Part shown: positions 1 through 64,000 of the stretch, piece after piece
Numbering within the stretch: the first letter of the stretch is position 1
Layout: each line of letters starts with the position of its first letter
Source of the DNA: Balneolaceae bacterium
GTDB taxonomy: Bacteria > Bacteroidota > Rhodothermia > Balneolales > Balneolaceae
Assembly: GCA_017643365.1 (NCBI GenBank)
Contig: JAEPNO010000007.1
Coordinates: 1-64,000, forward strand
Direction: 5' to 3'
DNA length: 64,000 nucleotides
The notes under the pieces: generated by a model
Seen by the model: only the letters and a program-made list of their open reading frames with translations
Database searches by the model: none
Told to the model about the DNA's origin: nothing
Made by a program: the position numbers and the translations under genes

Positions 1-56
1 GGTGTCCTCCCTGGGTTTATTAGTCTCAAAACTCTAATCTAGGTGGGGACATCCTT
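1..56. repeat. Imperfect inverted repeat at window edge
   Basis: The first ~23 bases (GGTGTCCTCCCT...) pair imperfectly with the reverse complement of about 35-56 (CTAATCTAGG...GACATCC), around a short TCTCAAAACT loop. A CTTTTTG stretch follows. It could be a terminator of an upstream gene, a cassette recombination site, or the edge of a mobile element cut by the window. Nothing else here decides between these. Confidence 0.4.
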
Positions 57-67
57 TTTGTAAAGAT

Positions 68-154
68 CAAGCGTTTCCCCATGGGGATCTTCGACAAGCG
101 TTTCCCCATGGGGATCTTCGACAAGCGTTTCCCCATGGGGATCTTCGACAAGCG
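68..154. repeat. 27-bp tandem repeat, 3.2 copies
   Basis: Three perfect copies of a 27-bp unit lie at 68-94, 95-121 and 122-148, followed by the first six bases of a fourth. Each unit holds the perfect palindrome CCCCATGGGG inside CAAGCGTTTCCCC...GATCTTCGA. There are no unique spacers, so it is not a CRISPR array. No gene overlaps it. Confidence 0.9.
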
Positions 155-166
155 GACTCACCCCTG

Positions 167-203
167 CGCTAAAGCTTCGGAGTGCGGGCACTTCCGAAGC
201 TTT
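167..203. repeat. Long hairpin (REP-like)
   Basis: The arms AAAGCTTCGGA (171-181) and TCCGAAGCTTT (193-203) are perfectly complementary. The inner GTGC/GCAC extends the stem with a one-base bulge. The left flank, CGCTAAAGCTTCG (167-179), is the reverse complement of the core found at 238-254 and 17335-17350, so this belongs to a small repeat family. Confidence 0.6.
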
Positions 204-281
204 ATTAACATTCACACAAGGCTCGCCGCCTGTCTACCGAAGCCTTTGGCGTAGGTTGGCTTAAACGCAGGGTCGTTAGTT
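203..281 (+). repeat. Candidate attC-like imperfect palindrome
   Basis: This 79-bp stretch starts TATTAAC and ends GTTAGTT, close to the R'' and R' core sites of integron cassettes. Between them are imperfectly complementary arms (GCC..CC..CTAC against GTAGGTTGGC) around CGAAGCCTTTGGCG. The ATG of the next gene lies 10 bases beyond, as is usual for cassettes. No integrase gene is in the window and the core sites are not perfect, so this is a weak call. Confidence 0.25.
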
Positions 282-291
282 GGCTTACTCT

Positions 292-1008
292 ATGAAACAG
301 GCATTTTTCAAAATTTTAGTAGCAGTTCTTCTTTGCTTCTTTTTTGCTTCCTGTGCTATTCACCAGCCGATGAGTGAGATGGTTATGTTTCAAGAAAAGA
401 GAGCTTATTCTGATTCAACCTATTTCTCCAAGTATAGCCATAGCATTGCAAGTGCTAATACTGATCATTTCCTTGAATCTGAAATCATAAAATACACCAG
501 GGAGAATTATCCAGAAGGAAGAGAGATGAATTACGGTAACCCCATCGCATTAACTACCAATTTTATTTTCCTCAGTGAAAAACATAAAAACATTGGGTTT
601 TCTGTTTCCTTAGCTCCTCTGGTCATGGGCTCGGGAGTCGATGCAACTTATAATGTATTTGGAAAATACTATTTCACGGCAGCCGCAGGCATGGGTCGTG
701 ACATTAGAGACTATCAATCTCAGTTCATTTTTCAGCGTCGAGTCTTGGACGGAAATCCAATCGGTCTTTCATTTGGAGCTTTGGCTAGGAAAAGTTACCG
801 ATTTGTAAGTATCACTACCGATTATATGGGAGGAGATCATATTGATTATTATACAAATTCTTTCGGAATACGCTCGGTATTTACTTACTCACCAATATCG
901 GAATATGGCTCCTCAAGGTTTTTTATTCATGGTACAGGATCTATTAATTACGACATAACGTTGGAAACTTTTTACCCAAAGCTTGGAATTTCGTTAGGTG
1001 TATATTAA
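292..1008 (+). CDS. Hypothetical lipoprotein
   Basis: The 238-residue protein has a short basic start (MKQAFFK), a hydrophobic stretch and a lipobox ending in Cys (FFASC), so it should be a lipid-anchored envelope protein. The rest has alternating beta-strand-like segments (GIGFSV-type runs, many aromatic residues, C-terminal KLGISLGVY) that hint at a small beta-barrel or sandwich. I recognise no family. I chose ATG 292 because the in-frame TTG at 280 would only add residues before the signal peptide and would lie in the candidate recombination site. The gene stands alone between repeat-rich DNA and a convergent oxidase gene, which fits a mobile cassette but does not prove it. Confidence 0.7.
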   Translation: MKQAFFKILVAVLLCFFFASCAIHQPMSEMVMFQEKRAYSDSTYFSKYSHSIASANTDHFLESEIIKYTRENYPEGREMNYGNPIALTTNFIFLSEKHKNIGFSVSLAPLVMGSGVDATYNVFGKYYFTAAAGMGRDIRDYQSQFIFQRRVLDGNPIGLSFGALARKSYRFVSITTDYMGGDHIDYYTNSFGIRSVFTYSPISEYGSSRFFIHGTGSINYDITLETFYPKLGISLGVY

Positions 1009-1157
1009 ATATCGGCCAATTAACACCTTTTATAAAAACAGAATCAAGTAGATAATATTTTTCCAGCTCTGTTTGAGCTTTTGTTTACTGTACTTGTTCG
1101 TTGTTACCTTCATTGCTCACCCCACATCTTCCAGCAACAAATGAGTTCAAAAAGATC

Positions 1158-2288
1158 TCAAAACCGACCTACCCCTAAAAACCCGATATCGTAACTCGAT
1201 TCGCCTTGTGTGACTAGGTCCGCGAGGATCTCCCCCACTACCGGCACGAATTTGAAGCCATGACCGCTAAAGCCGGTGGCTAGTACGATATTGTTTTCCG
1301 AATCCGGAAGGAAATCGATTATAAAATGCTCATCGGGCGTATTTGTGTACATACACGTCGTTATTTCGATGGGTTGAGTTGCTAAGTCGGGCAAATATTG
1401 CTCCAAAATAGATCGCAGTTTTGCTTCTTCAACTTCACGATCAAAATCATCCATTTGTTGCGGCTCTATGCTTTCAGCTACGGTGTGATGGGCAAATTTG
1501 AAATAACCATTTTTTGGCGATTGCTCATCGTTTAGCTTAGGGAATCCATAATATATCCCGGGCACATTCTTATCCGCGATAATCCACGCCGGCATAGCGT
1601 CCGGATATTTTGGTGCCGACGCCCCCGCTTTCACCCATCCGATTAACTGTCGGCTTACGCTAAGCGGTAACTTTGCATTTGGGATCAATCCCGACACATA
1701 CGCACCTGAGGTAATCACCACTTTCTTTGCCTGATATGTGCCTTTGTCGGTTTTTATGGTGATGGCGCTTCCATCCTGCTCTAAGGTCTGAACCGATTCA
1801 TTGAGCAATATCACCGCTCCCAGACTTCGAGCCGCTTCTGCGTACGATTTGATGGCTTCATCCGCCCGAAGATAGCCGGCGTCCACTTCCGTAAACGCTT
1901 CGAACGTACTCGGTAAATCAAACCATGCTTGTTCCTGATCGGTGCAAGCACGAAGTTCGATGTTGTTTTCAGTGGCGGCAGCCTGCACTCCTTTGATAAT
2001 CGGGTGATCTTTCTCTCCGAAATAGGCAATTCCGCTTTTTGTGAACAGCTTTCGGCCTGATACTCGTTCAATCTCCTTCCAACCGCGGTAGGCCCCGTTC
2101 AACAACGGAATGTAATCCTGACTTTCATAATATGCCTTGCGAATCAAACGGGTTTGACCGGAATGCGATCCTTTACCGTGCACCAATCCGAATTGCTCGA
2201 TGCCCGCGACTTTAAATCCGGCTTTTGCCAGATGATACAAAGCGCTGGAGCCCATCGAGCCCAAACCGATTACAACTGCGTCATACAT
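1158..2288 (-). CDS. solA: Monomeric sarcosine oxidase / N-methyltryptophan oxidase-like FAD enzyme
   Basis: Full-length (376 aa) member of the DAO/MSOX family, which oxidatively demethylates N-methyl amino acids such as sarcosine or N-methyltryptophan using FAD and O2. An N-terminal GLGSMGSS dinucleotide-binding motif lies at residues 8-15. Cys312, in TTCMYTNTPDEHF, matches the cysteine that holds FAD covalently in monomeric sarcosine oxidase. GFSGHGFKFVP near the C-terminus is typical of the family. The substrate cannot be read from sequence; pipecolate oxidases share these motifs. The gene stands alone, separated from icmF by a REP-like pair. Confidence 0.85.
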   Translation of the reverse strand: MYDAVVIGLGSMGSSALYHLAKAGFKVAGIEQFGLVHGKGSHSGQTRLIRKAYYESQDYIPLLNGAYRGWKEIERVSGRKLFTKSGIAYFGEKDHPIIKGVQAAATENNIELRACTDQEQAWFDLPSTFEAFTEVDAGYLRADEAIKSYAEAARSLGAVILLNESVQTLEQDGSAITIKTDKGTYQAKKVVITSGAYVSGLIPNAKLPLSVSRQLIGWVKAGASAPKYPDAMPAWIIADKNVPGIYYGFPKLNDEQSPKNGYFKFAHHTVAESIEPQQMDDFDREVEEAKLRSILEQYLPDLATQPIEITTCMYTNTPDEHFIIDFLPDSENNIVLATGFSGHGFKFVPVVGEILADLVTQGESSYDIGFLGVGRF

Positions 2289-2358
2289 TAGTGTTGGGGC
2301 ACGTAGAAGTTAGATAATTCGCGGTCATATCAAATTTGCTAAGCGTTAGCCTAAACCT

Positions 2359-2528
2359 GTCATTCAGATCCGCCAGCTGGCGGAGAAGAACCTAGACGGA
2401 TGATTATTTCTCTCACGCTAAAAAGGATTTAATTTTATCAACGTTGATTGCTGTTATTACTAAAAGTTAAAGCTTTTCCTTCTACCCGTTCAGATCCTTC
2501 TCCCGACATAAATCGGGATCAGGATGAC
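2359..2528. repeat. Inverted pair of REP-like elements in the solA-icmF gap
   Basis: Copy 1 (2359-2394) reads GTCATTCAGATCC, then the perfect 16-bp palindrome TCCGCCAGCTGGCGGA (2369-2384), then GAAGAACCT. Copy 2 (2491-2528, opposite orientation) reads GTCATCCTGATCCCGA...TCGGGAGAAGGATCTG with TCCCGA/TCGGGA arms (2501-2506, 2513-2518). Flanks are conserved and stems differ, as in REP/BIME elements. The whole 276-bp gap otherwise shows nothing coding. Confidence 0.7.
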
Positions 2529-2564
2529 TACTCGAGTCTACGAATTACCTTTCAACTTCAAGGC

Positions 2565-5500
2565 TTACATATTTCGGCGATATTGGCCACCCACTTCGTA
2601 TAGTGCATGCGAAATCTGTCCGAGCGAAGCCACTTTTACCGTTTCCATCAACTCTTCGAAGAGATTCCCATTATTTCGGGCAACCTCTTTCAGGCGCTGA
2701 ATTGCTTGCTCGGCCTCAGATTCGTTACGTTTCCAGAATGTTTCCAGATTCTCAATTTGCTGCTTCTTCTCGTCTTCGGTAGATCGGATAAGCTCAATAG
2801 GTCCTTCGTCTTCATCGGCTTTGTCGTTTAGGAAGGTGTTCACCCCGATAATCGGAAGTTCGCCGGAATGCTTTTTACTTTCGTAGTACAAACTTTCATC
2901 TTGAATCTTTCCACGCTGATACATGCTTTCCATAGCGCCTAAAACTCCACCACGTTCGGTGAGGCGATCAAATTCGGTAAGGATGGCTTCTTCCACCAAA
3001 TCCGTTAGCTCGTCCAGGAAGTAAGAACCTTGATTGATGTTCTCATTTTTTGCCGTTCCAAGTTCCCGGTTGATGATCATTTGGATGGCTAAAGCTCTGC
3101 GAACAGACTCCTCAGTAGGTGTGGTAATTGCTTCATCATATGCATTGGTGTGCAACGAGTTACAATTATCATAGATCGCCAATAATGCCTGCAAAGTAGT
3201 TCGGATATCGTTGAATTGAATTTCCTGTGCATGCAACGAACGACCACTGGTTTGGATATGATATTTCAGTTTTTGAGAGCGGTCATTCGCACGATATTTA
3301 TTTTTCATGGCAATCGCCCAAATACGTCGCGCTACCCTTCCGATCACCGCATATTCAGGATCCAATCCGTTACTGAAAAAGAACGACAGATTGTGAGCGA
3401 AGTCATCCACGCTAAGTCCGCGTGCCAGGTAATATTCCACAAAGGTAAATCCATTTGCCAGCGTGAAGGCGGCTTGAGTAATCGGATTTGCACCCGCTTC
3501 GGCAATGTGATATCCCGAAATAGACACCGAATAATAGTTCCGAACCTTGTGCTCGGTGAAATAGGTTTGAATATCGCCCATCATCTTCAAGGCAAACTCG
3601 GTACTGAAAATACATGTGTTTTGCGCCTGATCTTCTTTCAGGATATCCGCCTGAACGGTTCCACGAACTACGCTTAGCGCTTTTGCTTTAATGTTTTGAT
3701 AAGTCTCCTGATCCAGCAGCTTATCGCCGGTCATTCCGATCAAACCTAAACCAAATCCATCGTTTCCGGCAGGCAAGCCATTTGCATAGTTCGGCTGAGC
3801 AACTCCACGCTGCTCAAAGTACTTGGCAATCTGCTTTTGAGCTTCTTCCCACTTGCCTTCCTGTTTTAAATGTCGCTCCACTTCCTGATCAATCACCGTG
3901 TTCATAAACATGGCTAAAATCATCGGTGCCGGACCGTTGATAGTCATTGACACAGATGTAGTTGGCGCTGTTAGTTCAAACCCGGAGTAAAGCTTCTTCA
4001 TATCGTCGAGCGTACAAATACTAACACCCGAATTTCCAATTTTCCCGTAGATATCAGGACGGAATCCGGGGTCTTCGCCGTACAAGGTAACCGAATCAAA
4101 AGCGGTAGATAATCGAGCTGCAGGCAGCCCCTCACTCACGTAATGAAAGCGTTTATTGGTTCTTTCCGGAGTTCCTTCACCGGCAAACATACGGGTTGGA
4201 TCTTCACCCTCACGCTTGAACGGAAATACCCCCGCAGTATATGGGAAATAGCCCGGTAGATTTTCCTTCAATGCAAACTTGAGGCGTTCGCCCGAATGCT
4301 TGGTTTTCGGAACTGCAACACGCCGGATTTTAAGCCCGCTTAAAGACTCATTGTATAATTTATTCTTGAAACTACGTCCGCGCACCTGCACTTCCAATTC
4401 ATCCTGAGCGTACTGCTCGGCAAGCTCATCCCAACCTTCAAGCACACGTTTTGGCAATAAATCGAGTTGATCTTCCCATTTCGATTTTAACTTGGTAAGT
4501 GGACTTAATACATTCTCCTTATCTACTCCATCCCAATCGTTTAACTGCTCTAAAGTTCCTTTCACTTCATCCCATTTCGAAGCAATTTCAACTTGTTGCT
4601 CAGCCCAGGTGTGGTAGTCTCTTATCGTTTCTGAAATCTCTGATAAATAGCGAACTCGTTTTCCGGGGATGATCGCCTGACTCCGAATATCTTCTGAAGG
4701 CTCAGAATTCACGTAGATCTGCTTTTCCCAATCTAATCCGTACTGTGTATTGATTTTATCAACCAATGCGCTAAACAAGCGATTTACGCCTTCGTCGTTA
4801 AATTGGGCAGCGATTGTAGGATATACGGGCATATTTGCCGGATCAGCGTGCCATTGACCAGAATTGCGTTGCATTTGCTTGCGCACATCACGTAACGCAT
4901 CCATCGAACCTTTCTTCTCGAACTTGTTCAACACCACAATATCGGCCAGATCAAGCATATTGATCTTCTCTAACTGTGTAGCTGCGCCATATTCACTGGT
5001 CATCACATACATCGAAATGTCTGTGAGGTCTACAATTTCAGTTCCACTCTGCCCGATTCCGCTTGTCTCCACAATAATTAAATCAAATCCGGCCGCTTTG
5101 TACAATGCGATCACCGCTTCCAAAGCTTCGCTGGTTGAGCGATTTGATGCTCGTGTTGCCAGACTTCTCATGTACACCCGCGGTGTATCAATACTGTTCA
5201 TTCGGATGCGATCGCCAAGTAAAGCACCACCGGTTTTCAAGCGCGATGGATCTACCGAAATGATCCCAATATTTATGTCCTCAAATTCGGTTAAAAAGCG
5301 ACGGACAATTTCATCGGTCAGTGAGCTTTTACCTGCCCCACCGGTTCCGGTAATCCCCAATAATGGAACCTGATTTTTGTTGACATCTAATTTAATTTTA
5401 CCGTTGTCTGCGAGTAGTTTACCTGAATCAAACTTTAGAATTTCATCGGTATGATTCTCTAGTGCGGTGATTCCTTTCGCAAGCTCAACAGCTTCTTTAT

Positions 5501-6032
5501 TTTTGATGGAATCGGCATCCACTTTATAGTTTTTGATGGTATCGAAATCGCATTCTTTCAGCATGAAATTAATCATGCCTTGCAGCCCCATTTTACTTCC
5601 GTCTTCAACAGAAAAAATTCGGGTCACCCCGGCGTTATGTAAGTCTTCAATTTCTTCGGGGACAATCACTCCACCGCCGCCGCCGAACACTTTGATATGC
5701 TCGGCACCCTGTTCGCGAAGTAATTCCGTCATGTATTTAAAATATTCTACGTGTCCGCCTTGATACGAACTAATGGCAATACCTTGCACATCTTCCTGAA
5801 TGGCACAGTTCACAATTTCGTGCACCGAGCGATTATGACCCAAATGAATTACCTCAGCCCCACTACTTTGCAAAATTCGACGCATAATGTTTATTGAAGC
5901 ATCGTGACCATCAAATAAACTGGCAGCAGTTACAAAACGAACTTTATGTTTTGTGTGGTAAGGGGTATTCGAATACAATTCTTGAGTATCGGATGATGAA
6001 ACAGGATTTTCTGACTGTGTTTTTAAAGACAT
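2565..6032 (-). CDS. icmF: Fused isobutyryl-CoA mutase IcmF
   Basis: This single 1,155-residue chain combines the parts of a B12-dependent acyl-CoA mutase that interconverts isobutyryl-CoA and n-butyryl-CoA. The cobalamin-binding domain comes first, with DGHDAS (41-46) giving the DxHxxG-type lower ligand and a GGGGG loop after it. A MeaI/ArgK-type G-protein chaperone follows, with Walker [10 protein letters not shown] near 220 and the NKFE variant of the guanine-binding motif. The methylmalonyl-CoA-mutase-type catalytic half ends the chain. I chose ATG 6032 (MSLKT), because the longer in-frame reading to 6095 adds 21 residues of non-domain sequence. No cobalamin-riboswitch-like element is visible upstream. 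It stands alone as a transcription unit. Confidence 0.93.
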
Positions 6033-6165
6033 CTGTGATGTTTGAATTTTATTGGAAGCGATTCCAAAGATACAAAAATGCTGTAGCGGATGCATCTTTC
6101 AGAATAGAACAATCAATTCAAAATCGACTTATTCTTGGGCACGCTTAAAATGAAAAACTTATGGA

Positions 6166-7026
6166 CTATCTTTTCTTTTCGACAATGGTTCGATGAGGAA
6201 ATGGGATTTCGATCCCTTCTTTGTCGAACCTTTTTTTGATGCTTTCCAGTAAATCGCAGCCCAATACAAAGGCATCAGCAGAATCTTTGGCATTGGCCCA
6301 GGCTCTCAGATTCACTGAAGATTCTCCCATCGATATTACCCGAACATGCACTAAAGGCTCGCCTTTTTCTTTTTGCTCATCTGTTCTGGCGTCAATAAAT
6401 AGTGGATGTGCGGCTACTTCTTCTTTCATTATTTTTTTAGCCAGATCTATATCGGAATCGTAACTGATGCCCATTTCTATCCATTTAGTAATTCGGTCGT
6501 CTTCGTAATTTGAGTTCACCAGAATTTCGTTGCTTATCACCGAGTTTGGGATAATGATTCGCTGATTCAGAAAATTTCGAATCACTGTATGTCGAAGGTT
6601 TATATCTTCAACAACTCCACTTAAGGTTGTACGGAGCTCAATACGGTCGTTGATTTTATAGGGCTTAAAAATCACGATGAAAATTCCGCCGATAATATTG
6701 GCGAGTGCCTGTTGCGAGGCGAATCCAATTGCGATGGCTAATACTCCGGCACCGGCAAACATGGTGGTTGCCAACACTCGAAGCTGAGGAATCATGTAAA
6801 TTGAAACGCCTATTCCTGTTATATAAATAAGTACTCCAACCCCTCGTTTTAGGAATTTTAAATTTGTGATATCATCATCGTCATCAGAGTCTTCGGTTCG
6901 CTTGATGGCTTTGGTAAACAAATAATTTACCGTGGAGGCAATAATGATGGTTCCTAAGATGGTGAATACCACCAAGGTAAATACCAACCATTCTTCGGGG
7001 ATAAGATTTTTAAGTGGGCCTTGCAT
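6166..7026 (-). CDS. MscS-family mechanosensitive channel
   Basis: A small (286 aa) mechanosensitive channel of the inner membrane that opens on hypo-osmotic shock. Transmembrane segments lie near 13-36 and 60-80. The pore helix near 88-121 is rich in Gly and Ala (AGAGVLAIAIGFASQQ), then IGGIFIVIFKPYKINDRI leads into the beta domain with NQRIIIPNSVI. An acidic DSDDDDD run separates the first two helices. The start overlaps the stop of the upstream gene as TAATG, so the two are probably translationally coupled. Confidence 0.92.
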   Translation of the reverse strand: MQGPLKNLIPEEWLVFTLVVFTILGTIIIASTVNYLFTKAIKRTEDSDDDDDITNLKFLKRGVGVLIYITGIGVSIYMIPQLRVLATTMFAGAGVLAIAIGFASQQALANIIGGIFIVIFKPYKINDRIELRTTLSGVVEDINLRHTVIRNFLNQRIIIPNSVISNEILVNSNYEDDRITKWIEMGISYDSDIDLAKKIMKEEVAAHPLFIDARTDEQKEKGEPLVHVRVISMGESSVNLRAWANAKDSADAFVLGCDLLESIKKRFDKEGIEIPFPHRTIVEKKR

Positions 7027-8726
7027 TAAAATTCGATGGTTACTTGAGAGGTGAAGCCTGTTTGTACTTTTACTGATTTTCGGATGATAAAAGGCTCAGG
7101 TGCGGTATATGGCGAAACTGTTCCTTTATTCCATATTCCATCTCCGTTTTCATCTTTAAATATCCTTAAAAGATAAGATAATGGCGGCAAATCGGTGATG
7201 GTTGTTACATCTGTCAATGTACCTTCATAAACCAGTTCATTTTGAATATTTTCGAGCTTGTAATGAAAAACAGGTAGCGTGGTGGAGTCGGCAACAGCAC
7301 TCGTATCCATAACTGCGATTTCAATTTCGCCAAGTTCGGTGTTATCCCAAATTTCCGGTGTGTATAAAGCACGACGTTGTGTAACCGGGTTCCAAACCAG
7401 AAATTGATAATTAACTCCATCGATCCATTGCTCTTGTGGTGGAATTATAAGTCGATTATGATCGAAAGCAAGATTTGGCCAGTCATCGAAAGAAACATCT
7501 CCTTCAACTACCACCAACGAATCGAACAGCGTTCTGGAATTTATATTCGCCGCATATTTTATAACATAAGGCTGAGTTGGAAATAATCCCGAGTTTGTTT
7601 CTACCCCAATAATCCGCTGTGCAGTTGTGTCGGGCTGATCGCTGCCAGTAAATCTAAAGGTTCTTGAAATTACTTCGTTACCTGCTTTATCTGTGATTCC
7701 GGAGACGCTCAATTCAAACGTTCTGGAAGCAGTAAGCAACGAATCTGATTGAGCAAAAATAGCGTTCTTTTCGTCTTTTTGAACATATAATGGATTTGCC
7801 TCGCTATAGAAAACTCCTGTTGTATCGGTTATAGTGATGGAAGCTGAATCGGAAAGTACCACATCGTCATTAAAACGAAGTCGCAGTCGCTGTTCAGAAA
7901 ATAACCCTACCCCCTGCAGCTTCGGCGCCAATGAATCTTCGAAAGCGATATAAATTGTTCCGAGTTCAACCGAATCCCCTTTTGCCAATTCTAATTGGTC
8001 GATCTCAAACGGACTGGCTGTTTCATTTTCAGGATCCCAAATTTTATTCCTGTTCCGATCATCAAAATAAAACGCTTTATAGGTTCCCTCGCGTAAATAC
8101 GAAAACTTGAAATATCCACCGGTATCGGTTTCGGCAGTGTAATTGTATGGCGCTTTTAAATCGATGGGCGAACGATACAACGCTACTTTTCTTGTGGTTT
8201 CACCGGCTCCGGTATCTGCATTTCGAATTCGGCCTTTAATTATTCCCCGATCGATTTCATCCCCTGTTGAAAACGCAATTACTGTTGGTGTTCCGATTCG
8301 ATTGCCTTTTGTATCAGAAATTTGCCCCCCAAGGGTTACAATAATGGTAGTTGAATCGGGCAAGGGATCTTCAAATTTGATTGCCAATCGTTTTCGCTTC
8401 CAATCGGTGGAGTAGGTTGCGCCAAAATCCGGTTCGATCGTGATGTTATTATTAATCGAATTTCGATTTACAAATTCATCGAAATAAAATAATACTTCGT
8501 CGTTTTCGAAATTTGTAGTTCCGGTTTCAGGTTCTGTATATAATATAACCGGCCCTTTTTCGTCTCTTGGTCCGCCTGTAGGTCCTACGGGAGTAGCACA
8601 ATAAATAAGTGCAAAAGCGACAATTAAAAATAATGGGAAAAGATTCTTGGGATGCAATGCGTTTATGTGCAGATTATTCGTTGATTGTATGTATCTATTT
8701 GCAGAAGTTGCCGTTAAATTCGGCAA
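7026..8726 (-). CDS. Ig-like domain lipoprotein
   Basis: Secreted or outer-membrane lipoprotein of up to 566 aa. After the lipobox (FALIYC) comes PVGPTGGPRDEKGP and a Big_5-type Ig-like domain (DEVLFYFDEFVN...), typical of Bacteroidota-group proteins. A CarboxypepD-regulatory-like segment follows, with YFDDRNRNKIWDPE resembling a calcium loop, then further beta domains. The ATG at 8726 leaves about 30 residues before the signal peptide. An in-frame TTG at 8657 would give a neat signal (LHPKNLFPLFLIVAFALIYC) and may be the true start. The enzymatic role is unknown; a structural or assembly role is likely. It is coupled to the MscS gene. Confidence 0.8.
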   Translation of the reverse strand: MPNLTATSANRYIQSTNNLHINALHPKNLFPLFLIVAFALIYCATPVGPTGGPRDEKGPVILYTEPETGTTNFENDEVLFYFDEFVNRNSINNNITIEPDFGATYSTDWKRKRLAIKFEDPLPDSTTIIVTLGGQISDTKGNRIGTPTVIAFSTGDEIDRGIIKGRIRNADTGAGETTRKVALYRSPIDLKAPYNYTAETDTGGYFKFSYLREGTYKAFYFDDRNRNKIWDPENETASPFEIDQLELAKGDSVELGTIYIAFEDSLAPKLQGVGLFSEQRLRLRFNDDVVLSDSASITITDTTGVFYSEANPLYVQKDEKNAIFAQSDSLLTASRTFELSVSGITDKAGNEVISRTFRFTGSDQPDTTAQRIIGVETNSGLFPTQPYVIKYAANINSRTLFDSLVVVEGDVSFDDWPNLAFDHNRLIIPPQEQWIDGVNYQFLVWNPVTQRRALYTPEIWDNTELGEIEIAVMDTSAVADSTTLPVFHYKLENIQNELVYEGTLTDVTTITDLPPLSYLLRIFKDENGDGIWNKGTVSPYTAPEPFIIRKSVKVQTGFTSQVTIEF

Positions 8727-8782
8727 TTTTAACCAAAAAGAACGTACGTAATTAGTTTTTGCTTCAACGCAAAGTAAGAAGA

Positions 8783-10102
8783 ATGAGCATATCTCTGGGG
8801 CGATTTTTTTTAGTGATTATTTTTGCTGCATTAGCATCATCGTGTGGAGCTTATTTACTTGATTCTGCTCAAAACGATTTGCGTGATTCTTTCGCATCCG
8901 GCGATTTCGAGTCTACCTCAGCAATGATGGAATCGCTTGAGAAAAAAGGTGTTTATACCGAAAAAGATGCAGTTTTACTCAATCTCGAAAAAGGAAGTGC
9001 GTACCATTTTTCCGGCGATTATTCAGCAAGTAATAGCTATTTCGAGCAGGCTGAGTTCAACATTGAAGATTTATATACCAAAAGTATATCCAGAGCATTA
9101 AAGTCGTTTTTGGTGAATGATAATCAACTGTCTTATGATGGTGAAGATTACGAAGATGTATATTTGAATGTTTTTAAAGCGCTCAATTATATTCATCTCG
9201 AAGACTTTGAAGGTGCATTAGTTGAAACCCGCAGAATTTCATACAAGCTTGACCAAATCAATACAAAATACCGCGGATTGGTAGAAACACTTTCGAAGGC
9301 AGATACCACGAATACCGGTTCTGATAAGTGGTCTACGGGCAAAAGTAATATCCAAAACAGCACTTTGGGTTATTATTTGGCTACAATTTTATATGCGAAA
9401 ACGAACAAGCCGGATGATGCCCGAATTTCGTATCAGAATTTATTGAAAGCTCATCAGGAGCAATCTTCCTATTTTCTACTTGACGCTTATGATTATCAAA
9501 AATTCGACAAGCTCACCAACCCGGATGCCTATAACGTGCTGATAAAAGCTTTTTCAGGCCGTTCTCCGATGAAAGTGCAGGATGATTCACGAATTTATTT
9601 CGAAGATTCGGATACGTATATAAAGTTCAGCTTTCCGGTATTATTAAAATATCAAAGTGAGGTTTACTCCGTTTCTGTTTCTGTAAATGGAACAACTCAG
9701 GAAGAATTAGCTACGATCGAACATTTAGATAAAGTGGCCGGTGAGGTATACAAAGTAAAAGAACCGTTAATTATAGCAAGAACCATGGTGCGAGCAACCT
9801 TAAAATCGCTGGCTTCGAACCGCGCTAGTAATAAAGTAAGTGAAAAGAATGAAGGGTTGGGTAGTTTGTTAAACTTCCTGGGAAAATTAGCTCAGGAAAC
9901 TACCGAAAAGGCTGATTTAAGAGGATGGCAAACAATGCCGGGCACTTCTCATGCCACAGTTTTAAGTTTACCGGCAGGTGTGCATTCTGTACGAATAGAT
10001 TATCTTGATCGGCGTGGAAAAGTACTATTTTTTGAAGAACAGGAAATTGAAGTAACAGAAAACGATGCACTAAAACTGGTTGAATCAATTTATTGGAATT
10101 AA
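8783..10102 (+). CDS. COG3014-like TPR lipoprotein
   Basis: A 439-aa lipoprotein (MSISLGRFFLVIIFAALASSC) with helical repeats of TPR character in the first half (FASGDFESTSAMMESLEKKG, FSGDYSASNSYFEQAE) and a beta-rich C-terminal half ending in a conserved HSVRIDYLDRRGKVL segment. It resembles the COG3014 proteins encoded next to LpoB-like lipoproteins in other bacteria. ATG 8783 was chosen over an in-frame codon at 8759 because the signal peptide begins there. It heads a three-gene operon with 1-3 bp spacing. Its role is probably in periplasmic cell-wall enzyme regulation, by neighbourhood only. Confidence 0.7.
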   Translation: MSISLGRFFLVIIFAALASSCGAYLLDSAQNDLRDSFASGDFESTSAMMESLEKKGVYTEKDAVLLNLEKGSAYHFSGDYSASNSYFEQAEFNIEDLYTKSISRALKSFLVNDNQLSYDGEDYEDVYLNVFKALNYIHLEDFEGALVETRRISYKLDQINTKYRGLVETLSKADTTNTGSDKWSTGKSNIQNSTLGYYLATILYAKTNKPDDARISYQNLLKAHQEQSSYFLLDAYDYQKFDKLTNPDAYNVLIKAFSGRSPMKVQDDSRIYFEDSDTYIKFSFPVLLKYQSEVYSVSVSVNGTTQEELATIEHLDKVAGEVYKVKEPLIIARTMVRATLKSLASNRASNKVSEKNEGLGSLLNFLGKLAQETTEKADLRGWQTMPGTSHATVLSLPAGVHSVRIDYLDRRGKVLFFEEQEIEVTENDALKLVESIYWN

Positions 10103-10103
10103 T

Positions 10104-11150
10104 ATGAGTCATAAGTCGATATTCAGGTATTGTCTGATCCCCTCTTGGATGCTTCTGTTGATTGTATTTAACAGTTGTGGAAGTTCGTCAAAAACGCCCA
10201 AAACACTACCGGATTGGGTTTCTGATCCATCTTCTTCTTTCAGTGATCGCCAATATTTAATGGCTGTTGGCAGTGGCGATACTTATAACGAAGCCCGGTC
10301 GGATGCCATGCTTTCGTTAGCACAGATATTTAAAGCCAGTATCGATGGAACTCAAAATTTGTATTCGGATGTACTGGAAGTCTCAAAAACCAATGAGGAT
10401 TTTACTTCTAAACAAACCATTCGTCTTATCAACGAAATAGAGATTGGTACCAATGAAGAACTTCAAAACGCCGAAGTTTTAACTTCTGATACCGGAAAAG
10501 ACGGTGTGTATTATGTGCTGGCAGGTTTTAACCGATCTGAAACCGCAGATTTATATCAAAGTGAACTCAGTAATAATTACGAGCGTATTGACCGGAACAA
10601 ACTGGAATTAGAAAAAACCCGGGATCAATTTTATAAGCTTAGATTTCTAAAAGAGAATCTGTTACTTGTCCGCATCAACAAGCGGCTTTCATCGATGCTT
10701 GAGATTATCCAACCAGGTTCCGGAACAAGTGCATTATCACAGGAAGTATTAATCGAAACGCGAAATGCATTCAATTTGCATCAACAAACTATGCCTGTTC
10801 AAATTAATGGACTAACAGAATATGAGAACATTCACAATGCGCTGGCAGATGCTTTTTTAACCGAGGGTTTTTATCTGGGAACACAGAATGCAGTGTTATT
10901 GGTAGATGCTAACTACACTGCAGAAGAAACCGACATAAACAGAAATGATGCTGATTTTGTACGTTGGGAATTACATATACAAATTTCACGACCAGATACC
11001 GATCAAACCTATACCGCTTTTTCGGTATTCGGACGAGAAGGCGCATTGAATATTCAAAATGCTTACCAAAGAGCATCTAAAGCTGCTGTCGAACAAATCG
11101 AAGGCAAATTCCGACAATATTTTTCATCAGAATTTTTATCAAACAATTAA
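10104..11150 (+). CDS. LPP20-family lipoprotein
   Basis: A 348-aa lipoprotein (lipobox FNSC) followed by LPDWVSDP and a YLMAVGSGDTYNEARSDAMLSLAQIF segment. That segment is the hallmark of the LPP20/COG3018 fold, in which a repeated A-rich helix packs on a sheet. A central coiled region (NKLELEKTRDQFYKLR) and a C-terminal domain complete it. ATG 10104 is one base after the upstream stop; an in-frame codon at 10080 would overlap the upstream gene. Encoded between the COG3014-like and LpoB-like genes, it is likely part of the same envelope complex. Biochemical function is unknown. Confidence 0.75.
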   Translation: MSHKSIFRYCLIPSWMLLLIVFNSCGSSSKTPKTLPDWVSDPSSSFSDRQYLMAVGSGDTYNEARSDAMLSLAQIFKASIDGTQNLYSDVLEVSKTNEDFTSKQTIRLINEIEIGTNEELQNAEVLTSDTGKDGVYYVLAGFNRSETADLYQSELSNNYERIDRNKLELEKTRDQFYKLRFLKENLLLVRINKRLSSMLEIIQPGSGTSALSQEVLIETRNAFNLHQQTMPVQINGLTEYENIHNALADAFLTEGFYLGTQNAVLLVDANYTAEETDINRNDADFVRWELHIQISRPDTDQTYTAFSVFGREGALNIQNAYQRASKAAVEQIEGKFRQYFSSEFLSNN

Positions 11151-11153
11151 GCC

Positions 11154-11762
11154 ATGAAAAAAACTAATCTATTAATTTTACTACTAGTAGCGAGCTTAGT
11201 TGCTTGCTCCCCCTCTAAAAAAGTTACCCGTGTTTCTGCCGATACACAAACCGATTTGTCCGGCCGATGGAATGATACCGACGCACGTCTGGTAGCTGAA
11301 GAAATGATCGACGACGCCCTTTCAAAACCATGGTATCAAAATTTCCGTCAGGCCAATTCAGAAGTACCGGTTGCAATGGTTGGTAGAGTACGAAACGAAA
11401 CGATGGAACACATCGACACTGAAGTGTTTACCAAAGAACTTGAACGTGCCTTTGTTAATTCAGGAATGGTAGATGTTGTAGCTGGAATTAATGAAGCTGA
11501 GCAATTGCGCCAGGTTCGAACCGATCAGCAACGATATGCTTCAATTGAATCAGCAGCGGCCATGGGCAAAGAACTTGGAGCCGATTATCTGATTATTGGT
11601 AATATCAGCTCAATACTGGATGAGACAGATAATGGTCGGGAAGCCGCTATTTTTTATACTGTTAATCTTGAAATGGTTGATGTGGAAACCAGCCGTAAAG
11701 TTTGGATAGGTAATAAAAAGATCAAAAAGATTATTGAACGACGTCGATTCAGAGGCCGTTAA
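11154..11762 (+). CDS. lpoB: LpoB-like penicillin-binding-protein activator
   Basis: A 202-aa lipoprotein (lipobox LVAC) with the LpoB pattern: DLSGRWNDTDARLVAEEMIDD, PVAMVGRVRNETMEHIDT, then a FTKELERAFVNSGMVDVV helix and a YLIIGNISSI strand. In gamma-proteobacteria LpoB reaches through the peptidoglycan to activate PBP1b; in this phylum that activity is only inferred. It ends in a basic tail (KKIIERRRFRGR). It is last of the closely spaced lipoprotein trio, with the FAD oxidoreductase 52 bp downstream possibly on the same transcript. Confidence 0.8.
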   Translation: MKKTNLLILLLVASLVACSPSKKVTRVSADTQTDLSGRWNDTDARLVAEEMIDDALSKPWYQNFRQANSEVPVAMVGRVRNETMEHIDTEVFTKELERAFVNSGMVDVVAGINEAEQLRQVRTDQQRYASIESAAAMGKELGADYLIIGNISSILDETDNGREAAIFYTVNLEMVDVETSRKVWIGNKKIKKIIERRRFRGR

Positions 11763-11814
11763 GCAATAAATCAGAACATCCATTTTTACCGGAAAAACTA
11801 CTATCCAAAACACA

Positions 11815-12894
11815 TTGAGAAAACCATACGATGCCTGCATTCTTGGTGCAGGTTTAGCCGGAATGCATACTGCTTTAGAATTGCAGGAAGCCGGATTGTC
11901 GGTTTGCGTGGTAGACCCTAAATCGATTGCAGGTGGTGCCTCAGGAACTCCTGTAGGGCTGGCAAATCCCGCTACAGGGCGATTTGCAAACCGAAGCTGG
12001 GAAGCAGAGCAATGTTTAACGATTTTAAACTCCAGACTCGAACAACTTTCAAAATCTACCGGAAAGGAATTCTACCGAAAATCCGGTGTACTTCGTCCTG
12101 CACTTTCCATAAAGATCGCCAATAGGATGCAGGAAAATGTGACCCATAATGATTGGTTGCCCGGAATGGTGGAATGGAAATCCAGTTCAGATATCGAAAA
12201 GATGCATCCCGGTTTGACATGTGTTGAGGGCGGCGTTTGGATACCTGTTGGGTTAACTGTTCATATTCCTGAGTATATAACTGCGATGCATTCGTATCTC
12301 GAGACTAAAGATGTAGATTTCAAAACAGGACTGGACTATCAACTCGAAGAAACTGAACACTGGAAGATCACAACCAATAAAGAATCCTTTACAGCAACAA
12401 AGCTCATAGTTTGTGCGGGCATCTATTCCAAAAGCCTTATCATTACTAAGAACCTCCCCTTTCATGCCGTAAAAGGGCAAACTGCGCAACTCAGATCAAA
12501 TTCTACTCTTAACTTCGATCACGCCGTAAGTGCCCAGGGTTATTTTAGCAAAATAAACTCGAATGAGTTCATATTAGGATCAACTTATGAGCACAATTTC
12601 GAGCATGAAAAGCCCGATCAAAAAGGAAAACAATACATGCTGAAACGATTTAGAAATGTTCAACCTGATTTGGCTGATCATTCTGAGGTTATTTCACAAT
12701 GGGCCGGTGTTCGTGCTTCTACTCCCGATCGTAAACCTGTAATCGGAGCAATACCCGGCTACAAAAACGCATTTGTATTTGCCGGCTTAGGTTCAAAAGG
12801 CTTGCTCTACTCTGCTTATGGGGCTCGTATTTTGAAAGAATATTTGTTGGATAATGCACCTGTTCCTGAAGCTCTTTCAATCACTCGATTTTAG
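11815..12894 (+). CDS. FAD-dependent oxidoreductase (DAO family)
   Basis: A 359-aa DAO-fold flavoenzyme that starts with a TTG codon. The FAD motif GAGLAGMHTALELQEAG is close to the N-terminus, SGTPVGLANPATGRFANRSW follows, and WAGVRASTPDRKPVIGAIP plus GLGSKGLLYSAYGA close the FAD site. This arrangement resembles the oxidoreductase half of MnmC and glycine-oxidase-type enzymes. An MnmC-like role in tRNA wobble-uridine modification is possible but the methyltransferase half is absent. The substrate cannot be stated. It lies 52 bp after the lpoB-like gene and ends at a bidirectional terminator. Confidence 0.75.
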   Translation: MRKPYDACILGAGLAGMHTALELQEAGLSVCVVDPKSIAGGASGTPVGLANPATGRFANRSWEAEQCLTILNSRLEQLSKSTGKEFYRKSGVLRPALSIKIANRMQENVTHNDWLPGMVEWKSSSDIEKMHPGLTCVEGGVWIPVGLTVHIPEYITAMHSYLETKDVDFKTGLDYQLEETEHWKITTNKESFTATKLIVCAGIYSKSLIITKNLPFHAVKGQTAQLRSNSTLNFDHAVSAQGYFSKINSNEFILGSTYEHNFEHEKPDQKGKQYMLKRFRNVQPDLADHSEVISQWAGVRASTPDRKPVIGAIPGYKNAFVFAGLGSKGLLYSAYGARILKEYLLDNAPVPEALSITRF

Positions 12895-12900
12895 GCATAA

Positions 12901-12936
12901 AAAAACCCTGAGTTATTGCTAACACAGGGTTTAGAA
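12901..12936. terminator. Bidirectional terminator
   Basis: Arms AAACCCTG (12903-12910) and CAGGGTTT (12925-12932) are perfect. An A run precedes and a TTTAGAAAATT tail follows. It sits between two convergent operons and can serve both. Confidence 0.8.
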
Positions 12937-12955
12937 AATTAGGTATCTAGGCGAT

Positions 12956-14470
12956 CTAGAATCTTAGTACTAAACCACTCCATGCTAATGCCAACGATGT
13001 ACCTTTGTCGGCATCGCTGCTTACAGTAGAAGCACCTACGGTAAATTCAAGGAACCGGAAATCAACACCGATACCTGCAGAATAAGCCGCTGAATAATCT
13101 CCACCTCTGCGTGTTCCAAAACGAATCGGAATAAAGTTTAACAGACGATATTCTGCACCTAATGTCACGTAACTGATTTCAGTATTATTTCCGAAATCGT
13201 TAAATCCAATTCCATAATCTGCGGTAGCAGTAAGTTTACCGAGCGTTAACGATGCACCGAAGTTATACATACCGGGTAGATCGTACTTGCGTTCTGGAGC
13301 GTCATCAGCTTCGAAACCACCATATACATCATTTTGCAGACTATCAGATAGGGTGTCGAAATAATCGCCAAAAGAATCATCGCCAATGTCGCCATCAAAT
13401 GTGAAGATCGAATTTGCATTGATTTCTTTCGGGTTTTCTTTAAAGGATACGCTTCCTAAATCAGTAGCAGACATACTTACACGAAGTACTTGTCGCTTGC
13501 CTAAGAAACCAAGTGCTGGTAGCGATACATCAAGCTCGGCAGTGATACCGAGGTCAAGACCAAAACCTGTTCCTAACGTACCAATATCAGAACCATCGTA
13601 ATCTACATAATCACCAAACTTTGCGTTCGAATCGGTTTGGCGTGCACGACTGTAATCCGACATTTGTGTAGCCAAATCGCCATAAACAAACATTGAATAA
13701 TTGAAGTCGTGGGTGATAACTCCCGGTCCGTTTTGATCCGCTCCGGAAACTTGTAAGGTTGAGTTGAAATCAAGCTCGGTTGATTGTAAACCTATGATGT
13801 ACTTTGGCGCAGCACCTGCATAAATGTTAATTCCATTTATGAATGGAAGCTTTTCGATTAATCCTGTTAAAGGAATAGGTAATTCCATAGCAAAACCAAC
13901 TGAAACTTCGGTATAAGAAAGTACCGTATTTGAGAAATCAACTGGAACCGGACTTGCAAATTGATCTGAATCAAGCCCATAGAAAGCTAGTTCCATAAAT
14001 CCTTTGTTCACGTCAAATTCTTCGATGGTACGAATTCTTGTTGCTAAACTGAATGCGGTATTCTTGCCACGATTTGAAAAACCAAATGGAACAAGATTTA
14101 GTCCAACTACCACATTTCGCGTATTAGAAACGTCAGAACCAAACCAAGCATTTAACATGTCGGTTCGTGTTTGACCTTCAAGAATTAATCCTTTTGTGAA
14201 ATAGGTATCATATACATTTTGGTTCAGTAATGTACCACCGGCACGAAGCCCTAATCCACCCATTAAACCAACAGTGCGTTTAGGTTTACGACCGGTATTA
14301 TTCACCATCAGGTTTGCAGGGTTTATGAAATTGGCATGATAGCCATCAACATAAGCGGTTCCACCGCCCCCCATTCCAATAGTAGCCGAGTTAAAGTGCC
14401 TGCCTTGAGCTACAACGGAAGCAGCTGAAAGCGCCAGAAATACAGTAAATATAATTTTTAGCTTTTTCAT
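12956..14470 (-). CDS. DUF5723-like outer-membrane beta-barrel protein
   Basis: A 504-aa exported protein with signal peptide (MKKLKIIFTVFLALSAASVVAQ) and the opening NSATIGMGGGGTAYVDGYHA, followed by FINPANLM. This is the pattern of FadL-like/DUF5723 barrels in Bacteroidota-group bacteria. Glycine/aromatic strands alternate to the end, which finishes in LALAWSGLVLRF with a C-terminal Phe as in outer-membrane proteins. Its start lies one base after the stop of the upstream lipoprotein gene, so they form one operon and may work together in the outer membrane. The cargo or substrate is unknown. Confidence 0.7.
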   Translation of the reverse strand: MKKLKIIFTVFLALSAASVVAQGRHFNSATIGMGGGGTAYVDGYHANFINPANLMVNNTGRKPKRTVGLMGGLGLRAGGTLLNQNVYDTYFTKGLILEGQTRTDMLNAWFGSDVSNTRNVVVGLNLVPFGFSNRGKNTAFSLATRIRTIEEFDVNKGFMELAFYGLDSDQFASPVPVDFSNTVLSYTEVSVGFAMELPIPLTGLIEKLPFINGINIYAGAAPKYIIGLQSTELDFNSTLQVSGADQNGPGVITHDFNYSMFVYGDLATQMSDYSRARQTDSNAKFGDYVDYDGSDIGTLGTGFGLDLGITAELDVSLPALGFLGKRQVLRVSMSATDLGSVSFKENPKEINANSIFTFDGDIGDDSFGDYFDTLSDSLQNDVYGGFEADDAPERKYDLPGMYNFGASLTLGKLTATADYGIGFNDFGNNTEISYVTLGAEYRLLNFIPIRFGTRRGGDYSAAYSAGIGVDFRFLEFTVGASTVSSDADKGTSLALAWSGLVLRF

Positions 14471-14471
14471 T

Positions 14472-16796
14472 TTAGTTGCCTCCTACATTAGTTCTAACAC
14501 TTGCTTTTGCACTGATACTTATGGTGATGGAATCAGTATCCCGAATTTTCACCGCTTCCTGCGAGAAAGTATCAAGTGTTGCACTGATGGCTACAGAATC
14601 GGTTCTGGATAATTGATCAAGCTGAGAATCATTCAATGCAATGATAAGCTGTCCCGGCATAGTTGATGAAACAAACCTTGTATTTGCGTCGACCTGAGCT
14701 GCCGAAAGTATTACCTGATCATCACCCGGTAATGGTACGGTTGTAATCGAGTTTCCAACATCGTCCAGAAAATCGAAGTTAAGGATGAATCCTAACGGAA
14801 GTCCGTTGTCGTAAGTAATTACCAGTTCACCGGAAGTAACATCGGTGTCGTCTCCATCTTTAGGTAAACCGTCAAGTCCCGAACCGTCCACGGTAGTTTC
14901 GTAAGATGCGCTTGCAGCACTAAAGTAAATCGGAAGATCTACTAAGATTGAAGGGTCAAACTCAAGTGGAGTTGCGATGGTAGCTTCACCATTCGACTCG
15001 TTGATTACCGATTTACCTACAAAACGAATTTCACTTGGCAGGTTATTCAAGAAATCAAGTACGTTAGTATTACTGTCGTCGAAAGTTACGGACGAGTTAA
15101 TAACTGATCCGTCCGGACTAGGATCAAGTGAAAATTTAATTAACTGATCTGAAGTCAACTGAACACCATTTGCGTAAATACCATCGATCGGATCGGTTGG
15201 TTGAACTTCTTTATCAGTACCGGCAGTACCTCTAAGGAAGATTTCCTGGCCTTCCCCATCTACACCAAGAATTGCAGCGTAAATAGTAGTTGGAACGCCG
15301 ATATTTGAAGTATAAGTAATACTCAAACTAGCTCCGGCAAATTCAATCCCGTCAATTTCGCTCGAAAGATCGTCAAGGCCATCAATTTCTGTTAATGAAA
15401 CTTCAGTTTCGTTATATGCATCAACAATATCATTGCCTGCGGTAGTGGTTCCATTAGATGGATCGTCATCACCAAGTAATACAGTTTGAGATTGAATCTC
15501 ACCAAAGGCTTCAGTCACTTTCAGGTTTGTGATTTCAACACCGGAACTAATTGCATCCAATTCTGAGATAATACGGGTTTGGTCTCCAACGGGTGCTTCT
15601 TGTGTGTTTTCAGTTAATGCAACAATATTATAGCCCACAGTATTATTGAGAGCAAATAATCTGTAACCTGCGAGATCAATTGTTTTAGCATTTGATGCTG
15701 ATGAACGAAAAATTCGATCTTCACCTACATAAGAAACAACAAGGGAATCAGCTGCAGTGTAGGGCGCTCTTCGAATTGTCGGAAATGAAATTATAAGAGT
15801 ATCGACTGTTAAATCTAAACTGTTTTGAATTGGGTCTACACTAATTATACCTGATTCAAGTTCAACATAATGATCTGGAGATGTGAATACAAACTCAGTA
15901 TCATCAAAAGTTGTAGTTTTTGTAGTAGAAAAATCTTGAGCTGTAACCGCTGCTTCTACTTCAGAGGCTGTAAGTCCGTTACCCTCAACTGAATTCACAG
16001 CCAACAAACCGGGATTTGCAGGAAAGGTAAACGCATCCCAGAAAATGGTAAGCTGAACACCAAGATTTTGGATTTTATCGCCTTCAGTAAACGAAACTGA
16101 TGCAATTTCAACAGCGCCGTCAACTAATTGATTTCCATTAGCAGTACTAAATTCTGCTACACTACCAATGCCAACTTTTGTTGTAGTATCGATAAGTTGA
16201 ACTTGAGCTACACGGAAATCGAAGCCAAGATTGTTAGTAACTTGAATATCGATAGTTCCTCTTTTAATAGTGGCACTCACAAAGAAATCGGTATTAGCAC
16301 CAATATTAATTTCAACCGGGTTAGCTGAGTTATCGCCAGCAGGAATTGGTGTACCAGCTGGAACAAAATCCGGATCGCTACCTGTAACTGCTTCGATATC
16401 TACCGAACCAAGGTCGCCATCTCCACTTGAAAAGCTTCCAATTTCTAATTCACCAACCTCAGCAGAGAAAGTACTTGGTTCAGCACTAATCTCTGGTATG
16501 GCATCGTTAAGATCGCCAAAATCGAATTCTTCGGTTCGTGAAAGTGTAATAAGTCCATCATCGATGCCACCATCAGTAACTGTGAATAGTGAATCGAAAT
16601 CGCTTTTAGTAGTATCGAGTAAAGCTTCGGGAGCTCCTTCGCCACCTCCTAAAAATTGCAGCGTTTTATTGAGCAAAAGTGGTGCTTCAACGCTTTGAGA
16701 TGTTGTAAAGTCTGGCTTTCCCGGGGTACTTATATCACAATTAGTGACTAGAACGACAGTGAAAATCCAAACTAGTAACAGCTTAAAATTACGCAT
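14472..16796 (-). CDS. Large hypothetical lipoprotein
   Basis: A 774-aa protein with a lipoprotein signal (MRNFKLLLVWIFTVVLVTNC) and an acidic, beta-rich, Thr/Asp/Ser-rich body. No known domain is recognised. Several stretches repeat the pattern of long beta-sandwich modules (SVDIEAVTGSDPDF, SLSITYTSNIG, NSSVTFDDSNTNV). The DUF5723-like barrel gene follows after one base, so the pair is likely an envelope unit, for example a surface lipoprotein and its outer-membrane partner. That pairing is inference. Confidence 0.65.
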   Translation of the reverse strand: MRNFKLLLVWIFTVVLVTNCDISTPGKPDFTTSQSVEAPLLLNKTLQFLGGGEGAPEALLDTTKSDFDSLFTVTDGGIDDGLITLSRTEEFDFGDLNDAIPEISAEPSTFSAEVGELEIGSFSSGDGDLGSVDIEAVTGSDPDFVPAGTPIPAGDNSANPVEINIGANTDFFVSATIKRGTIDIQVTNNLGFDFRVAQVQLIDTTTKVGIGSVAEFSTANGNQLVDGAVEIASVSFTEGDKIQNLGVQLTIFWDAFTFPANPGLLAVNSVEGNGLTASEVEAAVTAQDFSTTKTTTFDDTEFVFTSPDHYVELESGIISVDPIQNSLDLTVDTLIISFPTIRRAPYTAADSLVVSYVGEDRIFRSSASNAKTIDLAGYRLFALNNTVGYNIVALTENTQEAPVGDQTRIISELDAISSGVEITNLKVTEAFGEIQSQTVLLGDDDPSNGTTTAGNDIVDAYNETEVSLTEIDGLDDLSSEIDGIEFAGASLSITYTSNIGVPTTIYAAILGVDGEGQEIFLRGTAGTDKEVQPTDPIDGIYANGVQLTSDQLIKFSLDPSPDGSVINSSVTFDDSNTNVLDFLNNLPSEIRFVGKSVINESNGEATIATPLEFDPSILVDLPIYFSAASASYETTVDGSGLDGLPKDGDDTDVTSGELVITYDNGLPLGFILNFDFLDDVGNSITTVPLPGDDQVILSAAQVDANTRFVSSTMPGQLIIALNDSQLDQLSRTDSVAISATLDTFSQEAVKIRDTDSITISISAKASVRTNVGGN

Positions 16797-17247
16797 CTGT
16801 TATGTGTTTGTTGATGATTGTAGATTTGATTATTCGGCTGAACCCAATAATGAGGCACATTGAAATAAACCAGAGTTTATTAATTGTACCCTTTCTTTGA
16901 TTATAACCAACATAATGTTTCTTTAAGTAAAAGTAGAAATAATATGCCAAAATTCTACCATAGATTATAGAATTGAACGCTTTATAATATGAAGTGTTCA
17001 ATTTGTTCCATTGGATTTCTTGCAATAATAGCTATTCTATTTCTGAAGATTTTATCGAACAAGTACAAAAATATTAAGCAGTCTTAAGATCTACTTAGCC
17101 AAAGTTACACCTCAATGGTCTAATCTCCTTTTTTCGCCAATTCTTTCCTTGGTTTTACTGCTTCAACCGATCAATTAACCCGGAATAATTGCTGTCATTT
17201 GAAGTGTAGTCTTTAATTATTGAAGCATCGTAATTTGGGAACAAAAA
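16797..17247. other. AT-rich intergenic stretch
   Basis: This gap lies between the start of the large lipoprotein gene and the terminator downstream of tRNA-Ser. It should hold the promoter of the leftward lipoprotein/barrel operon. A 78-codon leftward ORF at 16789-17025 is very rich in Tyr, Lys, Ile and Phe, overlaps the lipoprotein start, and looks non-coding. I see no RNA gene in it. Confidence 0.5.
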
Positions 17248-17279
17248 AATCCTGTACACAAATTAAAGCGTACAGGATT
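17248..17279 (-). terminator. Rho-independent terminator after tRNA-Ser
   Basis: Perfect 10-bp arms AATCCTGTAC (17248-17257) and GTACAGGATT (17270-17279). On the minus strand the hairpin is followed by seven T, so it ends leftward transcription of the tonB/tRNA-Ser unit. Confidence 0.85.
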
Positions 17280-17319
17280 CCAAAATCACTATTTGTTCAC
17301 TAAACATTCTCAACAATAG

Positions 17320-17356
17320 GTTGAGCCTGCTCAACGAAGCTTTAGCGTAGTTGAGC
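17320..17356. repeat. REP-like hairpin abutting tRNA-Ser 3' end
   Basis: GCTCAAC (17329-17335) and GTTGAGC (17350-17356) form the arms around GAAGCTTTAGCGTA. A second GTTGAGC at 17320-17326 allows a rival hairpin with the same left arm. The core CGAAGCTTTAGCGTAG (17335-17350) matches the copies near 167-254. The element ends exactly where the tRNA begins. Confidence 0.6.
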
Positions 17357-17444
17357 GGAGAGGGAGGGATTCGAACCCTCGGTACCGCGTTGGCGGCACA
17401 CTCGCTTTCCAGGCGAGCCCATTCGACCGCTCTGGCACCTCTCC
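17357..17444 (-). tRNA. tRNA-Ser(GGA)
   Basis: An 88-nt class-II tRNA. The minus strand shows acceptor arms GGAGAGG (17444-17438) and CCTCTCC (17363-17357), anticodon stem CTCGC/GCGAG with loop CTGGAAA (anticodon GGA, reading UCC/UCU), a long variable arm as expected for serine, and T arm GAGGGTTCGAATCCCTC. CCA is not encoded. It lies 48 bp downstream of tonB and may be cotranscribed with it. Confidence 0.97.
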
Positions 17445-17492
17445 TATTTTGCAAGGGCGCAAAGATAGAACTAATTGCACCCCATCGCAATG

Positions 17493-18173
17493 TTAAAAGC
17501 CAATTAAAAACGCTTCTTGGATATAAGCCCCAACTTCCTCACCATCTTCGGTTGCCGGTCGGAAACGCCATTTATATGCAGCTTCCATTACATCTCGAAT
17601 TATACCATATCCTAATGTTTGCACAACTTCATATTCATCTGACTTCCCATTGTATTTTCTTATTTCTGCCACATAAGCTTCTCTAACCGTACCGTTTTTA
17701 TTAACAGTGAAGTTCACCAAAATCATAATTTTTAAATTCGCATTTAGCGCTTCGGATGATAAGGTTGGCTCTACAATTCTTGAAATTCGTGGTGGTCGAT
17801 CAGGATTTCCTGATATCCGATTCTCATCACCGGTTTGGCCGGTTGTTTCGGCGATACTCAAAGAATCGAAAGATATAAGATTATCAAATTCGGGAAACTC
17901 AATTTCATCTTCAATAACTTTATCGTTCGGCACCGGGATTGGCACTTGAGGTTTCGGAGGTGAAGCCGGAGTATTCGCTTGTTTCGTTATTACCATCTCC
18001 TCTACAAAGATATTTTCGTCTTCAGGATAGATAAATTCAGTGACATTACGTTCCTGCTGTGGCCAAAACTGAAACACCGAAATTAGCAACAACTGTGCAA
18101 CTATAATCCCTGCCATCACACGATGCTGGTAGTGTATGTCGGATAGAAAAAGTTGGGATTTGAATGGTTTCAA
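17493..18173 (-). CDS. tonB: TonB-family protein
   Basis: A 226-aa inner-membrane-anchored energy transducer. One N-terminal membrane segment lies near 20-38, followed by a Pro/Lys-rich spanning region (ASPPKPQVPIPVPNDK). The TonB C-terminal domain begins near LNANLKIMILVNFTVNKNGTV and closes with AAYKWRFRPATEDGEEV. TonB links the proton motive force to outer-membrane receptors. No ExbB/ExbD genes are nearby. The start overlaps the plsC stop by 4 bases (ATGA type), implying coupling. Confidence 0.85.
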   Translation of the reverse strand: MKPFKSQLFLSDIHYQHRVMAGIIVAQLLLISVFQFWPQQERNVTEFIYPEDENIFVEEMVITKQANTPASPPKPQVPIPVPNDKVIEDEIEFPEFDNLISFDSLSIAETTGQTGDENRISGNPDRPPRISRIVEPTLSSEALNANLKIMILVNFTVNKNGTVREAYVAEIRKYNGKSDEYEVVQTLGYGIIRDVMEAAYKWRFRPATEDGEEVGAYIQEAFLIGF

Positions 18174-18898
18174 GAATTAGTCAGCTCTTCATGCGCAGTG
18201 ATAATAACCTCCCTTGCATGATCGCGTAAAGCTGTCATAGATTCAAATGCATTGGGATCGATACTATCTAAAACTCGGAGTTTAAATTTAGCTTTAGGAT
18301 TAAAAAGCTTTGATCCAGATGCCAACGCAGAATGTGCCCCATCTATTACTATGGGTTGAAGTAAAAAACCGTGCTCTTTTGCGAGTAAAAAAGCGCCATT
18401 TTTAAATGTTTTGATCTTTCCATCCAACGATCGGGTTCCTTCAGGGAAAATCATCACAGGAACGAGATCTTTTAAAGGCTTTACTAACTTAGATAGTTTT
18501 TTTAACGCCGATTTGCTAGACCGATTGATGGTTAGATGTCCGGTTAGCCTTACCATCCACCCCATTACCGGGATGTAAGTCATGCTGTGTTTTACCACCC
18601 ATTTCATTCTCCACTTTAGCTGAAAAGCGAGTGGGATATCCATGAAGCTTTGGTGATTCGCTATAAAAATAGTGGGTTTCGAAGGATCATATTTCTCTTC
18701 ACCTTCGATATGAATCTTCCAAGTTGGTGATGGACGCATCATCATCCATGCCATTTTAGCTAGCACTCGGTTAGTGATTTTATTATACCGATCGAATGGA
18801 AAGGTAAAGATGAATAAAACCGCTATAATTATAAAAAACAATAGAAACAGTACTGAGTAATACAACCATACATAGGTACTAAATAAAAATCTAACCAT
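18170..18898 (-). CDS. plsC: 1-acyl-sn-glycerol-3-phosphate acyltransferase
   Basis: A 242-aa membrane acyltransferase that turns lysophosphatidate into phosphatidate in phospholipid synthesis. The HxxxxD catalytic motif is NHQSFMD (His82, Asp87) and the substrate-binding FPEGTRS lies at 151-157. A strongly hydrophobic N-terminal segment near 8-33 anchors it to the inner membrane. It follows murQ by 9 bp and overlaps tonB by 4 bp. Confidence 0.93.
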   Translation of the reverse strand: MVRFLFSTYVWLYYSVLFLLFFIIIAVLFIFTFPFDRYNKITNRVLAKMAWMMMRPSPTWKIHIEGEEKYDPSKPTIFIANHQSFMDIPLAFQLKWRMKWVVKHSMTYIPVMGWMVRLTGHLTINRSSKSALKKLSKLVKPLKDLVPVMIFPEGTRSLDGKIKTFKNGAFLLAKEHGFLLQPIVIDGAHSALASGSKLFNPKAKFKLRVLDSIDPNAFESMTALRDHAREVIITAHEELTNS

Positions 18899-18907
18899 AC
18901 TATTATT

Positions 18908-19822
18908 TTAGTGCTCGAGCGCTTTTCGGATAAACCCTCCGTGTTTTCGAAGGAGTTGCTGCGCTTCATTCTTTGGGATGTCTTTTAAACCCATCACCAG
19001 CGCCGTTTTCACGTGTCCATCAGCGGCTTCGAGTAGTTCTCCTGCTTGTTGATAATCGACATCAGCAAAGGTAAGAATAATTCGCTTAGCACGTTCAACC
19101 AGTTTCTTGTTGGTAAGCATTAAATCTACCATTACGTTTTCATACACCTTGCCTTGGCGTATCATAGCGCCGGTAGAAATCATATTTAGAACCATTTTTT
19201 GGGCAGTTCCGCTTTTCATTCGGGTACTTCCCATAATTACTTCGGGTCCAACAGGGACATCTATGGTAATATCAGCTTTAAATGGTAGTTGTTCGGCAGA
19301 TACGGTAGTTACCAACAGGGATGGAATTCCTTGTTCTTTAGCTTCTTTAAGCAAACCAACCACATAAGGAGTTCTGCCACTTGCGGCTATGCCACATACC
19401 ACATCCAGTGAAGTTATTTTCTGTTTTGTGATTTCTTCCCGACCAAGTTCTTCTGAGTCTTCGGCGCCCTCCTGAGCAACAAACATAGCTGCTTCTCCGC
19501 CGGCAATAAAACCTTGAACTTGCTCCGGATTGCTTCCAAAAGTGGGTGGACATTCAGCCGCATCTAAAACTCCAAGTCTGCCACTGGTGCCTGCACCGAA
19601 ATAAAGCAATCTTCCACCCACCGAAAATGCCTGACTCACCAAATCAATCGCTTTGGCAATTTCAGCATTACGCAAGGCTACATAATCAGCAACCTTCTTA
19701 TCCTCTTCGTTAATTAAACGGGCTATCTCTTCAGCTGAAGCAACATCAATTTCTAATGTAGCCGGATTGCGTTGTTCGGTATCTAGTTTTTTTAATTGAT
19801 CGAATAATTGCTGTTCTGACAT
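18908..19822 (-). CDS. murQ: N-acetylmuramic acid 6-phosphate etherase
   Basis: A 304-aa SIS-domain enzyme that cleaves the lactyl ether of MurNAc-6-P to give GlcNAc-6-P, recycling cell-wall sugar. The sugar-phosphate loop FGAGTSGRLG is at 75-84, followed by DAAECPPTFG with the catalytic Glu90. EVIMGSTRMKSGTAQKMVLN matches the family. It starts 3 bases after the accC stop and is part of a tight operon. No MurNAc transporter or kinase is in the window. Confidence 0.95.
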   Translation of the reverse strand: MSEQQLFDQLKKLDTEQRNPATLEIDVASAEEIARLINEEDKKVADYVALRNAEIAKAIDLVSQAFSVGGRLLYFGAGTSGRLGVLDAAECPPTFGSNPEQVQGFIAGGEAAMFVAQEGAEDSEELGREEITKQKITSLDVVCGIAASGRTPYVVGLLKEAKEQGIPSLLVTTVSAEQLPFKADITIDVPVGPEVIMGSTRMKSGTAQKMVLNMISTGAMIRQGKVYENVMVDLMLTNKKLVERAKRIILTFADVDYQQAGELLEAADGHVKTALVMGLKDIPKNEAQQLLRKHGGFIRKALEH

Positions 19823-19825
19823 GTA

Positions 19826-21316
19826 TTAATCTCTTCGGTGGTTCCACCAATCTGATGATTCTACGCCCGCAGATTCCAGAGGTGTGGTTTGTTCATTTTC
19901 TGCATTAGAAACTAACAATGCTGCCGCTAAAGCTACAATTTCATCATCATGCTTTTTGAACAGTTTATCCACGTCGAAATGATCTTTTACAAAGTGAGTA
20001 TCATATTTACCGCTTATAAAAGCTTCGTGCTCAAGCGTGTAAGTACAAAATGGAATGGTAGTTCTACATCCAACTATCTCATATTCATCAAGTGCCCGCA
20101 GCATTTTCTTGCGAGCATCTTCTCGATCAATTCCATATACGGTAAGCTTCGAAATCATTGGATCATAATTTATACTCACCGCTTGACCTTCTTCGATCCC
20201 TGAATCTACACGAACTCCTGTTCCGGTTGGGATGCGGTGTTTGAGCAGAGTTCCTGTACTTGGTAAGAAATTATTCTCCGGATCTTCGGCATAGATTCTA
20301 CACTCAATGGCATGCCCGATTTTCTTTACATCTTCTTGGGTGAAAGGAAGTTCTTTGCCTTCAGCCACCGCAATTTGTGCAGCAACCAAATCAATACCAG
20401 TAATCATTTCTGTTACGGGATGCTCTACCTGAAGTCGGGTATTCATCTCCAGAAAGTAGTAATTGTGATGTTTATCCACCAAAAACTCAATAGTTCCGGC
20501 TCCTACATAATCGCAAGCTTCGGCAGCTTTAATAGCTGTTTCCGCCATTTGGGCACGTAAATCATCCGTTAAAAGTGGACTTGGCGCTTCTTCAATTACT
20601 TTTTGATGTCGCCGTTGAACCGAACATTCCCGATCAAAAACATGCACTGTATTTCCGTGCATATCTGCCATTATTTGGAATTCGATATGGCGTGGTTCTT
20701 CTAAATATTTTTCGATGTACACTCTATCATCGCCAAAAGCATTGCGTGCTTCATTTTTTGCGGCTTTGATGCTAGCTTCAAATTCTTCGGGTTTATGAAC
20801 AATGCGCATCCCCTTTCCACCGCCGCCGGCTGATGCTTTAATCAAAATCGGAAAACCGATGTCATCAGCAACTTCTCGTGCTTCTTCGATACTTTCGAGG
20901 GTGCTTTTTAAACCGGGAGGTGTTGGAATATTGTGCACGGCCATTAATTCGCGAGCGGAAGTCTTATCCCCCATTAATTCGATGGCTCTTGTGCCCGGAC
21001 CGATAAAAATGATGCCTTCTTGCTTACAACGTTCAGCAAAAGCTGAGTTCTCACTCAAAAATCCATAGCCGGGATGTACAGCATCGGCGCCGGTTTGCTT
21101 GCAGGCATCGATGATTTTATCCATCACCAGATAACTTTCTGAGGAAGCCGCCTCACCTATAAAAACCGACTCATCGGCAAGTTGAACGTGTGGAGCGAAG
21201 GAATCGGGACGAGAGTACACCGCCACTGATTTTATACCTAATTCTTTACACGTATGAATTACCCGCACGGCTATTTCACCGCGATTTGCTACTAAAACTT
21301 TTTTAATCTCTGCCAT
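19826..21316 (-). CDS. accC: Biotin carboxylase subunit (AccC type)
   Basis: A 496-aa ATP-grasp enzyme that carboxylates biotin on a carrier protein. It begins KVLVANRGEIAVRVIHTCKELG, has the Gly-rich ATP loop KASAGGGGKGMR, and carries EAPSPLL and FLEMNTRLQVEHPVTE, all standard for the family. About 45 extra residues after the normal end include NAENEQTTPLES and a final DWWNHRRD. No biotin-carrier gene is adjacent, so it could serve acetyl-CoA carboxylase or an acyl-CoA carboxylase of the propionyl/methylcrotonyl type. It leads the accC-murQ-plsC-tonB run. Confidence 0.88.
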   Translation of the reverse strand: MAEIKKVLVANRGEIAVRVIHTCKELGIKSVAVYSRPDSFAPHVQLADESVFIGEAASSESYLVMDKIIDACKQTGADAVHPGYGFLSENSAFAERCKQEGIIFIGPGTRAIELMGDKTSARELMAVHNIPTPPGLKSTLESIEEAREVADDIGFPILIKASAGGGGKGMRIVHKPEEFEASIKAAKNEARNAFGDDRVYIEKYLEEPRHIEFQIMADMHGNTVHVFDRECSVQRRHQKVIEEAPSPLLTDDLRAQMAETAIKAAEACDYVGAGTIEFLVDKHHNYYFLEMNTRLQVEHPVTEMITGIDLVAAQIAVAEGKELPFTQEDVKKIGHAIECRIYAEDPENNFLPSTGTLLKHRIPTGTGVRVDSGIEEGQAVSINYDPMISKLTVYGIDREDARKKMLRALDEYEIVGCRTTIPFCTYTLEHEAFISGKYDTHFVKDHFDVDKLFKKHDDEIVALAAALLVSNAENEQTTPLESAGVESSDWWNHRRD

Positions 21317-21370
21317 AAGAAATGATTTTCTTGGATAGTACCAATTACCCTAGAAATTCACCACTTAAGT

Positions 21371-22345
21371 TTAGCTGGCAGTACGCATTTCCATGAATAT
21401 TTTTGGCAGGATGGAGAATTTCTCCACTTTATTCAGATATGCTCTCTCATTGAATACGTTATAATCGCTTTCTTCAATTTTATCGAGAATTCGGCTGTAA
21501 TTATAACGAGCAAGATATACCGGTAGTCGGCTGTCTTTGTCGAGCATTCGGATTCCGATATCGGCCTTCTCATAATACTCTCTGGCTCTCTTGATTTGAA
21601 ATTTCATCAATTGTCTGAAATTCTCAGATTTGTCCCCTGCAAATAAATCAGCTTCGCTTATATCAAACATGGTAAGCTCGTTGAACGGCAGATAAATTCG
21701 ATCTCTCTCTAAGTCTTCGCCAATGTCGCGCAGTATATTTGTTAACTGCATGGCTATTCCCAAATCAACGGCATATTCCAGCGCTTTTTCATCGGTATAC
21801 CCAAATACGCGACTCGTCATCAATCCTACTACGGAAGCAACCTTGTACGAGTAATCATACAGCTCACTAAAAGTGGCGTATCGATTTTTTTCGAGGTCTG
21901 ATCGTACCCCATCCATTAACTCAAATGGCAAATTTATAGGTATGTGATACTTTTTTAACGTATCTGAAAAGGCAACTAGAATTGGATCATCAGATTCCAA
22001 CCCTTTATAAACTCCAATCAACTTAGCTTTGAATTCATCTAACTTTTCGTCAACCTGATCGATGTTAATGCGAGTATGATTCATCAAATCCATACTCTCA
22101 TCTACCAGATTATCTAAATAGCGGCAAAGCCCATAAATCGCGAAAATACTGCGTTGCTTCTCGTTGGGTAAGAAGCGAGTGGCCATGTAGAATGTCTTGG
22201 CATAAAACCGAGTAATGGCCCTGCAATGCGAATATGCATCGCGTAAATGGAGATCATTTACTTCATCTATCACTGAACGATGAAAGGATGTCTTTTCATA
22301 GATTGGTCGGAACATAGAATATGGCACTCGAAGTAGTTCGCTCAT
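21371..22345 (-). CDS. crtB: Phytoene/squalene synthase
   Basis: A 324-aa all-helical prenyl synthase that condenses two prenyl diphosphates head to head. The first Asp-rich motif is DNLVDE (78-83) and the second is NILRDIGEDLERDRIYLP. It looks closer to CrtB (carotenoid) than squalene synthase by motif spacing, but no other carotenoid gene is present, so hopanoid precursor synthesis cannot be ruled out. It is divergent from the LacI-family gene. Confidence 0.85.
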   Translation of the reverse strand: MSELLRVPYSMFRPIYEKTSFHRSVIDEVNDLHLRDAYSHCRAITRFYAKTFYMATRFLPNEKQRSIFAIYGLCRYLDNLVDESMDLMNHTRINIDQVDEKLDEFKAKLIGVYKGLESDDPILVAFSDTLKKYHIPINLPFELMDGVRSDLEKNRYATFSELYDYSYKVASVVGLMTSRVFGYTDEKALEYAVDLGIAMQLTNILRDIGEDLERDRIYLPFNELTMFDISEADLFAGDKSENFRQLMKFQIKRAREYYEKADIGIRMLDKDSRLPVYLARYNYSRILDKIEESDYNVFNERAYLNKVEKFSILPKIFMEMRTAS

Positions 22346-22509
22346 GCTCCAATAATCAACAAATAAGTATGCTTCGTTCCAATTTTATTAAATAAATAAA
22401 TTTGCCGTGTTGATAACATATTCCAATTTAGATGATTATAATTGCGGTTCAGTAATTTAGCCCAAATAACTCCCATTACTGATCAATTCGACAAAATTAG
22501 TTTGCGTGT

Positions 22510-23520
22510 ATGAATAAGAAAGTGACGATTTATGAAGTGGCCAAAATAGCAGGTGTTGCCATATCAACTGTTTCTAGAGTATTAAACGATTCGCCAAACG
22601 TTTCGGAAGAAACTAAAAAGAAAGTTCAGAAAGCAATTGATGAATTGAATTTTCGACCTCAGGTAAGTGCTCGAAAATTAGCTAGTAAGGAACCTCAAAT
22701 TTTAGCAGTGGCTGTTCCTTCGTTTACTACACCGTTTTTTAACGAAGTGTTGAAAGGAGTTAAAGATGAAATCCGCAAAATGGATTTAGATATTATCCTT
22801 TATAACACCGGTTCAAAAGATCCTGAGGAAGCTGTGATCAATTTTTTCGATCGCGGAACTGCCGACGCTCTTATTCTTCTTTCTATTGATGTGAGCGAAA
22901 CCGTACACAAACATTTGCAAACCACGCATGTGCCTATTGTTTTGGTGAACACCGCGCATCCTTCGTACAACTATTTTATGGTAAACGATTATCGTGGCGG
23001 TTACATGGCCGGAGAACATTTAGTTAAAAAAGGATTTGAACGAATTGGGATGATATCTACCCCGGTAGAAACGAAATCGTCATCCGAACGCGAACGTGGA
23101 TTTAAAGACGCTCTTCGCAACTTCAAAATGCCAATCATCAACGAATATTTTGTAACCGGAGATACCACAAAGCATGCCGGTTATACCGAAGAAAGCGGGT
23201 TCGAGGCTATCTACAAATTTAAAGAAATGGGAGAATTCCCCGATGCGGTTTTCTGTGCAAACGACACTCAAGCGCTTGGGGCTTATCACGCTTTATCAAA
23301 ACTGGGGATGAAAGTGCCCGACGATATTGCCATCATGGGTTATGATAATATCAAACTAAGCCGCTACCTCGATCTTACTACCATCGATCAGCATATGCAT
23401 ACCATTGGTGCACAAGCTACCGCCAGACTTGCTGAAATAATCAAAAACCCGGATTCGCCTTTGGTGCAGGAATCGCATCAACCAATTCTGGTAGAACGAG
23501 GATCAACCGAAAAAAAATAA
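22510..23520 (+). CDS. LacI-family transcriptional regulator
   Basis: A 336-aa repressor. The N-terminal helix-turn-helix (VTIYEVAKIAGVAISTVSRV) is followed by the hinge NFRPQVSARKLASK and a periplasmic-binding-protein-like sugar domain (AILAVAVPSF..., DAVFCANDTQALGAYHAL, DDIAIMGYDNI). The effector is not deducible. It sits 4 bp before purC on the same strand, so the two may be cotranscribed, which is unusual company for a sugar regulator. Confidence 0.9.
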   Translation: MNKKVTIYEVAKIAGVAISTVSRVLNDSPNVSEETKKKVQKAIDELNFRPQVSARKLASKEPQILAVAVPSFTTPFFNEVLKGVKDEIRKMDLDIILYNTGSKDPEEAVINFFDRGTADALILLSIDVSETVHKHLQTTHVPIVLVNTAHPSYNYFMVNDYRGGYMAGEHLVKKGFERIGMISTPVETKSSSERERGFKDALRNFKMPIINEYFVTGDTTKHAGYTEESGFEAIYKFKEMGEFPDAVFCANDTQALGAYHALSKLGMKVPDDIAIMGYDNIKLSRYLDLTTIDQHMHTIGAQATARLAEIIKNPDSPLVQESHQPILVERGSTEKK

Positions 23521-23524
23521 GCCG

Positions 23525-24496
23525 TTGAAATACTCTTTCGATACCTCTGTTGCTTTAGATAATTGCATCATAGACACTCAAGTTGATGGCCTACCTACTC
23601 CCTATAAAGGTAAAGTTCGGGAAGTTTACCCACTAAACAAGCAAACTCTTGGCATTGTAGTAACCGATAGAATTTCTGCTTTCGATTACATAATGAATCA
23701 GGCGATTCCATTCAAAGGGCAAATTTTAAATCAACTGGCAAAATTTAGTTTTGATACTGTTCAAGATATTATGCCAACGCATATTATCGATGTACCGCAT
23801 CCGAATGTTACCATTGCCAAAAAATGTGTGCCCATACCCATCGAAATTGTAATTCGGGGATATTTAACCGGTCATGCCTGGAGAGTGTATAAATCCGGAC
23901 TCCGAATGCTGTGTGGGGTTTCGCTGCCGGATGGACTTAAAGAACATGATAGATTGCCCGAGCCTATCCTCACTCCTGCTACTAAGGCTACCGAGGGACA
24001 TGATGAAGACATTTCTGAAGCCGAGATTTTAGAACAACAAATTGTTCCACTTGAACTTTGGGAAGAGATTAAAGCCAAGGCTTTTAAACTGTTTGCACGT
24101 GGAACTGAAGTTGCGGCCAAGCAAGGTCTAATTTTGGTAGATACCAAATACGAGATGGGAATATTTAACGGCGAACTTACCCTGATCGACGAGGTACACA
24201 CTACCGATTCTTCCCGATATTTTTATGCCGATGGATACAAAGAGCGACAAACTTCAGCAGCCGGACAAAAACAGCTCTCTAAAGAGTTTTTGCGCGAGTG
24301 GTTGATGGAGCATGACTTCCAGGGTTTGGATGGCCAAACACTCCCTGATCTGCCCGATTCTTTCCGTTTAGAAGTTTATGATCGATACGCGGAATTATAC
24401 AAAATGCTTACCGGAAAAGACTTTCAACCCCATCATGTGGAAGGCTTTAATGAAACATTGCGTAATATTTTTATCCCCTATTTAACCAAATCTTAA
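23525..24496 (+). CDS. purC: SAICAR synthase
   Basis: A 323-aa phosphoribosylaminoimidazole-succinocarboxamide synthase, step 8 of purine synthesis. YKGKVREVYPL at 27-37 forms the ATP site. RISAFDYIM, EIVIRGYLTGHAWRVYKSG and LVDTKYEMGIFNGELTLIDEVHTTDSSRY are family signatures. The start is a TTG codon directly after the LacI stop; no in-frame ATG or GTG lies close. The length fits the longer SAICAR synthases. Confidence 0.95.
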   Translation: MKYSFDTSVALDNCIIDTQVDGLPTPYKGKVREVYPLNKQTLGIVVTDRISAFDYIMNQAIPFKGQILNQLAKFSFDTVQDIMPTHIIDVPHPNVTIAKKCVPIPIEIVIRGYLTGHAWRVYKSGLRMLCGVSLPDGLKEHDRLPEPILTPATKATEGHDEDISEAEILEQQIVPLELWEEIKAKAFKLFARGTEVAAKQGLILVDTKYEMGIFNGELTLIDEVHTTDSSRYFYADGYKERQTSAAGQKQLSKEFLREWLMEHDFQGLDGQTLPDLPDSFRLEVYDRYAELYKMLTGKDFQPHHVEGFNETLRNIFIPYLTKS

Positions 24497-24505
24497 ACCC
24501 TACTC

Positions 24506-25420
24506 ATGAAAATTAGAGTCGTTGTTTTTCTATTGTTTTTTTCTACCGCTGCCTGTACCTCAAATCAAGACCAATCCATTGAAACCTCCGCTGTAGAAAC
24601 CGGTTTATTTGAAAAGGAAATGACATTTCAGGATTCGCTTCGAAGTTACTTCGTTTACGTTCCCGAATCTTATCAACATGACTCACCGATGCCGTTGCTA
24701 TTTACCTTTCATGGGTACACCGGCAATGCTCGCTCTATCATGCGATATTCGGGTTATAACGATTTGGCGGACTCACTTGGCTTTATAGCCGTGTATCCGC
24801 AAGGAACTTTACTTGAAGGCAAGACCCATTGGAATGTGGGTGGATGGACTTTGGAAAGTACCGTTGACGACGTTGCCTTTGTAAATCAATTAATTGATGA
24901 ATTAACTACCGAGTATGCCATCGATGAAGATCGAATTTACTCGAACGGGATGTCGAATGGTGGATACATGAGCTTTTTGCTAGCCTGCCAAGCCGATAGC
25001 AGAATTGCCGCAATGGCTTCAATTACCGGTGCGATGACACCTCAAACGATTGACGCTTGTTCGCCTCAGAAAAGCGTGCCTGTACTTCAATTTCATGCAG
25101 ATACTGATGAAACGGTACCTTATACCGGCGATCCGGCGTGGACCATTGGTATTGAAGATATCATCGACTATTGGGTTGCACACAACGGCACGCAAACCGA
25201 GCCGGAAATTAGTGCCATGCCCGACATTGATCCAAATGATGGAAGTACGGTTGAAAAGCATGTTTACAAAGCATCGACTACCGAAGCTCCGGTTATCCAT
25301 TACTTTGTGAAAAGTGGCGGACATGATTGGCCGGGAGCCTGGGGAAATAAAGATATTTCAGCCAGTGAAATTACCTGGGAGTTTTTATCTCGGTTTGAAA
25401 AAAGCGAGCTGAAAAATTAA
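24506..25420 (+). CDS. Secreted esterase lipoprotein (PHB depolymerase/LpqC type)
   Basis: A 304-aa alpha/beta hydrolase with a lipoprotein signal (FFSTAAC, Cys17). Family features are FTFHGYTGNA, YPQGTLLEGKTHWNVGG, the nucleophile elbow GMSNGG with Ser150, VPVLQFHADTDETVPY and the catalytic His in SGGHDWPGAWG. Relatives act on polyhydroxybutyrate or feruloyl esters; the substrate here is open. It follows purC by 9 bp, perhaps by chance. Confidence 0.85.
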   Translation: MKIRVVVFLLFFSTAACTSNQDQSIETSAVETGLFEKEMTFQDSLRSYFVYVPESYQHDSPMPLLFTFHGYTGNARSIMRYSGYNDLADSLGFIAVYPQGTLLEGKTHWNVGGWTLESTVDDVAFVNQLIDELTTEYAIDEDRIYSNGMSNGGYMSFLLACQADSRIAAMASITGAMTPQTIDACSPQKSVPVLQFHADTDETVPYTGDPAWTIGIEDIIDYWVAHNGTQTEPEISAMPDIDPNDGSTVEKHVYKASTTEAPVIHYFVKSGGHDWPGAWGNKDISASEITWEFLSRFEKSELKN

Positions 25421-25438
25421 TGCTGATTAATCGCCTAA

Positions 25439-28400
25439 TTAAGCCGGTTGTAATTCATTAATTTCTGCGTTCTCATTCACCATTTCGCTTATCAAATCGC
25501 AACTGTTCTTGAGGGTGTTAGCTCTGGCTGATAAGCCAAATTTTGTTCGAATTATCTCCTGATGTTTATTCCATGTCTCGGTATCAACTTTCGGTAATTC
25601 ACTTAAGGTTGATGATTCTGAAAAATGATCCAAAGATTGTAACGATAAACCATTTTCATGCAGAAACTGCCAACTAGGATTTTCAACAAGTTCATCGTTC
25701 ATTTCAATTTTATCTTTGATAAAGATTTGTTTTCCTAAAAATAAACCCATCAATGTATTCCCAATTGCTTGTTGGCGATCATGTGCCATAATCAGCATAT
25801 CAACATCATTAATAAGGTTCATGTAATCATCAGGTAATATAAACTGTTCATGAAATTGCACCTGCTCTGTTAAACCGAGTTCATCGATGGTTGAAAGCAG
25901 TTCCTGTTTGTATGGAGGCTTACAATTGTACGCTAAGGGTATAATTATTTGATATTCGGCTATATCCTTCTTCTTCGATAATAGGTGAAGCGTATGAATA
26001 TGATTATTGGACGGGTCCCCGGAATTACCAACTAAAATCTTTTTCTTGTTAGCTGTTTTAGGAATATCGATATCGCCATACAAGCCCGGATATGGGTATG
26101 CGAAATCAAACCGGGGTTTATCACCAAAATTATCATGAAACACCTTAGCATCGCCATCAACGGGAGTTAAAATACTGCCCAATTTATGATGCTGAATTCT
26201 TCTTTTTTGATTCTTTTTGAGTGGCTGGTACAAGTCCCCTCCCCAAATCATCCATCCAACATGTTTTTTATCACCAATAACATCAACTATACCATGTTCC
26301 CACGCTCTAAACATTCCATGCATAAAAACAGCGGTAACTTCCGGAAGTAGCAGTTCATTGATAATGCCGTCTACATCACTTTGACTTGAACAATCAAAAA
26401 ATAAGGTGCTGGCATTTTTTCCTTCTTCGATGGTGTATCCACCTGCTACATTCCAAGGCGTTTTCTCAACCAATAACCAATGTTGCTGATCGGAAGTGGC
26501 ATTTAATTCTTCGATCATATCTGACAAGGCCTGAGCGTACACGTGATTTCTACAAAAGTGGAAATACTTCGATTTCTTTCCTTCAGCAATCGGTAATAAA
26601 GATTTTTTCGGGAGTGTGGATTCCGCTTTTTTGGAGGTAAAATCTGTAGGCCAAGAATCCATGCATTGTTTCAATCCCGGATGCATTGCTTCCAAAAGCC
26701 GAAGCGAAACCTCTTGCTTTAATTTTTTCTCTTTTTGATGTGCAGCTCCACGCAGATACTCATGATGTAACCTACTTTGAGGCACGTAAATTTGTTGTTC
26801 ACGGTCGGGATAGTGCTCGAGTAAACGAAAACTTAAATCTTTACCGCCATGCCCGAATAAAATGTAATCGCCCCATCCACCGGCTTTATAGAATGCTTCG
26901 GCTTTGTACATGGCGTTACCTTCCAAAATCGTGTACGCCGGTATTACAGTATTTCCGATGTTATAGTGCCAAGGATCATTGATCACATTACTGCTGTAAT
27001 ACATTCCTCTCGATACAATGATATCGCGCTCGGCATGTTCTTTTAGATGAGCTTGCACAAAATTTACTTGTGGAATTCCATCATCATCAACAAAGAGTAA
27101 ATATTCCCCTTTTGCGAAGGCTGCACCCAAATTCCGAGCCAGATAAGCACCCGCATTCCCGTTCGCTTTTACATAGGTATTCACATACGGAAACAACGCC
27201 GAAAACGCCTCGTCTTCAACTCCATTATTCACAAAGATAATTTCGCCTATGCCCTTAAGTTGCTTACTGAGTTGTTTAAGGTTTTCAACCGATTTCTCTT
27301 TGAATTTATTTGAGATGATAATGGCAGAGACCTTGGTTCCAACCGAAGCATTAATTTCTTCAACTTTTTCAAACCAATATGAATATAACGGCAATTTTTT
27401 CATCCACCCTTTCACTTCAAGCACTTCATTAACAACGGGGAAGTGATTTTTTATACTTGCAGCATTTTGGGCGAGCAATGCAATCGTTTGGATGTAAAAG
27501 GCAACATTATCGGTGGGCTCTTTTTGTAAACGCTTAGCTGTTTCGTCTACAATTTGTTGCAGATAATCAGCCGTTTGGTTTAGGTCGAAAAACTTCTTTG
27601 TGAGCGCCGCAATTTTGTTCGCTTTACGCGAGTCGGTAAATCCATTCCAGAATAAATCATTGAATATCTTACCCGATTCCACCTTGGCTGATAATTTTTG
27701 ATCCTTAAAGGATTGAATATCCTCTTCAATTTCAGGGATAGCATCTGCAATTCTTTCAGCATCGATTGGTTGTTGCCATCTGCCTTTTTTCCACTGTTTT
27801 TGCGATGAGGCAGAGGCTTGCTTCAACGCCTCTATCAAACCTGCCGATATCGATAATGCATTTCCAGTAGAAACTACGATATGAGTAGGGAGATGCTTGC
27901 AAAATGTATTTTCAGCTGGATTACCAAGACCGAAATCATAATGATCAACCTCAAACGGAAGCAGTTCTCGATCATTTGAACTGATACAAATGGCACTTGG
28001 TTTGTGCTGCATCACAAATTCAATCAGAGAATCAAAATTGGCACTAGCATCAATTAAAAAGTCTAAGTTTAGGTTTCTAATTTTATCAGTTAACGCTACC
28101 GGCGAAATTTGGTGCGAAAGATGAAACACCGAACAGTTCGAGGCTATGTTATCAGCAACAGCATCCTTCTTCACTTCGGTTGAAAATGCTACCACTTTAA
28201 ACAACTCTTTGGGAAGTATTGAGAGTATCTTTTCCCATTTCCTCCCCACAGGATGATCCCATAATGCATTAGAAATAATCCCGAGTTTTAATTTCCTTCC
28301 GTTTATTCCTTCGGGTTTATCTCTATCAATTTGATGAGCTTTGGGCAGTTGCTTTGAATACTTACTAATCTCTTTTTTAACAACATCTAGCTCCACATTT

Positions 28401-29269
28401 TCATCGGCTTTCAAAATCCTAGCGTACTGAGCCAATGTTTCTTTTGAGAATTCTTTCGACGCTAGGATAGATTGAACCTGCACCTTAGCCTCTTCTACCA
28501 TCCCTGCGCTTAACAAACATTCTGCATAGGATGCTACTAGGGATTCATCTGCAGGTAATTGAGTTACTAGTTCATCATAAATTGTTATTGCTTGTTGAAA
28601 TTCGCCCATACCAAATTGGCAAGCAGCCATTAGGCTACGAACTTCGCTATTCTCTGGTACATGCTGCATTAATTTCGAAGCAATTTGTTTAGCTTCTGCA
28701 TAATGCTCTTTGTTAATGAGTATCCTTGTTTTCCCGATGTGAGCATCCAAGTAATCGGGTTGAACCTGAATTAGTGAATCGAAAGTATTTATAGCCTCAT
28801 CATACTTCTTCAATTTTCCGTAGATGTTGCCGGCAATAACAACCAAAGCTAGATTCGTTCGATCAAAGTTATTCGCTTTTCCGATCGTCACTATTGCTTC
28901 TTCGTACTTCAACTCTTGAGTGTAAACGATAGCAAGATTCTTCCAAGCAGCTACATCATCTTCCTTCAGGTTTAACACTTGTTCTATAAGCACTTTAGCA
29001 CGCTCAAATCGATTGGTTTTAATGCATGCTTCCATCAAAATCTGAAGAACTTCGTACGAATTCCCTCCTTTCTTAATCGCTTGCTCCAAAGGTTTAACTG
29101 CCGATTCGAAATCTTCTTTTCGAACGTAGGCGAATCCGGTCAGATAAGAAATCACCCAAGCAGAAGGATGATTTAAACCACGAAATTTGTTTAGAATAGA
29201 AAGAGCTTCATCGATCTTTGGGGGATTGCTCATCAAAAGCGATTGAGCTTGTTTAATCTCGTTCTTCAA
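25439..29269 (-). CDS. TPR protein fused to GT41-like, GT2 and GT56/WecF-like domains
   Basis: A 1,276-aa chain with no signal peptide. Residues 1-310 are TPR repeats. Residues 325-450 (KLKLGIISNALWDHPVGRKW...) resemble the start of OGT/SPY-type GT41 catalytic domains but look shortened. A helical stretch follows to 640. Residues 645-870 are a GT2 domain: VSAIIISNKF, ARNLGAAFAKGEYLLFVDDDG with the DxD metal site, and a GGWG acceptor loop. Residues 900-1230 resemble WecF (GT56), with VGNSGDPSNNHIHTL at 1079-1093 and DRQQAIGNTL at 1164-1173. It probably glycosylates protein or surface glycan in the cytoplasm. The gene stands alone; acceptors are unknown. Confidence 0.8.
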   Translation of the reverse strand: MKNEIKQAQSLLMSNPPKIDEALSILNKFRGLNHPSAWVISYLTGFAYVRKEDFESAVKPLEQAIKKGGNSYEVLQILMEACIKTNRFERAKVLIEQVLNLKEDDVAAWKNLAIVYTQELKYEEAIVTIGKANNFDRTNLALVVIAGNIYGKLKKYDEAINTFDSLIQVQPDYLDAHIGKTRILINKEHYAEAKQIASKLMQHVPENSEVRSLMAACQFGMGEFQQAITIYDELVTQLPADESLVASYAECLLSAGMVEEAKVQVQSILASKEFSKETLAQYARILKADENVELDVVKKEISKYSKQLPKAHQIDRDKPEGINGRKLKLGIISNALWDHPVGRKWEKILSILPKELFKVVAFSTEVKKDAVADNIASNCSVFHLSHQISPVALTDKIRNLNLDFLIDASANFDSLIEFVMQHKPSAICISSNDRELLPFEVDHYDFGLGNPAENTFCKHLPTHIVVSTGNALSISAGLIEALKQASASSQKQWKKGRWQQPIDAERIADAIPEIEEDIQSFKDQKLSAKVESGKIFNDLFWNGFTDSRKANKIAALTKKFFDLNQTADYLQQIVDETAKRLQKEPTDNVAFYIQTIALLAQNAASIKNHFPVVNEVLEVKGWMKKLPLYSYWFEKVEEINASVGTKVSAIIISNKFKEKSVENLKQLSKQLKGIGEIIFVNNGVEDEAFSALFPYVNTYVKANGNAGAYLARNLGAAFAKGEYLLFVDDDGIPQVNFVQAHLKEHAERDIIVSRGMYYSSNVINDPWHYNIGNTVIPAYTILEGNAMYKAEAFYKAGGWGDYILFGHGGKDLSFRLLEHYPDREQQIYVPQSRLHHEYLRGAAHQKEKKLKQEVSLRLLEAMHPGLKQCMDSWPTDFTSKKAESTLPKKSLLPIAEGKKSKYFHFCRNHVYAQALSDMIEELNATSDQQHWLLVEKTPWNVAGGYTIEEGKNASTLFFDCSSQSDVDGIINELLLPEVTAVFMHGMFRAWEHGIVDVIGDKKHVGWMIWGGDLYQPLKKNQKRRIQHHKLGSILTPVDGDAKVFHDNFGDKPRFDFAYPYPGLYGDIDIPKTANKKKILVGNSGDPSNNHIHTLHLLSKKKDIAEYQIIIPLAYNCKPPYKQELLSTIDELGLTEQVQFHEQFILPDDYMNLINDVDMLIMAHDRQQAIGNTLMGLFLGKQIFIKDKIEMNDELVENPSWQFLHENGLSLQSLDHFSESSTLSELPKVDTETWNKHQEIIRTKFGLSARANTLKNSCDLISEMVNENAEINELQPA

Positions 29270-29464
29270 AATGCAGATACCCTGTAGTTAGTTGATTGTG
29301 GCATAGTTACCCATATCAACACAAAAACGATACCAAATCGATGATTCTAACTACTTAGGGACTTATTATTTGAGAATCGAATCATTTATGAAAGTACAGG
29401 TAATTCTAGACGGAAGAATCTTCAACATTAGGTAGGATTTTCCCCTCTTTGCTGAGCTTTTAAG

Positions 29465-30178
29465 CTACATAGGAGTGGTTTCGCCGCCTTCCGGCATCAA
29501 CAGGATTTCTTCGGCTACACTGCGAGGACTTAATTCGCTTAGTGAAAGGATAATTTTACCCACATCTTCCGGATCGATAAGTTCGTTGGGATCTACATCA
29601 ACCCCTTCCCACGAAGTACTATAAGTTTGACCAAGATTGATGGCCGTAACCGCAATTCCGGTTCCGGTTAATTCTTTACGTAGCGAGCGTGTATAGCCCA
29701 GTAAGGCATGCTTACTCATGGTGTATGCTCCGCTGTGACCATACCCCTTTAGCGAAGCCTGAGAGCAAATATTTACGATCAACGATCGCTCTTGGTTTTT
29801 AAAAACAGGCAGAATTTTTGAGGTGAGATTGAATGCGCCTAGAGCGTTTACTCCAAACTGTTTGATATACTCCTCACCCGAAGTTTCTTCTAAAGGTTTG
29901 AATAGAAATGATCCCGCGTTGTTGATTAAAATTCCGGGATTTAGGGATGCAAAATCTAGGGCATCTAAGGCTTTCGAATCGGTGACATCAGCAGCTAATA
30001 TTTCAACTCCACGAGCGCCTTCGGCAAGGCATTCTTTCCGCGCATTTTGTAAGTCTTCAAGTTTGCGCGCAATCAGTACCAATCGTCTATTTGTTGATCG
30101 GGCAAAAACTTTGGCGATGGAAAGCCCAATGCCTTTGCTACCTCCAGTAATTATTACTGATGCATCTTGAAACGACAT
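29465..30178 (-). CDS. SDR-family NAD(P)-dependent oxidoreductase
   Basis: A 237-aa short-chain dehydrogenase. TGGSKGIGLSIAKVF is the nucleotide loop, NNAGSF the structural motif, and Tyr-x-x-x-Lys is in YTMSKHALLG. The sequence is broadly like sepiapterin reductase and 3-ketoacyl reductases, so the substrate stays open. Its ATG overlaps the queE stop (TAATG), placing it as the third gene of a queD-queE operon, which suggests but does not show a deazapurine or pterin link. Confidence 0.85.
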   Translation of the reverse strand: MSFQDASVIITGGSKGIGLSIAKVFARSTNRRLVLIARKLEDLQNARKECLAEGARGVEILAADVTDSKALDALDFASLNPGILINNAGSFLFKPLEETSGEEYIKQFGVNALGAFNLTSKILPVFKNQERSLIVNICSQASLKGYGHSGAYTMSKHALLGYTRSLRKELTGTGIAVTAINLGQTYSTSWEGVDVDPNELIDPEDVGKIILSLSELSPRSVAEEILLMPEGGETTPM

Positions 30179-30828
30179 TACGGAACATTTAGATATTTAT
30201 GCGTTTGTAAGCTTATTCCCCACTGTGGATTTTCCTTCACATATTCAACAATCAGCGGAATTGCTTTCTCCGTTTCCCATTCGGGTTGCAGAAGTAAGCG
30301 TGCATCAGATGGGCATTTTTCGGCATGATCTTCCGCCCATTTCAGATCCTTTTTGGTAAGCACCACAACCTTCAATTCGTCAACAAATGGATAAATCTCA
30401 TCAACCGGTTTTTTAAAGCGTTTTGGGGATAAAGTCACCCAATCAATCATTCCGGATATGGGCGATGAACCACTCGTTTCTATATGCGTTTGAACCCCGA
30501 TATTTTTGAGCGAAATACTTAGTGCATCCAAATTATGCAACAATGGTTCGCCACCGGTTATTACCACAATTTCAGCCCCACTTTTTTGCACGGCATCCAC
30601 TAAACTTTTCACGGACATTCTGGGATGTTTTTCTTCGTCCCAGCTTTCTTTTACATCGCACCACCAGCAGCCAACATCACATCCGGCCGTTCGGATGAAA
30701 TATGCTGCTTTTCCGGTATGCGCACCCTCCCCTTGGATCGTGTAAAAGTGCTCCATGATGGGATATTCCACGTCTAAAAGTTCCTGTTCAGAAACAGGAG
30801 TAGGAACAATATCTTCGGGATTATACAT
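30178..30828 (-). CDS. queE: 7-carboxy-7-deazaguanine synthase
   Basis: A 216-aa radical SAM enzyme that turns 6-carboxytetrahydropterin into CDG in queuosine biosynthesis. It opens with YTIQGEGAHTGKAAYFIRT, and the iron-sulfur cysteines are Cys50, Cys54 and Cys57 in CDVGCWWC. VITGGEPLLH is the SAM-binding GGEP motif. It overlaps queD by 8 bases and the SDR gene by one base, so translation is coupled. queC and queF are not in the window. Confidence 0.95.
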   Translation of the reverse strand: MYNPEDIVPTPVSEQELLDVEYPIMEHFYTIQGEGAHTGKAAYFIRTAGCDVGCWWCDVKESWDEEKHPRMSVKSLVDAVQKSGAEIVVITGGEPLLHNLDALSISLKNIGVQTHIETSGSSPISGMIDWVTLSPKRFKKPVDEIYPFVDELKVVVLTKKDLKWAEDHAEKCPSDARLLLQPEWETEKAIPLIVEYVKENPQWGISLQTHKYLNVP

Positions 30829-31210
30829 CTTTATCGGTGTATTCTACCCAACTGGTATCCGTTTCCCAAACAGTTACAGTTAGTTCAATTCCGGCGGGAA
30901 TTCGTTTTTTTGTTTCATCGTGGATGAATTCTGCAATGCGTTCGGCAGTCGTGTTAACTTCTAACAATTCGTTCAAAACGCCGTGGTCAAGTCCGCCCTT
31001 TTCCGAGTCTTTGGCTGCCCATTTCAACTCTTTGAAATCGCACACCATATCGTCGGTATTGAGGTAAGCTGATGGGTTTAACTTATGCGACTTTGCGCTC
31101 ATCTTGACTTTATACGTGTGGCCGTGCATTCTGCCACATTTCCCATTATATCCGTCGATGTAGTGGGCGGCATCAAATTTAAATTCTGTATGTAATATCC
31201 AGGTTGGCAT
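30821..31210 (-). CDS. queD: 6-carboxytetrahydropterin synthase
   Basis: A 129-aa member of the PTPS/QueD family that makes 6-carboxytetrahydropterin from dihydroneopterin triphosphate. The zinc ligands are His16, His29 and His31, and the catalytic Cys25 lies in KCGRMHGHTY. MVCDFKELK and LDHGVLNEL complete the site. The pairing with queE makes QueD far more likely than a biopterin-pathway PTPS. First gene of the queD-queE-SDR operon. Confidence 0.95.
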   Translation of the reverse strand: MPTWILHTEFKFDAAHYIDGYNGKCGRMHGHTYKVKMSAKSHKLNPSAYLNTDDMVCDFKELKWAAKDSEKGGLDHGVLNELLEVNTTAERIAEFIHDETKKRIPAGIELTVTVWETDTSWVEYTDKDV

Positions 31211-31233
31211 ATAATCTCAGGGAATTTCAGATC

Positions 31234-31264
31234 AAAAAAAACCCTGCACCCGTTAGATGCAGGG
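31234..31264 (-). terminator. Rho-independent terminator
   Basis: Arms CCCTGCA (31242-31248) and TGCAGGG (31258-31264). On the minus strand the stem is followed by eight T. It ends the thioredoxin-like gene before queD. Confidence 0.8.
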
Positions 31265-31294
31265 ATCGTAAAATACAGCTTTTTAAAACAAATT

Positions 31295-31897
31295 TTAACT
31301 ATTGCGTTTTATTGAGCAACCAAGTGTTTTGGTAGTAGCCTCTAGTATTTTTTCACCGGCTACCATTTGCTCAATCGCATCTTTTAAAAAGTACTGGGTT
31401 ACTGCTTCAGCTCGATTTGCATTATCATCGATTGAGCCGGTGTAGATCAATTTCATATCCGCATTGAAAAGAAAAATGTGTGGAGTACTTTTAGCCCCGA
31501 ATGCATCTGCTACTTCATGATTGCGATCTAACACGTACGGGAAATTGTAATTGGCTTTGTTTGCGTAGCGAATCATATCCTCCATTCCGTCTCCTCTACT
31601 CCTGTATGCTTCGTTAGAGTTAACAGCAACCATCCCAACATTATTGAATTGAGCTATTCGTGAAATATCGGCATATCTGTCTTCCCACCGTGCTACCCAA
31701 GGGCATGTATTGCAACTAAAAATTACGATTAACCCATTCGATTTAGCGATGTCATTCAGCGTTAAATTACGTCCGCTTACGTCTTGCATGGCATGATCAC
31801 CCATTGGTAAATCACTCCCTAAAGTAAGCGTAGATTGAGCTTCGACTGAGATGGCACTTAGTAAGATGATCGCTAAAGTAGTAAGTAAGCTTTTCAC
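31295..31897 (-). CDS. Periplasmic thioredoxin-like redoxin
   Basis: A 200-aa exported protein with signal peptide (KSLLTTLAIILLSAISVEAQ) and an AhpC/TSA-type fold (GSDLPMGDHAMQDVSGRNLTL). The redox pair is Cys62 and Cys65 in FSCNTCPWVARW. The GTG at 31897 gives a compact signal peptide; an in-frame ATG at 31945 would add 16 residues. Members of this group are often secreted redoxins with unknown partners. FLFNADMKLIYTGSIDDN is the typical cis-Pro region equivalent (STPHIFLF before it). Confidence 0.8.
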   Translation of the reverse strand: MKSLLTTLAIILLSAISVEAQSTLTLGSDLPMGDHAMQDVSGRNLTLNDIAKSNGLIVIFSCNTCPWVARWEDRYADISRIAQFNNVGMVAVNSNEAYRSRGDGMEDMIRYANKANYNFPYVLDRNHEVADAFGAKSTPHIFLFNADMKLIYTGSIDDNANRAEAVTQYFLKDAIEQMVAGEKILEATTKTLGCSIKRNS

Positions 31898-31984
31898 AAT
31901 AATGATGATTTTATGAAATTTAGCAGTGCTTAAAATACTAAACATCTGCGAACGATTCAGAGCTTATCCTGCTAAACTACTTAC

Positions 31985-32326
31985 TTAAAGATTTTCCATA
32001 GGATCCCAGAAATGCGTCTTCATATCAACCCGAAATTCTTCGGTAAATTTGATGTCTTCTTGTTGGAGCCGTTCGCGCATAGTATCGCCATCGAAATAGG
32101 CTCTGCCCGTTAAATATCCCAAACGATTTACCACTCGATGGACCGGAATTTCATGTGGATGCTTGCCTGACAAATAATTATTAAGCGCATACCCAACCAT
32201 GCGAGCACCGGATTCAACGCCAAGATGCTTAGCGATGGCGCCGTAGTTGGTCACTTTTCCAGTAGGGATTTGTGCTACTACCTCATACACTCTTTCATAA
32301 AAATCGGAGGTGTTAGCTTTCATCAA
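31985..32326 (-). CDS. Alkyltransferase-like protein (ATL), MGMT fold without the catalytic Cys
   Basis: A 113-aa protein with the DNA-binding half of MGMT/Ogt: VYEVVAQIPTGKVTNYGAIA (Tyr flipping site and helix-turn-helix) and ARMVGYALNN (Arg finger region). Where the repair enzymes have PCHR, this one reads PVHR (61-64), so it cannot accept alkyl groups. ATL proteins bind O6-alkylguanine and hand it to nucleotide excision repair. The start lies inside the end of the DUF2520 gene (14-bp overlap), so it is the last gene of a coupled operon. Confidence 0.88.
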   Translation of the reverse strand: MMKANTSDFYERVYEVVAQIPTGKVTNYGAIAKHLGVESGARMVGYALNNYLSGKHPHEIPVHRVVNRLGYLTGRAYFDGDTMRERLQQEDIKFTEEFRVDMKTHFWDPMENL

Positions 32327-33125
32327 ACAATTCGATTAGCGCATTCTTTTCTTTTTGTGTTATTCGATCTCCTAGCATATCTACAGTTGCTTTACCCAGT
32401 ATTTTGTACAAATCTAAGTTTTTAGAATGATGTTTTTTTAGTAATTCGATATGATCGGAAACCGTTTCTACATCGCCGCGTGCAATGGGACCGGTAAGTG
32501 CTTCTTTCGGGGATGATTTTTCGAGATTATTCACTGCTGATTGCATTAACGAAAGCAGAGCAGGTTTCAACGATTCCTGATTTTGAGAATCTGAATCAGC
32601 AATTTCTTGTGCGAGATGCATCAAAGTTACCAGGTAATTGGATGCCACTACCGAAGCAATGTGCAGCTTCTTTTTTTGATCTTCTTCTACCACCACCATA
32701 TCCGCGTCTAGCAAATGTATGAGTGATTTTGCGAAGCCGATGAAAGTCGCTGATCCGCACACATCAAAGGTGACATTATTGAAAGATGTTGTCGCTTCAG
32801 AAACGGCCATCAATGGGTGAATACAGCCGACGGTCGCCCCTTTTTGTTCTAATTTATGAAGTACCGAAAGCCCAACCGTTCCCGAACAATGAATAATTAC
32901 CTGATTGGTAAGACCTTTAAAGGTGTTCGCAATTTTTGCTGAAACCACTTCAATCTCAGAATCGGGTACACAAATCAACACCAACTGATTTAACCGATCC
33001 GGCCATTCATTTTTCTTAACGATTTGAATCTCAGTTATACCAACCGACATCAAACTTCGATGAAAAAGTGCCCCTAGCCGACCGTAACCGATTATTGTAA
33101 CCGATTTTAAACTGTTGTTCTCCAC
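32313..33125 (-). CDS. Rossmann/DUF2520 protein
   Basis: A 270-aa protein with an N-terminal NAD(P)-binding fold (TIIGYGRLGALFHRSL, then VLICVPDSEIEVV and IIHCSGTVGLSVL) and a helical DUF2520 C-terminal domain (HIASVVASNYLVTLMHLAQ, ALTGPIARGDVETVSDH). It resembles ketopantoate-reductase or prephenate-dehydrogenase-like enzymes, but its reaction is unknown. It overlaps the phosphopantetheinyl transferase gene by 19 bases upstream and the ATL gene by 14 downstream. Confidence 0.85.
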   Translation of the reverse strand: MENNSLKSVTIIGYGRLGALFHRSLMSVGITEIQIVKKNEWPDRLNQLVLICVPDSEIEVVSAKIANTFKGLTNQVIIHCSGTVGLSVLHKLEQKGATVGCIHPLMAVSEATTSFNNVTFDVCGSATFIGFAKSLIHLLDADMVVVEEDQKKKLHIASVVASNYLVTLMHLAQEIADSDSQNQESLKPALLSLMQSAVNNLEKSSPKEALTGPIARGDVETVSDHIELLKKHHSKNLDLYKILGKATVDMLGDRITQKEKNALIELFDES

Positions 33126-33733
33126 GCCACCGAAATTTGATGGTTATTAATCACGCCTGATACAATTCTGAGCTGCTCATCTGATCCTAGAAAACTAAAC
33201 CCAAGCTCTTCTTTTTGGATTCGGATGTCTCGCAAATCTCGTCGAATTCCAATCCCTAAACATTTCACTACGGCTTCTTTCATAGTCCAAATTGCGATAG
33301 GCTTACAAGTAGCAAGTGCTTCGATTTCCTCTTCTCCTGCAATTCTTTTCAAAAGTTCAGGCCGAAATGGACGATCGATTTTCTCCGCATCAATTCCGAT
33401 ATCCACTTGTGTACTTAACGCACAAAATACTAATTCGTCGGTGTGAGAGAAACTCAAATAAACATGTGAATCATTGATTTTACCAAACGGCTTACCATCT
33501 TCCGTTTTATCAATATTAAAGGCATTCGGTTCGATATTACGTGCTTTCAGCATTTGCAAAAGCAATTCGCGTGAACTTACATGCTCATAAATTCGCTGCT
33601 TATTTCGTGTCTCTGAAATCAACTCATAGTTCAGAAAGGGATTGTCCAAATTGGCCTCTTCCCTAATGGTAGCGAAGGCAATAAATACCGAATCCGGAAG
33701 GTCTGAAACGTGTCGAGAAGTAATTGTATTCAC
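33107..33733 (-). CDS. 4'-phosphopantetheinyl transferase
   Basis: A 208-aa Sfp/AcpT-superfamily enzyme that moves phosphopantetheine from CoA onto carrier proteins. The magnesium motif GIDAE lies at 113-117 and WTMKEAVVK at 149-157; LSFSHTDELVFCAL precedes them. The length fits the Sfp-like group rather than the short AcpS. It heads an operon with DUF2520 and ATL genes, overlapping the former by 19 bases. Confidence 0.9.
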   Translation of the reverse strand: MNTITSRHVSDLPDSVFIAFATIREEANLDNPFLNYELISETRNKQRIYEHVSSRELLLQMLKARNIEPNAFNIDKTEDGKPFGKINDSHVYLSFSHTDELVFCALSTQVDIGIDAEKIDRPFRPELLKRIAGEEEIEALATCKPIAIWTMKEAVVKCLGIGIRRDLRDIRIQKEELGFSFLGSDEQLRIVSGVINNHQISVAWRTTV

Positions 33734-33831
33734 TGATCTGATTTAGAGTGTTTGCGATGCCACAATTTTGCCTACAATGTAGTATTTTTACCACCTTGTA
33801 TTCGAATCGAACTTAGTAACAATAATTAAAT

Positions 33832-35361
33832 ATGTCCCACCAAGATATTTCACTTTCTGAACAAGAAGAAATACGCCGAGAGAAACTTGCCCAATTAAAC
33901 GAAATGGGCGTAAATCCGTTCCCTTACTCCTTCGATGTTACCCACACAAGCACCGGCATCAAAGCCGATGAATCGCTTGTTAGAGATGAAGAATCAAACC
34001 CCGAATCTGAGACCGTATCTATTGCAGGGCGAGTAATGACGCGCAGAATTATGGGGAAAGCTGCCTTTTTTAATCTTCAGGATTCTGAAGGCACCATTCA
34101 AGTGTATATTCGTCGCGACGATGTAGGCGTGGATAACTACAATACTGTGTTCAAAAAGTTAGTGGATATCGGTGATATCGTGGGCATTAAAGGTTTTGTT
34201 TTCAAAACACGCACAGGCGAAACTACCGTGCATGCCGAAGAATTTGAGTTCCTCACCAAAACCATTCGTCCTATTCCCATCCCAAAAGAAGTGGAAAATG
34301 AAGACGGAGAGAAAGTAATTTTTGATGCGTTTGCAGATAAAGAACTTCGTTACCGCCAACGCTATGTTGATTTGATTGTAAATCCCGAAGTGCGTGATAC
34401 TTTCCGTAAAAGAACGCATATGGTTCAGTCGATGCGGAATTTCATGAACGATCGTGGCTACATGGAAGTTGAGACTCCAATTTTGCAGCCCGTGTATGGC
34501 GGAGCTTCTGCCCGACCTTTTGTGACGCATCACAACACGCTGGATATGGATTTGTATCTCCGTATCGCGAACGAATTGTATCTTAAGCGCTTGATTGTAG
34601 GTGGATTTGATGGTGTTTATGAATTCTCGAAGGATTTCAGAAACGAAGGCTTGAGCCGTTTCCATAATCCTGAATTCACACAAGTTGAGCTTTATGTAGC
34701 CTACAAAGACTACAACTGGATGATGGACTTCACCGAAAAGATGATCGAAAAAGTAGCGATGGATCTTCACGGTAGCACAACTGTAAAAGTGGGTGAACAT
34801 GAAATCAATTTCCAATCGCCTTGGCCACGAATCCCAATGTTCGATGCCATCAAAGAATACACCGGGCATGATTTGTATGGCAAATCGCTCGAAGAACTAA
34901 AACCGATTGCCAAAGAACTGCACATCCAAATAGACGACACTTTTGGGGTAGCTAAAATCATCGATGAGATTTTCGGAGAATACGTTGAGCCAAAACTGAT
35001 TCAACCTACTTTTATCACCGACTATCCCGTGGAAATGAGTCCGTTAACCAAAAAGCATCGTAGCAAAGAAGGCTTAGTTGAGCGCTTCGAGTGTATTTGC
35101 AACGGAAAGGAAATTGCCAATGCGTACACCGAGTTGAACGATCCTATTGATCAGCGAGAGCGTTTAGAGGCACAAGCTGCATTACGTGATGGTGGCGATT
35201 TAGAAGCAATGACAATCGATGAGGATTTCATCCGTTCGTTGGAATACGGAATGCCTCCTACGGCCGGAATTGGGATTGGAATCGATCGCCTCGCAATGAT
35301 CATGACCAACTCAGAATCTATACGCGACGTGCTGTTTTTCCCACAAATGAAACCGGAGTAA
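33832..35361 (+). CDS. lysS: Lysyl-tRNA synthetase, class II
   Basis: A 509-aa synthetase. The N-terminal OB-fold anticodon domain includes [19 protein letters not shown] and QVYIRRDD. Class II motif 1 is near [25 protein letters not shown], motif 2 is [22 protein letters not shown]-like ([13 protein letters not shown]), and motif 3 is GIGIGIDRL near the C-terminus. Full length. It begins a rightward pair with the LolC/E-type gene after a 133-bp gap that contains a long inverted repeat. Confidence 0.97.
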
Positions 35362-35380
35362 ACGCCTTCGGTTAACTGCC

Positions 35381-35488
35381 AAATTCCAATATTTCAAATT
35401 TCAAACAACCCTAAATGTCTAATTCTATACTATTAGCAATCCAATCATTGGTTCTTGTTTGGAATTTGAACATTGAAGATTGGAATTT
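35381..35488. repeat. Long inverted repeat between lysS and lolC/E
   Basis: Left arm 35381-35408 (AAATTCCAATATTTCAAATT...) and right arm 35455-35488 (...GAAGATTGGAATTT) are imperfectly complementary over about 28-34 bases, with a 46-bp loop. The right arm ends six bases before the next ATG. A run of TTGGAATTTGAA-like words of this kind is often repeated in genomes of this group, as I recall. No T tract, so it is not a clear terminator. Confidence 0.6.
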
Positions 35489-35494
35489 ATTCGC

Positions 35495-36718
35495 ATGAAA
35501 TTCGAAACCTACCTGGCACTACGGTATTTTAAGGGCACTCGAAAAGGTGCTCGCTTTTTGTCGTTCATCAAACTGATGGCGATTACCGGGGTTGCGGTAG
35601 GCTCGGCCGGCTTATTGATTGCTCTTTCTATCGTTCATGGGTTTAAAACTACCATCAACGAGAAGATATTGGGCTTCGCTCCGCATATCACCGTAACTAC
35701 GTTCACCGATCAACCCATTTATCGAGCCGATACGCTGGAAAGCTTTTTAGGCAGGTTCGAAGAAATCGAAGCGATGCAAGTTGTTACCGAAGGACAGGTA
35801 ATGATTCAGACCAAAAATGAGATTACAGGAACGCTGCTTAAAGGAATATCAGATCCTGAAACTTCCTCATTTGCTGAATATTTGAGTGTAGGAAGCTTCG
35901 ATTTATCGGTAGATTCAACCGGTTTTCCGGGTATTATTTTAGGGGATGACTTGGTTAAAACGTTGAGAGCTGAGCTCGGAAGTATCATTACTGTGTATAC
36001 CATTCGTGGGGTGCCCAGCATCATAAATTCTCCTGAAATTCAACAATTCCGACTAACCGGCGTGTACGAAACGGGAGTTGATCTTTTCGATGAGTTGTAT
36101 GCAATTTCCGATCGAAGATTTGCACAAAAGCTTTTTGATCTGGGTCCGACTCAAGCCCATGCCATCGAACTGAAATTAGTTGATTACACGCAAATCGATC
36201 AGTTTGATACTGAGCTTGGAGAGCACTTAGGTTTCCCCTACTACGAAGAGACCATAACCAGCCGTTACGCCAACATTTTTGCGTGGGTTGAGCTTCAGGA
36301 AAACATGATTCCTTTGGTTATTAGTGTGATGATCATTGTTGCCGCTTTTAACTTGATCGGCGCGGTTTTAATGATGGTTTTAGAACGAACGAAAGACATT
36401 GGCATCTTAAAAACACTCGGTGGAAAATCATCGATGATTCGAAAAGTCTTTCTACTTGAAGGCGTTATTGTAGCAGGAATAGGATTGATTATTGGGATCG
36501 CCATTTCGTTAATTTTTGCATACCTCCAACTCGAGTATCAGTTGATTCCTCTATCCGAAGAAAACTATTACATGAGCTATGCTCCGGTTGAATTGCGCTT
36601 TTTTGATTTCATCATCACTACCGTAGTAACCATCTCGTTGTGTGCACTTGCTAGTTGGCTCCCTGCCCGAATTGCCGCTAAAACCGATCCATTGAAGGTT
36701 ATTTCTTACGGTAGATAG
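35495..36718 (+). CDS. lolE: LolC/LolE-type lipoprotein-releasing ABC permease
   Basis: A 407-aa FtsX/MacB-fold permease. It starts KFETYLALRYFKGTRKGARFLSFIK, typical of LolC/E, with a first membrane helix at about 24-48. A large periplasmic domain follows, then three helices at the C-terminus (MIPLVISVMIIVAAFNLIGA, LIIGIAISLIFAYLQ, FIITTVVTISLCAL) and PARIAAKTDPLKVISYG. ATG 35495 was preferred to an in-frame TTG at 35480. The ATPase LolD is not adjacent. It would release lipoproteins from the inner membrane; C and E cannot be told apart here. Confidence 0.87.
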   Translation: MKFETYLALRYFKGTRKGARFLSFIKLMAITGVAVGSAGLLIALSIVHGFKTTINEKILGFAPHITVTTFTDQPIYRADTLESFLGRFEEIEAMQVVTEGQVMIQTKNEITGTLLKGISDPETSSFAEYLSVGSFDLSVDSTGFPGIILGDDLVKTLRAELGSIITVYTIRGVPSIINSPEIQQFRLTGVYETGVDLFDELYAISDRRFAQKLFDLGPTQAHAIELKLVDYTQIDQFDTELGEHLGFPYYEETITSRYANIFAWVELQENMIPLVISVMIIVAAFNLIGAVLMMVLERTKDIGILKTLGGKSSMIRKVFLLEGVIVAGIGLIIGIAISLIFAYLQLEYQLIPLSEENYYMSYAPVELRFFDFIITTVVTISLCALASWLPARIAAKTDPLKVISYGR

Positions 36719-36722
36719 AAAT

Positions 36723-36749
36723 AAAAAAGGCCGGTCGTTAAACCAGCCT
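36723..36749 (-). terminator. Rho-independent terminator of the FN3-giant gene
   Basis: Arms AGGCCGGT (36728-36735) and ACCAGCCT (36742-36749) pair with one mismatch. Six T follow on the minus strand, just downstream of the leftward 2,017-aa gene. Confidence 0.75.
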
Positions 36750-36774
36750 AATTCTCGATTTGATGCTATTCTAA

Positions 36775-39700
36775 TTATTTGATTAACATCATTTTCTTTG
36801 TTTGAACGAAATCGCCCGATGTTATGCGATAAATATACGTTCCCGATGATAATGCGGAAGCATCGAAGGTTACTGTATGCCAGCCTGCCTGCATCTTCTG
36901 ATTTACCAGAGTGGCTACACGTTGCCCAAGCATATTGTATACATCCAGCCTCACATCCCCCAACTCAGGTAACCCAAACCGAATATTTGAGCTCGGATTA
37001 AATGGATTCGGATAATTTTGTTGCAGTTCGAAGCTTGTTGGAACGTCGGCATGTAAGTCATTGGATGTCGCCATTTCTACTTCAATAATTAGCACTACTT
37101 CAAGAATACCTCCGTCTGAATCTTCAACGATTAGTCGGATTTCACCGAAGCCAATATAGGTTGGAGAAGTTAGCGTTATCGTATAGGAGTTTGGATCGAA
37201 GCCCAACAGAACATCTGAAGGTGTGACAGAAACACTGAAATCAAAATCAGAAAGTTCGTCTTCTACATCCGCAAATGCCGTATCAATGGTAAAGCTAAAC
37301 ACTTCCCCTACTTTAAAAGTGAGCGTGTCAGGTAATTCGACGACATAAGGCACATCATTAACTGGGGTTACGGTAACTGTGAGTGTATCAGAAACAGTGT
37401 TTCCGGCTCCATCAGAAGCTTCCACAACTATTTCCGCTGAACCGCTTGTATCCTGTACGGAACTGAATATCAGATTTGTGCCATCGATTGATGTATGCAC
37501 AAGATCAGTAGTTTGTGTAATTGAAAAACTTAGCACTTCACCAGGATCTTCAAACACTGCATTTAAATCTGCAATGGTTGTGTCAGCAAAATCCTCGAAT
37601 AATGTAATGGCACCTAATGGATTAACAACCACGGGCGCAGCATCAGGCTGTGATTTTACCGTAAAGGCAAACCACGGAGTCCATACCGAACTTCTGCCGG
37701 AAATACCATCGTTGGATTTTACTCTCCAATAATAAGTACTATCGAAAGCCAGACTTGTATGAGTGTACATTGTATCTGCTTGATTAATATTCACCAAAGC
37801 AGTTTGAGTTGTGTCTGAATTTAATTCGAAATCATACGAATCGGCTTCGGCTACCGCCGTCCATTCAAAGGTAACAGAGTCTTCTAGATCAGTCGCATTT
37901 TGCGCAGGTGATAATAGAATTGGTGCTGCGAGTTCACCAAATCGTGTTGTAAAATTAAACACCATCGACCATTCCGTTGAATCGTTCACACCGAATGCTT
38001 TCACTCTCCAAAAATACTGAGTACCAAATGAAAGACCTGAAGCGGTGGTTGTTGTATCAACCAACCCAACTTGATCATGGATGATTGTGTTGAAATCAAC
38101 ATCTGAGCTTAGTTGAAATCTGTAGCTCAGAGCGTTTTCAGCTTCTGTCCATACAAACGTTGGCATCGTATCAACACCATTTTCGCTCATGGCCGGCAGC
38201 AGTGGTACCGATAATCCGGTTGGTGCTACTTTGGTTTGGAACGATCGAGCTTCGGAAAACTCGCTTTCGCCTCCTTCGTTCAATGCCTTCACTTTCCAAA
38301 AGTAGGTACTGGAAAAATCAAGATTTGAAATAACCAGGCTCGTATCAGAAACTACCGATCCAATCAGAATTTCAGTAAAACTATCACTTTTAGACAGTTC
38401 AACCTGATATTCGGCAGCCCTAACGCTGTTATTCCAAACTAAAGTTAGTGAGGTATCAGCATCAGTAAAGCCATCAATTGGAGACACCAACATTGGTGCT
38501 TCTGCTTTTTCAATGATCGTTGTGAAATCAAATACAGCACTCCAATCGGAAGTATCCTGTGCGCCTATGGCACGGGCACGCCAGAAGTATTGTGTGGAAT
38601 GATTCAAGCCACTTACCAGAGCTGTAGTATCGCTTTGAACAGTTCCCGAAACCAGAGTAGAGAAATTTATCTGAGTGGAGAGCTGATATTCGTACTCCAA
38701 AGCCCCAACAGCACTTGACCAAATTAAGGTTTGGCTGGTATCAACATCGGTGCTGCCTGCTAACGGATTCAGCAAAATTGGCACGCTGGCATCCACAGCT
38801 TTGGTCTGGAAGGTTCGGGTATCGCTAAACGAACTCTCACCGGTGCTGTTAATCGCTTTTACTTTCCAGAAGTAATCGGTCAGATTCGAAAGCCCGATAA
38901 TCAGTGCAGTTGTATCGTTTACTGTTTGATCGGACACAGTTGAACTGAAATCCGAGCTCTTTGAAACAATCACCTGATATTCAGACGCTCTTGCAGAAGC
39001 ATTCCAAACAAGATCTATGCTTAACGGTTGTGCCGATGCGCCATCAGCTGGACTTACCAACATCGGTGTTGCTGGCGGTGCAATTTTAGTAGTAAAACTA
39101 AAAGCTGTTGCATAAGCAGAAGTGTCCTGTAAACCTAAAGACCGAACTCTCCAGAAGTACTGGGTTGAGTAATCCATTTCGCTAATCAGAGCAGTGGTAT
39201 CATTTACTTCTCCCGAAGCAAACAGACTTCCAAAATCGGTAGTAGTTGAAACTTCGTACTGATAACCGACGGCAGCAGGCGCTGAAGCCCATGTCAGAGT
39301 TACTGAGGTATCCACTTCTATACTCAGGTCGGCTGGACTAAGAAGCACTGGAATACTGGCATCTTCTGCTTTGGTCTGAAAGGATGAGACAGCACTGAAC
39401 GCACTTTCGCCGGTTGAGTTTGTGGATTTAACTCTCCAGAAATAATCCGTTAAGAAATCCAATCCTGACACAGAATACATGGTATCAGTTGTTGCATCCT
39501 GAACAATCAGAGTACTAAATCCGGCGTCTGTAGAAAGTTCAATGGTGTAACCGGAAGCTCGATCAGCAGTTTTCCAGGCTAATATTAAATTAGTTGGCAC
39601 CCGGTCTTCTCCATCTGCAGGATCAATCAACTCAGGGATTTCTGGAATCGCAATTTTGGTGGTAAAATCAAAGACTCCACTCCAATCAGAAGTATTTTGA

Positions 39701-42700
39701 GCTCCGACGGCTCTTACCCGCCAGAAGTACTGCGTTAGGTAATCGAGGCCGCTAATCAATGATGTTGTATCGTTGATAATTGAAGTTGCAAATACCGTTG
39801 AAAAATCAGAGCTCGAAGATACCTGATATTCGTAATTAACCGCTCCTTCGGCACTCGCCCACATCAACGTAAGCGAAGTGTCGGTATCAACAGTTTGATC
39901 TGCCGGAGAAATTAGCGTTGGAATAGCTGCAGGAATCGCTTTCGTTTGAAAGCTGCTCACAGCGCTGTAATCACTACTTCCGGTTGAATTTGTTGCCAGC
40001 ACTCGCCAGTAGTAATCGGTCAGAAATTCTAGATTAGTTACGGCAAAACTAGTGTCGGAGGTGGTTTCATCAACAACCAAAGTATTAAAATCCGCATCCG
40101 TAGCTACCTGTATACTATATTCCGATGCTCGAGCGGCCGTATTCCACATCAATGTTAGATCGGTAGGTTGACGATCAGCGCCATTCAACGGCTCGATTAA
40201 TACCGGGATTTCCGGAGTTTCTATCTTAGTCGTAAAACTAAATGGCGATGAATACGCTGAGGTATCCTGGGCGCCAATGGCTCGCACTCTCCAGAAATAT
40301 TCAGTGAGGAAACTCAGATCCGCAATCGTAGCAGAAGTATCAGAACCCGTGTTGGTTCCGCCAATTATTGAACTAAATCCAGCATCCGTTGCCAATTGAT
40401 ATTCGTACGAAACCGCTCCTTCGGCACTCGCCCACATCAACGTAAGCGAAGTGTCGGTATCAACAGTTTGATCTGCCGGAGAAATTAGCGTTGGAATAGC
40501 TGCAGGAATCGCTTTCGTTTGGAATGATTGAACATCACTAAACTCACTTTCACCTCCAACATTAGTAGCTTTTACTTTCCAGAAATAATCGGTTAAAAAT
40601 GCTAAACCTCCCTGACTTAATGCGGTGTCTGTGGTAGTTATTTCGAAATCTATATTTGAAAAATCGTTGGTTTTTGATAAGTGAAACAGATAAGAATCAG
40701 CTCGATCAGAAACATTCCAACTAAAAGCTACGAGCGTGTCTGTTTTGATCACTCCATCATCAGGTAAGAGAGGGTTTGGTTTTTCCGGTTTCTCGATGAT
40801 GGTTGTGAAAGCTAAAGTATCACTCCAGGCAGATTCTCCCCCAATATTTGAAGCTTTTACGCGCCAAAAGTAATCGGTTAGATACATCAATCCGGATACA
40901 GAAAGTTCGGTTCCTGAAACTGTTGAATCTGTAACTACGACGGAAAAATCAGCGGTTGTACTGAGTTGAAACTGATAGTCCTCGGCACGGTCGGATGAAT
41001 TCCAATCGAACGCAATACTGGTATCTTGATTAACAGCCAGATCAACTGGATTCACTAATTCAGGAGCTTCCGGTGGATCGATTTTTATAATATCAAGAAT
41101 TCCGGGAAGCGGAGATGTGGTTGGCACATCAGGACCCGGTTCATCAAAAGTTAGATAATTGAGATCCAGAATAAGTTCGTCGAGATGCTCGATAGCACCC
41201 TTTTGAGCAAACTTCAAAATAACAATCGGATCAGTTCCACCTAGAAATGAAGTTCCGGCAGAGGCTATTTTCAATGATGCATCAACGGTTGCTTCTGCTG
41301 AGGCATTTTCGCTTTGAGTCCCCTCCGTTTTGAGTCCCAAAAACTCCAATTTGGTAGTATCATATTCAACTTCAGCTTGATAAGAAAGTACATTAAACGG
41401 ACTCAAATCACCGGTACGAAGCGCAACTTCAATCGTGTCCGGAAAAATAGCCGTTGAAGAATCGAGGTAGGCATCAAAATCGTTAACCCGAATATTTATG
41501 GGCGAAGAAAGAAATCCTTCGTTGTCAACCGCGTTCACAAGTACATCGCCCCTGCTTGCAGCTGTTAACACCCCTGAGTTGGTATCAATACTTGCAACAT
41601 TTTCATCATTAACCTGCCAGGTATAAGGACCAGTACCATCGCCTCCGGTTACATCAAAATCGATGCTTTGACCAATGCTAATGGCAGTATCAGGCAGATT
41701 CAGATCAATGGTTGGTTTTGCAAGAACGGTAAAGGTCCCGTTGTTCAAATCAATGCTCAGATCCTCATTCAGATTTGCATACGCAAAATTGATCGGAAAT
41801 CTTCCGGTGTTGATATCCTTAACCGTAAAGTTGAGGTAGTATAAAGTTCCAAAGCCTTGCAGCGTATCGGTTCCGGCTGAAGCAATTTTTACAGATCCCG
41901 TTTCTGTATTGATCGTTGGTTCCCCCCAGCTTTCGGTCATCGTTCCGACCGAAGTAACTCCGTTCAGCGTGAGATAATTTTGATTATAATTCACCTGAAG
42001 ATCAGCCGAAAGCACTTCCAATCCTGTAACATCACTGATATAAATAGGTAGTGCAATATCTTTTGTTTGTCGGATTGAAGTATCAGGTATCGTTACCGAA
42101 AGCTCTGTTAGTGTAGCCGGTTGAACTCTGAAAAAGGCGGTCGAATCTCGTAATCCTTGTCCATCTACCGCTTTAACTTGCACCAACCCAAAGGTTTTGG
42201 CTGCAAATAAACCGTTCGAATCGATGGTTCCAATGGTGGTATCCGTAACCGACCATGTGACCGGATCAACGATGTTGCCGGTGATATTAAATTGAAGAGA
42301 ATCCCCTTCGAGTACAAAAATACTAGAATGACGAGGATTTATCTGAATCCCTTTAATCGTCCACCGTGCACCGGTAGCGTTTACTGCAGGTTCACCTTCG
42401 TTCAGGGATGCTTCGGTAAATGAAACATCCGTGTATTGAAAGTACGAGGCATTGTCTTTGGCTTTCACCCGAAGGTTAATCAGCGTGCCAGAGCCAACCA
42501 GTGTATCTGTTCCGGCAAAAGCCAGCGTGTTGGTACCTACGTTGTAAAATACGTTGGATGTATTTTCAAGCATGGTTCCGGCTTTATCGAAGCCTACAAT
42601 TTCGAAAATGCTCTCGTTAGACGAAAATTTAAACGTACCTGAAATCACAGCATCGGTTTCATCAATAGGCGATATCCGAAGCGGAACCAAGATGGTTTCC

Positions 42701-42828
42701 CCGGCAATGGCCGCCGTATCCGACACCGAAATGTTGACGTCTTGTGCCATCGTTGAAGCCGCTATTCCACTGATAATCAGTGCCAGAAGCAGCTTCCACG
42801 TTGATATTTTGTGTTTAGTTGAATACAT
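36775..42828 (-). CDS. Giant secreted protein: cohesin-like, Big-like, 12 FN3 modules, type-A sorting domain
   Basis: A 2,017-aa exported protein (signal peptide about 1-28). Order: cohesin-like module (VNISVSDTAAIAGETILVP..., 29-155), Ig/Big_2-like (WSVTDTTIGTIDSNGLFAAK), a second cohesin-like (238-370), another Big_2-like, a third cohesin-like (455-590), then twelve FN3-like modules of about 93 aa. Each FN3 module opens P-x-L-x-x-P-x-D/N and has YFWRVRA or YFWKVKA. Two cadherin/Ig-like modules and the sorting domain (LQQNYPNPFNPSSN to KKMMLIK) end it. A 111-bp stretch is duplicated perfectly (39838-39948 and 40411-40521). It follows the beta-helix gene by 30 bp, so they likely share one transcript. 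Role: surface adhesin or scaffold, inferred. Confidence 0.85.
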   Translation of the reverse strand: MYSTKHKISTWKLLLALIISGIAASTMAQDVNISVSDTAAIAGETILVPLRISPIDETDAVISGTFKFSSNESIFEIVGFDKAGTMLENTSNVFYNVGTNTLAFAGTDTLVGSGTLINLRVKAKDNASYFQYTDVSFTEASLNEGEPAVNATGARWTIKGIQINPRHSSIFVLEGDSLQFNITGNIVDPVTWSVTDTTIGTIDSNGLFAAKTFGLVQVKAVDGQGLRDSTAFFRVQPATLTELSVTIPDTSIRQTKDIALPIYISDVTGLEVLSADLQVNYNQNYLTLNGVTSVGTMTESWGEPTINTETGSVKIASAGTDTLQGFGTLYYLNFTVKDINTGRFPINFAYANLNEDLSIDLNNGTFTVLAKPTIDLNLPDTAISIGQSIDFDVTGGDGTGPYTWQVNDENVASIDTNSGVLTAASRGDVLVNAVDNEGFLSSPINIRVNDFDAYLDSSTAIFPDTIEVALRTGDLSPFNVLSYQAEVEYDTTKLEFLGLKTEGTQSENASAEATVDASLKIASAGTSFLGGTDPIVILKFAQKGAIEHLDELILDLNYLTFDEPGPDVPTTSPLPGILDIIKIDPPEAPELVNPVDLAVNQDTSIAFDWNSSDRAEDYQFQLSTTADFSVVVTDSTVSGTELSVSGLMYLTDYFWRVKASNIGGESAWSDTLAFTTIIEKPEKPNPLLPDDGVIKTDTLVAFSWNVSDRADSYLFHLSKTNDFSNIDFEITTTDTALSQGGLAFLTDYFWKVKATNVGGESEFSDVQSFQTKAIPAAIPTLISPADQTVDTDTSLTLMWASAEGAVSYEYQLATDAGFSSIIGGTNTGSDTSATIADLSFLTEYFWRVRAIGAQDTSAYSSPFSFTTKIETPEIPVLIEPLNGADRQPTDLTLMWNTAARASEYSIQVATDADFNTLVVDETTSDTSFAVTNLEFLTDYYWRVLATNSTGSSDYSAVSSFQTKAIPAAIPTLISPADQTVDTDTSLTLMWASAEGAVNYEYQVSSSSDFSTVFATSIINDTTSLISGLDYLTQYFWRVRAVGAQNTSDWSGVFDFTTKIAIPEIPELIDPADGEDRVPTNLILAWKTADRASGYTIELSTDAGFSTLIVQDATTDTMYSVSGLDFLTDYFWRVKSTNSTGESAFSAVSSFQTKAEDASIPVLLSPADLSIEVDTSVTLTWASAPAAVGYQYEVSTTTDFGSLFASGEVNDTTALISEMDYSTQYFWRVRSLGLQDTSAYATAFSFTTKIAPPATPMLVSPADGASAQPLSIDLVWNASARASEYQVIVSKSSDFSSTVSDQTVNDTTALIIGLSNLTDYFWKVKAINSTGESSFSDTRTFQTKAVDASVPILLNPLAGSTDVDTSQTLIWSSAVGALEYEYQLSTQINFSTLVSGTVQSDTTALVSGLNHSTQYFWRARAIGAQDTSDWSAVFDFTTIIEKAEAPMLVSPIDGFTDADTSLTLVWNNSVRAAEYQVELSKSDSFTEILIGSVVSDTSLVISNLDFSSTYFWKVKALNEGGESEFSEARSFQTKVAPTGLSVPLLPAMSENGVDTMPTFVWTEAENALSYRFQLSSDVDFNTIIHDQVGLVDTTTTASGLSFGTQYFWRVKAFGVNDSTEWSMVFNFTTRFGELAAPILLSPAQNATDLEDSVTFEWTAVAEADSYDFELNSDTTQTALVNINQADTMYTHTSLAFDSTYYWRVKSNDGISGRSSVWTPWFAFTVKSQPDAAPVVVNPLGAITLFEDFADTTIADLNAVFEDPGEVLSFSITQTTDLVHTSIDGTNLIFSSVQDTSGSAEIVVEASDGAGNTVSDTLTVTVTPVNDVPYVVELPDTLTFKVGEVFSFTIDTAFADVEDELSDFDFSVSVTPSDVLLGFDPNSYTITLTSPTYIGFGEIRLIVEDSDGGILEVVLIIEVEMATSNDLHADVPTSFELQQNYPNPFNPSSNIRFGLPELGDVRLDVYNMLGQRVATLVNQKMQAGWHTVTFDASALSSGTYIYRITSGDFVQTKKMMLIK
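39838..40521. repeat. Two perfect 111-bp direct copies inside FN3 modules
   Basis: 39838-39948 and 40411-40521 are identical over 111 bp and lie 573 bp apart (191 codons, two FN3 modules). Flanking modules are only similar at protein level, so this identity points to recent gene conversion or duplication. Confidence 0.9.
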
Positions 42829-42858
42829 AATTACTCCATTTATGATTACAGATAGCGC

Positions 42859-45800
42859 TTACTTGATGAGTAGCATTTTCCGTATCTGGGAGTAATTTTG
42901 ATTATCAGAGCCAACCACATCTATGCGTAACAGATAGGTTCCGCTACTGAAAGTTGAAGCATCCCACCTGAGGTTGTACACCCCTGCTTTCTGATTGTCA
43001 TCCACCAGCGTTTGCACTAACTGACCCAGCATGTTATACACCTGCACTTGTACTTTTGCATCAGCCGGTAACTGATAAGAAATATTAGTGCTTGGGTTAA
43101 ACGGATTCGGATAGTTTTGATTCAATGCAAACTCATCCGGTATTAACGTCTCGTTTTCGGAAGTAGTAAAGTTTTCGTTTACAAACTCAGTTAGGTCCAC
43201 TTCATTCGCCGCGAACTTATGGTATTTGATTTGCTCGCTAATCGAACTTGCCGTCGACTCTTCGCTATAGATCAATCTAATATCACCTAAATCACCGGAT
43301 TTTCGAATTGGTTTGGCCGATGCCATTGCAATACGAAGCGTATCGCCCACCTGATTATAGTTTAACTCGATGTGATCGCTAAATGCGGAGTTCGTCCATT
43401 CCACACGATCTACGGTTCCCGCAGGAAGTATGAGTTCCATTTCGGCGCCGTAGAAATCGAAACCACCTTTGTGGTTATAAGTGATATCGGTGAAGGCATC
43501 AGAATCCTCGTAATCAAGTGCCAGCATATTCTGTGGCTCAGGCACAATAATTTTACCCTGTCCCGGGAATCCCGTGATAATACCCACTACATATTGTAGT
43601 ACCAGTGAGGCATCCATCGAAGAAACCGTTCCGTTTCCTGTTACATCCCCTGCGGCTAGATTATTGCCGGTTAAAATATCCAAGCCAACTACGTGAAGTA
43701 GAATTTTGGATGCATCGAAGGCAGAAATCGTTCCGTTTATGGTTACATCGCCGAGCAGAATACCATTTCTGCCTACAAGGTATGGTCGATAATCAACCGT
43801 TCCGCTTGCCACATTAATTCGATCACCCTGACCATTCACATTTTGATCAGGACCATTGTTTACAAACGGGCCACTAGGATCGCCCCAGAAGTTATTTTCG
43901 GCCATGATATTAGTACCGGCAGCCTGATACAATCCCTGATCTCTGTTATTGTAAATGTTGCTTAACTGAATAAGAGGATTACCATTATTGCTGACAAATA
44001 ATCCAGAATGGTTACTATGGATATCTGAATATCTAATTGTTGGTATGCCACGTTCTACAATAATTCCACTTGAATTAAACGAAGTAATAGTTGAATCAAC
44101 AACTACGTCAGTATCATATAGGTATAAACCTTTTGCAGCATACCTTACTATTAGATTATTAATGTAACTACTGTCAGTTGAAGGATTCCAAAGTTCAATC
44201 CCGCTCCAATTGTTTATTGCAGGTTGAATTCCTGTAGTATCGTTGTTGGTATTACCGGCGAAAGTGTCATCTCTTAAAGAAGTAAATACAACTTTCTCAT
44301 CTTCCGTCCCTTCAACCAGAAAGGTTCCGCTTATATAAAATCCATATCTGCCATCTGCTGGATTTTTGATGATAACACCAGGTTTAATGATTAGTGAATC
44401 CCCGGAATTAACCTGAACATTCGCAGTTATTTGTTCCTTAAGAATCAACTTGTTCTTATATCCTTCTGGGAAAGAACCGCCAAGAACACCATGAATTGTA
44501 CCTGTCACTATATATAAGCTATCAAACTCATTGTTTTCGATGACATTCCCTTCGTAGTAGTTACCCCTTTCATTTACAGTTCCTGATCTTGATAATTCAC
44601 CGGTAACCCCAAACGGATATTTGTTTCCTCGTAAGGTATCGTCCACAATAATTGCACGGGAGGAAACAAAGCCAGGACCGTCGTTATTTTCGAATACATT
44701 ACCCGAAATGGTTAAAACGGTATCTGTAGTAACCGACCGGTCAATATTCATGTACATGCCAGCTCGGGCATTATTTCGAACTTTATTGTTTTGAATGGTT
44801 ACCGGATTTTTAGCTCTTTCGGTATAAATCCCCTCCCTTCCGTTATTCTCAATGATTGAATTGGAAATTTCACGAATAAATGAATTATAGGAAATACCGT
44901 TAGCTATAACACCATATTGTGCATTTCCAGCAATAATTGAATTTCGAACGGTCAAATCTGAACCGGTATATCTGGCGTAAATACCACTTGAGTTACGAGA
45001 GTTTCGAACTTCAGAATTTGTTAGGGTAAATTTCCCATGGTCTAAATACATCCCGTTGTAAAACGGATCCAATACTTTAACATGATCAATTGGATTTATT
45101 AATGAAGTTCCATTCATACTCAGGGTTAATGCCCCATCCCCACCATAGCGCAACTCTACATATTTAAGCACCGACTCTTCAGTGTTATATGCTGCATTAT
45201 TGCTTAACGTAATACTCAATTGATCCCAATCATAAGGTCTGGCTGAAACCGTATCATCCGCTGCATCGGTATCTCCACCGGCGGTATCATCTCTCCAGGA
45301 AGTAAAAATAATTGGATTTTCTGGAGTCCCTTCCGCTAGTAATAAACCGTCGTATATCTTAAAGTCTCTACCGTTTTGTCTTTGATCGAGGTCCACAGTT
45401 TTGTAACCCATTTTAACGATTACACCTGGTTCAATTTTCAAAGTATCTGAGGTATTTACTGCATTTTGATACCAATATGCATTAAACATATACGCACCAG
45501 AAGTTACTTGCTCTGGAAATGTTGCGCTAAGCGTTCCTTTTAAGCCCAGACCATACAGCGCAACAACATTATTGAATGTATTACCGGAAAACGTATTCCC
45601 ATCGATTCCATTTTCATCGGTATATCGATGCCCTAGCTTACCAATTAGACCAATACCAAACTCGTTATTGTTAAATTGATTGTCTACAAAATTTGCAGCC
45701 GAACTGATAATACCTGTGTTTGCATTATTTTCAACGATATTTCCTGTAAAAAAAACATCGGTACTATCCAATGAATTATGCCAGTAATAAACACCGGATC

Positions 45801-48597
45801 TACCATTATTACGAATGGTATTTCCTAATAAAGTACTGGCTGCTTTCACGTCAGAATTATGCACCCCATCCCAATTGTTATCTTCAATAATGGAGTTAGA
45901 AATTTCCCTAATAAAAGAATTATAATTAGGTCCTTGAGCAAGTATCCCGTAGCGACCACTATTTTTAACGATGGTGTTTCTAACCGTTAAATCTGTACTA
46001 CCATATCTGGCATAAATACCATGATAACGTTCTGTATCTAGTACTTCAGAATTAGTTATAGTATAACTGCCATAGTCTAGTTGTATTCCATTATAAAATG
46101 CATCAGTGACTTTTACATGATCAATGGGATTTTTCAAAGAAGTATTATTCAAACTTAAATAGAGTGCTCCGTCACCACCATATCTTAATTCAACATGTTT
46201 GATCCTTGATTCATCAGTGTTGTGATTCGCACTATTTGTAAGTGTAATACTCAATTGATCCCAATCATAGGGCTTGGCAGAAACAGTATCATCCAATGCA
46301 TCGGTATCACCACCGGCCGTATCATCTCTCCAAGAAGTAAAGATAATTGGGTTTTCTTCTGTCCCTTCTGCTACTAAAATACCGTCGTATACTTTGAAAT
46401 CTCTCCCATTTTGTCTTGAATCAAGATCTCTGGTATTAGGGCTCATCTTTACTATTACACCAGGCTCAATTACTAGAGTATCATTCGCATTTACTGCATT
46501 TTGATAAAAATATGAGTTAAACATATACGCCCCGGATGTAATATTTTCAGGAAAAGTGGAACTCAGTGTATCTTCTAACGCTCTGCCATCAAGGCCAAGA
46601 ACATTGTTATATGTATTGCCGTTAAATGTATTTCCATCATTTCCTAAGTCGTCTTCATAAATATGTCCAAGTGGTCCCCAAATTGTGATTCCATACTGGT
46701 TATCTTCAAAAGTATTTCCGTAAATCTGAGCAGACGAAGTTTTTAATCCATCTAAACTATTCCCTCGGAACGTACTGTTTCGAACAACCGCATTTTTTTG
46801 CATACGATTTCGGAAAAACAGTTGTAATCCAGCCCAGCCATTATTCTCAATAGTCAAATTTTCAGCAAGAAAGTTTTCCGAATCGTTGGTTCCAATATCT
46901 ATTCCGGTGCGTCCATTATTTGACGCTGTAACATTTACAAGGCTGTCTATTTTCTGTTGATAGGAACCTCCCCCTTCAAAATTAATCCCATTGAAATTAT
47001 TATTGCTAAAATTGCCACCTACAATACTTACTAACCCATTGGTGTAGGCATAAATTATCATGCCATGATTATTGTTAAATTCAGCAGTCAGGTTTTTTAA
47101 TTCAACGGGTGCAGCAATGTAAAATCCTGCTGATGCATTATTATTCGCAGTATTATTGTTAAAAGCAGTAAGTGTTTTTTGAACACGAATACCATACGAA
47201 TTACTATTGGTAACGAAAGTATTAGTAACTGAAGTTGTAGACTCATCTATATATAAATTTCCTGAGCTGCTGTAACCACCGTACCGGATATCTACATAAT
47301 CAAAAACATTATTTACCGATTGATCGAATAAATAAATCCGCCGCCAGTTTCCTCTGTTTGGTTCAGTAGCTCTACCATCTCCATTACTGTCACCGCCAAT
47401 GGCGTCATCATATTGTGAAGTGAAAATTATCTTGTCGTTTTCAGTACCATCAGCAATCAACGTACCGTAAATAAAGAAATCAATATTGTCGGCAAATTTG
47501 ATAACCGCACCGGGTTGGATAGTGAGTGTCTGACCAGTGCCTAACGTGATATTGTTTTTTACCCAATACACAGAATCGGCACTCCAAACATCGCCATTAA
47601 CCGGGTTTGAAGTAATCTCACGCACCGGAAGTGTTGCGCCGTATAACCAAGGGGTAAAATCGATGTTGTTTGAAACTGCATCGCCATTACCGGTTGGATT
47701 TAAAGCATTGCTCGGGCCGGATTTATCGCCCCAGAAATTATATTCTGCAGTTACTAAGCCTGTACCGCGGTTATCAACCCCGAATGTGGTACTGTTTCGG
47801 ATGGTGTTGTCAGAGATATTTGGTGACTGCCCCGCAGCTTCTATCACTACGATTCCATAGTTGTTGCCATCAATAACGTTGTTTTCGATGTCAGGAATCG
47901 CTCCGTTATCGATGTAAATACCCACGCCATTTGAGTCGATTCGGGAATCATGAATACTTGGCGATGAGTTTATCGGAACTCGAATTCCACCGGTAGTATT
48001 TTCTGCCACCACTGAGTTGTCTACCTCAAAACTAAGACCTAAATCAGAAAAAATTCCATAGCCATTGTTATTTCTGAACTCTGAATTTTGGATTAACGGA
48101 CTGGAAGCTCGTAAATCGATACCATGACCAGCACTATGTCTAAATACTGCGTTGGTGATATCAAAGGCGAAAGCACCGGTACGATAGGTGACCATAGCTC
48201 CTGATCCGGCTCCACCGCCATATTCAAGAATCACATAATCAAATACTGAACCAACGCCTGAAGTATTATTGAAACGAATAGTACCCCAATCGCCCGCTGC
48301 CGGGCTCCCTGCACCGGATGTAAATGTAACTTCATTGCCCGCTGATCCATCCGCTACAATTGCTCCATCAACAATCAACGAAGTCCCTGTATCAAACTGT
48401 ACAGTAACTCCTGCTTCGATTGTTAGCGTAACCCCTGGGTTAACAATCACATTTGCGGTTACTTGATACGGACTATTTGCTAGTGTCCATGTTTGATCTG
48501 TGGTGAGGGAATCGGAAACTGAGGTTTGGGCAAATGCTGCCTGGTTAATTAAGAATCCGACTGATAGGAATAGAGTGAATTTGGCTAAAAACTTCAT
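42859..48597 (-). CDS. Secreted beta-helix protein with dockerin-like domain and type-A sorting domain
   Basis: A 1,912-aa protein with a signal peptide (about 1-23). Residues 30-1630 are right-handed beta-helix repeats full of Asn/Gly turns (NNGYGIF, NNASAGFYI, SGIYARY). A unit of about 345 aa (period 1,035 bp, about 46,750-44,430) is repeated, with shared segments GAYMFN, FTSWRDDTAGGDTDA, YDWDQLSITL and FIREISNSIIE. A dockerin-like pair follows: GDVTINGTISAFDAS and GDVTGNGTVSSMDAS, matching the D-x-N-x-D-G calcium-loop pattern. After that a beta-domain related to cohesin (FYGAEMELILPAG) precedes LNQNYPNPFNPSTN to RKMLLIK. The ATG lies 78 bp downstream of a regulatory dyad. Likely carbohydrate-binding or polysaccharide-lyase-like fold; no catalytic residues identified. 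Confidence 0.87.
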   Translation of the reverse strand: MKFLAKFTLFLSVGFLINQAAFAQTSVSDSLTTDQTWTLANSPYQVTANVIVNPGVTLTIEAGVTVQFDTGTSLIVDGAIVADGSAGNEVTFTSGAGSPAAGDWGTIRFNNTSGVGSVFDYVILEYGGGAGSGAMVTYRTGAFAFDITNAVFRHSAGHGIDLRASSPLIQNSEFRNNNGYGIFSDLGLSFEVDNSVVAENTTGGIRVPINSSPSIHDSRIDSNGVGIYIDNGAIPDIENNVIDGNNYGIVVIEAAGQSPNISDNTIRNSTTFGVDNRGTGLVTAEYNFWGDKSGPSNALNPTGNGDAVSNNIDFTPWLYGATLPVREITSNPVNGDVWSADSVYWVKNNITLGTGQTLTIQPGAVIKFADNIDFFIYGTLIADGTENDKIIFTSQYDDAIGGDSNGDGRATEPNRGNWRRIYLFDQSVNNVFDYVDIRYGGYSSSGNLYIDESTTSVTNTFVTNSNSYGIRVQKTLTAFNNNTANNNASAGFYIAAPVELKNLTAEFNNNHGMIIYAYTNGLVSIVGGNFSNNNFNGINFEGGGSYQQKIDSLVNVTASNNGRTGIDIGTNDSENFLAENLTIENNGWAGLQLFFRNRMQKNAVVRNSTFRGNSLDGLKTSSAQIYGNTFEDNQYGITIWGPLGHIYEDDLGNDGNTFNGNTYNNVLGLDGRALEDTLSSTFPENITSGAYMFNSYFYQNAVNANDTLVIEPGVIVKMSPNTRDLDSRQNGRDFKVYDGILVAEGTEENPIIFTSWRDDTAGGDTDALDDTVSAKPYDWDQLSITLTNSANHNTDESRIKHVELRYGGDGALYLSLNNTSLKNPIDHVKVTDAFYNGIQLDYGSYTITNSEVLDTERYHGIYARYGSTDLTVRNTIVKNSGRYGILAQGPNYNSFIREISNSIIEDNNWDGVHNSDVKAASTLLGNTIRNNGRSGVYYWHNSLDSTDVFFTGNIVENNANTGIISSAANFVDNQFNNNEFGIGLIGKLGHRYTDENGIDGNTFSGNTFNNVVALYGLGLKGTLSATFPEQVTSGAYMFNAYWYQNAVNTSDTLKIEPGVIVKMGYKTVDLDQRQNGRDFKIYDGLLLAEGTPENPIIFTSWRDDTAGGDTDAADDTVSARPYDWDQLSITLSNNAAYNTEESVLKYVELRYGGDGALTLSMNGTSLINPIDHVKVLDPFYNGMYLDHGKFTLTNSEVRNSRNSSGIYARYTGSDLTVRNSIIAGNAQYGVIANGISYNSFIREISNSIIENNGREGIYTERAKNPVTIQNNKVRNNARAGMYMNIDRSVTTDTVLTISGNVFENNDGPGFVSSRAIIVDDTLRGNKYPFGVTGELSRSGTVNERGNYYEGNVIENNEFDSLYIVTGTIHGVLGGSFPEGYKNKLILKEQITANVQVNSGDSLIIKPGVIIKNPADGRYGFYISGTFLVEGTEDEKVVFTSLRDDTFAGNTNNDTTGIQPAINNWSGIELWNPSTDSSYINNLIVRYAAKGLYLYDTDVVVDSTITSFNSSGIIVERGIPTIRYSDIHSNHSGLFVSNNGNPLIQLSNIYNNRDQGLYQAAGTNIMAENNFWGDPSGPFVNNGPDQNVNGQGDRINVASGTVDYRPYLVGRNGILLGDVTINGTISAFDASKILLHVVGLDILTGNNLAAGDVTGNGTVSSMDASLVLQYVVGIITGFPGQGKIIVPEPQNMLALDYEDSDAFTDITYNHKGGFDFYGAEMELILPAGTVDRVEWTNSAFSDHIELNYNQVGDTLRIAMASAKPIRKSGDLGDIRLIYSEESTASSISEQIKYHKFAANEVDLTEFVNENFTTSENETLIPDEFALNQNYPNPFNPSTNISYQLPADAKVQVQVYNMLGQLVQTLVDDNQKAGVYNLRWDASTFSSGTYLLRIDVVGSDNQNYSQIRKMLLIK

Positions 48598-48653
48598 GGT
48601 TAAACTCTGAGTTACTGTTAATCAACACTACTGTGTTAGTTAAGCAGATACTA

Positions 48654-48692
48654 AAGAGTTCATTTTTTTCAATCACTACATGGGTATGTGGT
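48654..48692 (-). promoter_or_regulatory. Operator dyad plus promoter for the beta-helix/FN3 operon
   Basis: The minus strand reads ACCACATACCCATGTAGT (48692-48675), then after 21 bp TAGTATCT (48653-48646) as a poor -7 box. The gene's ATG is at 48597. It is one of four copies of ACYACATA-N4-TGTRGT in this region. Confidence 0.6.
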
Positions 48693-48709
48693 ATCTGGTA
48701 GTTTTTGGA

Positions 48710-49423
48710 TTATTTTGCCCCAGAATCGGGCTCAATTAATCGTTTCATGATGCCTTTACTAACTGCTTCAGATCGAGAGTGAACCTGTAATTTGTTGTAG
48801 ATATTTCGAATGTGATGCCGCACTCCATCTACCGAAAGGAAAATAGATTTACCGATGGCTGCATATGATTTTCCGGTCGCTAATTCCTGTAGTATTTCTA
48901 ATTCCCGTTCTGATAATTGATCTTCTTCCGGTACAATAGGTGCATGCATTTTAGCAATTATTTTTCGAGCAATATTCGGAGTAATTGGCGAGCCACCATC
49001 GTGAGCATCTTTTACTGCAGCAACCAGTTCATCGGGAGTCACTTTTTTCATGAGGTATCCAACTGCACCGGCTTTTATGGCTTCAAAAATGTGTTCATTA
49101 TCGTCGTGCACCGTGGCCATTATAATCTGCACTTTTGGATGAATTGCCTTGATAGCGCGTACCCCTTCGATTCCACTCATTCCAGGCAAGCCAATGTCCA
49201 TAATAATTACATCGGTCTTTTTTAATTCTTCCGAATCCATCGCGGCTTCCACCGAATCAAAACTTTTCAACACGCACAAATTCTTGTCGTAGTCGATAAA
49301 AGTTTGCCAACCTTCGCACATGTATTTGTTGTCTTCAACTATAATTACTTTTATCAACGAACTCCCCCATTTGTACTGTTTTGATCGTAGTGCATCGGCC
49401 ATTAAAAAAGTTTGCATGAACAT
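48710..49423 (-). CDS. NarL/LuxR-type response regulator
   Basis: A receiver domain with phospho-acceptor Asp76 (VIIMDIGLPGMSG), a preceding acidic pair in VEDN, and Lys in LMKKVTPDEL. A LuxR-type HTH follows at about 170-225 (LSERELEILQELATGKSYAAIG... SVDGVRHHIRNIYNKLQVHSRSEAV). It is a cytoplasmic transcription factor, probably dimerising on inverted repeats. The ATG 49423 start gives 22 residues before the receiver domain; ATG 49402 or TTG 49357 are also possible. It lies downstream of a kinase gene and has its own dyad and promoter. It is the only regulator in the locus, so I infer it serves both kinases. Confidence 0.92.
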   Translation of the reverse strand: MFMQTFLMADALRSKQYKWGSSLIKVIIVEDNKYMCEGWQTFIDYDKNLCVLKSFDSVEAAMDSEELKKTDVIIMDIGLPGMSGIEGVRAIKAIHPKVQIIMATVHDDNEHIFEAIKAGAVGYLMKKVTPDELVAAVKDAHDGGSPITPNIARKIIAKMHAPIVPEEDQLSERELEILQELATGKSYAAIGKSIFLSVDGVRHHIRNIYNKLQVHSRSEAVSKGIMKRLIEPDSGAK

Positions 49424-49436
49424 CTAATTTAAATGA

Positions 49437-49462
49437 ACTCAGATTCTTTCAAAAACCTGAGT
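49437..49462 (-). promoter_or_regulatory. Leader hairpin before the response-regulator gene
   Basis: ACTCAG (49437-49442) and CTGAGT (49457-49462) form 6-bp arms in the leader, 13 bases before ATG 49423. It may affect translation; nothing else supports a function. Confidence 0.3.
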
Positions 49463-49501
49463 CTAATTTTGGTTTAATCTTCTCTTTTGGAAGGACATAC
49501 A

Positions 49502-49548
49502 CAAGAATAGAAGAACCTCGATACAGTATCACCACACAGATATGTGGT
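49502..49548 (-). promoter_or_regulatory. Operator dyad plus promoter for the response-regulator gene
   Basis: The minus strand reads ACCACATATCTGTGTGGT (49548-49531). After 21 bp comes TATTCTTG (49509-49502), one mismatch from TA-N2-TTTG. The dyad arms ACCACA/TGTGGT are perfect. It would permit autoregulation. Confidence 0.7.
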
Positions 49549-52395
49549 TTACAGCGGAAGCTCCAATCGCCATCGAGTTCCCATTTCCGGTTCTGAGATC
49601 AGACTGATCGAAGCCCCTAATTCTTCGGCTCTTTTTTTAATATTTGCTACTCCATTTCCAATTCTGCCCGAATCTACATCAAATCCGGCACCGTTATCTT
49701 GCACTATCAATTTTAGCAGACCATCTTCTACATCCAGAATTACATCCACCTGAGTAGCCTTCGAATGGCGAACGGTATTGGTAAGCATTTCTTTAAAAAT
49801 CATCCACAAGTGTTGGCGTACATTCATCGACAGCTCGCCATCAATGGCTTGGGTAATATTGAGATTATACTTGATGTCGCTGGATTCTAACAGATCGGAG
49901 GCATACCGCCGACATTTCGACAAAAACAGCTCCCAGTTATCATTCTCGGGAGTTATCGACCAAACGATATCCGTGATTTTTTCTTTGGCATCGCCTGCAC
50001 TTTCGGTTATTAGATTAATGAAATGAGATTTTCGTTGCTCATCCTGATCGGTTTTAACCGCTTCCGCAAAGTAACTTATTCCGGTTAAGGTGGCGCTGAC
50101 TTCATCGTGTAAATCGCTGGCAATTTTAGTGCGCATGCGTTCTACTTTTAACAGCTGATTGAGTCGGATTCGGTGTGCTGTGTATATCAAACCGGATATT
50201 CCAATCACATACAACAAATAGGCCCACCAGGTGCGATACCATGGCGGTAAAATCGAAAAAGCGAGGCTGTCGGTAGAGCCTTCCACCCCGAATACGTTTT
50301 GTGATTTCACTTTAAACACATAGTCGCCTTCCGGGATGTTGGTGTAATCTTTTTGTGTTTCTAGGCTCCAATCGCTCCATTTTGCATCAAAGCCTTCTAG
50401 TTTGTACGAGTAAGTGTTTCGTTCGGGATCGATGTAACATGCGGCAGCATAGGTGAACCGTAAAGCATTATCTTTGTATGGTAAAATGATTTCATTGGAT
50501 GGCTCACCAAATCCGCCATAAATCAAAGAATCCTGATCGACAAAAGTGCCTGTGATGTTGGTTTTGAAGTTGGTAGGTTGATGTGAATAGCCAACCGGTA
50601 CCCCTACAATCTTTCTTTCTTCTGCAAACCATACGTGATTTTCACCACAATCTAATCCATAGATACCGTTTTCAAATCCAATGCCTTGAAACCACTTTTC
50701 TTCAACTTTGAAATCTAAATCTGACTGAATAGATCTTAATAAGTTAAGTGAACTACTATACCAAAACTCATTGTCACATTGGTTAAAGTAGCTTACATCA
50801 TTTGCTGACAGATTGATATTATGTTTACGTACTCGCTTTCTTAATACTAAATTTCTTTCATCGAGTACCCATAACCCATTACTGCTACTTAGCACGAATA
50901 AGCTATCTTCTTCAACAACGAGACTTCTGATGCCCGTTATCTTTTTTTCAGGATTTGCAATTTTTTGACTGTTTTTATTGTCAGGATCAAAAAGAACTAA
51001 TTCATCAGCGGAAGTTGTAAAAGCAATACTATTCTTGAAGGAAGTTGTATTATCAGAAAAAACATATTCCGCCACTACTAATTCTTCCTCTCCTATATTT
51101 AAATCTATTTCAAATAGTCCATAATCATTAAATCCATATAGCCTTTCATCATGAAATAGTAAATCGGTATAAGTTCTTTCGTTAATTTGGCGAAGTATCG
51201 GTTCGATTTGCCAAACACCATTTGTTGAAGAGATAATTAATTGATTATCTGAACTAGCAACATCGTAAATAAAATTTGAGTCATATTTTAAAACATCATC
51301 AAATGATTCTGAATCAATATTATACTCAAGGACTTTTTGGTTGGTAATAGCGAATAATTTCTCATTTAATTCTACGGTTTTGAAAGGTGTACCAGCTTCA
51401 TCCGGCAAATTAATTGACCTGAAATGTTGGTCAGTATTTATTACAGAGATTCCATTACTTAGAGTTGCCCATAAAAGATTATTTCTATCTAGGAATAAGC
51501 CGTAGATATCATTGTCGTTTAATCCTTTATCTGTAGTAATATGCTCAATGAGGTTAAAATTTTTGTCAAAAATAATGATACCCCCGCCCAGTGTACCAAA
51601 ACCATATGAGTTATTATCTAATTTTATTAGTCGATACCCAGGATACTCGCTCAGAAGTGCATTCAATTCGCTTTCAATAGGTTGTAATTTCTTATTGTTA
51701 TAACGTAACAGTCCTTTTTCACGTGAATATATAATTAGTTCATTTCCATTTTCTACTATGCCATAAATCCGATCGTTCTTTAATATTTCAGTCCCTTCGA
51801 GTAATACAAAGCCCTCATCTGCCACAATCGAGACTCCTAGTCCATGAACATTTAAAAGTATTTCATCATTGACAAGAAAGGCGTTATCTAAAATATCTTT
51901 GTAATCAAGGACTGAAATTGAATCTTCGATTTCTGAATAAATGAACAAGTACTCTAAACTCCTGAAATAGACTTTATTTTGATGAGCAATTGTTTGCCTG
52001 ACTTGCGAGAAATCCCGGGCATCCTCAGGAATCAAATCAAATAAAGAAAAATATTTCATTTGGTTAAGTGAATCCGGTTCAAGAAAACCAAAGTCGTTCA
52101 ATCCACCTACATAGACTTTACCAGCATTGTTTTTATCTAAGGAGAATACAACTTCTCTTCTTCCCACATGAATTGAAGACCATTTATTCCCATCATATCG
52201 AACCAACGCCGTTGAGTTTCCAAACAGTAGACTACCGTCATCTATACTCAGTCCTGCCCACATCTGTGTTGAATTACTGAAATCTTCTGTTGTGTAATTA
52301 TCTAATACTTCAACTTTACTAATTTGTGACAAGGCGTTACTGCTTAATAAAGTATTCATCCCAAATAACAGGATTACACAAACGTACCTAATCAT
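49549..52395 (-). CDS. Propeller-sensor histidine kinase
   Basis: A 948-aa membrane kinase with an N-terminal signal anchor and a periplasmic two-component propeller (two sets of beta-propeller-like repeats, e.g. LSIDDGSLLFGNSTALVRYDG). A Y_Y_Y domain follows near 640-715 (YSYKLEGFDAKWSDWS, EGDYVFKVKSQN). One membrane helix precedes a HisKA_3 transmitter (SDLHDEVSATLTGISYF, His763) and a HATPase (NTVRHSKAT, DNGAGFD, GNGVANIKKRAEELG). Such propellers sense polysaccharides in Bacteroidota, by family analogy. It is encoded after two small paralogous genes and 26 bp from the nearer one, and precedes the response regulator. Confidence 0.93.
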   Translation of the reverse strand: MIRYVCVILLFGMNTLLSSNALSQISKVEVLDNYTTEDFSNSTQMWAGLSIDDGSLLFGNSTALVRYDGNKWSSIHVGRREVVFSLDKNNAGKVYVGGLNDFGFLEPDSLNQMKYFSLFDLIPEDARDFSQVRQTIAHQNKVYFRSLEYLFIYSEIEDSISVLDYKDILDNAFLVNDEILLNVHGLGVSIVADEGFVLLEGTEILKNDRIYGIVENGNELIIYSREKGLLRYNNKKLQPIESELNALLSEYPGYRLIKLDNNSYGFGTLGGGIIIFDKNFNLIEHITTDKGLNDNDIYGLFLDRNNLLWATLSNGISVINTDQHFRSINLPDEAGTPFKTVELNEKLFAITNQKVLEYNIDSESFDDVLKYDSNFIYDVASSDNQLIISSTNGVWQIEPILRQINERTYTDLLFHDERLYGFNDYGLFEIDLNIGEEELVVAEYVFSDNTTSFKNSIAFTTSADELVLFDPDNKNSQKIANPEKKITGIRSLVVEEDSLFVLSSSNGLWVLDERNLVLRKRVRKHNINLSANDVSYFNQCDNEFWYSSSLNLLRSIQSDLDFKVEEKWFQGIGFENGIYGLDCGENHVWFAEERKIVGVPVGYSHQPTNFKTNITGTFVDQDSLIYGGFGEPSNEIILPYKDNALRFTYAAACYIDPERNTYSYKLEGFDAKWSDWSLETQKDYTNIPEGDYVFKVKSQNVFGVEGSTDSLAFSILPPWYRTWWAYLLYVIGISGLIYTAHRIRLNQLLKVERMRTKIASDLHDEVSATLTGISYFAEAVKTDQDEQRKSHFINLITESAGDAKEKITDIVWSITPENDNWELFLSKCRRYASDLLESSDIKYNLNITQAIDGELSMNVRQHLWMIFKEMLTNTVRHSKATQVDVILDVEDGLLKLIVQDNGAGFDVDSGRIGNGVANIKKRAEELGASISLISEPEMGTRWRLELPL

Positions 52396-52421
52396 TATGA
52401 TTGGCTATTGTCTTCAAAGCT

Positions 52422-52844
52422 TTAGGGATGATGAATATCTGGATGGATATCAGTTAACTGCTTCTCCTCCATAAAATGAATTTCTATTTCGATTTGTCCA
52501 TCAGCTCGTTTATAAATTGAAAAATGATGTGGTATTGGATTAATGTCTTGACTATTCAAATCAGCAATTAGCGCATTACCTGCAAGAGATATTTTAATTC
52601 CTTCTAACCTGTCGATTGGCAAAGCAGGAATTCTATATAAAACTGAAAATTCGTGATTTACAGAATCATTAGAATCTTTTGGACTGTAAGCTAGAACTGA
52701 TTTCTTTTTCAATTTTGAAGTACGTTTACCTTTATCAATTAGAGCTCCTTTCTCAGCACCTTGGTCAATTTTAACAAATACCTCCATATCTGTTTCTTTG
52801 AGATTATTTTTTATTGTATGAGAATTTGAAGTTGAATTTTTCAT
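52422..52844 (-). CDS. Hypothetical protein with HPDIHHP tail, paralogue of upstream neighbour
   Basis: A 140-aa protein with no signal peptide. It shares with the next gene a VFVKIDQG... / FFLRLNK... core, an IPHHFS motif before an IHF strand, an L-K/R-ETDM word, and the C-terminal tail HPDIHHP. Residues before the core are polar and may be a cleaved or degraded N-terminus. I recognise no family. It starts 2 bp after the upstream stop and is followed 26 bp later by the sensor kinase, so it may be part of the sensing path. ATG 52844 is the only start in good position. Confidence 0.6.
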   Translation of the reverse strand: MKNSTSNSHTIKNNLKETDMEVFVKIDQGAEKGALIDKGKRTSKLKKKSVLAYSPKDSNDSVNHEFSVLYRIPALPIDRLEGIKISLAGNALIADLNSQDINPIPHHFSIYKRADGQIEIEIHFMEEKQLTDIHPDIHHP

Positions 52845-52846
52845 AA

Positions 52847-53527
52847 TTAGGGATGATGAATTGCTGGATGTATATGTGTTAATATGTAATTAATAAAATT
52901 TACTGCTATTGATTCCTCGTTTATTTTTTCAATATCCATATCAGTTTCTCTTAAAAAATCTTGAAAAAAAGTAGCCAAATCTTCACACTCATCTCCTTCG
53001 CATTTGTATTCAACTTCATCTCTTATGTGATTCTCAAAGTTTTGACCCAATGATACTAAATCCGAGAAATGAATAATTATTACTAGCGAATCATTTTTTT
53101 CAATGGTTGAAAAATGATGTGGTATATGGGTTGTACTTGGAATCAGATGCTTTTTTCCAATAGCAATTTTAGCCCCAATCGGTTTATTAGCATCAATAAG
53201 TTCCGATTTATTAATTCTAAATATGAACTCTATCTGCTCTAGAACTCCGACAGTAGGCTGAATATCATATCTTAAAGTATTGATATTTGGAAAATTTGGA
53301 TCAAACGGGTCGATTCGTGATGATCTTTTATTATTTATAAGTACACCTGCAGGTCTATATTCTGTTTTATTTAATCGAAGAAAAAAATCGACTGGAATTT
53401 CCATACAATTCAAAATTAAAATTGAAGTTGAATTAGATTCACACTTCGAATCTTGTTGTGCTTCGGAATTTGTACTGAAAATTGCTACTAAAAGTATTAG
53501 TCCCGGAATTAATCGTTTATAAATCAT
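52847..53527 (-). CDS. Hypothetical exported protein with HPAIHHP tail
   Basis: A 226-aa protein with a signal peptide (YKRLIPGLILLVAIFSTNSEAQ) and therefore likely periplasmic or secreted. It has a beta-rich core (EIPVDFFLRLNK, IEFIFRINKSELIDANKP), the IPHHFS word, two Cys in YKCEGDECED, and a His-rich C-terminus (THIHPAIHHP). The following gene is a shorter paralogue. The His tail could bind metal; that is speculation. It heads the kinase operon but lies about 250 bases after the proposed start of transcription, beyond a terminator-like hairpin. Confidence 0.65.
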   Translation of the reverse strand: MIYKRLIPGLILLVAIFSTNSEAQQDSKCESNSTSILILNCMEIPVDFFLRLNKTEYRPAGVLINNKRSSRIDPFDPNFPNINTLRYDIQPTVGVLEQIEFIFRINKSELIDANKPIGAKIAIGKKHLIPSTTHIPHHFSTIEKNDSLVIIIHFSDLVSLGQNFENHIRDEVEYKCEGDECEDLATFFQDFLRETDMDIEKINEESIAVNFINYILTHIHPAIHHP

Positions 53528-53667
53528 TTGCCTTTAATTTTAAAAAACCCAGACCCGGCAGACGGCGCCATACCCCACTTATATCTTTTAGTCTGATTGA
53601 ATTACGTTTATTTAGATTTAATTTTCAAGTGCTAAATATATATTCATATAGACTTAACATTCTTTGA

Positions 53668-53780
53668 TAAAAAAAAGCCGACTAAAATAGCCGGCTTTTC
53701 TTGTTAATGGTCTTCTACTCTGTGCAAAAATAGAAGAGGTCATTTGCTCATCATATCCCCCGAAAAAACCCACACTAACC
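53668..53780 (-). ncRNA. Candidate ~110-nt small RNA or attenuator leader
   Basis: The minus-strand transcript proposed to start near 53780 would meet an intrinsic terminator at 53699-53673 (arms AAAAGCCG/CGGCTTTT, then a run of T). It would be about 110 nt. A second hairpin lies before it: the plus strand has GGTCTTCTA and TAGAAGAGGTC near 53708-53741. Whether transcription reads through to the 226-aa gene is unknown. Confidence 0.35.
53673..53699. terminator. Bidirectional intrinsic terminator / attenuator hairpin
   Basis: Arms AAAAGCCG (53673-53680) and CGGCTTTT (53692-53699) are complementary, with a T run on either side. On the minus strand it lies inside the leader of the kinase operon, 146 bases before its first ATG. 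Confidence 0.75.
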
Positions 53781-53783
53781 GTA

Positions 53784-53831
53784 ATTATTATAATTGAACA
53801 CATCCTGCCATTCACCACACGGTTATGTGGT
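53784..53831 (-). promoter_or_regulatory. Operator dyad plus promoter for the small-protein/kinase unit
   Basis: The minus strand reads ACCACATAACCGTGTGGT (53831-53814). After 21 bp comes TATAATAATT (53792-). The dyad arms are perfect. It lies just beyond the terminator of the 54949/53907 operon. Confidence 0.65.
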
Positions 53832-53846
53832 ATTTGATTGCCTAAT

Positions 53847-53875
53847 CAAAAAAAAGCCGGACAAAGTAGCCCGGC
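53847..53875 (-). terminator. Terminator after the cohesin gene
   Basis: GCCGG (53856-53860) and CCGGC (53871-53875) form a short GC stem. Eight T follow on the minus strand, downstream of the 346-aa gene. Confidence 0.7.
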
Positions 53876-53906
53876 ATTCTAAATATCATACGTAACCTGA
53901 TCTATC

Positions 53907-54947
53907 CTATTTGATAAGCATCATCTTTTTTGTGAGCACCTGATTACCACTTGTTAACCGATACAAATAGATGCCACTGGCAAGTGCACTTGCATCAAAC
54001 GATACGGAATGCCTTCCGCTAGTTAACCGATTTTTAATGAGAACAGCTATACTTTGGCCTTGTAAATTATATACTTCAAGTTTAGCGAAACCTGTTTCGG
54101 CTAGTGTAAAACTGATGTTTGTTGACGGATTGAATGGATTCGGATAGTTCTGAGCTAACCAAAATTGACCAGGTGTTTCATATTGCTCATTCTCATTGGA
54201 TACCTTTAATTGGATATCGAGAATTATAGATTCTTCAAATACTCCACCATTGGTATCTTCAACTCGAATGGAAAGAGTGGCAAATCCTACAAAATCGGCA
54301 GTGGTAATGGTTACCAAACCGGTTTCTTCGTCGAAAGTACCAAAAACAACTTCGGGCTCTAAGCTTACCTGAATGTCTAACGAATCGAAGGCGTCTTCGG
54401 CATCAGCAAATACTGTTTCGTCGATGTTAAATTGAAGAGTATCACCGGAAATCAATACTAAAGTATCCGGAATATTTACGGCAAAAGGTGGTTGATTTCC
54501 TCCCTCTCCAAATACTCGAATTCGTGCTTCTGCAGCGTTTTCAACTACGGATTCTTCATTAATTCTGTATTCATCCAATTGCAAAAAAGTATCACCTGAG
54601 GTAAGTCCAATAAACTCCAGATGTACAATAGTTCCTGATGATGTAACCGGATAGGTTGATGCCATTGAAAACCTAACCTTTCCATCAGCACCGTTTTCAA
54701 TTGAAAGTACAGAATCAGAGATTGTTGAAGATTCCGAAATTCCAACATACTGAAGAGAAAGCGTATCGTAACTAATCATCAAATTGATGCCGGTAACATT
54801 ACTGCTCTCGTTTTTTAAATGAACAGGAAACAGCAGGGTTTCTCCAACAACGGTTGAAGTATCCGACATTGTAACGGAAGCCTGTCCCCAAGCTAAAGCC
54901 GGGGACATAACTGCCATTATCAGTAAAGTTGAAAGAAACTTATTCAT
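53907..54947 (-). CDS. Secreted cohesin-like protein with type-A sorting domain
   Basis: A 346-aa exported protein (signal peptide about 1-20). Residues 21-150 form a cohesin-like module: SVTMSDTSTVVGETLLFPVHL, GINLMISYDTLSLQYVGI, GKVRFSMASTYPVTSSGTIVHLEF. A cadherin/Ig-like module with PFAVNIPDTLVLISGDTL follows to about 255, and the sorting domain (LAQNYPNPFNPSTN to KKMMLIK) ends it. It starts one base after the end of the 1,342-aa gene. It may bind a dockerin partner from the same locus; the reading is inference, since no binding residues are tested. Confidence 0.8.
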   Translation of the reverse strand: MNKFLSTLLIMAVMSPALAWGQASVTMSDTSTVVGETLLFPVHLKNESSNVTGINLMISYDTLSLQYVGISESSTISDSVLSIENGADGKVRFSMASTYPVTSSGTIVHLEFIGLTSGDTFLQLDEYRINEESVVENAAEARIRVFGEGGNQPPFAVNIPDTLVLISGDTLQFNIDETVFADAEDAFDSLDIQVSLEPEVVFGTFDEETGLVTITTADFVGFATLSIRVEDTNGGVFEESIILDIQLKVSNENEQYETPGQFWLAQNYPNPFNPSTNISFTLAETGFAKLEVYNLQGQSIAVLIKNRLTSGRHSVSFDASALASGIYLYRLTSGNQVLTKKMMLIK

Positions 54948-54948
54948 G

Positions 54949-57900
54949 TTATTTGATCAACATCATGCGCTTAGTAAACGATTTATCACCAGTTTTTAAT
55001 TGATAAATATACACGCCACTCGACAGATTACCTGCTTGCCAGGTTATGCTGTACGAACCTGCTTCTTGCGTTTGATTTACCACCGTAGCCACTTTTTGGC
55101 CAAGCATGTTATAAATCGACAATTCCACATCTGCTTTTTCTGCTAAAGTGTATCCGATGTTTGTACTAGGATTGAATGGATTCGGATAATTTTGAAGTAA
55201 GCTGAATTCGCTTGGAACTTCCCCAATTACCAATTCATCCATTTCAGGAACCGAACGTTCATTCAGCACTATATTGGCCCTAAGTTTTGGTACCGCTTGA
55301 GCGTTCGCTGTATTGAATTCAATATCGAGTGTTTTACCCTCGAAAGGCTTAACTCCATACAACGACAGCAGTGTGCCATCTTCGGTTGTATTTGAAATTA
55401 TATTCCATCCGTCCGGAAGGTTTCTTATCGATTTAAAGGTTGCTCCGGCTGAAAGATCCAGTTCCATTTGAATGGCGTAGATTTCCATTTCGTTCTGAGA
55501 AACATCCAACTGTACAACGCTTTCGTTGCTATTACTTTCGGCTAGTAACCAGTTTGCTGAAACCGGTTTCTGATCTTCTTTTAACGGAAGTGTAATACAA
55601 CCGAGTTGATCTCGTAATCCAACGGTTTTTTGAAGTATCCAGGATGCATCAAAAGCACTGATATCACCATTTCCTGTAACATCAGCGGCGGTGGAATCGA
55701 GTTCAACCAGAGGGAAAACTCCTCCCATTTTCACGGTATGTTGCAGTACCAGTGTTGCATCTTCCGTACTTATAGTCACATCTCCAGTAACATCACCACA
55801 AAGGCGAGGAACAATATTAACAAAGGAGTACAGTTCGGGCGAAGGCATTTCGTTAATCGAGATATCTGAAACAAAGATTTCAGTTTCGCCAGCTGCTAAT
55901 ATATCGATGCCCATGTTGAATAATACTCCAGGTTCAGAGATATCATTTTCAGGAGTACCATCGGTAGCGAAAGCTACAATTAATTGCCCCTCAAGTTTAT
56001 TGGTGATAATGGTTGTGCCTTCAAGTAAGGTATTGGATTGATCACCGAGATTTACATCAACAAAGTTTGGATCAAAGTTGATCGTAAATTCCATTCCTTG
56101 AATTGGCTCATCGCCAAGATCGATTAAATCAATATTTAACGTTTCAAAGGTATTTGGAAGTGCAGCGAACGATATCATTGAAAGTTCGGCATCGAAGTTA
56201 TCAGGAATAATTTCGATATCGCTAAAGTCATGAATAGAAACTGCATAGATGTTTTCATCTAAACTAGGGATATAAAAATCCTTAACAACGGCCTCGATAT
56301 TAAAGAAACCTTGTGGTGCAGGTTGAAAGGCCCAGTCGCTATTGAATCCACTTTGAATCGACATCCACCCTATTTGAGTTTCCTCTTCATTTACGATCTC
56401 GTATACAAAACCGGCTTTGAGTGAATCTACAGGATCCAGAATCCGAACTCGTTCAACTCTAACCACTTCACTTTCGTATTCTTCACCATTGTTCGAGTAC
56501 TCATCGATATCTACAAGTTGTGGATTGGGCAGCGGATTTCCAGCCGAGACAACATCCCACGCATGAATATTGATTACTTCATGAAGACCGTTAAAATCGG
56601 CAGTAATTCCTGCAACTTTTAGTTCGTCACCAACTTGAATCTCGCCTGATTTTGTAGCCAAATTAAAATTGACAGAGTTTGTTGCAGAGAAAAATGGTCG
56701 ACTAAAAAGCGTTGTGGCTGCAGTTTCATCCTGCACGTATACGAAGTTATTTGTGATTCGAGTTACAATTCCCTGAACAGCTAAATGAGTACCATATACA
56801 CTATTTCGAGCGTCAATAATCGGTGAAGCATCGTAGTTATCGATATTTAAATCTGCTCGATCAATATCATGGAAATATACTGTAGGAACGGTCATACCAC
56901 TTACATCATCTATGTAAGTGATTCGATCGCTAAAATCGCCATCGGTGTCCGGGTTCTCAGGATCGGGAGCTTCCCATTGGAAAACACCGGTGGTATCATC
57001 TTTCAGAATGAATTTGTATCGAATTTCATCATCAATAGAAGCATTCAAAATTTCGGCAGTGCCGGTATATACTGAATCACCTAATTCGGCTTCTAATACA
57101 ATGGGTGCACCTGCATCCCATCCATTAAAACTGCCTACTAATCCAACGATGTGTTCGCCTTTATCAAAATTACCTAAAGCTTCCTGAACAGCAACATTCA
57201 CTGAAAAAGTAACCGGTGTAAAGATTGCTTCGATTTTTTCCATTTGAACATTGTCGATGTAAACGGTGTCGCCATCATTCGACTCAAAATTAAGTTTTAA
57301 CCCTAATCGAAGACCTAAGTCGGCATCAACGTCGGATGCGAAATAATCAAAAGAATAATACTCCCACTCGGTTCCTAATTCAAAGAAATGAGTATTTACT
57401 TCCTGAAAATTGCCTTCACCAGGCAATCCTAAAAATGCTTCAGAAGCAAAACCATCTACCGATGATTTTAGCCACATCGATACCTTGTAAAGATCACCTT
57501 CGGCAGGGAAAATCGGCTCATTTACAACCTGGCTTCTCCAAACATCTTCCGATCCATCAAATTGTACGATCACCCTTGCGGCTTTACCATCATCATCTTG
57601 CGAATCGTTAACTATTTCATAAACCGATGGACCATTAACCGTTTCAAATAACCAACCTTGATTACTTCCGGAAACAGGTCCTAAATTGTTTAAAGCAAAA
57701 CTTCCATTATAGTTTATGATATCTCCTACTTCATAGGGTGGCATTGGAGAGAAATCGAATTCTTGATTATTGAATAAAGCCGTTTCGATATACTTTTCGC
57801 GGGAGCCATCTTCGTCGTCATCTATTTCGGTTCCATCAAACGTAAAATATCTTTTACCTAGTTCGGTTACATCGTTTTCCCATATAAACTCATCTTGTTT

Positions 57901-58977
57901 TTCAATAACAAAACTATATTGAACGGTGTCGATAAATGAGGCGGTGATGAACGCTTCTGTCGAGTAAATAGCGCCATCGTCGGTATTCATAATTTGACCG
58001 GTCTCAGGATTCCAATCATTAAAATCACCAACCAATCGAACTAAATGGCTATCCGGTTTAAAATTCCCCATAGCATCTTGTGCACTCATATCAACCGAAA
58101 AGAGAACATCAAAGCCATAAAAGTCAAAACTCTGATTACTAAAAAATTCGGTAGGCAAGTATTTTTCTAATCGGTCATCATCATCATCGTCTACTTCTGT
58201 TCCGTTAAAAATAAAACTTCTGTTACCTACTTCATTCGGGTTGGGATTTGGCTCTTCCCAGTAAACTCCATTTTCATCAATTATGACAAACTTATACACG
58301 ATTTCACTACCTAAAGCATACTCGTCTTGATCAAAAGGAATTTCGATAGTGTAGATTGATTCAGGTCCTAGTGTTAAAATGTGTGGCTCAGCAGTACTCC
58401 AATCATTGAAATTACCTACTAAACCTACAATATCTCCGTCATCTGCATCAAAATTTCCAAGATGTGTTTGTACCCTCATATCTACCGTGAAGGTCACGTC
58501 GTAGTCGGTAGGTTCACCAAGTCCGGATTGCGCTAAATCATTGAAAAAATGGGTTAATGTGGTATCTGCTATATCGTCGCCATTCGAATCAGTTTCACTA
58601 CCGGATACTGTATAAATTCGATTATTGACTGATTCCCAGGTAACAGTTCCATCGTCATCAACTAAAATGAATTTATACTCTAGAACTGAATCAACTGTGA
58701 CATCTTGAAAAAGAAAAGGTCGAGCAAATGAAGTATCAACCTGATCGGTTAACTCTTCTGCGGCATCTTGCCAGCTTGTAAAATTACCGGCAATTTTTGG
58801 GGTATGAATTTCCGGATCATACACTCCTAATTCTTGTTGAACTGCAAGATTTACTTCAAAAGTAACCTCCAAATCAAATGTTTGTTCTAGTGCTTCGGTA
58901 TTTTGTGCATGTACTTTTGATATCGCAAATACAGACAATAGAATGCCCATTGCAAATTTCTGTAGCCGTTTATTCAT
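54949..58977 (-). CDS. Secreted carbohydrate-binding-like/cohesin/dockerin protein with sorting domain
   Basis: A 1,342-aa protein with signal peptide (about 1-24). Residues 30-410 hold three related beta-modules (VRLVGDFNDWNP, VGLVGNFNDWST, KIAGNFTSWQD), like starch-binding/CBM48-type folds. Near 420-595 is a CBM4/9-like module (QGWLFETVNGPS, DTVYIDNVQMEKI). A fourth related module (VGLVGSFNGWD) follows, then an OB-fold-like region (GTHLAVQGIVTRITNNFVYV) near 720-950. Next is a cohesin-like domain (IQGMEFTINFDPNFVDVN), a dockerin-like pair (GDVTGDVTISTEDAT, ADVTGNGDISAFDAS), a further cohesin-related module, and the sorting domain (LLQNYPNPFNPSTN to KRMMLIK). An AGGAG lies upstream of ATG, unusual for this group. 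It leads an operon with the 346-aa gene. Confidence 0.85.
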   Translation of the reverse strand: MNKRLQKFAMGILLSVFAISKVHAQNTEALEQTFDLEVTFEVNLAVQQELGVYDPEIHTPKIAGNFTSWQDAAEELTDQVDTSFARPFLFQDVTVDSVLEYKFILVDDDGTVTWESVNNRIYTVSGSETDSNGDDIADTTLTHFFNDLAQSGLGEPTDYDVTFTVDMRVQTHLGNFDADDGDIVGLVGNFNDWSTAEPHILTLGPESIYTIEIPFDQDEYALGSEIVYKFVIIDENGVYWEEPNPNPNEVGNRSFIFNGTEVDDDDDDRLEKYLPTEFFSNQSFDFYGFDVLFSVDMSAQDAMGNFKPDSHLVRLVGDFNDWNPETGQIMNTDDGAIYSTEAFITASFIDTVQYSFVIEKQDEFIWENDVTELGKRYFTFDGTEIDDDEDGSREKYIETALFNNQEFDFSPMPPYEVGDIINYNGSFALNNLGPVSGSNQGWLFETVNGPSVYEIVNDSQDDDGKAARVIVQFDGSEDVWRSQVVNEPIFPAEGDLYKVSMWLKSSVDGFASEAFLGLPGEGNFQEVNTHFFELGTEWEYYSFDYFASDVDADLGLRLGLKLNFESNDGDTVYIDNVQMEKIEAIFTPVTFSVNVAVQEALGNFDKGEHIVGLVGSFNGWDAGAPIVLEAELGDSVYTGTAEILNASIDDEIRYKFILKDDTTGVFQWEAPDPENPDTDGDFSDRITYIDDVSGMTVPTVYFHDIDRADLNIDNYDASPIIDARNSVYGTHLAVQGIVTRITNNFVYVQDETAATTLFSRPFFSATNSVNFNLATKSGEIQVGDELKVAGITADFNGLHEVINIHAWDVVSAGNPLPNPQLVDIDEYSNNGEEYESEVVRVERVRILDPVDSLKAGFVYEIVNEEETQIGWMSIQSGFNSDWAFQPAPQGFFNIEAVVKDFYIPSLDENIYAVSIHDFSDIEIIPDNFDAELSMISFAALPNTFETLNIDLIDLGDEPIQGMEFTINFDPNFVDVNLGDQSNTLLEGTTIITNKLEGQLIVAFATDGTPENDISEPGVLFNMGIDILAAGETEIFVSDISINEMPSPELYSFVNIVPRLCGDVTGDVTISTEDATLVLQHTVKMGGVFPLVELDSTAADVTGNGDISAFDASWILQKTVGLRDQLGCITLPLKEDQKPVSANWLLAESNSNESVVQLDVSQNEMEIYAIQMELDLSAGATFKSIRNLPDGWNIISNTTEDGTLLSLYGVKPFEGKTLDIEFNTANAQAVPKLRANIVLNERSVPEMDELVIGEVPSEFSLLQNYPNPFNPSTNIGYTLAEKADVELSIYNMLGQKVATVVNQTQEAGSYSITWQAGNLSSGVYIYQLKTGDKSFTKRMMLIK

Positions 58978-59003
58978 TGTAACTCCTGTAAGGTTAGAAA
59001 AGA

Positions 59004-59024
59004 GCTTTCTCCCCCCGAGAAAGC
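59004..59024 (-). promoter_or_regulatory. Leader hairpin with G5 loop
   Basis: Perfect arms GCTTTCTC (59004-59011) and GAGAAAGC (59017-59024) enclose CCCCC, so the minus-strand RNA has a loop of five G. It is in the leader of the 1,342-aa gene, 27 bases before ATG. Confidence 0.45.
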
Positions 59025-59056
59025 CATAAAGAATATGATTAAACCAAGTTTACCTT

Positions 59057-59102
59057 CAAAATAATTATTACTGTTTATTAGGCAACCACACACATATGTA
59101 GT
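59057..59102 (-). promoter_or_regulatory. Operator dyad plus promoter for the 1,342-aa gene
   Basis: The minus strand reads ACTACATATGTGTGTGGT (59102-59085). TTG follows at the dyad's end, and after 21 bp comes TATTTTG (59063-59057), with a good fit to the -7 box. ATG 58977 is downstream. It touches the end of the second kinase gene. Confidence 0.7.
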
Positions 59103-59104
59103 TT

Positions 59105-61102
59105 TTAATTTAGAGGTATATTTAAATTGCAGGAAGTTCCTTTACCTACCGAACTTTGTAAGCTAAAGCTAGCCTTTAGTTTATCGGCACGGCGTTTAAT
59201 GTTTGTCAATCCATTTCCACCTGATTTATTTTCAATATCGAAGCCAATTCCATCGTCTGAGACCGAGAGATATAAACTATTCCCTTGTTGTTTTATGGTT
59301 ACTTTTACAGTAGATGATTGAGCGTGACGGACAGCATTTGTGATGAGTTCTTTGTAAATCATCCAGATATGCTGTCGCATATTCATATCCAATTTTCCAT
59401 CAATCGCTTTATCAATATCCAATACATAGTTTATGCCTTTACTTTCGAGTAAATCGGATGCATAACGCCGGCATTTTGCAAGTAATAATTCCCAGTTATC
59501 ATTTTCAGGGGTAATCGACCAAACGATATCAGTTATTTTCTCTTTAGCATCGCCTGCACTTTCAGCTATCAGGTTAATGAAATGCGACTTCTTTTCGCTT
59601 TCTAAATCTTGCTTTACTGCCTCTGCAAAATAAGTGATTCCGGTTAGAGTAGCGCTAACCTCGTCGTGTAAATCGTTGGCTATTTTAGTTCTGGTTCGTT
59701 CTTCTTTTAGTTCGGCGATTACCCTATATCTGTACACCAAAAATCCACCTAAAGCTATAATCAAAAATATAATCGTAAATGTTCTGAACCGTACTAACGA
59801 GAGTTGGGCATTAACAGCTTCTAGTTCAAGATTTTTAGCTTTCATTTGATACCGAACTCTCCCCATTTCTTCCATCTGTATGCGCCCGGTTTTTTCTATC
59901 ATACGTTCATGATCTGCCAAAGAAGATAATATCGAATATGCTTCTTCATAATCTCCCTTAAGACGTAGCGCCTCTGCTTTTAAGCGTTGAAGCTCAACAT
60001 TTAGGATTGCCTGTGGTATTCTTTTACCTAATGCTAATCCTTCATCCGTAATTTTAAGTGCGTTTTCGTAGTCTTTTGATTGAATATTTTGCTTTGCCTT
60101 TAGAATCAAAAAACTAATGCGAGCAGGAAGCTGAACTCGCCGGGGATTGAATGCATCCAAAATAGCTATCACTGAATCTGTTTTTTCGTACATCCCATTT
60201 TCAAAAAATGATTCAGCTAAAAATAACTGGGTACCGTAGTACACTCCCGAGTTAGGAGACACCAGTTCCGAAGCTTCCAAACTATACAATAACCTCTGCT
60301 GCTGATCCCCACCTATTTTCTCAAGATCAGCTAAACTCCTGTAAATCGAAGCCATCAAATCATTACGCACATTATCTTTTCCAATACACTTTTCAAGCTC
60401 TTCAGTAGCTTTGTCTAGTTCAAGATTTCGCTTATAAGCATTACTGATTTTCAACCTAAGATTACACTCTGAATCTGGTGTTTTTGGACCTAATTCAAGC
60501 ATTTGATTATATCGCTCTAGAGCAATTTCTATGGCGCCAACACGGATATATAAGTCGGTAAGTTCGTTGTAAACGCTTTGCTGAATTCGATCATCAAATT
60601 GTTGATCATCCAAATATTCTAACAGGGTGTAGTAAATTGACTCCGCTTCAATATACTCGTTATTTCTGGATTTAATCCGTGCACGTTGTTGCATGGCGTC
60701 GATTGCTCGAAAATGCTTATCCAGTGCTTTGAATTGTTGCTCGGCCAGACCATAAAAGTATGCCGCTGAGTCCAAATCCGATCGATTCCAATACGTTGCT
60801 TTTAAAAAGTTCACATAAGCATTTTTATTCAGCTCAGAAATATCAGATTTGATCTCTATTTCCTGAATAAGATCTAATACCATTGCTGGATTTCTACGGA
60901 CCATCACATTCGAAAACTGAACATATAAGTCCAATACCGAATCAGGATCTGAAGTCTGATTCACCATTTGCCGAAATTGTTGTTCGGTTAATTGTGGTGG
61001 CGGTTGATTGGCTGGCGAAGCAGGGCGAGAAGATTGACTAAAAACAGACCATTGAAAACAAAAAATCATCAACAAAGTTGATGTACAAATTTTTGAACGC
61101 AT
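59105..61102 (-). CDS. TPR-sensor histidine kinase
   Basis: A 665-aa kinase with signal anchor (MRSKICTSTLLMIFCFQW), periplasmic TPR repeats to about 400, a coiled segment, one membrane helix (TFTIIFLIIALGGFLVY), and a HisKA_3 transmitter (NDLHDEVSATLTGITYF, His479) and HATPase (NAVRHAQSS, DDGIGFD, GGNGLTNIKRRADKL). Its transmitter matches that of the propeller kinase at about 62 of 72 residues after the HDEV box. No own regulator is adjacent, so the two kinases may share the single response regulator. Its promoter has no visible dyad. Confidence 0.92.
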   Translation of the reverse strand: MRSKICTSTLLMIFCFQWSVFSQSSRPASPANQPPPQLTEQQFRQMVNQTSDPDSVLDLYVQFSNVMVRRNPAMVLDLIQEIEIKSDISELNKNAYVNFLKATYWNRSDLDSAAYFYGLAEQQFKALDKHFRAIDAMQQRARIKSRNNEYIEAESIYYTLLEYLDDQQFDDRIQQSVYNELTDLYIRVGAIEIALERYNQMLELGPKTPDSECNLRLKISNAYKRNLELDKATEELEKCIGKDNVRNDLMASIYRSLADLEKIGGDQQQRLLYSLEASELVSPNSGVYYGTQLFLAESFFENGMYEKTDSVIAILDAFNPRRVQLPARISFLILKAKQNIQSKDYENALKITDEGLALGKRIPQAILNVELQRLKAEALRLKGDYEEAYSILSSLADHERMIEKTGRIQMEEMGRVRYQMKAKNLELEAVNAQLSLVRFRTFTIIFLIIALGGFLVYRYRVIAELKEERTRTKIANDLHDEVSATLTGITYFAEAVKQDLESEKKSHFINLIAESAGDAKEKITDIVWSITPENDNWELLLAKCRRYASDLLESKGINYVLDIDKAIDGKLDMNMRQHIWMIYKELITNAVRHAQSSTVKVTIKQQGNSLYLSVSDDGIGFDIENKSGGNGLTNIKRRADKLKASFSLQSSVGKGTSCNLNIPLN

Positions 61103-61182
61103 AGATAGAAAAATGACTCTATAAAATTGACCCTTAAAGATGAATCAAAAATATATATTATGCCAAGTTTTCTAGGAGAAAA

Positions 61183-61217
61183 TAAAAAAAGGAACTGCCA
61201 AAAACTGACAGTTCCTT
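61183..61217 (-). terminator. Rho-independent terminator after ald
   Basis: Arms AAGGAACTG (61189-61197) and CAGTTCCTT (61209-61217), with seven T on the minus strand. It ends the alanine dehydrogenase gene. Confidence 0.8.
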
Positions 61218-61270
61218 GTAAGGGAATGATTTAATCAAAAATCGAAAAATATTTTTAAAACTAAAATGGA

Positions 61271-62389
61271 TTAATTCAATACACTTTCAACGGGTTCCCA
61301 TGCCATATCGAAAGCATTGGCAACATCAGCATAAACGATGGTTCCGTTCGCGATATTTAGTCCCATTTTTAGTTCTGCATCGTCCATTATGGCTTGCTTC
61401 CACCCTTTGTTGGCTAAAGCAACAGCATAAGGTAGCGTTACATTGGTTAAGCCAAGTGTTGAGGTGTAAGGAACAGCTCCCGGCATGTTTGCTACGCAGT
61501 AATGCAACACATCGTCAATTACATAAGTTGGGTCTTGGTGTGTAGTTGCTTTAGAGGTTTCAAAACATCCACCCTGATCGATGGCTACATCAACAAGTAC
61601 TGTACCCGGACGCATTTCTTTTAGCATATCGCGAGTGATTAAGTTTGGAGCCTTTGCACCTGGTTTTAATACCGCACCGATAATTAAATCAACTGAAGGA
61701 AGCAGACTTCTGATGTTTGCCTCGGTTGAGAAGAAGGTGTGAATGTTTTCGGGCATAACATCATCCAAGTAACGTAAACGTGGCATGTTGATATCCATAA
61801 TGGTTACATCAGCACCCATTCCGGCAGCAATCTTAGCAGCATTTACACCCACAATTCCACCACCAAGAATCAACACTTTTGCCGGCTGAACACCAGGAAT
61901 TCCACCAAGTAACATTCCGCGACCGCCTTTTGGTTTTTCAAGGAAAACAGCGCCTTCCTGAGTTGCCATACGTCCTGCAACCTCGCTCATTGGAATCAAT
62001 AATGGAAGCGAACCATCTGCTTTTTCAACCGTTTCGTAGGCAATAGCAATACATTTGGAGTCAACCACCGCTTTGGTAAGCGCTTCATCAGCAGCAAAGT
62101 GAAAATAAGTGAACAGAACTTGTCCTTCTCGCATCCGCGGATATTCCACAGCAATCGGCTCTTTCACTTTCATAATCATATCAGCACGTTGCCACAATTC
62201 GTCAACATCGCTTAAAATCTCAGCACCGGCATCGGTGTACAAATCATCTGTGAAACCGCTTCCAAGTCCGGCTCCTTTTTCTACAATTACAGTGTGTCCA
62301 TGCTTAATAAGTTGCAAGGCACCACCTGGCTGCAAGGCTACTCGATTTTCTTGTGGTTTAATTTCTTTGGGAACTCCAATTATCATCAT
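61271..62389 (-). CDS. ald: Alanine dehydrogenase
   Basis: A 372-aa NAD-dependent enzyme that interconverts L-alanine and pyruvate plus ammonia. It begins IGVPKEIKPQENRVALQPGG and has MKVKEPIAVEYPRM with the catalytic Lys. The NAD fold VLILGGGIVGVNAAKIAAGMG is central, and LVDVAIDQGGCFETSKATTH and YCVANMPGAVPYTSTLGLTN are family-specific. It matches the usual length. It is the sole gene of its unit, divergent from the metalloprotease. Confidence 0.96.
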   Translation of the reverse strand: MMIIGVPKEIKPQENRVALQPGGALQLIKHGHTVIVEKGAGLGSGFTDDLYTDAGAEILSDVDELWQRADMIMKVKEPIAVEYPRMREGQVLFTYFHFAADEALTKAVVDSKCIAIAYETVEKADGSLPLLIPMSEVAGRMATQEGAVFLEKPKGGRGMLLGGIPGVQPAKVLILGGGIVGVNAAKIAAGMGADVTIMDINMPRLRYLDDVMPENIHTFFSTEANIRSLLPSVDLIIGAVLKPGAKAPNLITRDMLKEMRPGTVLVDVAIDQGGCFETSKATTHQDPTYVIDDVLHYCVANMPGAVPYTSTLGLTNVTLPYAVALANKGWKQAIMDDAELKMGLNIANGTIVYADVANAFDMAWEPVESVLN

Positions 62390-62568
62390 TCACTCGTTTA
62401 CGTTCGGATTTATTTTAGCCCACAAAGGTAAAAAAATATCTTCAAAAAGGTTGCCTGCACCCTTCACAAACCTTCAAATATTTTACCCTTCTTGTTATTT
62501 GTTGTTAAATAGATTTATTCTGTATTTAGATGGCTGTATCTACCCTATTTACCAACGCAAACTTTACT

Positions 62569-64000
62569 ATGAGAATACTCCGATTACCCACGCTTTTATT
62601 GTTGATGGTGGTGCTGGCAAGTGCCTGTTCATCATCGAAACAAGCAACCACTTCCACTCCCGCCAATAACCGACCCGCACGCCCTGCCGAAGGCATTAAA
62701 GCTTTTGATGAGGTTATAAAAGCAAAAGCCGAAAAAGACGAAGGACTTTTCACTATATATCAACAAGAGGAAAAACTTTATTACGCTATCCCCGATTCTC
62801 TGCTTAGTCGCGATATGTTGTTAGTTAGCCGCGTGGCGGATGTACCCACCGATTATTTTGGATTCTTCTCAGCCGGTGCAAAAACAGCCGAGCAGGTGAT
62901 CCGTTTTGAGCGGCAAAGAGATCGCATTTTGATTCGGAAATATTCCTTCGAAAACATCGCCGATGAAGAGCTTCCCGTCTACAAATCGGTGCAGGCGAAT
63001 AACTTCGCTCCTATTCTAGCCTCGTTTGATATCGAAGCACTTACCGAAGATTCGAATGGCGTGGTGATTGAAATGACCGATTTCTTTGAGTCGGATATTG
63101 AAGCCATTAGTGGTGTCATCAGCTTTTTACGCCGCGAATATCAGGTTCGCCGATTAGATGGTGATCGCAGTTACATTGAATCAGCAAAAAGCTTCCCTCA
63201 AAATATTGAAGTACGCCACGTTATGACGTATCAGGCACAAAATCCGCCTTCTGATGGAAACACAGCTACTCTTTCGCTGCGTATGAGCCAATCGATGGTA
63301 TTATTACCAAAAGAACCCATGCAAAAAAGGGAATTCGATTATCGAGTGGGCTGGTTTACCATTCAACAAATCGATTTCGGTTTGGATGAGCAAAAAGCAG
63401 CGTCAAAACGCTTTATTCGTCGATGGAGACTCGAACCAAAAGATCCTGAAGCTTATTTCAGAGGTGAATTAGTGGAACCGGTAAAGCCTATTGTTTACTA
63501 TTTGGATCCTGCTACCCCGGAAAAATACCGTTCTTATATCATTCAAGGGATTTTGGATTGGAACGAAGCTTTCGAAGCCGCAGGATTTAAAAACGCCGTT
63601 CAAGCGAAGTTACCGCCAAGCCCCGAAGAAGATCCCGATTGGAGCCCCGAAGACATTCGATATTCTACCGTTCGTTGGGTAGCCAACACCATTCGAAATG
63701 CCGTTGGACCTAGTGTGTCTGATCCACGTTCGGGGGAAATTATCGAAAGTGATATCGTTTGGTATCATAATCATATGCGCTCTTATCGTAATCGCTTAAT
63801 GATTGAAACCGGTGCAGCAAATCCCGCAGCCAGAGGTTTAAAACTAGACGACGACTTAATTGGCGAAACCATGCGTAGAGTAATTTCACACGAGATTGGG
63901 CATGCAATCGGACTTCCACATAATATGCAGTCAAGTTCGGCCTATCCGGTAGATTCGCTTCGGAGCGGAAGTTTTACCCAGAAATATGGAATTGCGACCA
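62569..64000 (+). CDS. Zinc-dependent metalloprotease lipoprotein (DUF5117-type), cut by the window end
   Basis: The reading frame starts at ATG 62569 (MRILRLPTLLLLMVVLASAC, a lipoprotein signal with Cys20) and stays open to the end, 477 codons. It resembles the DUF5117/DUF4953 family of large secreted zinc proteases: GLFTIYQQEEKLYYAIPDSL near the start and SYIESAKSFPQNIEVRHVMTY later. The zinc motif HEIGHAIGLPHN (about 63,889-63,924) is HExxHxxGxxH. The family is normally over 800 residues, so roughly half is missing. Location is probably the outer membrane or outside. Confidence 0.88.
   Translation, partial: MRILRLPTLLLLMVVLASACSSSKQATTSTPANNRPARPAEGIKAFDEVIKAKAEKDEGLFTIYQQEEKLYYAIPDSLLSRDMLLVSRVADVPTDYFGFFSAGAKTAEQVIRFERQRDRILIRKYSFENIADEELPVYKSVQANNFAPILASFDIEALTEDSNGVVIEMTDFFESDIEAISGVISFLRREYQVRRLDGDRSYIESAKSFPQNIEVRHVMTYQAQNPPSDGNTATLSLRMSQSMVLLPKEPMQKREFDYRVGWFTIQQIDFGLDEQKAASKRFIRRWRLEPKDPEAYFRGELVEPVKPIVYYLDPATPEKYRSYIIQGILDWNEAFEAAGFKNAVQAKLPPSPEEDPDWSPEDIRYSTVRWVANTIRNAVGPSVSDPRSGEIIESDIVWYHNHMRSYRNRLMIETGAANPAARGLKLDDDLIGETMRRVISHEIGHAIGLPHNMQSSSAYPVDSLRSGSFTQKYGIAT

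Follow-up and report, generated by a model that had tools for sequence, protein, structure and literature searches.

It is very probable, judging from sequence comparisons, that the 18-bp dyad found four times in the window (the whole 64,000-nucleotide stretch of DNA that was analysed) serves the NarL/LuxR-type response regulator of 48710-49423 as its operator, and that the two belong to an autoregulated module whose effectors vary by lineage; this is the best explanation overall. All four copies conform to ACYACATA-N4-TGTRGT, and the minus-strand coordinates given for them in the original prediction hold with zero mismatches each, as does the TA lying exactly 21 bp past the end of the dyad in every case (4/4). 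The dyads and the boxes that follow them are:

49531-49548, minus strand: dyad ACCACATATCTGTGTGGT, predicted autoregulatory site 5' of the response-regulator gene, its position kept in nearly all orthologues
49502-49509, minus strand: -10/-7-like box TATTCTTG, TA 21 bp past the regulator-gene dyad
48675-48692, minus strand: dyad ACCACATACCCATGTAGT, 5' of the beta-helix/dockerin and cohesin/FN3 operon, not kept in the congener G002
48646-48653, minus strand: -10/-7-like box TAGTATCT, TA 21 bp past the beta-helix-operon dyad
53814-53831, minus strand: dyad ACCACATAACCGTGTGGT, 5' of the small-protein/kinase operon, kept in the congener G002 together with the TA at +21
53785-53792, minus strand: -10/-7-like box TATAATAA, TA 21 bp past the small-protein/kinase-operon dyad
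59085-59102, minus strand: dyad ACTACATATGTGTGTGGT, 5' of the 1,342-aa dockerin and cohesin operon, kept in G002 but without the TA at +21 there
59056-59063, minus strand: -10/-7-like box TATTTTGA, TA 21 bp past the 1,342-aa-operon dyad

Since the dyad is a palindrome and reads on the plus strand too, its orientation is set by the phase of the TA and by the direction of the genes (minus). The claim that it occurs nowhere else in the window is correct. Exact copies are rare, and when three mismatches are allowed the window holds 14 matches vs 11.8 expected from shuffles, which is no enrichment. Scanning the genome with the consensus had been suggested as a check; in the whole assembly (3.77 Mb, 51 contigs; genome-wide scans were done by pattern matching) the strict form ACYACAYR-N4-TGTRGT gave five sites and its reversed control none, and the fifth site, which is outside the window on contig C11, has the phase too and is followed after 56 bp by a 343-aa gene whose start resembles a signal peptide. 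When the phased pattern was relaxed to C..CAYR..YRTG..G, 22 bp, TA...T, it found six sites in the genome vs three in the control, namely the four of the window and two neighbouring C11 sites, of which the one seen only with this pattern precedes a T9SS-tailed LRR gene. Sigma-70 matches in the window were not above those in shuffles.

The dyads divide a minus-strand cluster that runs TPR kinase, dyad, CBM20/dockerin, cohesin, dyad, 226-aa and 140-aa proteins, Y_Y_Y/HisKA_3 kinase, dyad, regulator, dyad, beta-helix/dockerin, cohesin/FN3, with the genes as follows:

59105-61102, minus strand: TPR/HisKA_3 histidine kinase, its end 2 bp short of the dyad
54949-58977, minus strand: 1,342-aa CBM20/dockerin protein with T9SS sorting tail, predicted target
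53907-54947, minus strand: 346-aa cohesin protein with T9SS tail, predicted target
52847-53527, minus strand: 226-aa small protein, signal-peptide-like start, a relative of the 140-aa protein
52422-52844, minus strand: 140-aa small protein in the kinase operon, no Pfam match
49549-52395, minus strand: Y_Y_Y/HisKA_3 sensor histidine kinase, likely cognate
48710-49423, minus strand: NarL/LuxR-type response regulator (Response_reg and GerE), candidate reader of the dyad
42859-48597, minus strand: 1,912-aa beta-helix/dockerin protein with T9SS tail, predicted target
36775-42828, minus strand: 2,017-aa cohesin/FN3 protein with T9SS tail, predicted target

The regulator belongs to the NarL/FixJ (LuxR-type) response regulators: it has a receiver (Response_reg, 3.9e-27) and a C-terminal HTH (GerE, 9.4e-16), its structure matches are VraR, ChrA, DesR, DevR and NarL, and the acidic pocket with the phospho-acceptor Asp and the Lys (E30, D31, D76, K126) is invariant in 23 orthologues. 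Its named relatives are from Balneolaceae/Balneolales, which makes a Balneolaceae bacterium the most likely source of the window. The Y_Y_Y/HisKA_3 kinase, which adjoins the regulator in most orthologous loci, is its likely cognate partner, and the TPR/HisKA_3 kinase, which does so in loci L075, L077, L078 and L081, is a possible second one. Each surface operon consists of one dockerin and one cohesin protein, with Por_Secre_tail in all four. The predicted structure of the 140-aa protein reached a pLDDT of 50 and was set aside, and a defence-system library gave only weak subtilase, trypsin and ABC-type matches.

Regulator orthologues were gathered from whole genomes and from named genome contigs. 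In the first set, which covers several families, the best upstream motif match was ACYRCAT-N4-ATGYRGT in 25 of the 26 orthologues with at least 50% identity, and a comparable score was reached by just 3% of windows drawn at random from these loci. That the site stands in fixed phase to the promoter, overlapping the -33 region, was part of the original prediction and is borne out outside the window: in a joint set of 49 regulator promoters, window excluded, TA is found at +21 in 38 of 47 (about 7% at other offsets; binomial 3e-35), and in 22 of 29 after dereplication at 80% protein identity, counts which include related genomes and are inflated by kinship to an extent that dereplication lowers and does not remove. 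Among 114 non-redundant dyads outside the window TA stands at +21 in 84 and TAnnnT in 78, vs at most 12 for TAnnnT at any other offset, and the TA at +21 is missing from 30 in either direction; in the Rhodohalobacter-type clade CAnnnT takes its place with the phase unchanged. Some orthologues of other groups retain the phase as well, e.g. those on an uncultured Chlorobi contig (L175) and at L180. The phased pattern has at least 37 matches, among those listed, in 92 family genomes, and its reversed control has none. Comparison of orthologous loci, also suggested at the outset, placed the dyad in the kinase-regulator gap in nearly every orthologue and in several families. Dozens of related genomes have this site, at the 21-bp spacing, next to their copy of the regulator. 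At the level of sequence, the core of kinase, regulator and dyad is conserved across Balneolales.

Which protein, then, reads the dyad? The local NarL/LuxR-type regulator had been named as the candidate, and both its co-occurrence with the dyad and the placement of the dyad between kinase and regulator genes argue for it. Over the 92 family genomes, regulator and dyad are present together in 32 and both absent from 49, with the regulator alone in 4 and the dyad alone in 7 (Fisher 1e-13). In three of the four genomes that have the regulator and no exact dyad, a paralogue of ca. 52% identity is the sole copy, and the dyads in regulator-less genomes are single and occur in 7 of 56, similar to the reversed-control rate (8 in 92). 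The binding of the local regulator is a prediction and the genome encodes other LuxR-type regulators, the nearest of them with 40% identity on contig C21; the dyad might thus belong to another DNA-binding regulator, either a global factor or a paralogous response regulator, its nearness to the two-component system being incidental. We consider this distinctly unlikely, since the presence of the dyad tracks the local regulator and not the 40%-identity relative, since at nearly all loci the promoter of the regulator orthologue contains the dyad, and since paralogues of the regulator have an altered dyad at the same place: those of ca. 52% identity bear ACTRCC-N6-GGYAGT dyads in the same promoter position. 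The C21 regulator itself was ruled out as the reader because it has counterparts of similar identity in most relatives, including those that lack the dyad, so dyad presence does not follow it. The local regulator is the preferred reader, and site and regulator appear to diverge together.

A separate observation concerns the A or G at dyad position 4 and the residue at position 2 of the recognition helix, R-[H/Y]-H-I-R. When this residue is His, the dyads are AA in 12 cases, AG in 4, GA in 1 and GG in 0, and when it is Tyr they are GG in 11, AG in 7, AA in 6 and GA in 1. Because the tree holds two changes, with one or two independent pairs, this covariation is only a lead to His/Tyr as the specificity residue.

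The consensus of the promoters is ACYRCATR-NN-YATGYRGT, 21 bp, TAtatT (aligned profile aaACYRCATRnnYATGYRGTg, N20, TAtatT), and with the final T of the hexamer taken as -7, the dyad covers about -51 to -34 and is centred at about -42.5. Class II activators are usually centred near -42.5 with the -10 element free. With the start site inferred from the -10 element, the dyads here fall within the class II range of centres (-41.5 to -42.5) and keep a fixed phase to the -10. Their 16-bp core, CYRCATR-NN-YATGYRG, matches the 7-2-7 spacing in its sequence geometry, and the 7-2-7 sites used by E. coli NarL for activation lie at -40 to -49 (napF) and -38 to -47 (yeaR) (PMC4549865). Given the centre at -42.5 and these positions of activating NarL sites, we infer that activation is the likelier mode of control, an assignment that rests on position. 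The regulator could instead cover the -33 region and block its own and the linked promoters, as the dyad abuts a place where repressors also bind and is followed by a G at about -33 that is conserved in 23 of 30 cases. However, a centre near -42.5 with the -10 free is the usual position for class II activators, with a NarL precedent in napF and yeaR (PMC4549865), and there is no additional operator over the -10 or the start, which makes repression unlikely.

It is extremely improbable that the dyad works at the RNA level, as a hairpin that serves the upstream gene as terminator or processing site, even though it is able to form a short stem and three of the four window dyads start within 17 bp of the upstream stop codon. 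There is no T run after it, separate terminators exist (e.g. at 53875-53856, before the dyad at 53831), and some dyads are far from, or face away from, upstream genes. We rejected the hairpin because it leaves the TAnnnT phase at +21 unexplained.

As promoters, these regions share with the Bacteroidota primary-sigma consensus, TAnnTTTG at -7 and TTTG at -33 (PMC7366714), the initial TA, the T at position 6 of the hexamer and the conserved G near -33, but the hexamer is TAtatT, the terminal G is not enriched (8/29) and the -33 element merges with the end of the dyad. The operator as a whole resembles the 7-2-7 sites of NarL/NarP in that a LuxR/GerE-type response regulator is paired with inverted heptamers (the core fits 7-2-7) and that the activation predicted here would proceed, as in E. 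coli, from just 5' of the -35 (PMC4549865), whereas the half-site sequence is different, the 21-bp phase is fixed at autoregulatory and target promoters, and the predicted targets are T9SS surface proteins, a kinase operon and short RNAs. Our literature search found no paper on the motif or on such a regulator in Balneolaceae; site, phase and -10 together offer a testable sequence rule for a regulator lineage that has no binding site in the literature searched.

In the mechanism we propose, a local membrane kinase would phosphorylate the regulator, and the phosphorylated dimer would bind the dyad (about -51 to -34) and recruit RNA polymerase as a class II activator. It would thereby activate its own gene, the small-protein/kinase operon, which would amount to positive feedback, and the two operons that each encode a dockerin and a cohesin protein with type IX secretion tails. 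The putative operator is found 5' of the module's own regulator and kinase genes, as in an autoregulated two-component system. A two-component system would thus be linked to T9SS-tailed cohesin/dockerin pairs. In Porphyromonas gingivalis PorX/PorY controls T9SS genes and PorX binds the porT promoter, and a section heading of the same paper describes the system as 'activated in a growth-dependent manner but not autoregulated' (PMC8050853). Both are Bacteroidota-type two-component systems tied to type IX secretion, but PorX differs in architecture from the LuxR/GerE regulator described here, whose predicted targets are T9SS cargo and not the machine.

In relatives, the genes mostly run dyad, small protein, kinase, dyad, regulator, and in many loci a further dyad and an effector operon come next. 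Culturable carriers of the module include Fodinibius halophilus 2W32, Fodinibius salsisoli, Rhodohalobacter sulfatireducens and Balneola sp. EhC07 (loci L145, L161, L174, L177). Which predicted effector genes stand behind the dyad depends on the lineage. Gracilimonas- and Fodinibius-like genomes have an AtuA-family/FAD oxidoreductase/ABC/RNase Z/ABC operon there, a soda-lake family has an S9 peptidase, Rhodohalobacter-like genomes have a tricorn-like S41 protease, genus g6 has subtilase or trypsin-like genes, and the present genome has T9SS cohesin/dockerin genes. If true, the kinase-regulator core would exemplify a sensor unit that is conserved while its outputs are exchanged. Since in the congener the site of the beta-helix operon is absent and that of the 1,342-aa gene has no TA at +21, we are less sure of these two targets than of the promoters of regulator and kinase, and take the surface operons to be either the most recent or the least secure part of the regulon.

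Two of the four window transcripts would begin with a structured leader, so part of the output of the regulon is probably small RNA or attenuation:

49430-49502, minus strand: regulator leader RNA element (GTCCTTCC and a hairpin), homologous to the A6/R2 RNA family
53669-53781, minus strand: predicted RNA of about 113 nt (sRNA or attenuated leader) with intrinsic terminator GCCGGCTATTTTAGTCGGC-T8, leader of the kinase operon

The 113-nt RNA has a fold z of -4.1, and its terminator is also present in G002. The A6 model, built without any window sequence, picks out the regulator leader (49502-49430) as its top match within the window, with 36.2 bits and E 4.7e-6; the R1 model gave no convincing hit there, and Rfam at the gathering score had no match in the window or at the sRNA loci. 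It could be that the RNAs of the window are leaders subject to attenuation and not sRNAs in their own right. More widely, an intrinsic terminator lies within 250 nt at 30 of 119 phased dyad promoters vs 27 of 600 control intergenic starts (4.5%), so about a quarter of these promoters are predicted to give short terminated transcripts, an output that appears to be new over the original prediction, which missed it. Two conserved RNA families, one of which occurs in tandem arrays, were aligned. In A5 a stretch of GAGAACTGAG is invariant and the terminator stem covaries (compensatory change in 8 of 10 pairs), and in A6 AGTCCTTCC is invariant and terminator pairs covary; 16 of the 18 strong hits of the A5 model lie behind a dyad, with TA at +21 in 14 of these, and all seven strong A6-model hits follow phased dyads.

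In the GacS/GacA - RsmX/Y/Z system of Pseudomonas a NarL-family regulator drives short non-coding RNAs, present in several copies per genome, from promoters with a palindromic site and a conserved -10 hexamer (PMC3684763). The response regulator here is likewise predicted to drive short terminated RNAs, but kinase, regulator and protein operons share the site of the RNA genes, and the RNA motifs are GUCCUUCC or GAGAACUGAGAAC. CsrA/RsmA (PF02599) was found in none of the eight genomes tested, in which controls were found, and the module therefore does not count as a strict Gac/Rsm system. We would give an even chance to there being, in Balneolales, a cascade from a two-component system to small RNAs that has not been described before and works without CsrA, as a counterpart to Gac/Rsm. 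Equally balanced are its proposed details, in which one NarL-type regulator, one operator and one fixed phase would serve the regulator, the kinase, lineage-specific surface or enzyme operons and the RNAs. The same middling confidence applies to the RNAs being fast-evolving terminated families, in places in tandem arrays, that act via some RNA target or RNA-binding protein. If true, there would be a Gac/Rsm-like design in a phylum where CsrA is absent from the genomes tested. In relatives, small-RNA genes arranged in tandem have this operator in front of them as well: genome G088 has four tandem 188-bp units, each made up of dyad, -10, RNA of about 115 nt and terminator with no gene, and a fifth dyad-led copy lies about 400 bp beyond the array.

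Two of the window dyad promoters, whose dyad is the candidate operator of the NarL/LuxR-type response regulator, are followed immediately on their 3' side by predicted structured leader RNAs:

53669-53781, minus strand: predicted structured leader RNA immediately downstream of a dyad promoter, its 3' end being an intrinsic terminator
49430-49502, minus strand: predicted structured leader RNA immediately downstream of a dyad promoter, homologous to a terminated RNA family in related genomes

In the related genome G088 (contig C262, L215:8183-9330), predicted terminated RNA genes of ~115 nt stand in a tandem array with 188-bp spacing, each with one phased dyad promoter (a TA starting 21 bp after the dyad end), and a fifth copy of the RNA gene is found ~400 bp beyond the tandem units. 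More copies are present on contigs C102 and C104, as well as in genomes G084 and G089. The kinase-operon leader carries toward its end a conserved element, AGTGGGGTATGGCGCCGTCTGCCGGG (53542-53590), and two loci from genus g6, L070 and L071, have a similar GGGATGTACGGGGACGTCTGCCGGGC in their leaders. The 1,342-aa gene has in its leader a hairpin, GGCTTTCTCGGGGGGAGAAAGCT, with a T-rich tail (59003-59025), which is kept in the congener.

The recognition helix of the response regulator contains R-[H/Y]-H-I-R. In its alignment (A2), whether the second residue is His or Tyr tends to match A or G at position 4 of the dyad, a tentative lead from a tree with very few changes. A paralogous regulator of ~50% identity has the upstream dyad ACTRCC-N6-GGYAGT (L066, L146, L148, L173, L177 and other loci), and here the distance to the next TA-like box differs.

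The 226-aa and 140-aa proteins (52422-53527) are paralogues sharing the C-terminus PHHF..IIHF..TDIHPxVxHP; neither matched anything in Pfam, NCBIfam or PADLOC, and their distant relatives stand ahead of the kinase in other genomes. In genus g6 (L070:11035-12847 and L071:7778-9222) this slot is filled by a subtilase or trypsin-like protease, with no evident signal peptide, accompanied by a small protein.

The region 36775-58977 holds two operons, each encoding one dockerin and one cohesin protein, and all four proteins bear type IX secretion tails. Together they may form a cellulosome-like surface complex exported by the T9SS.
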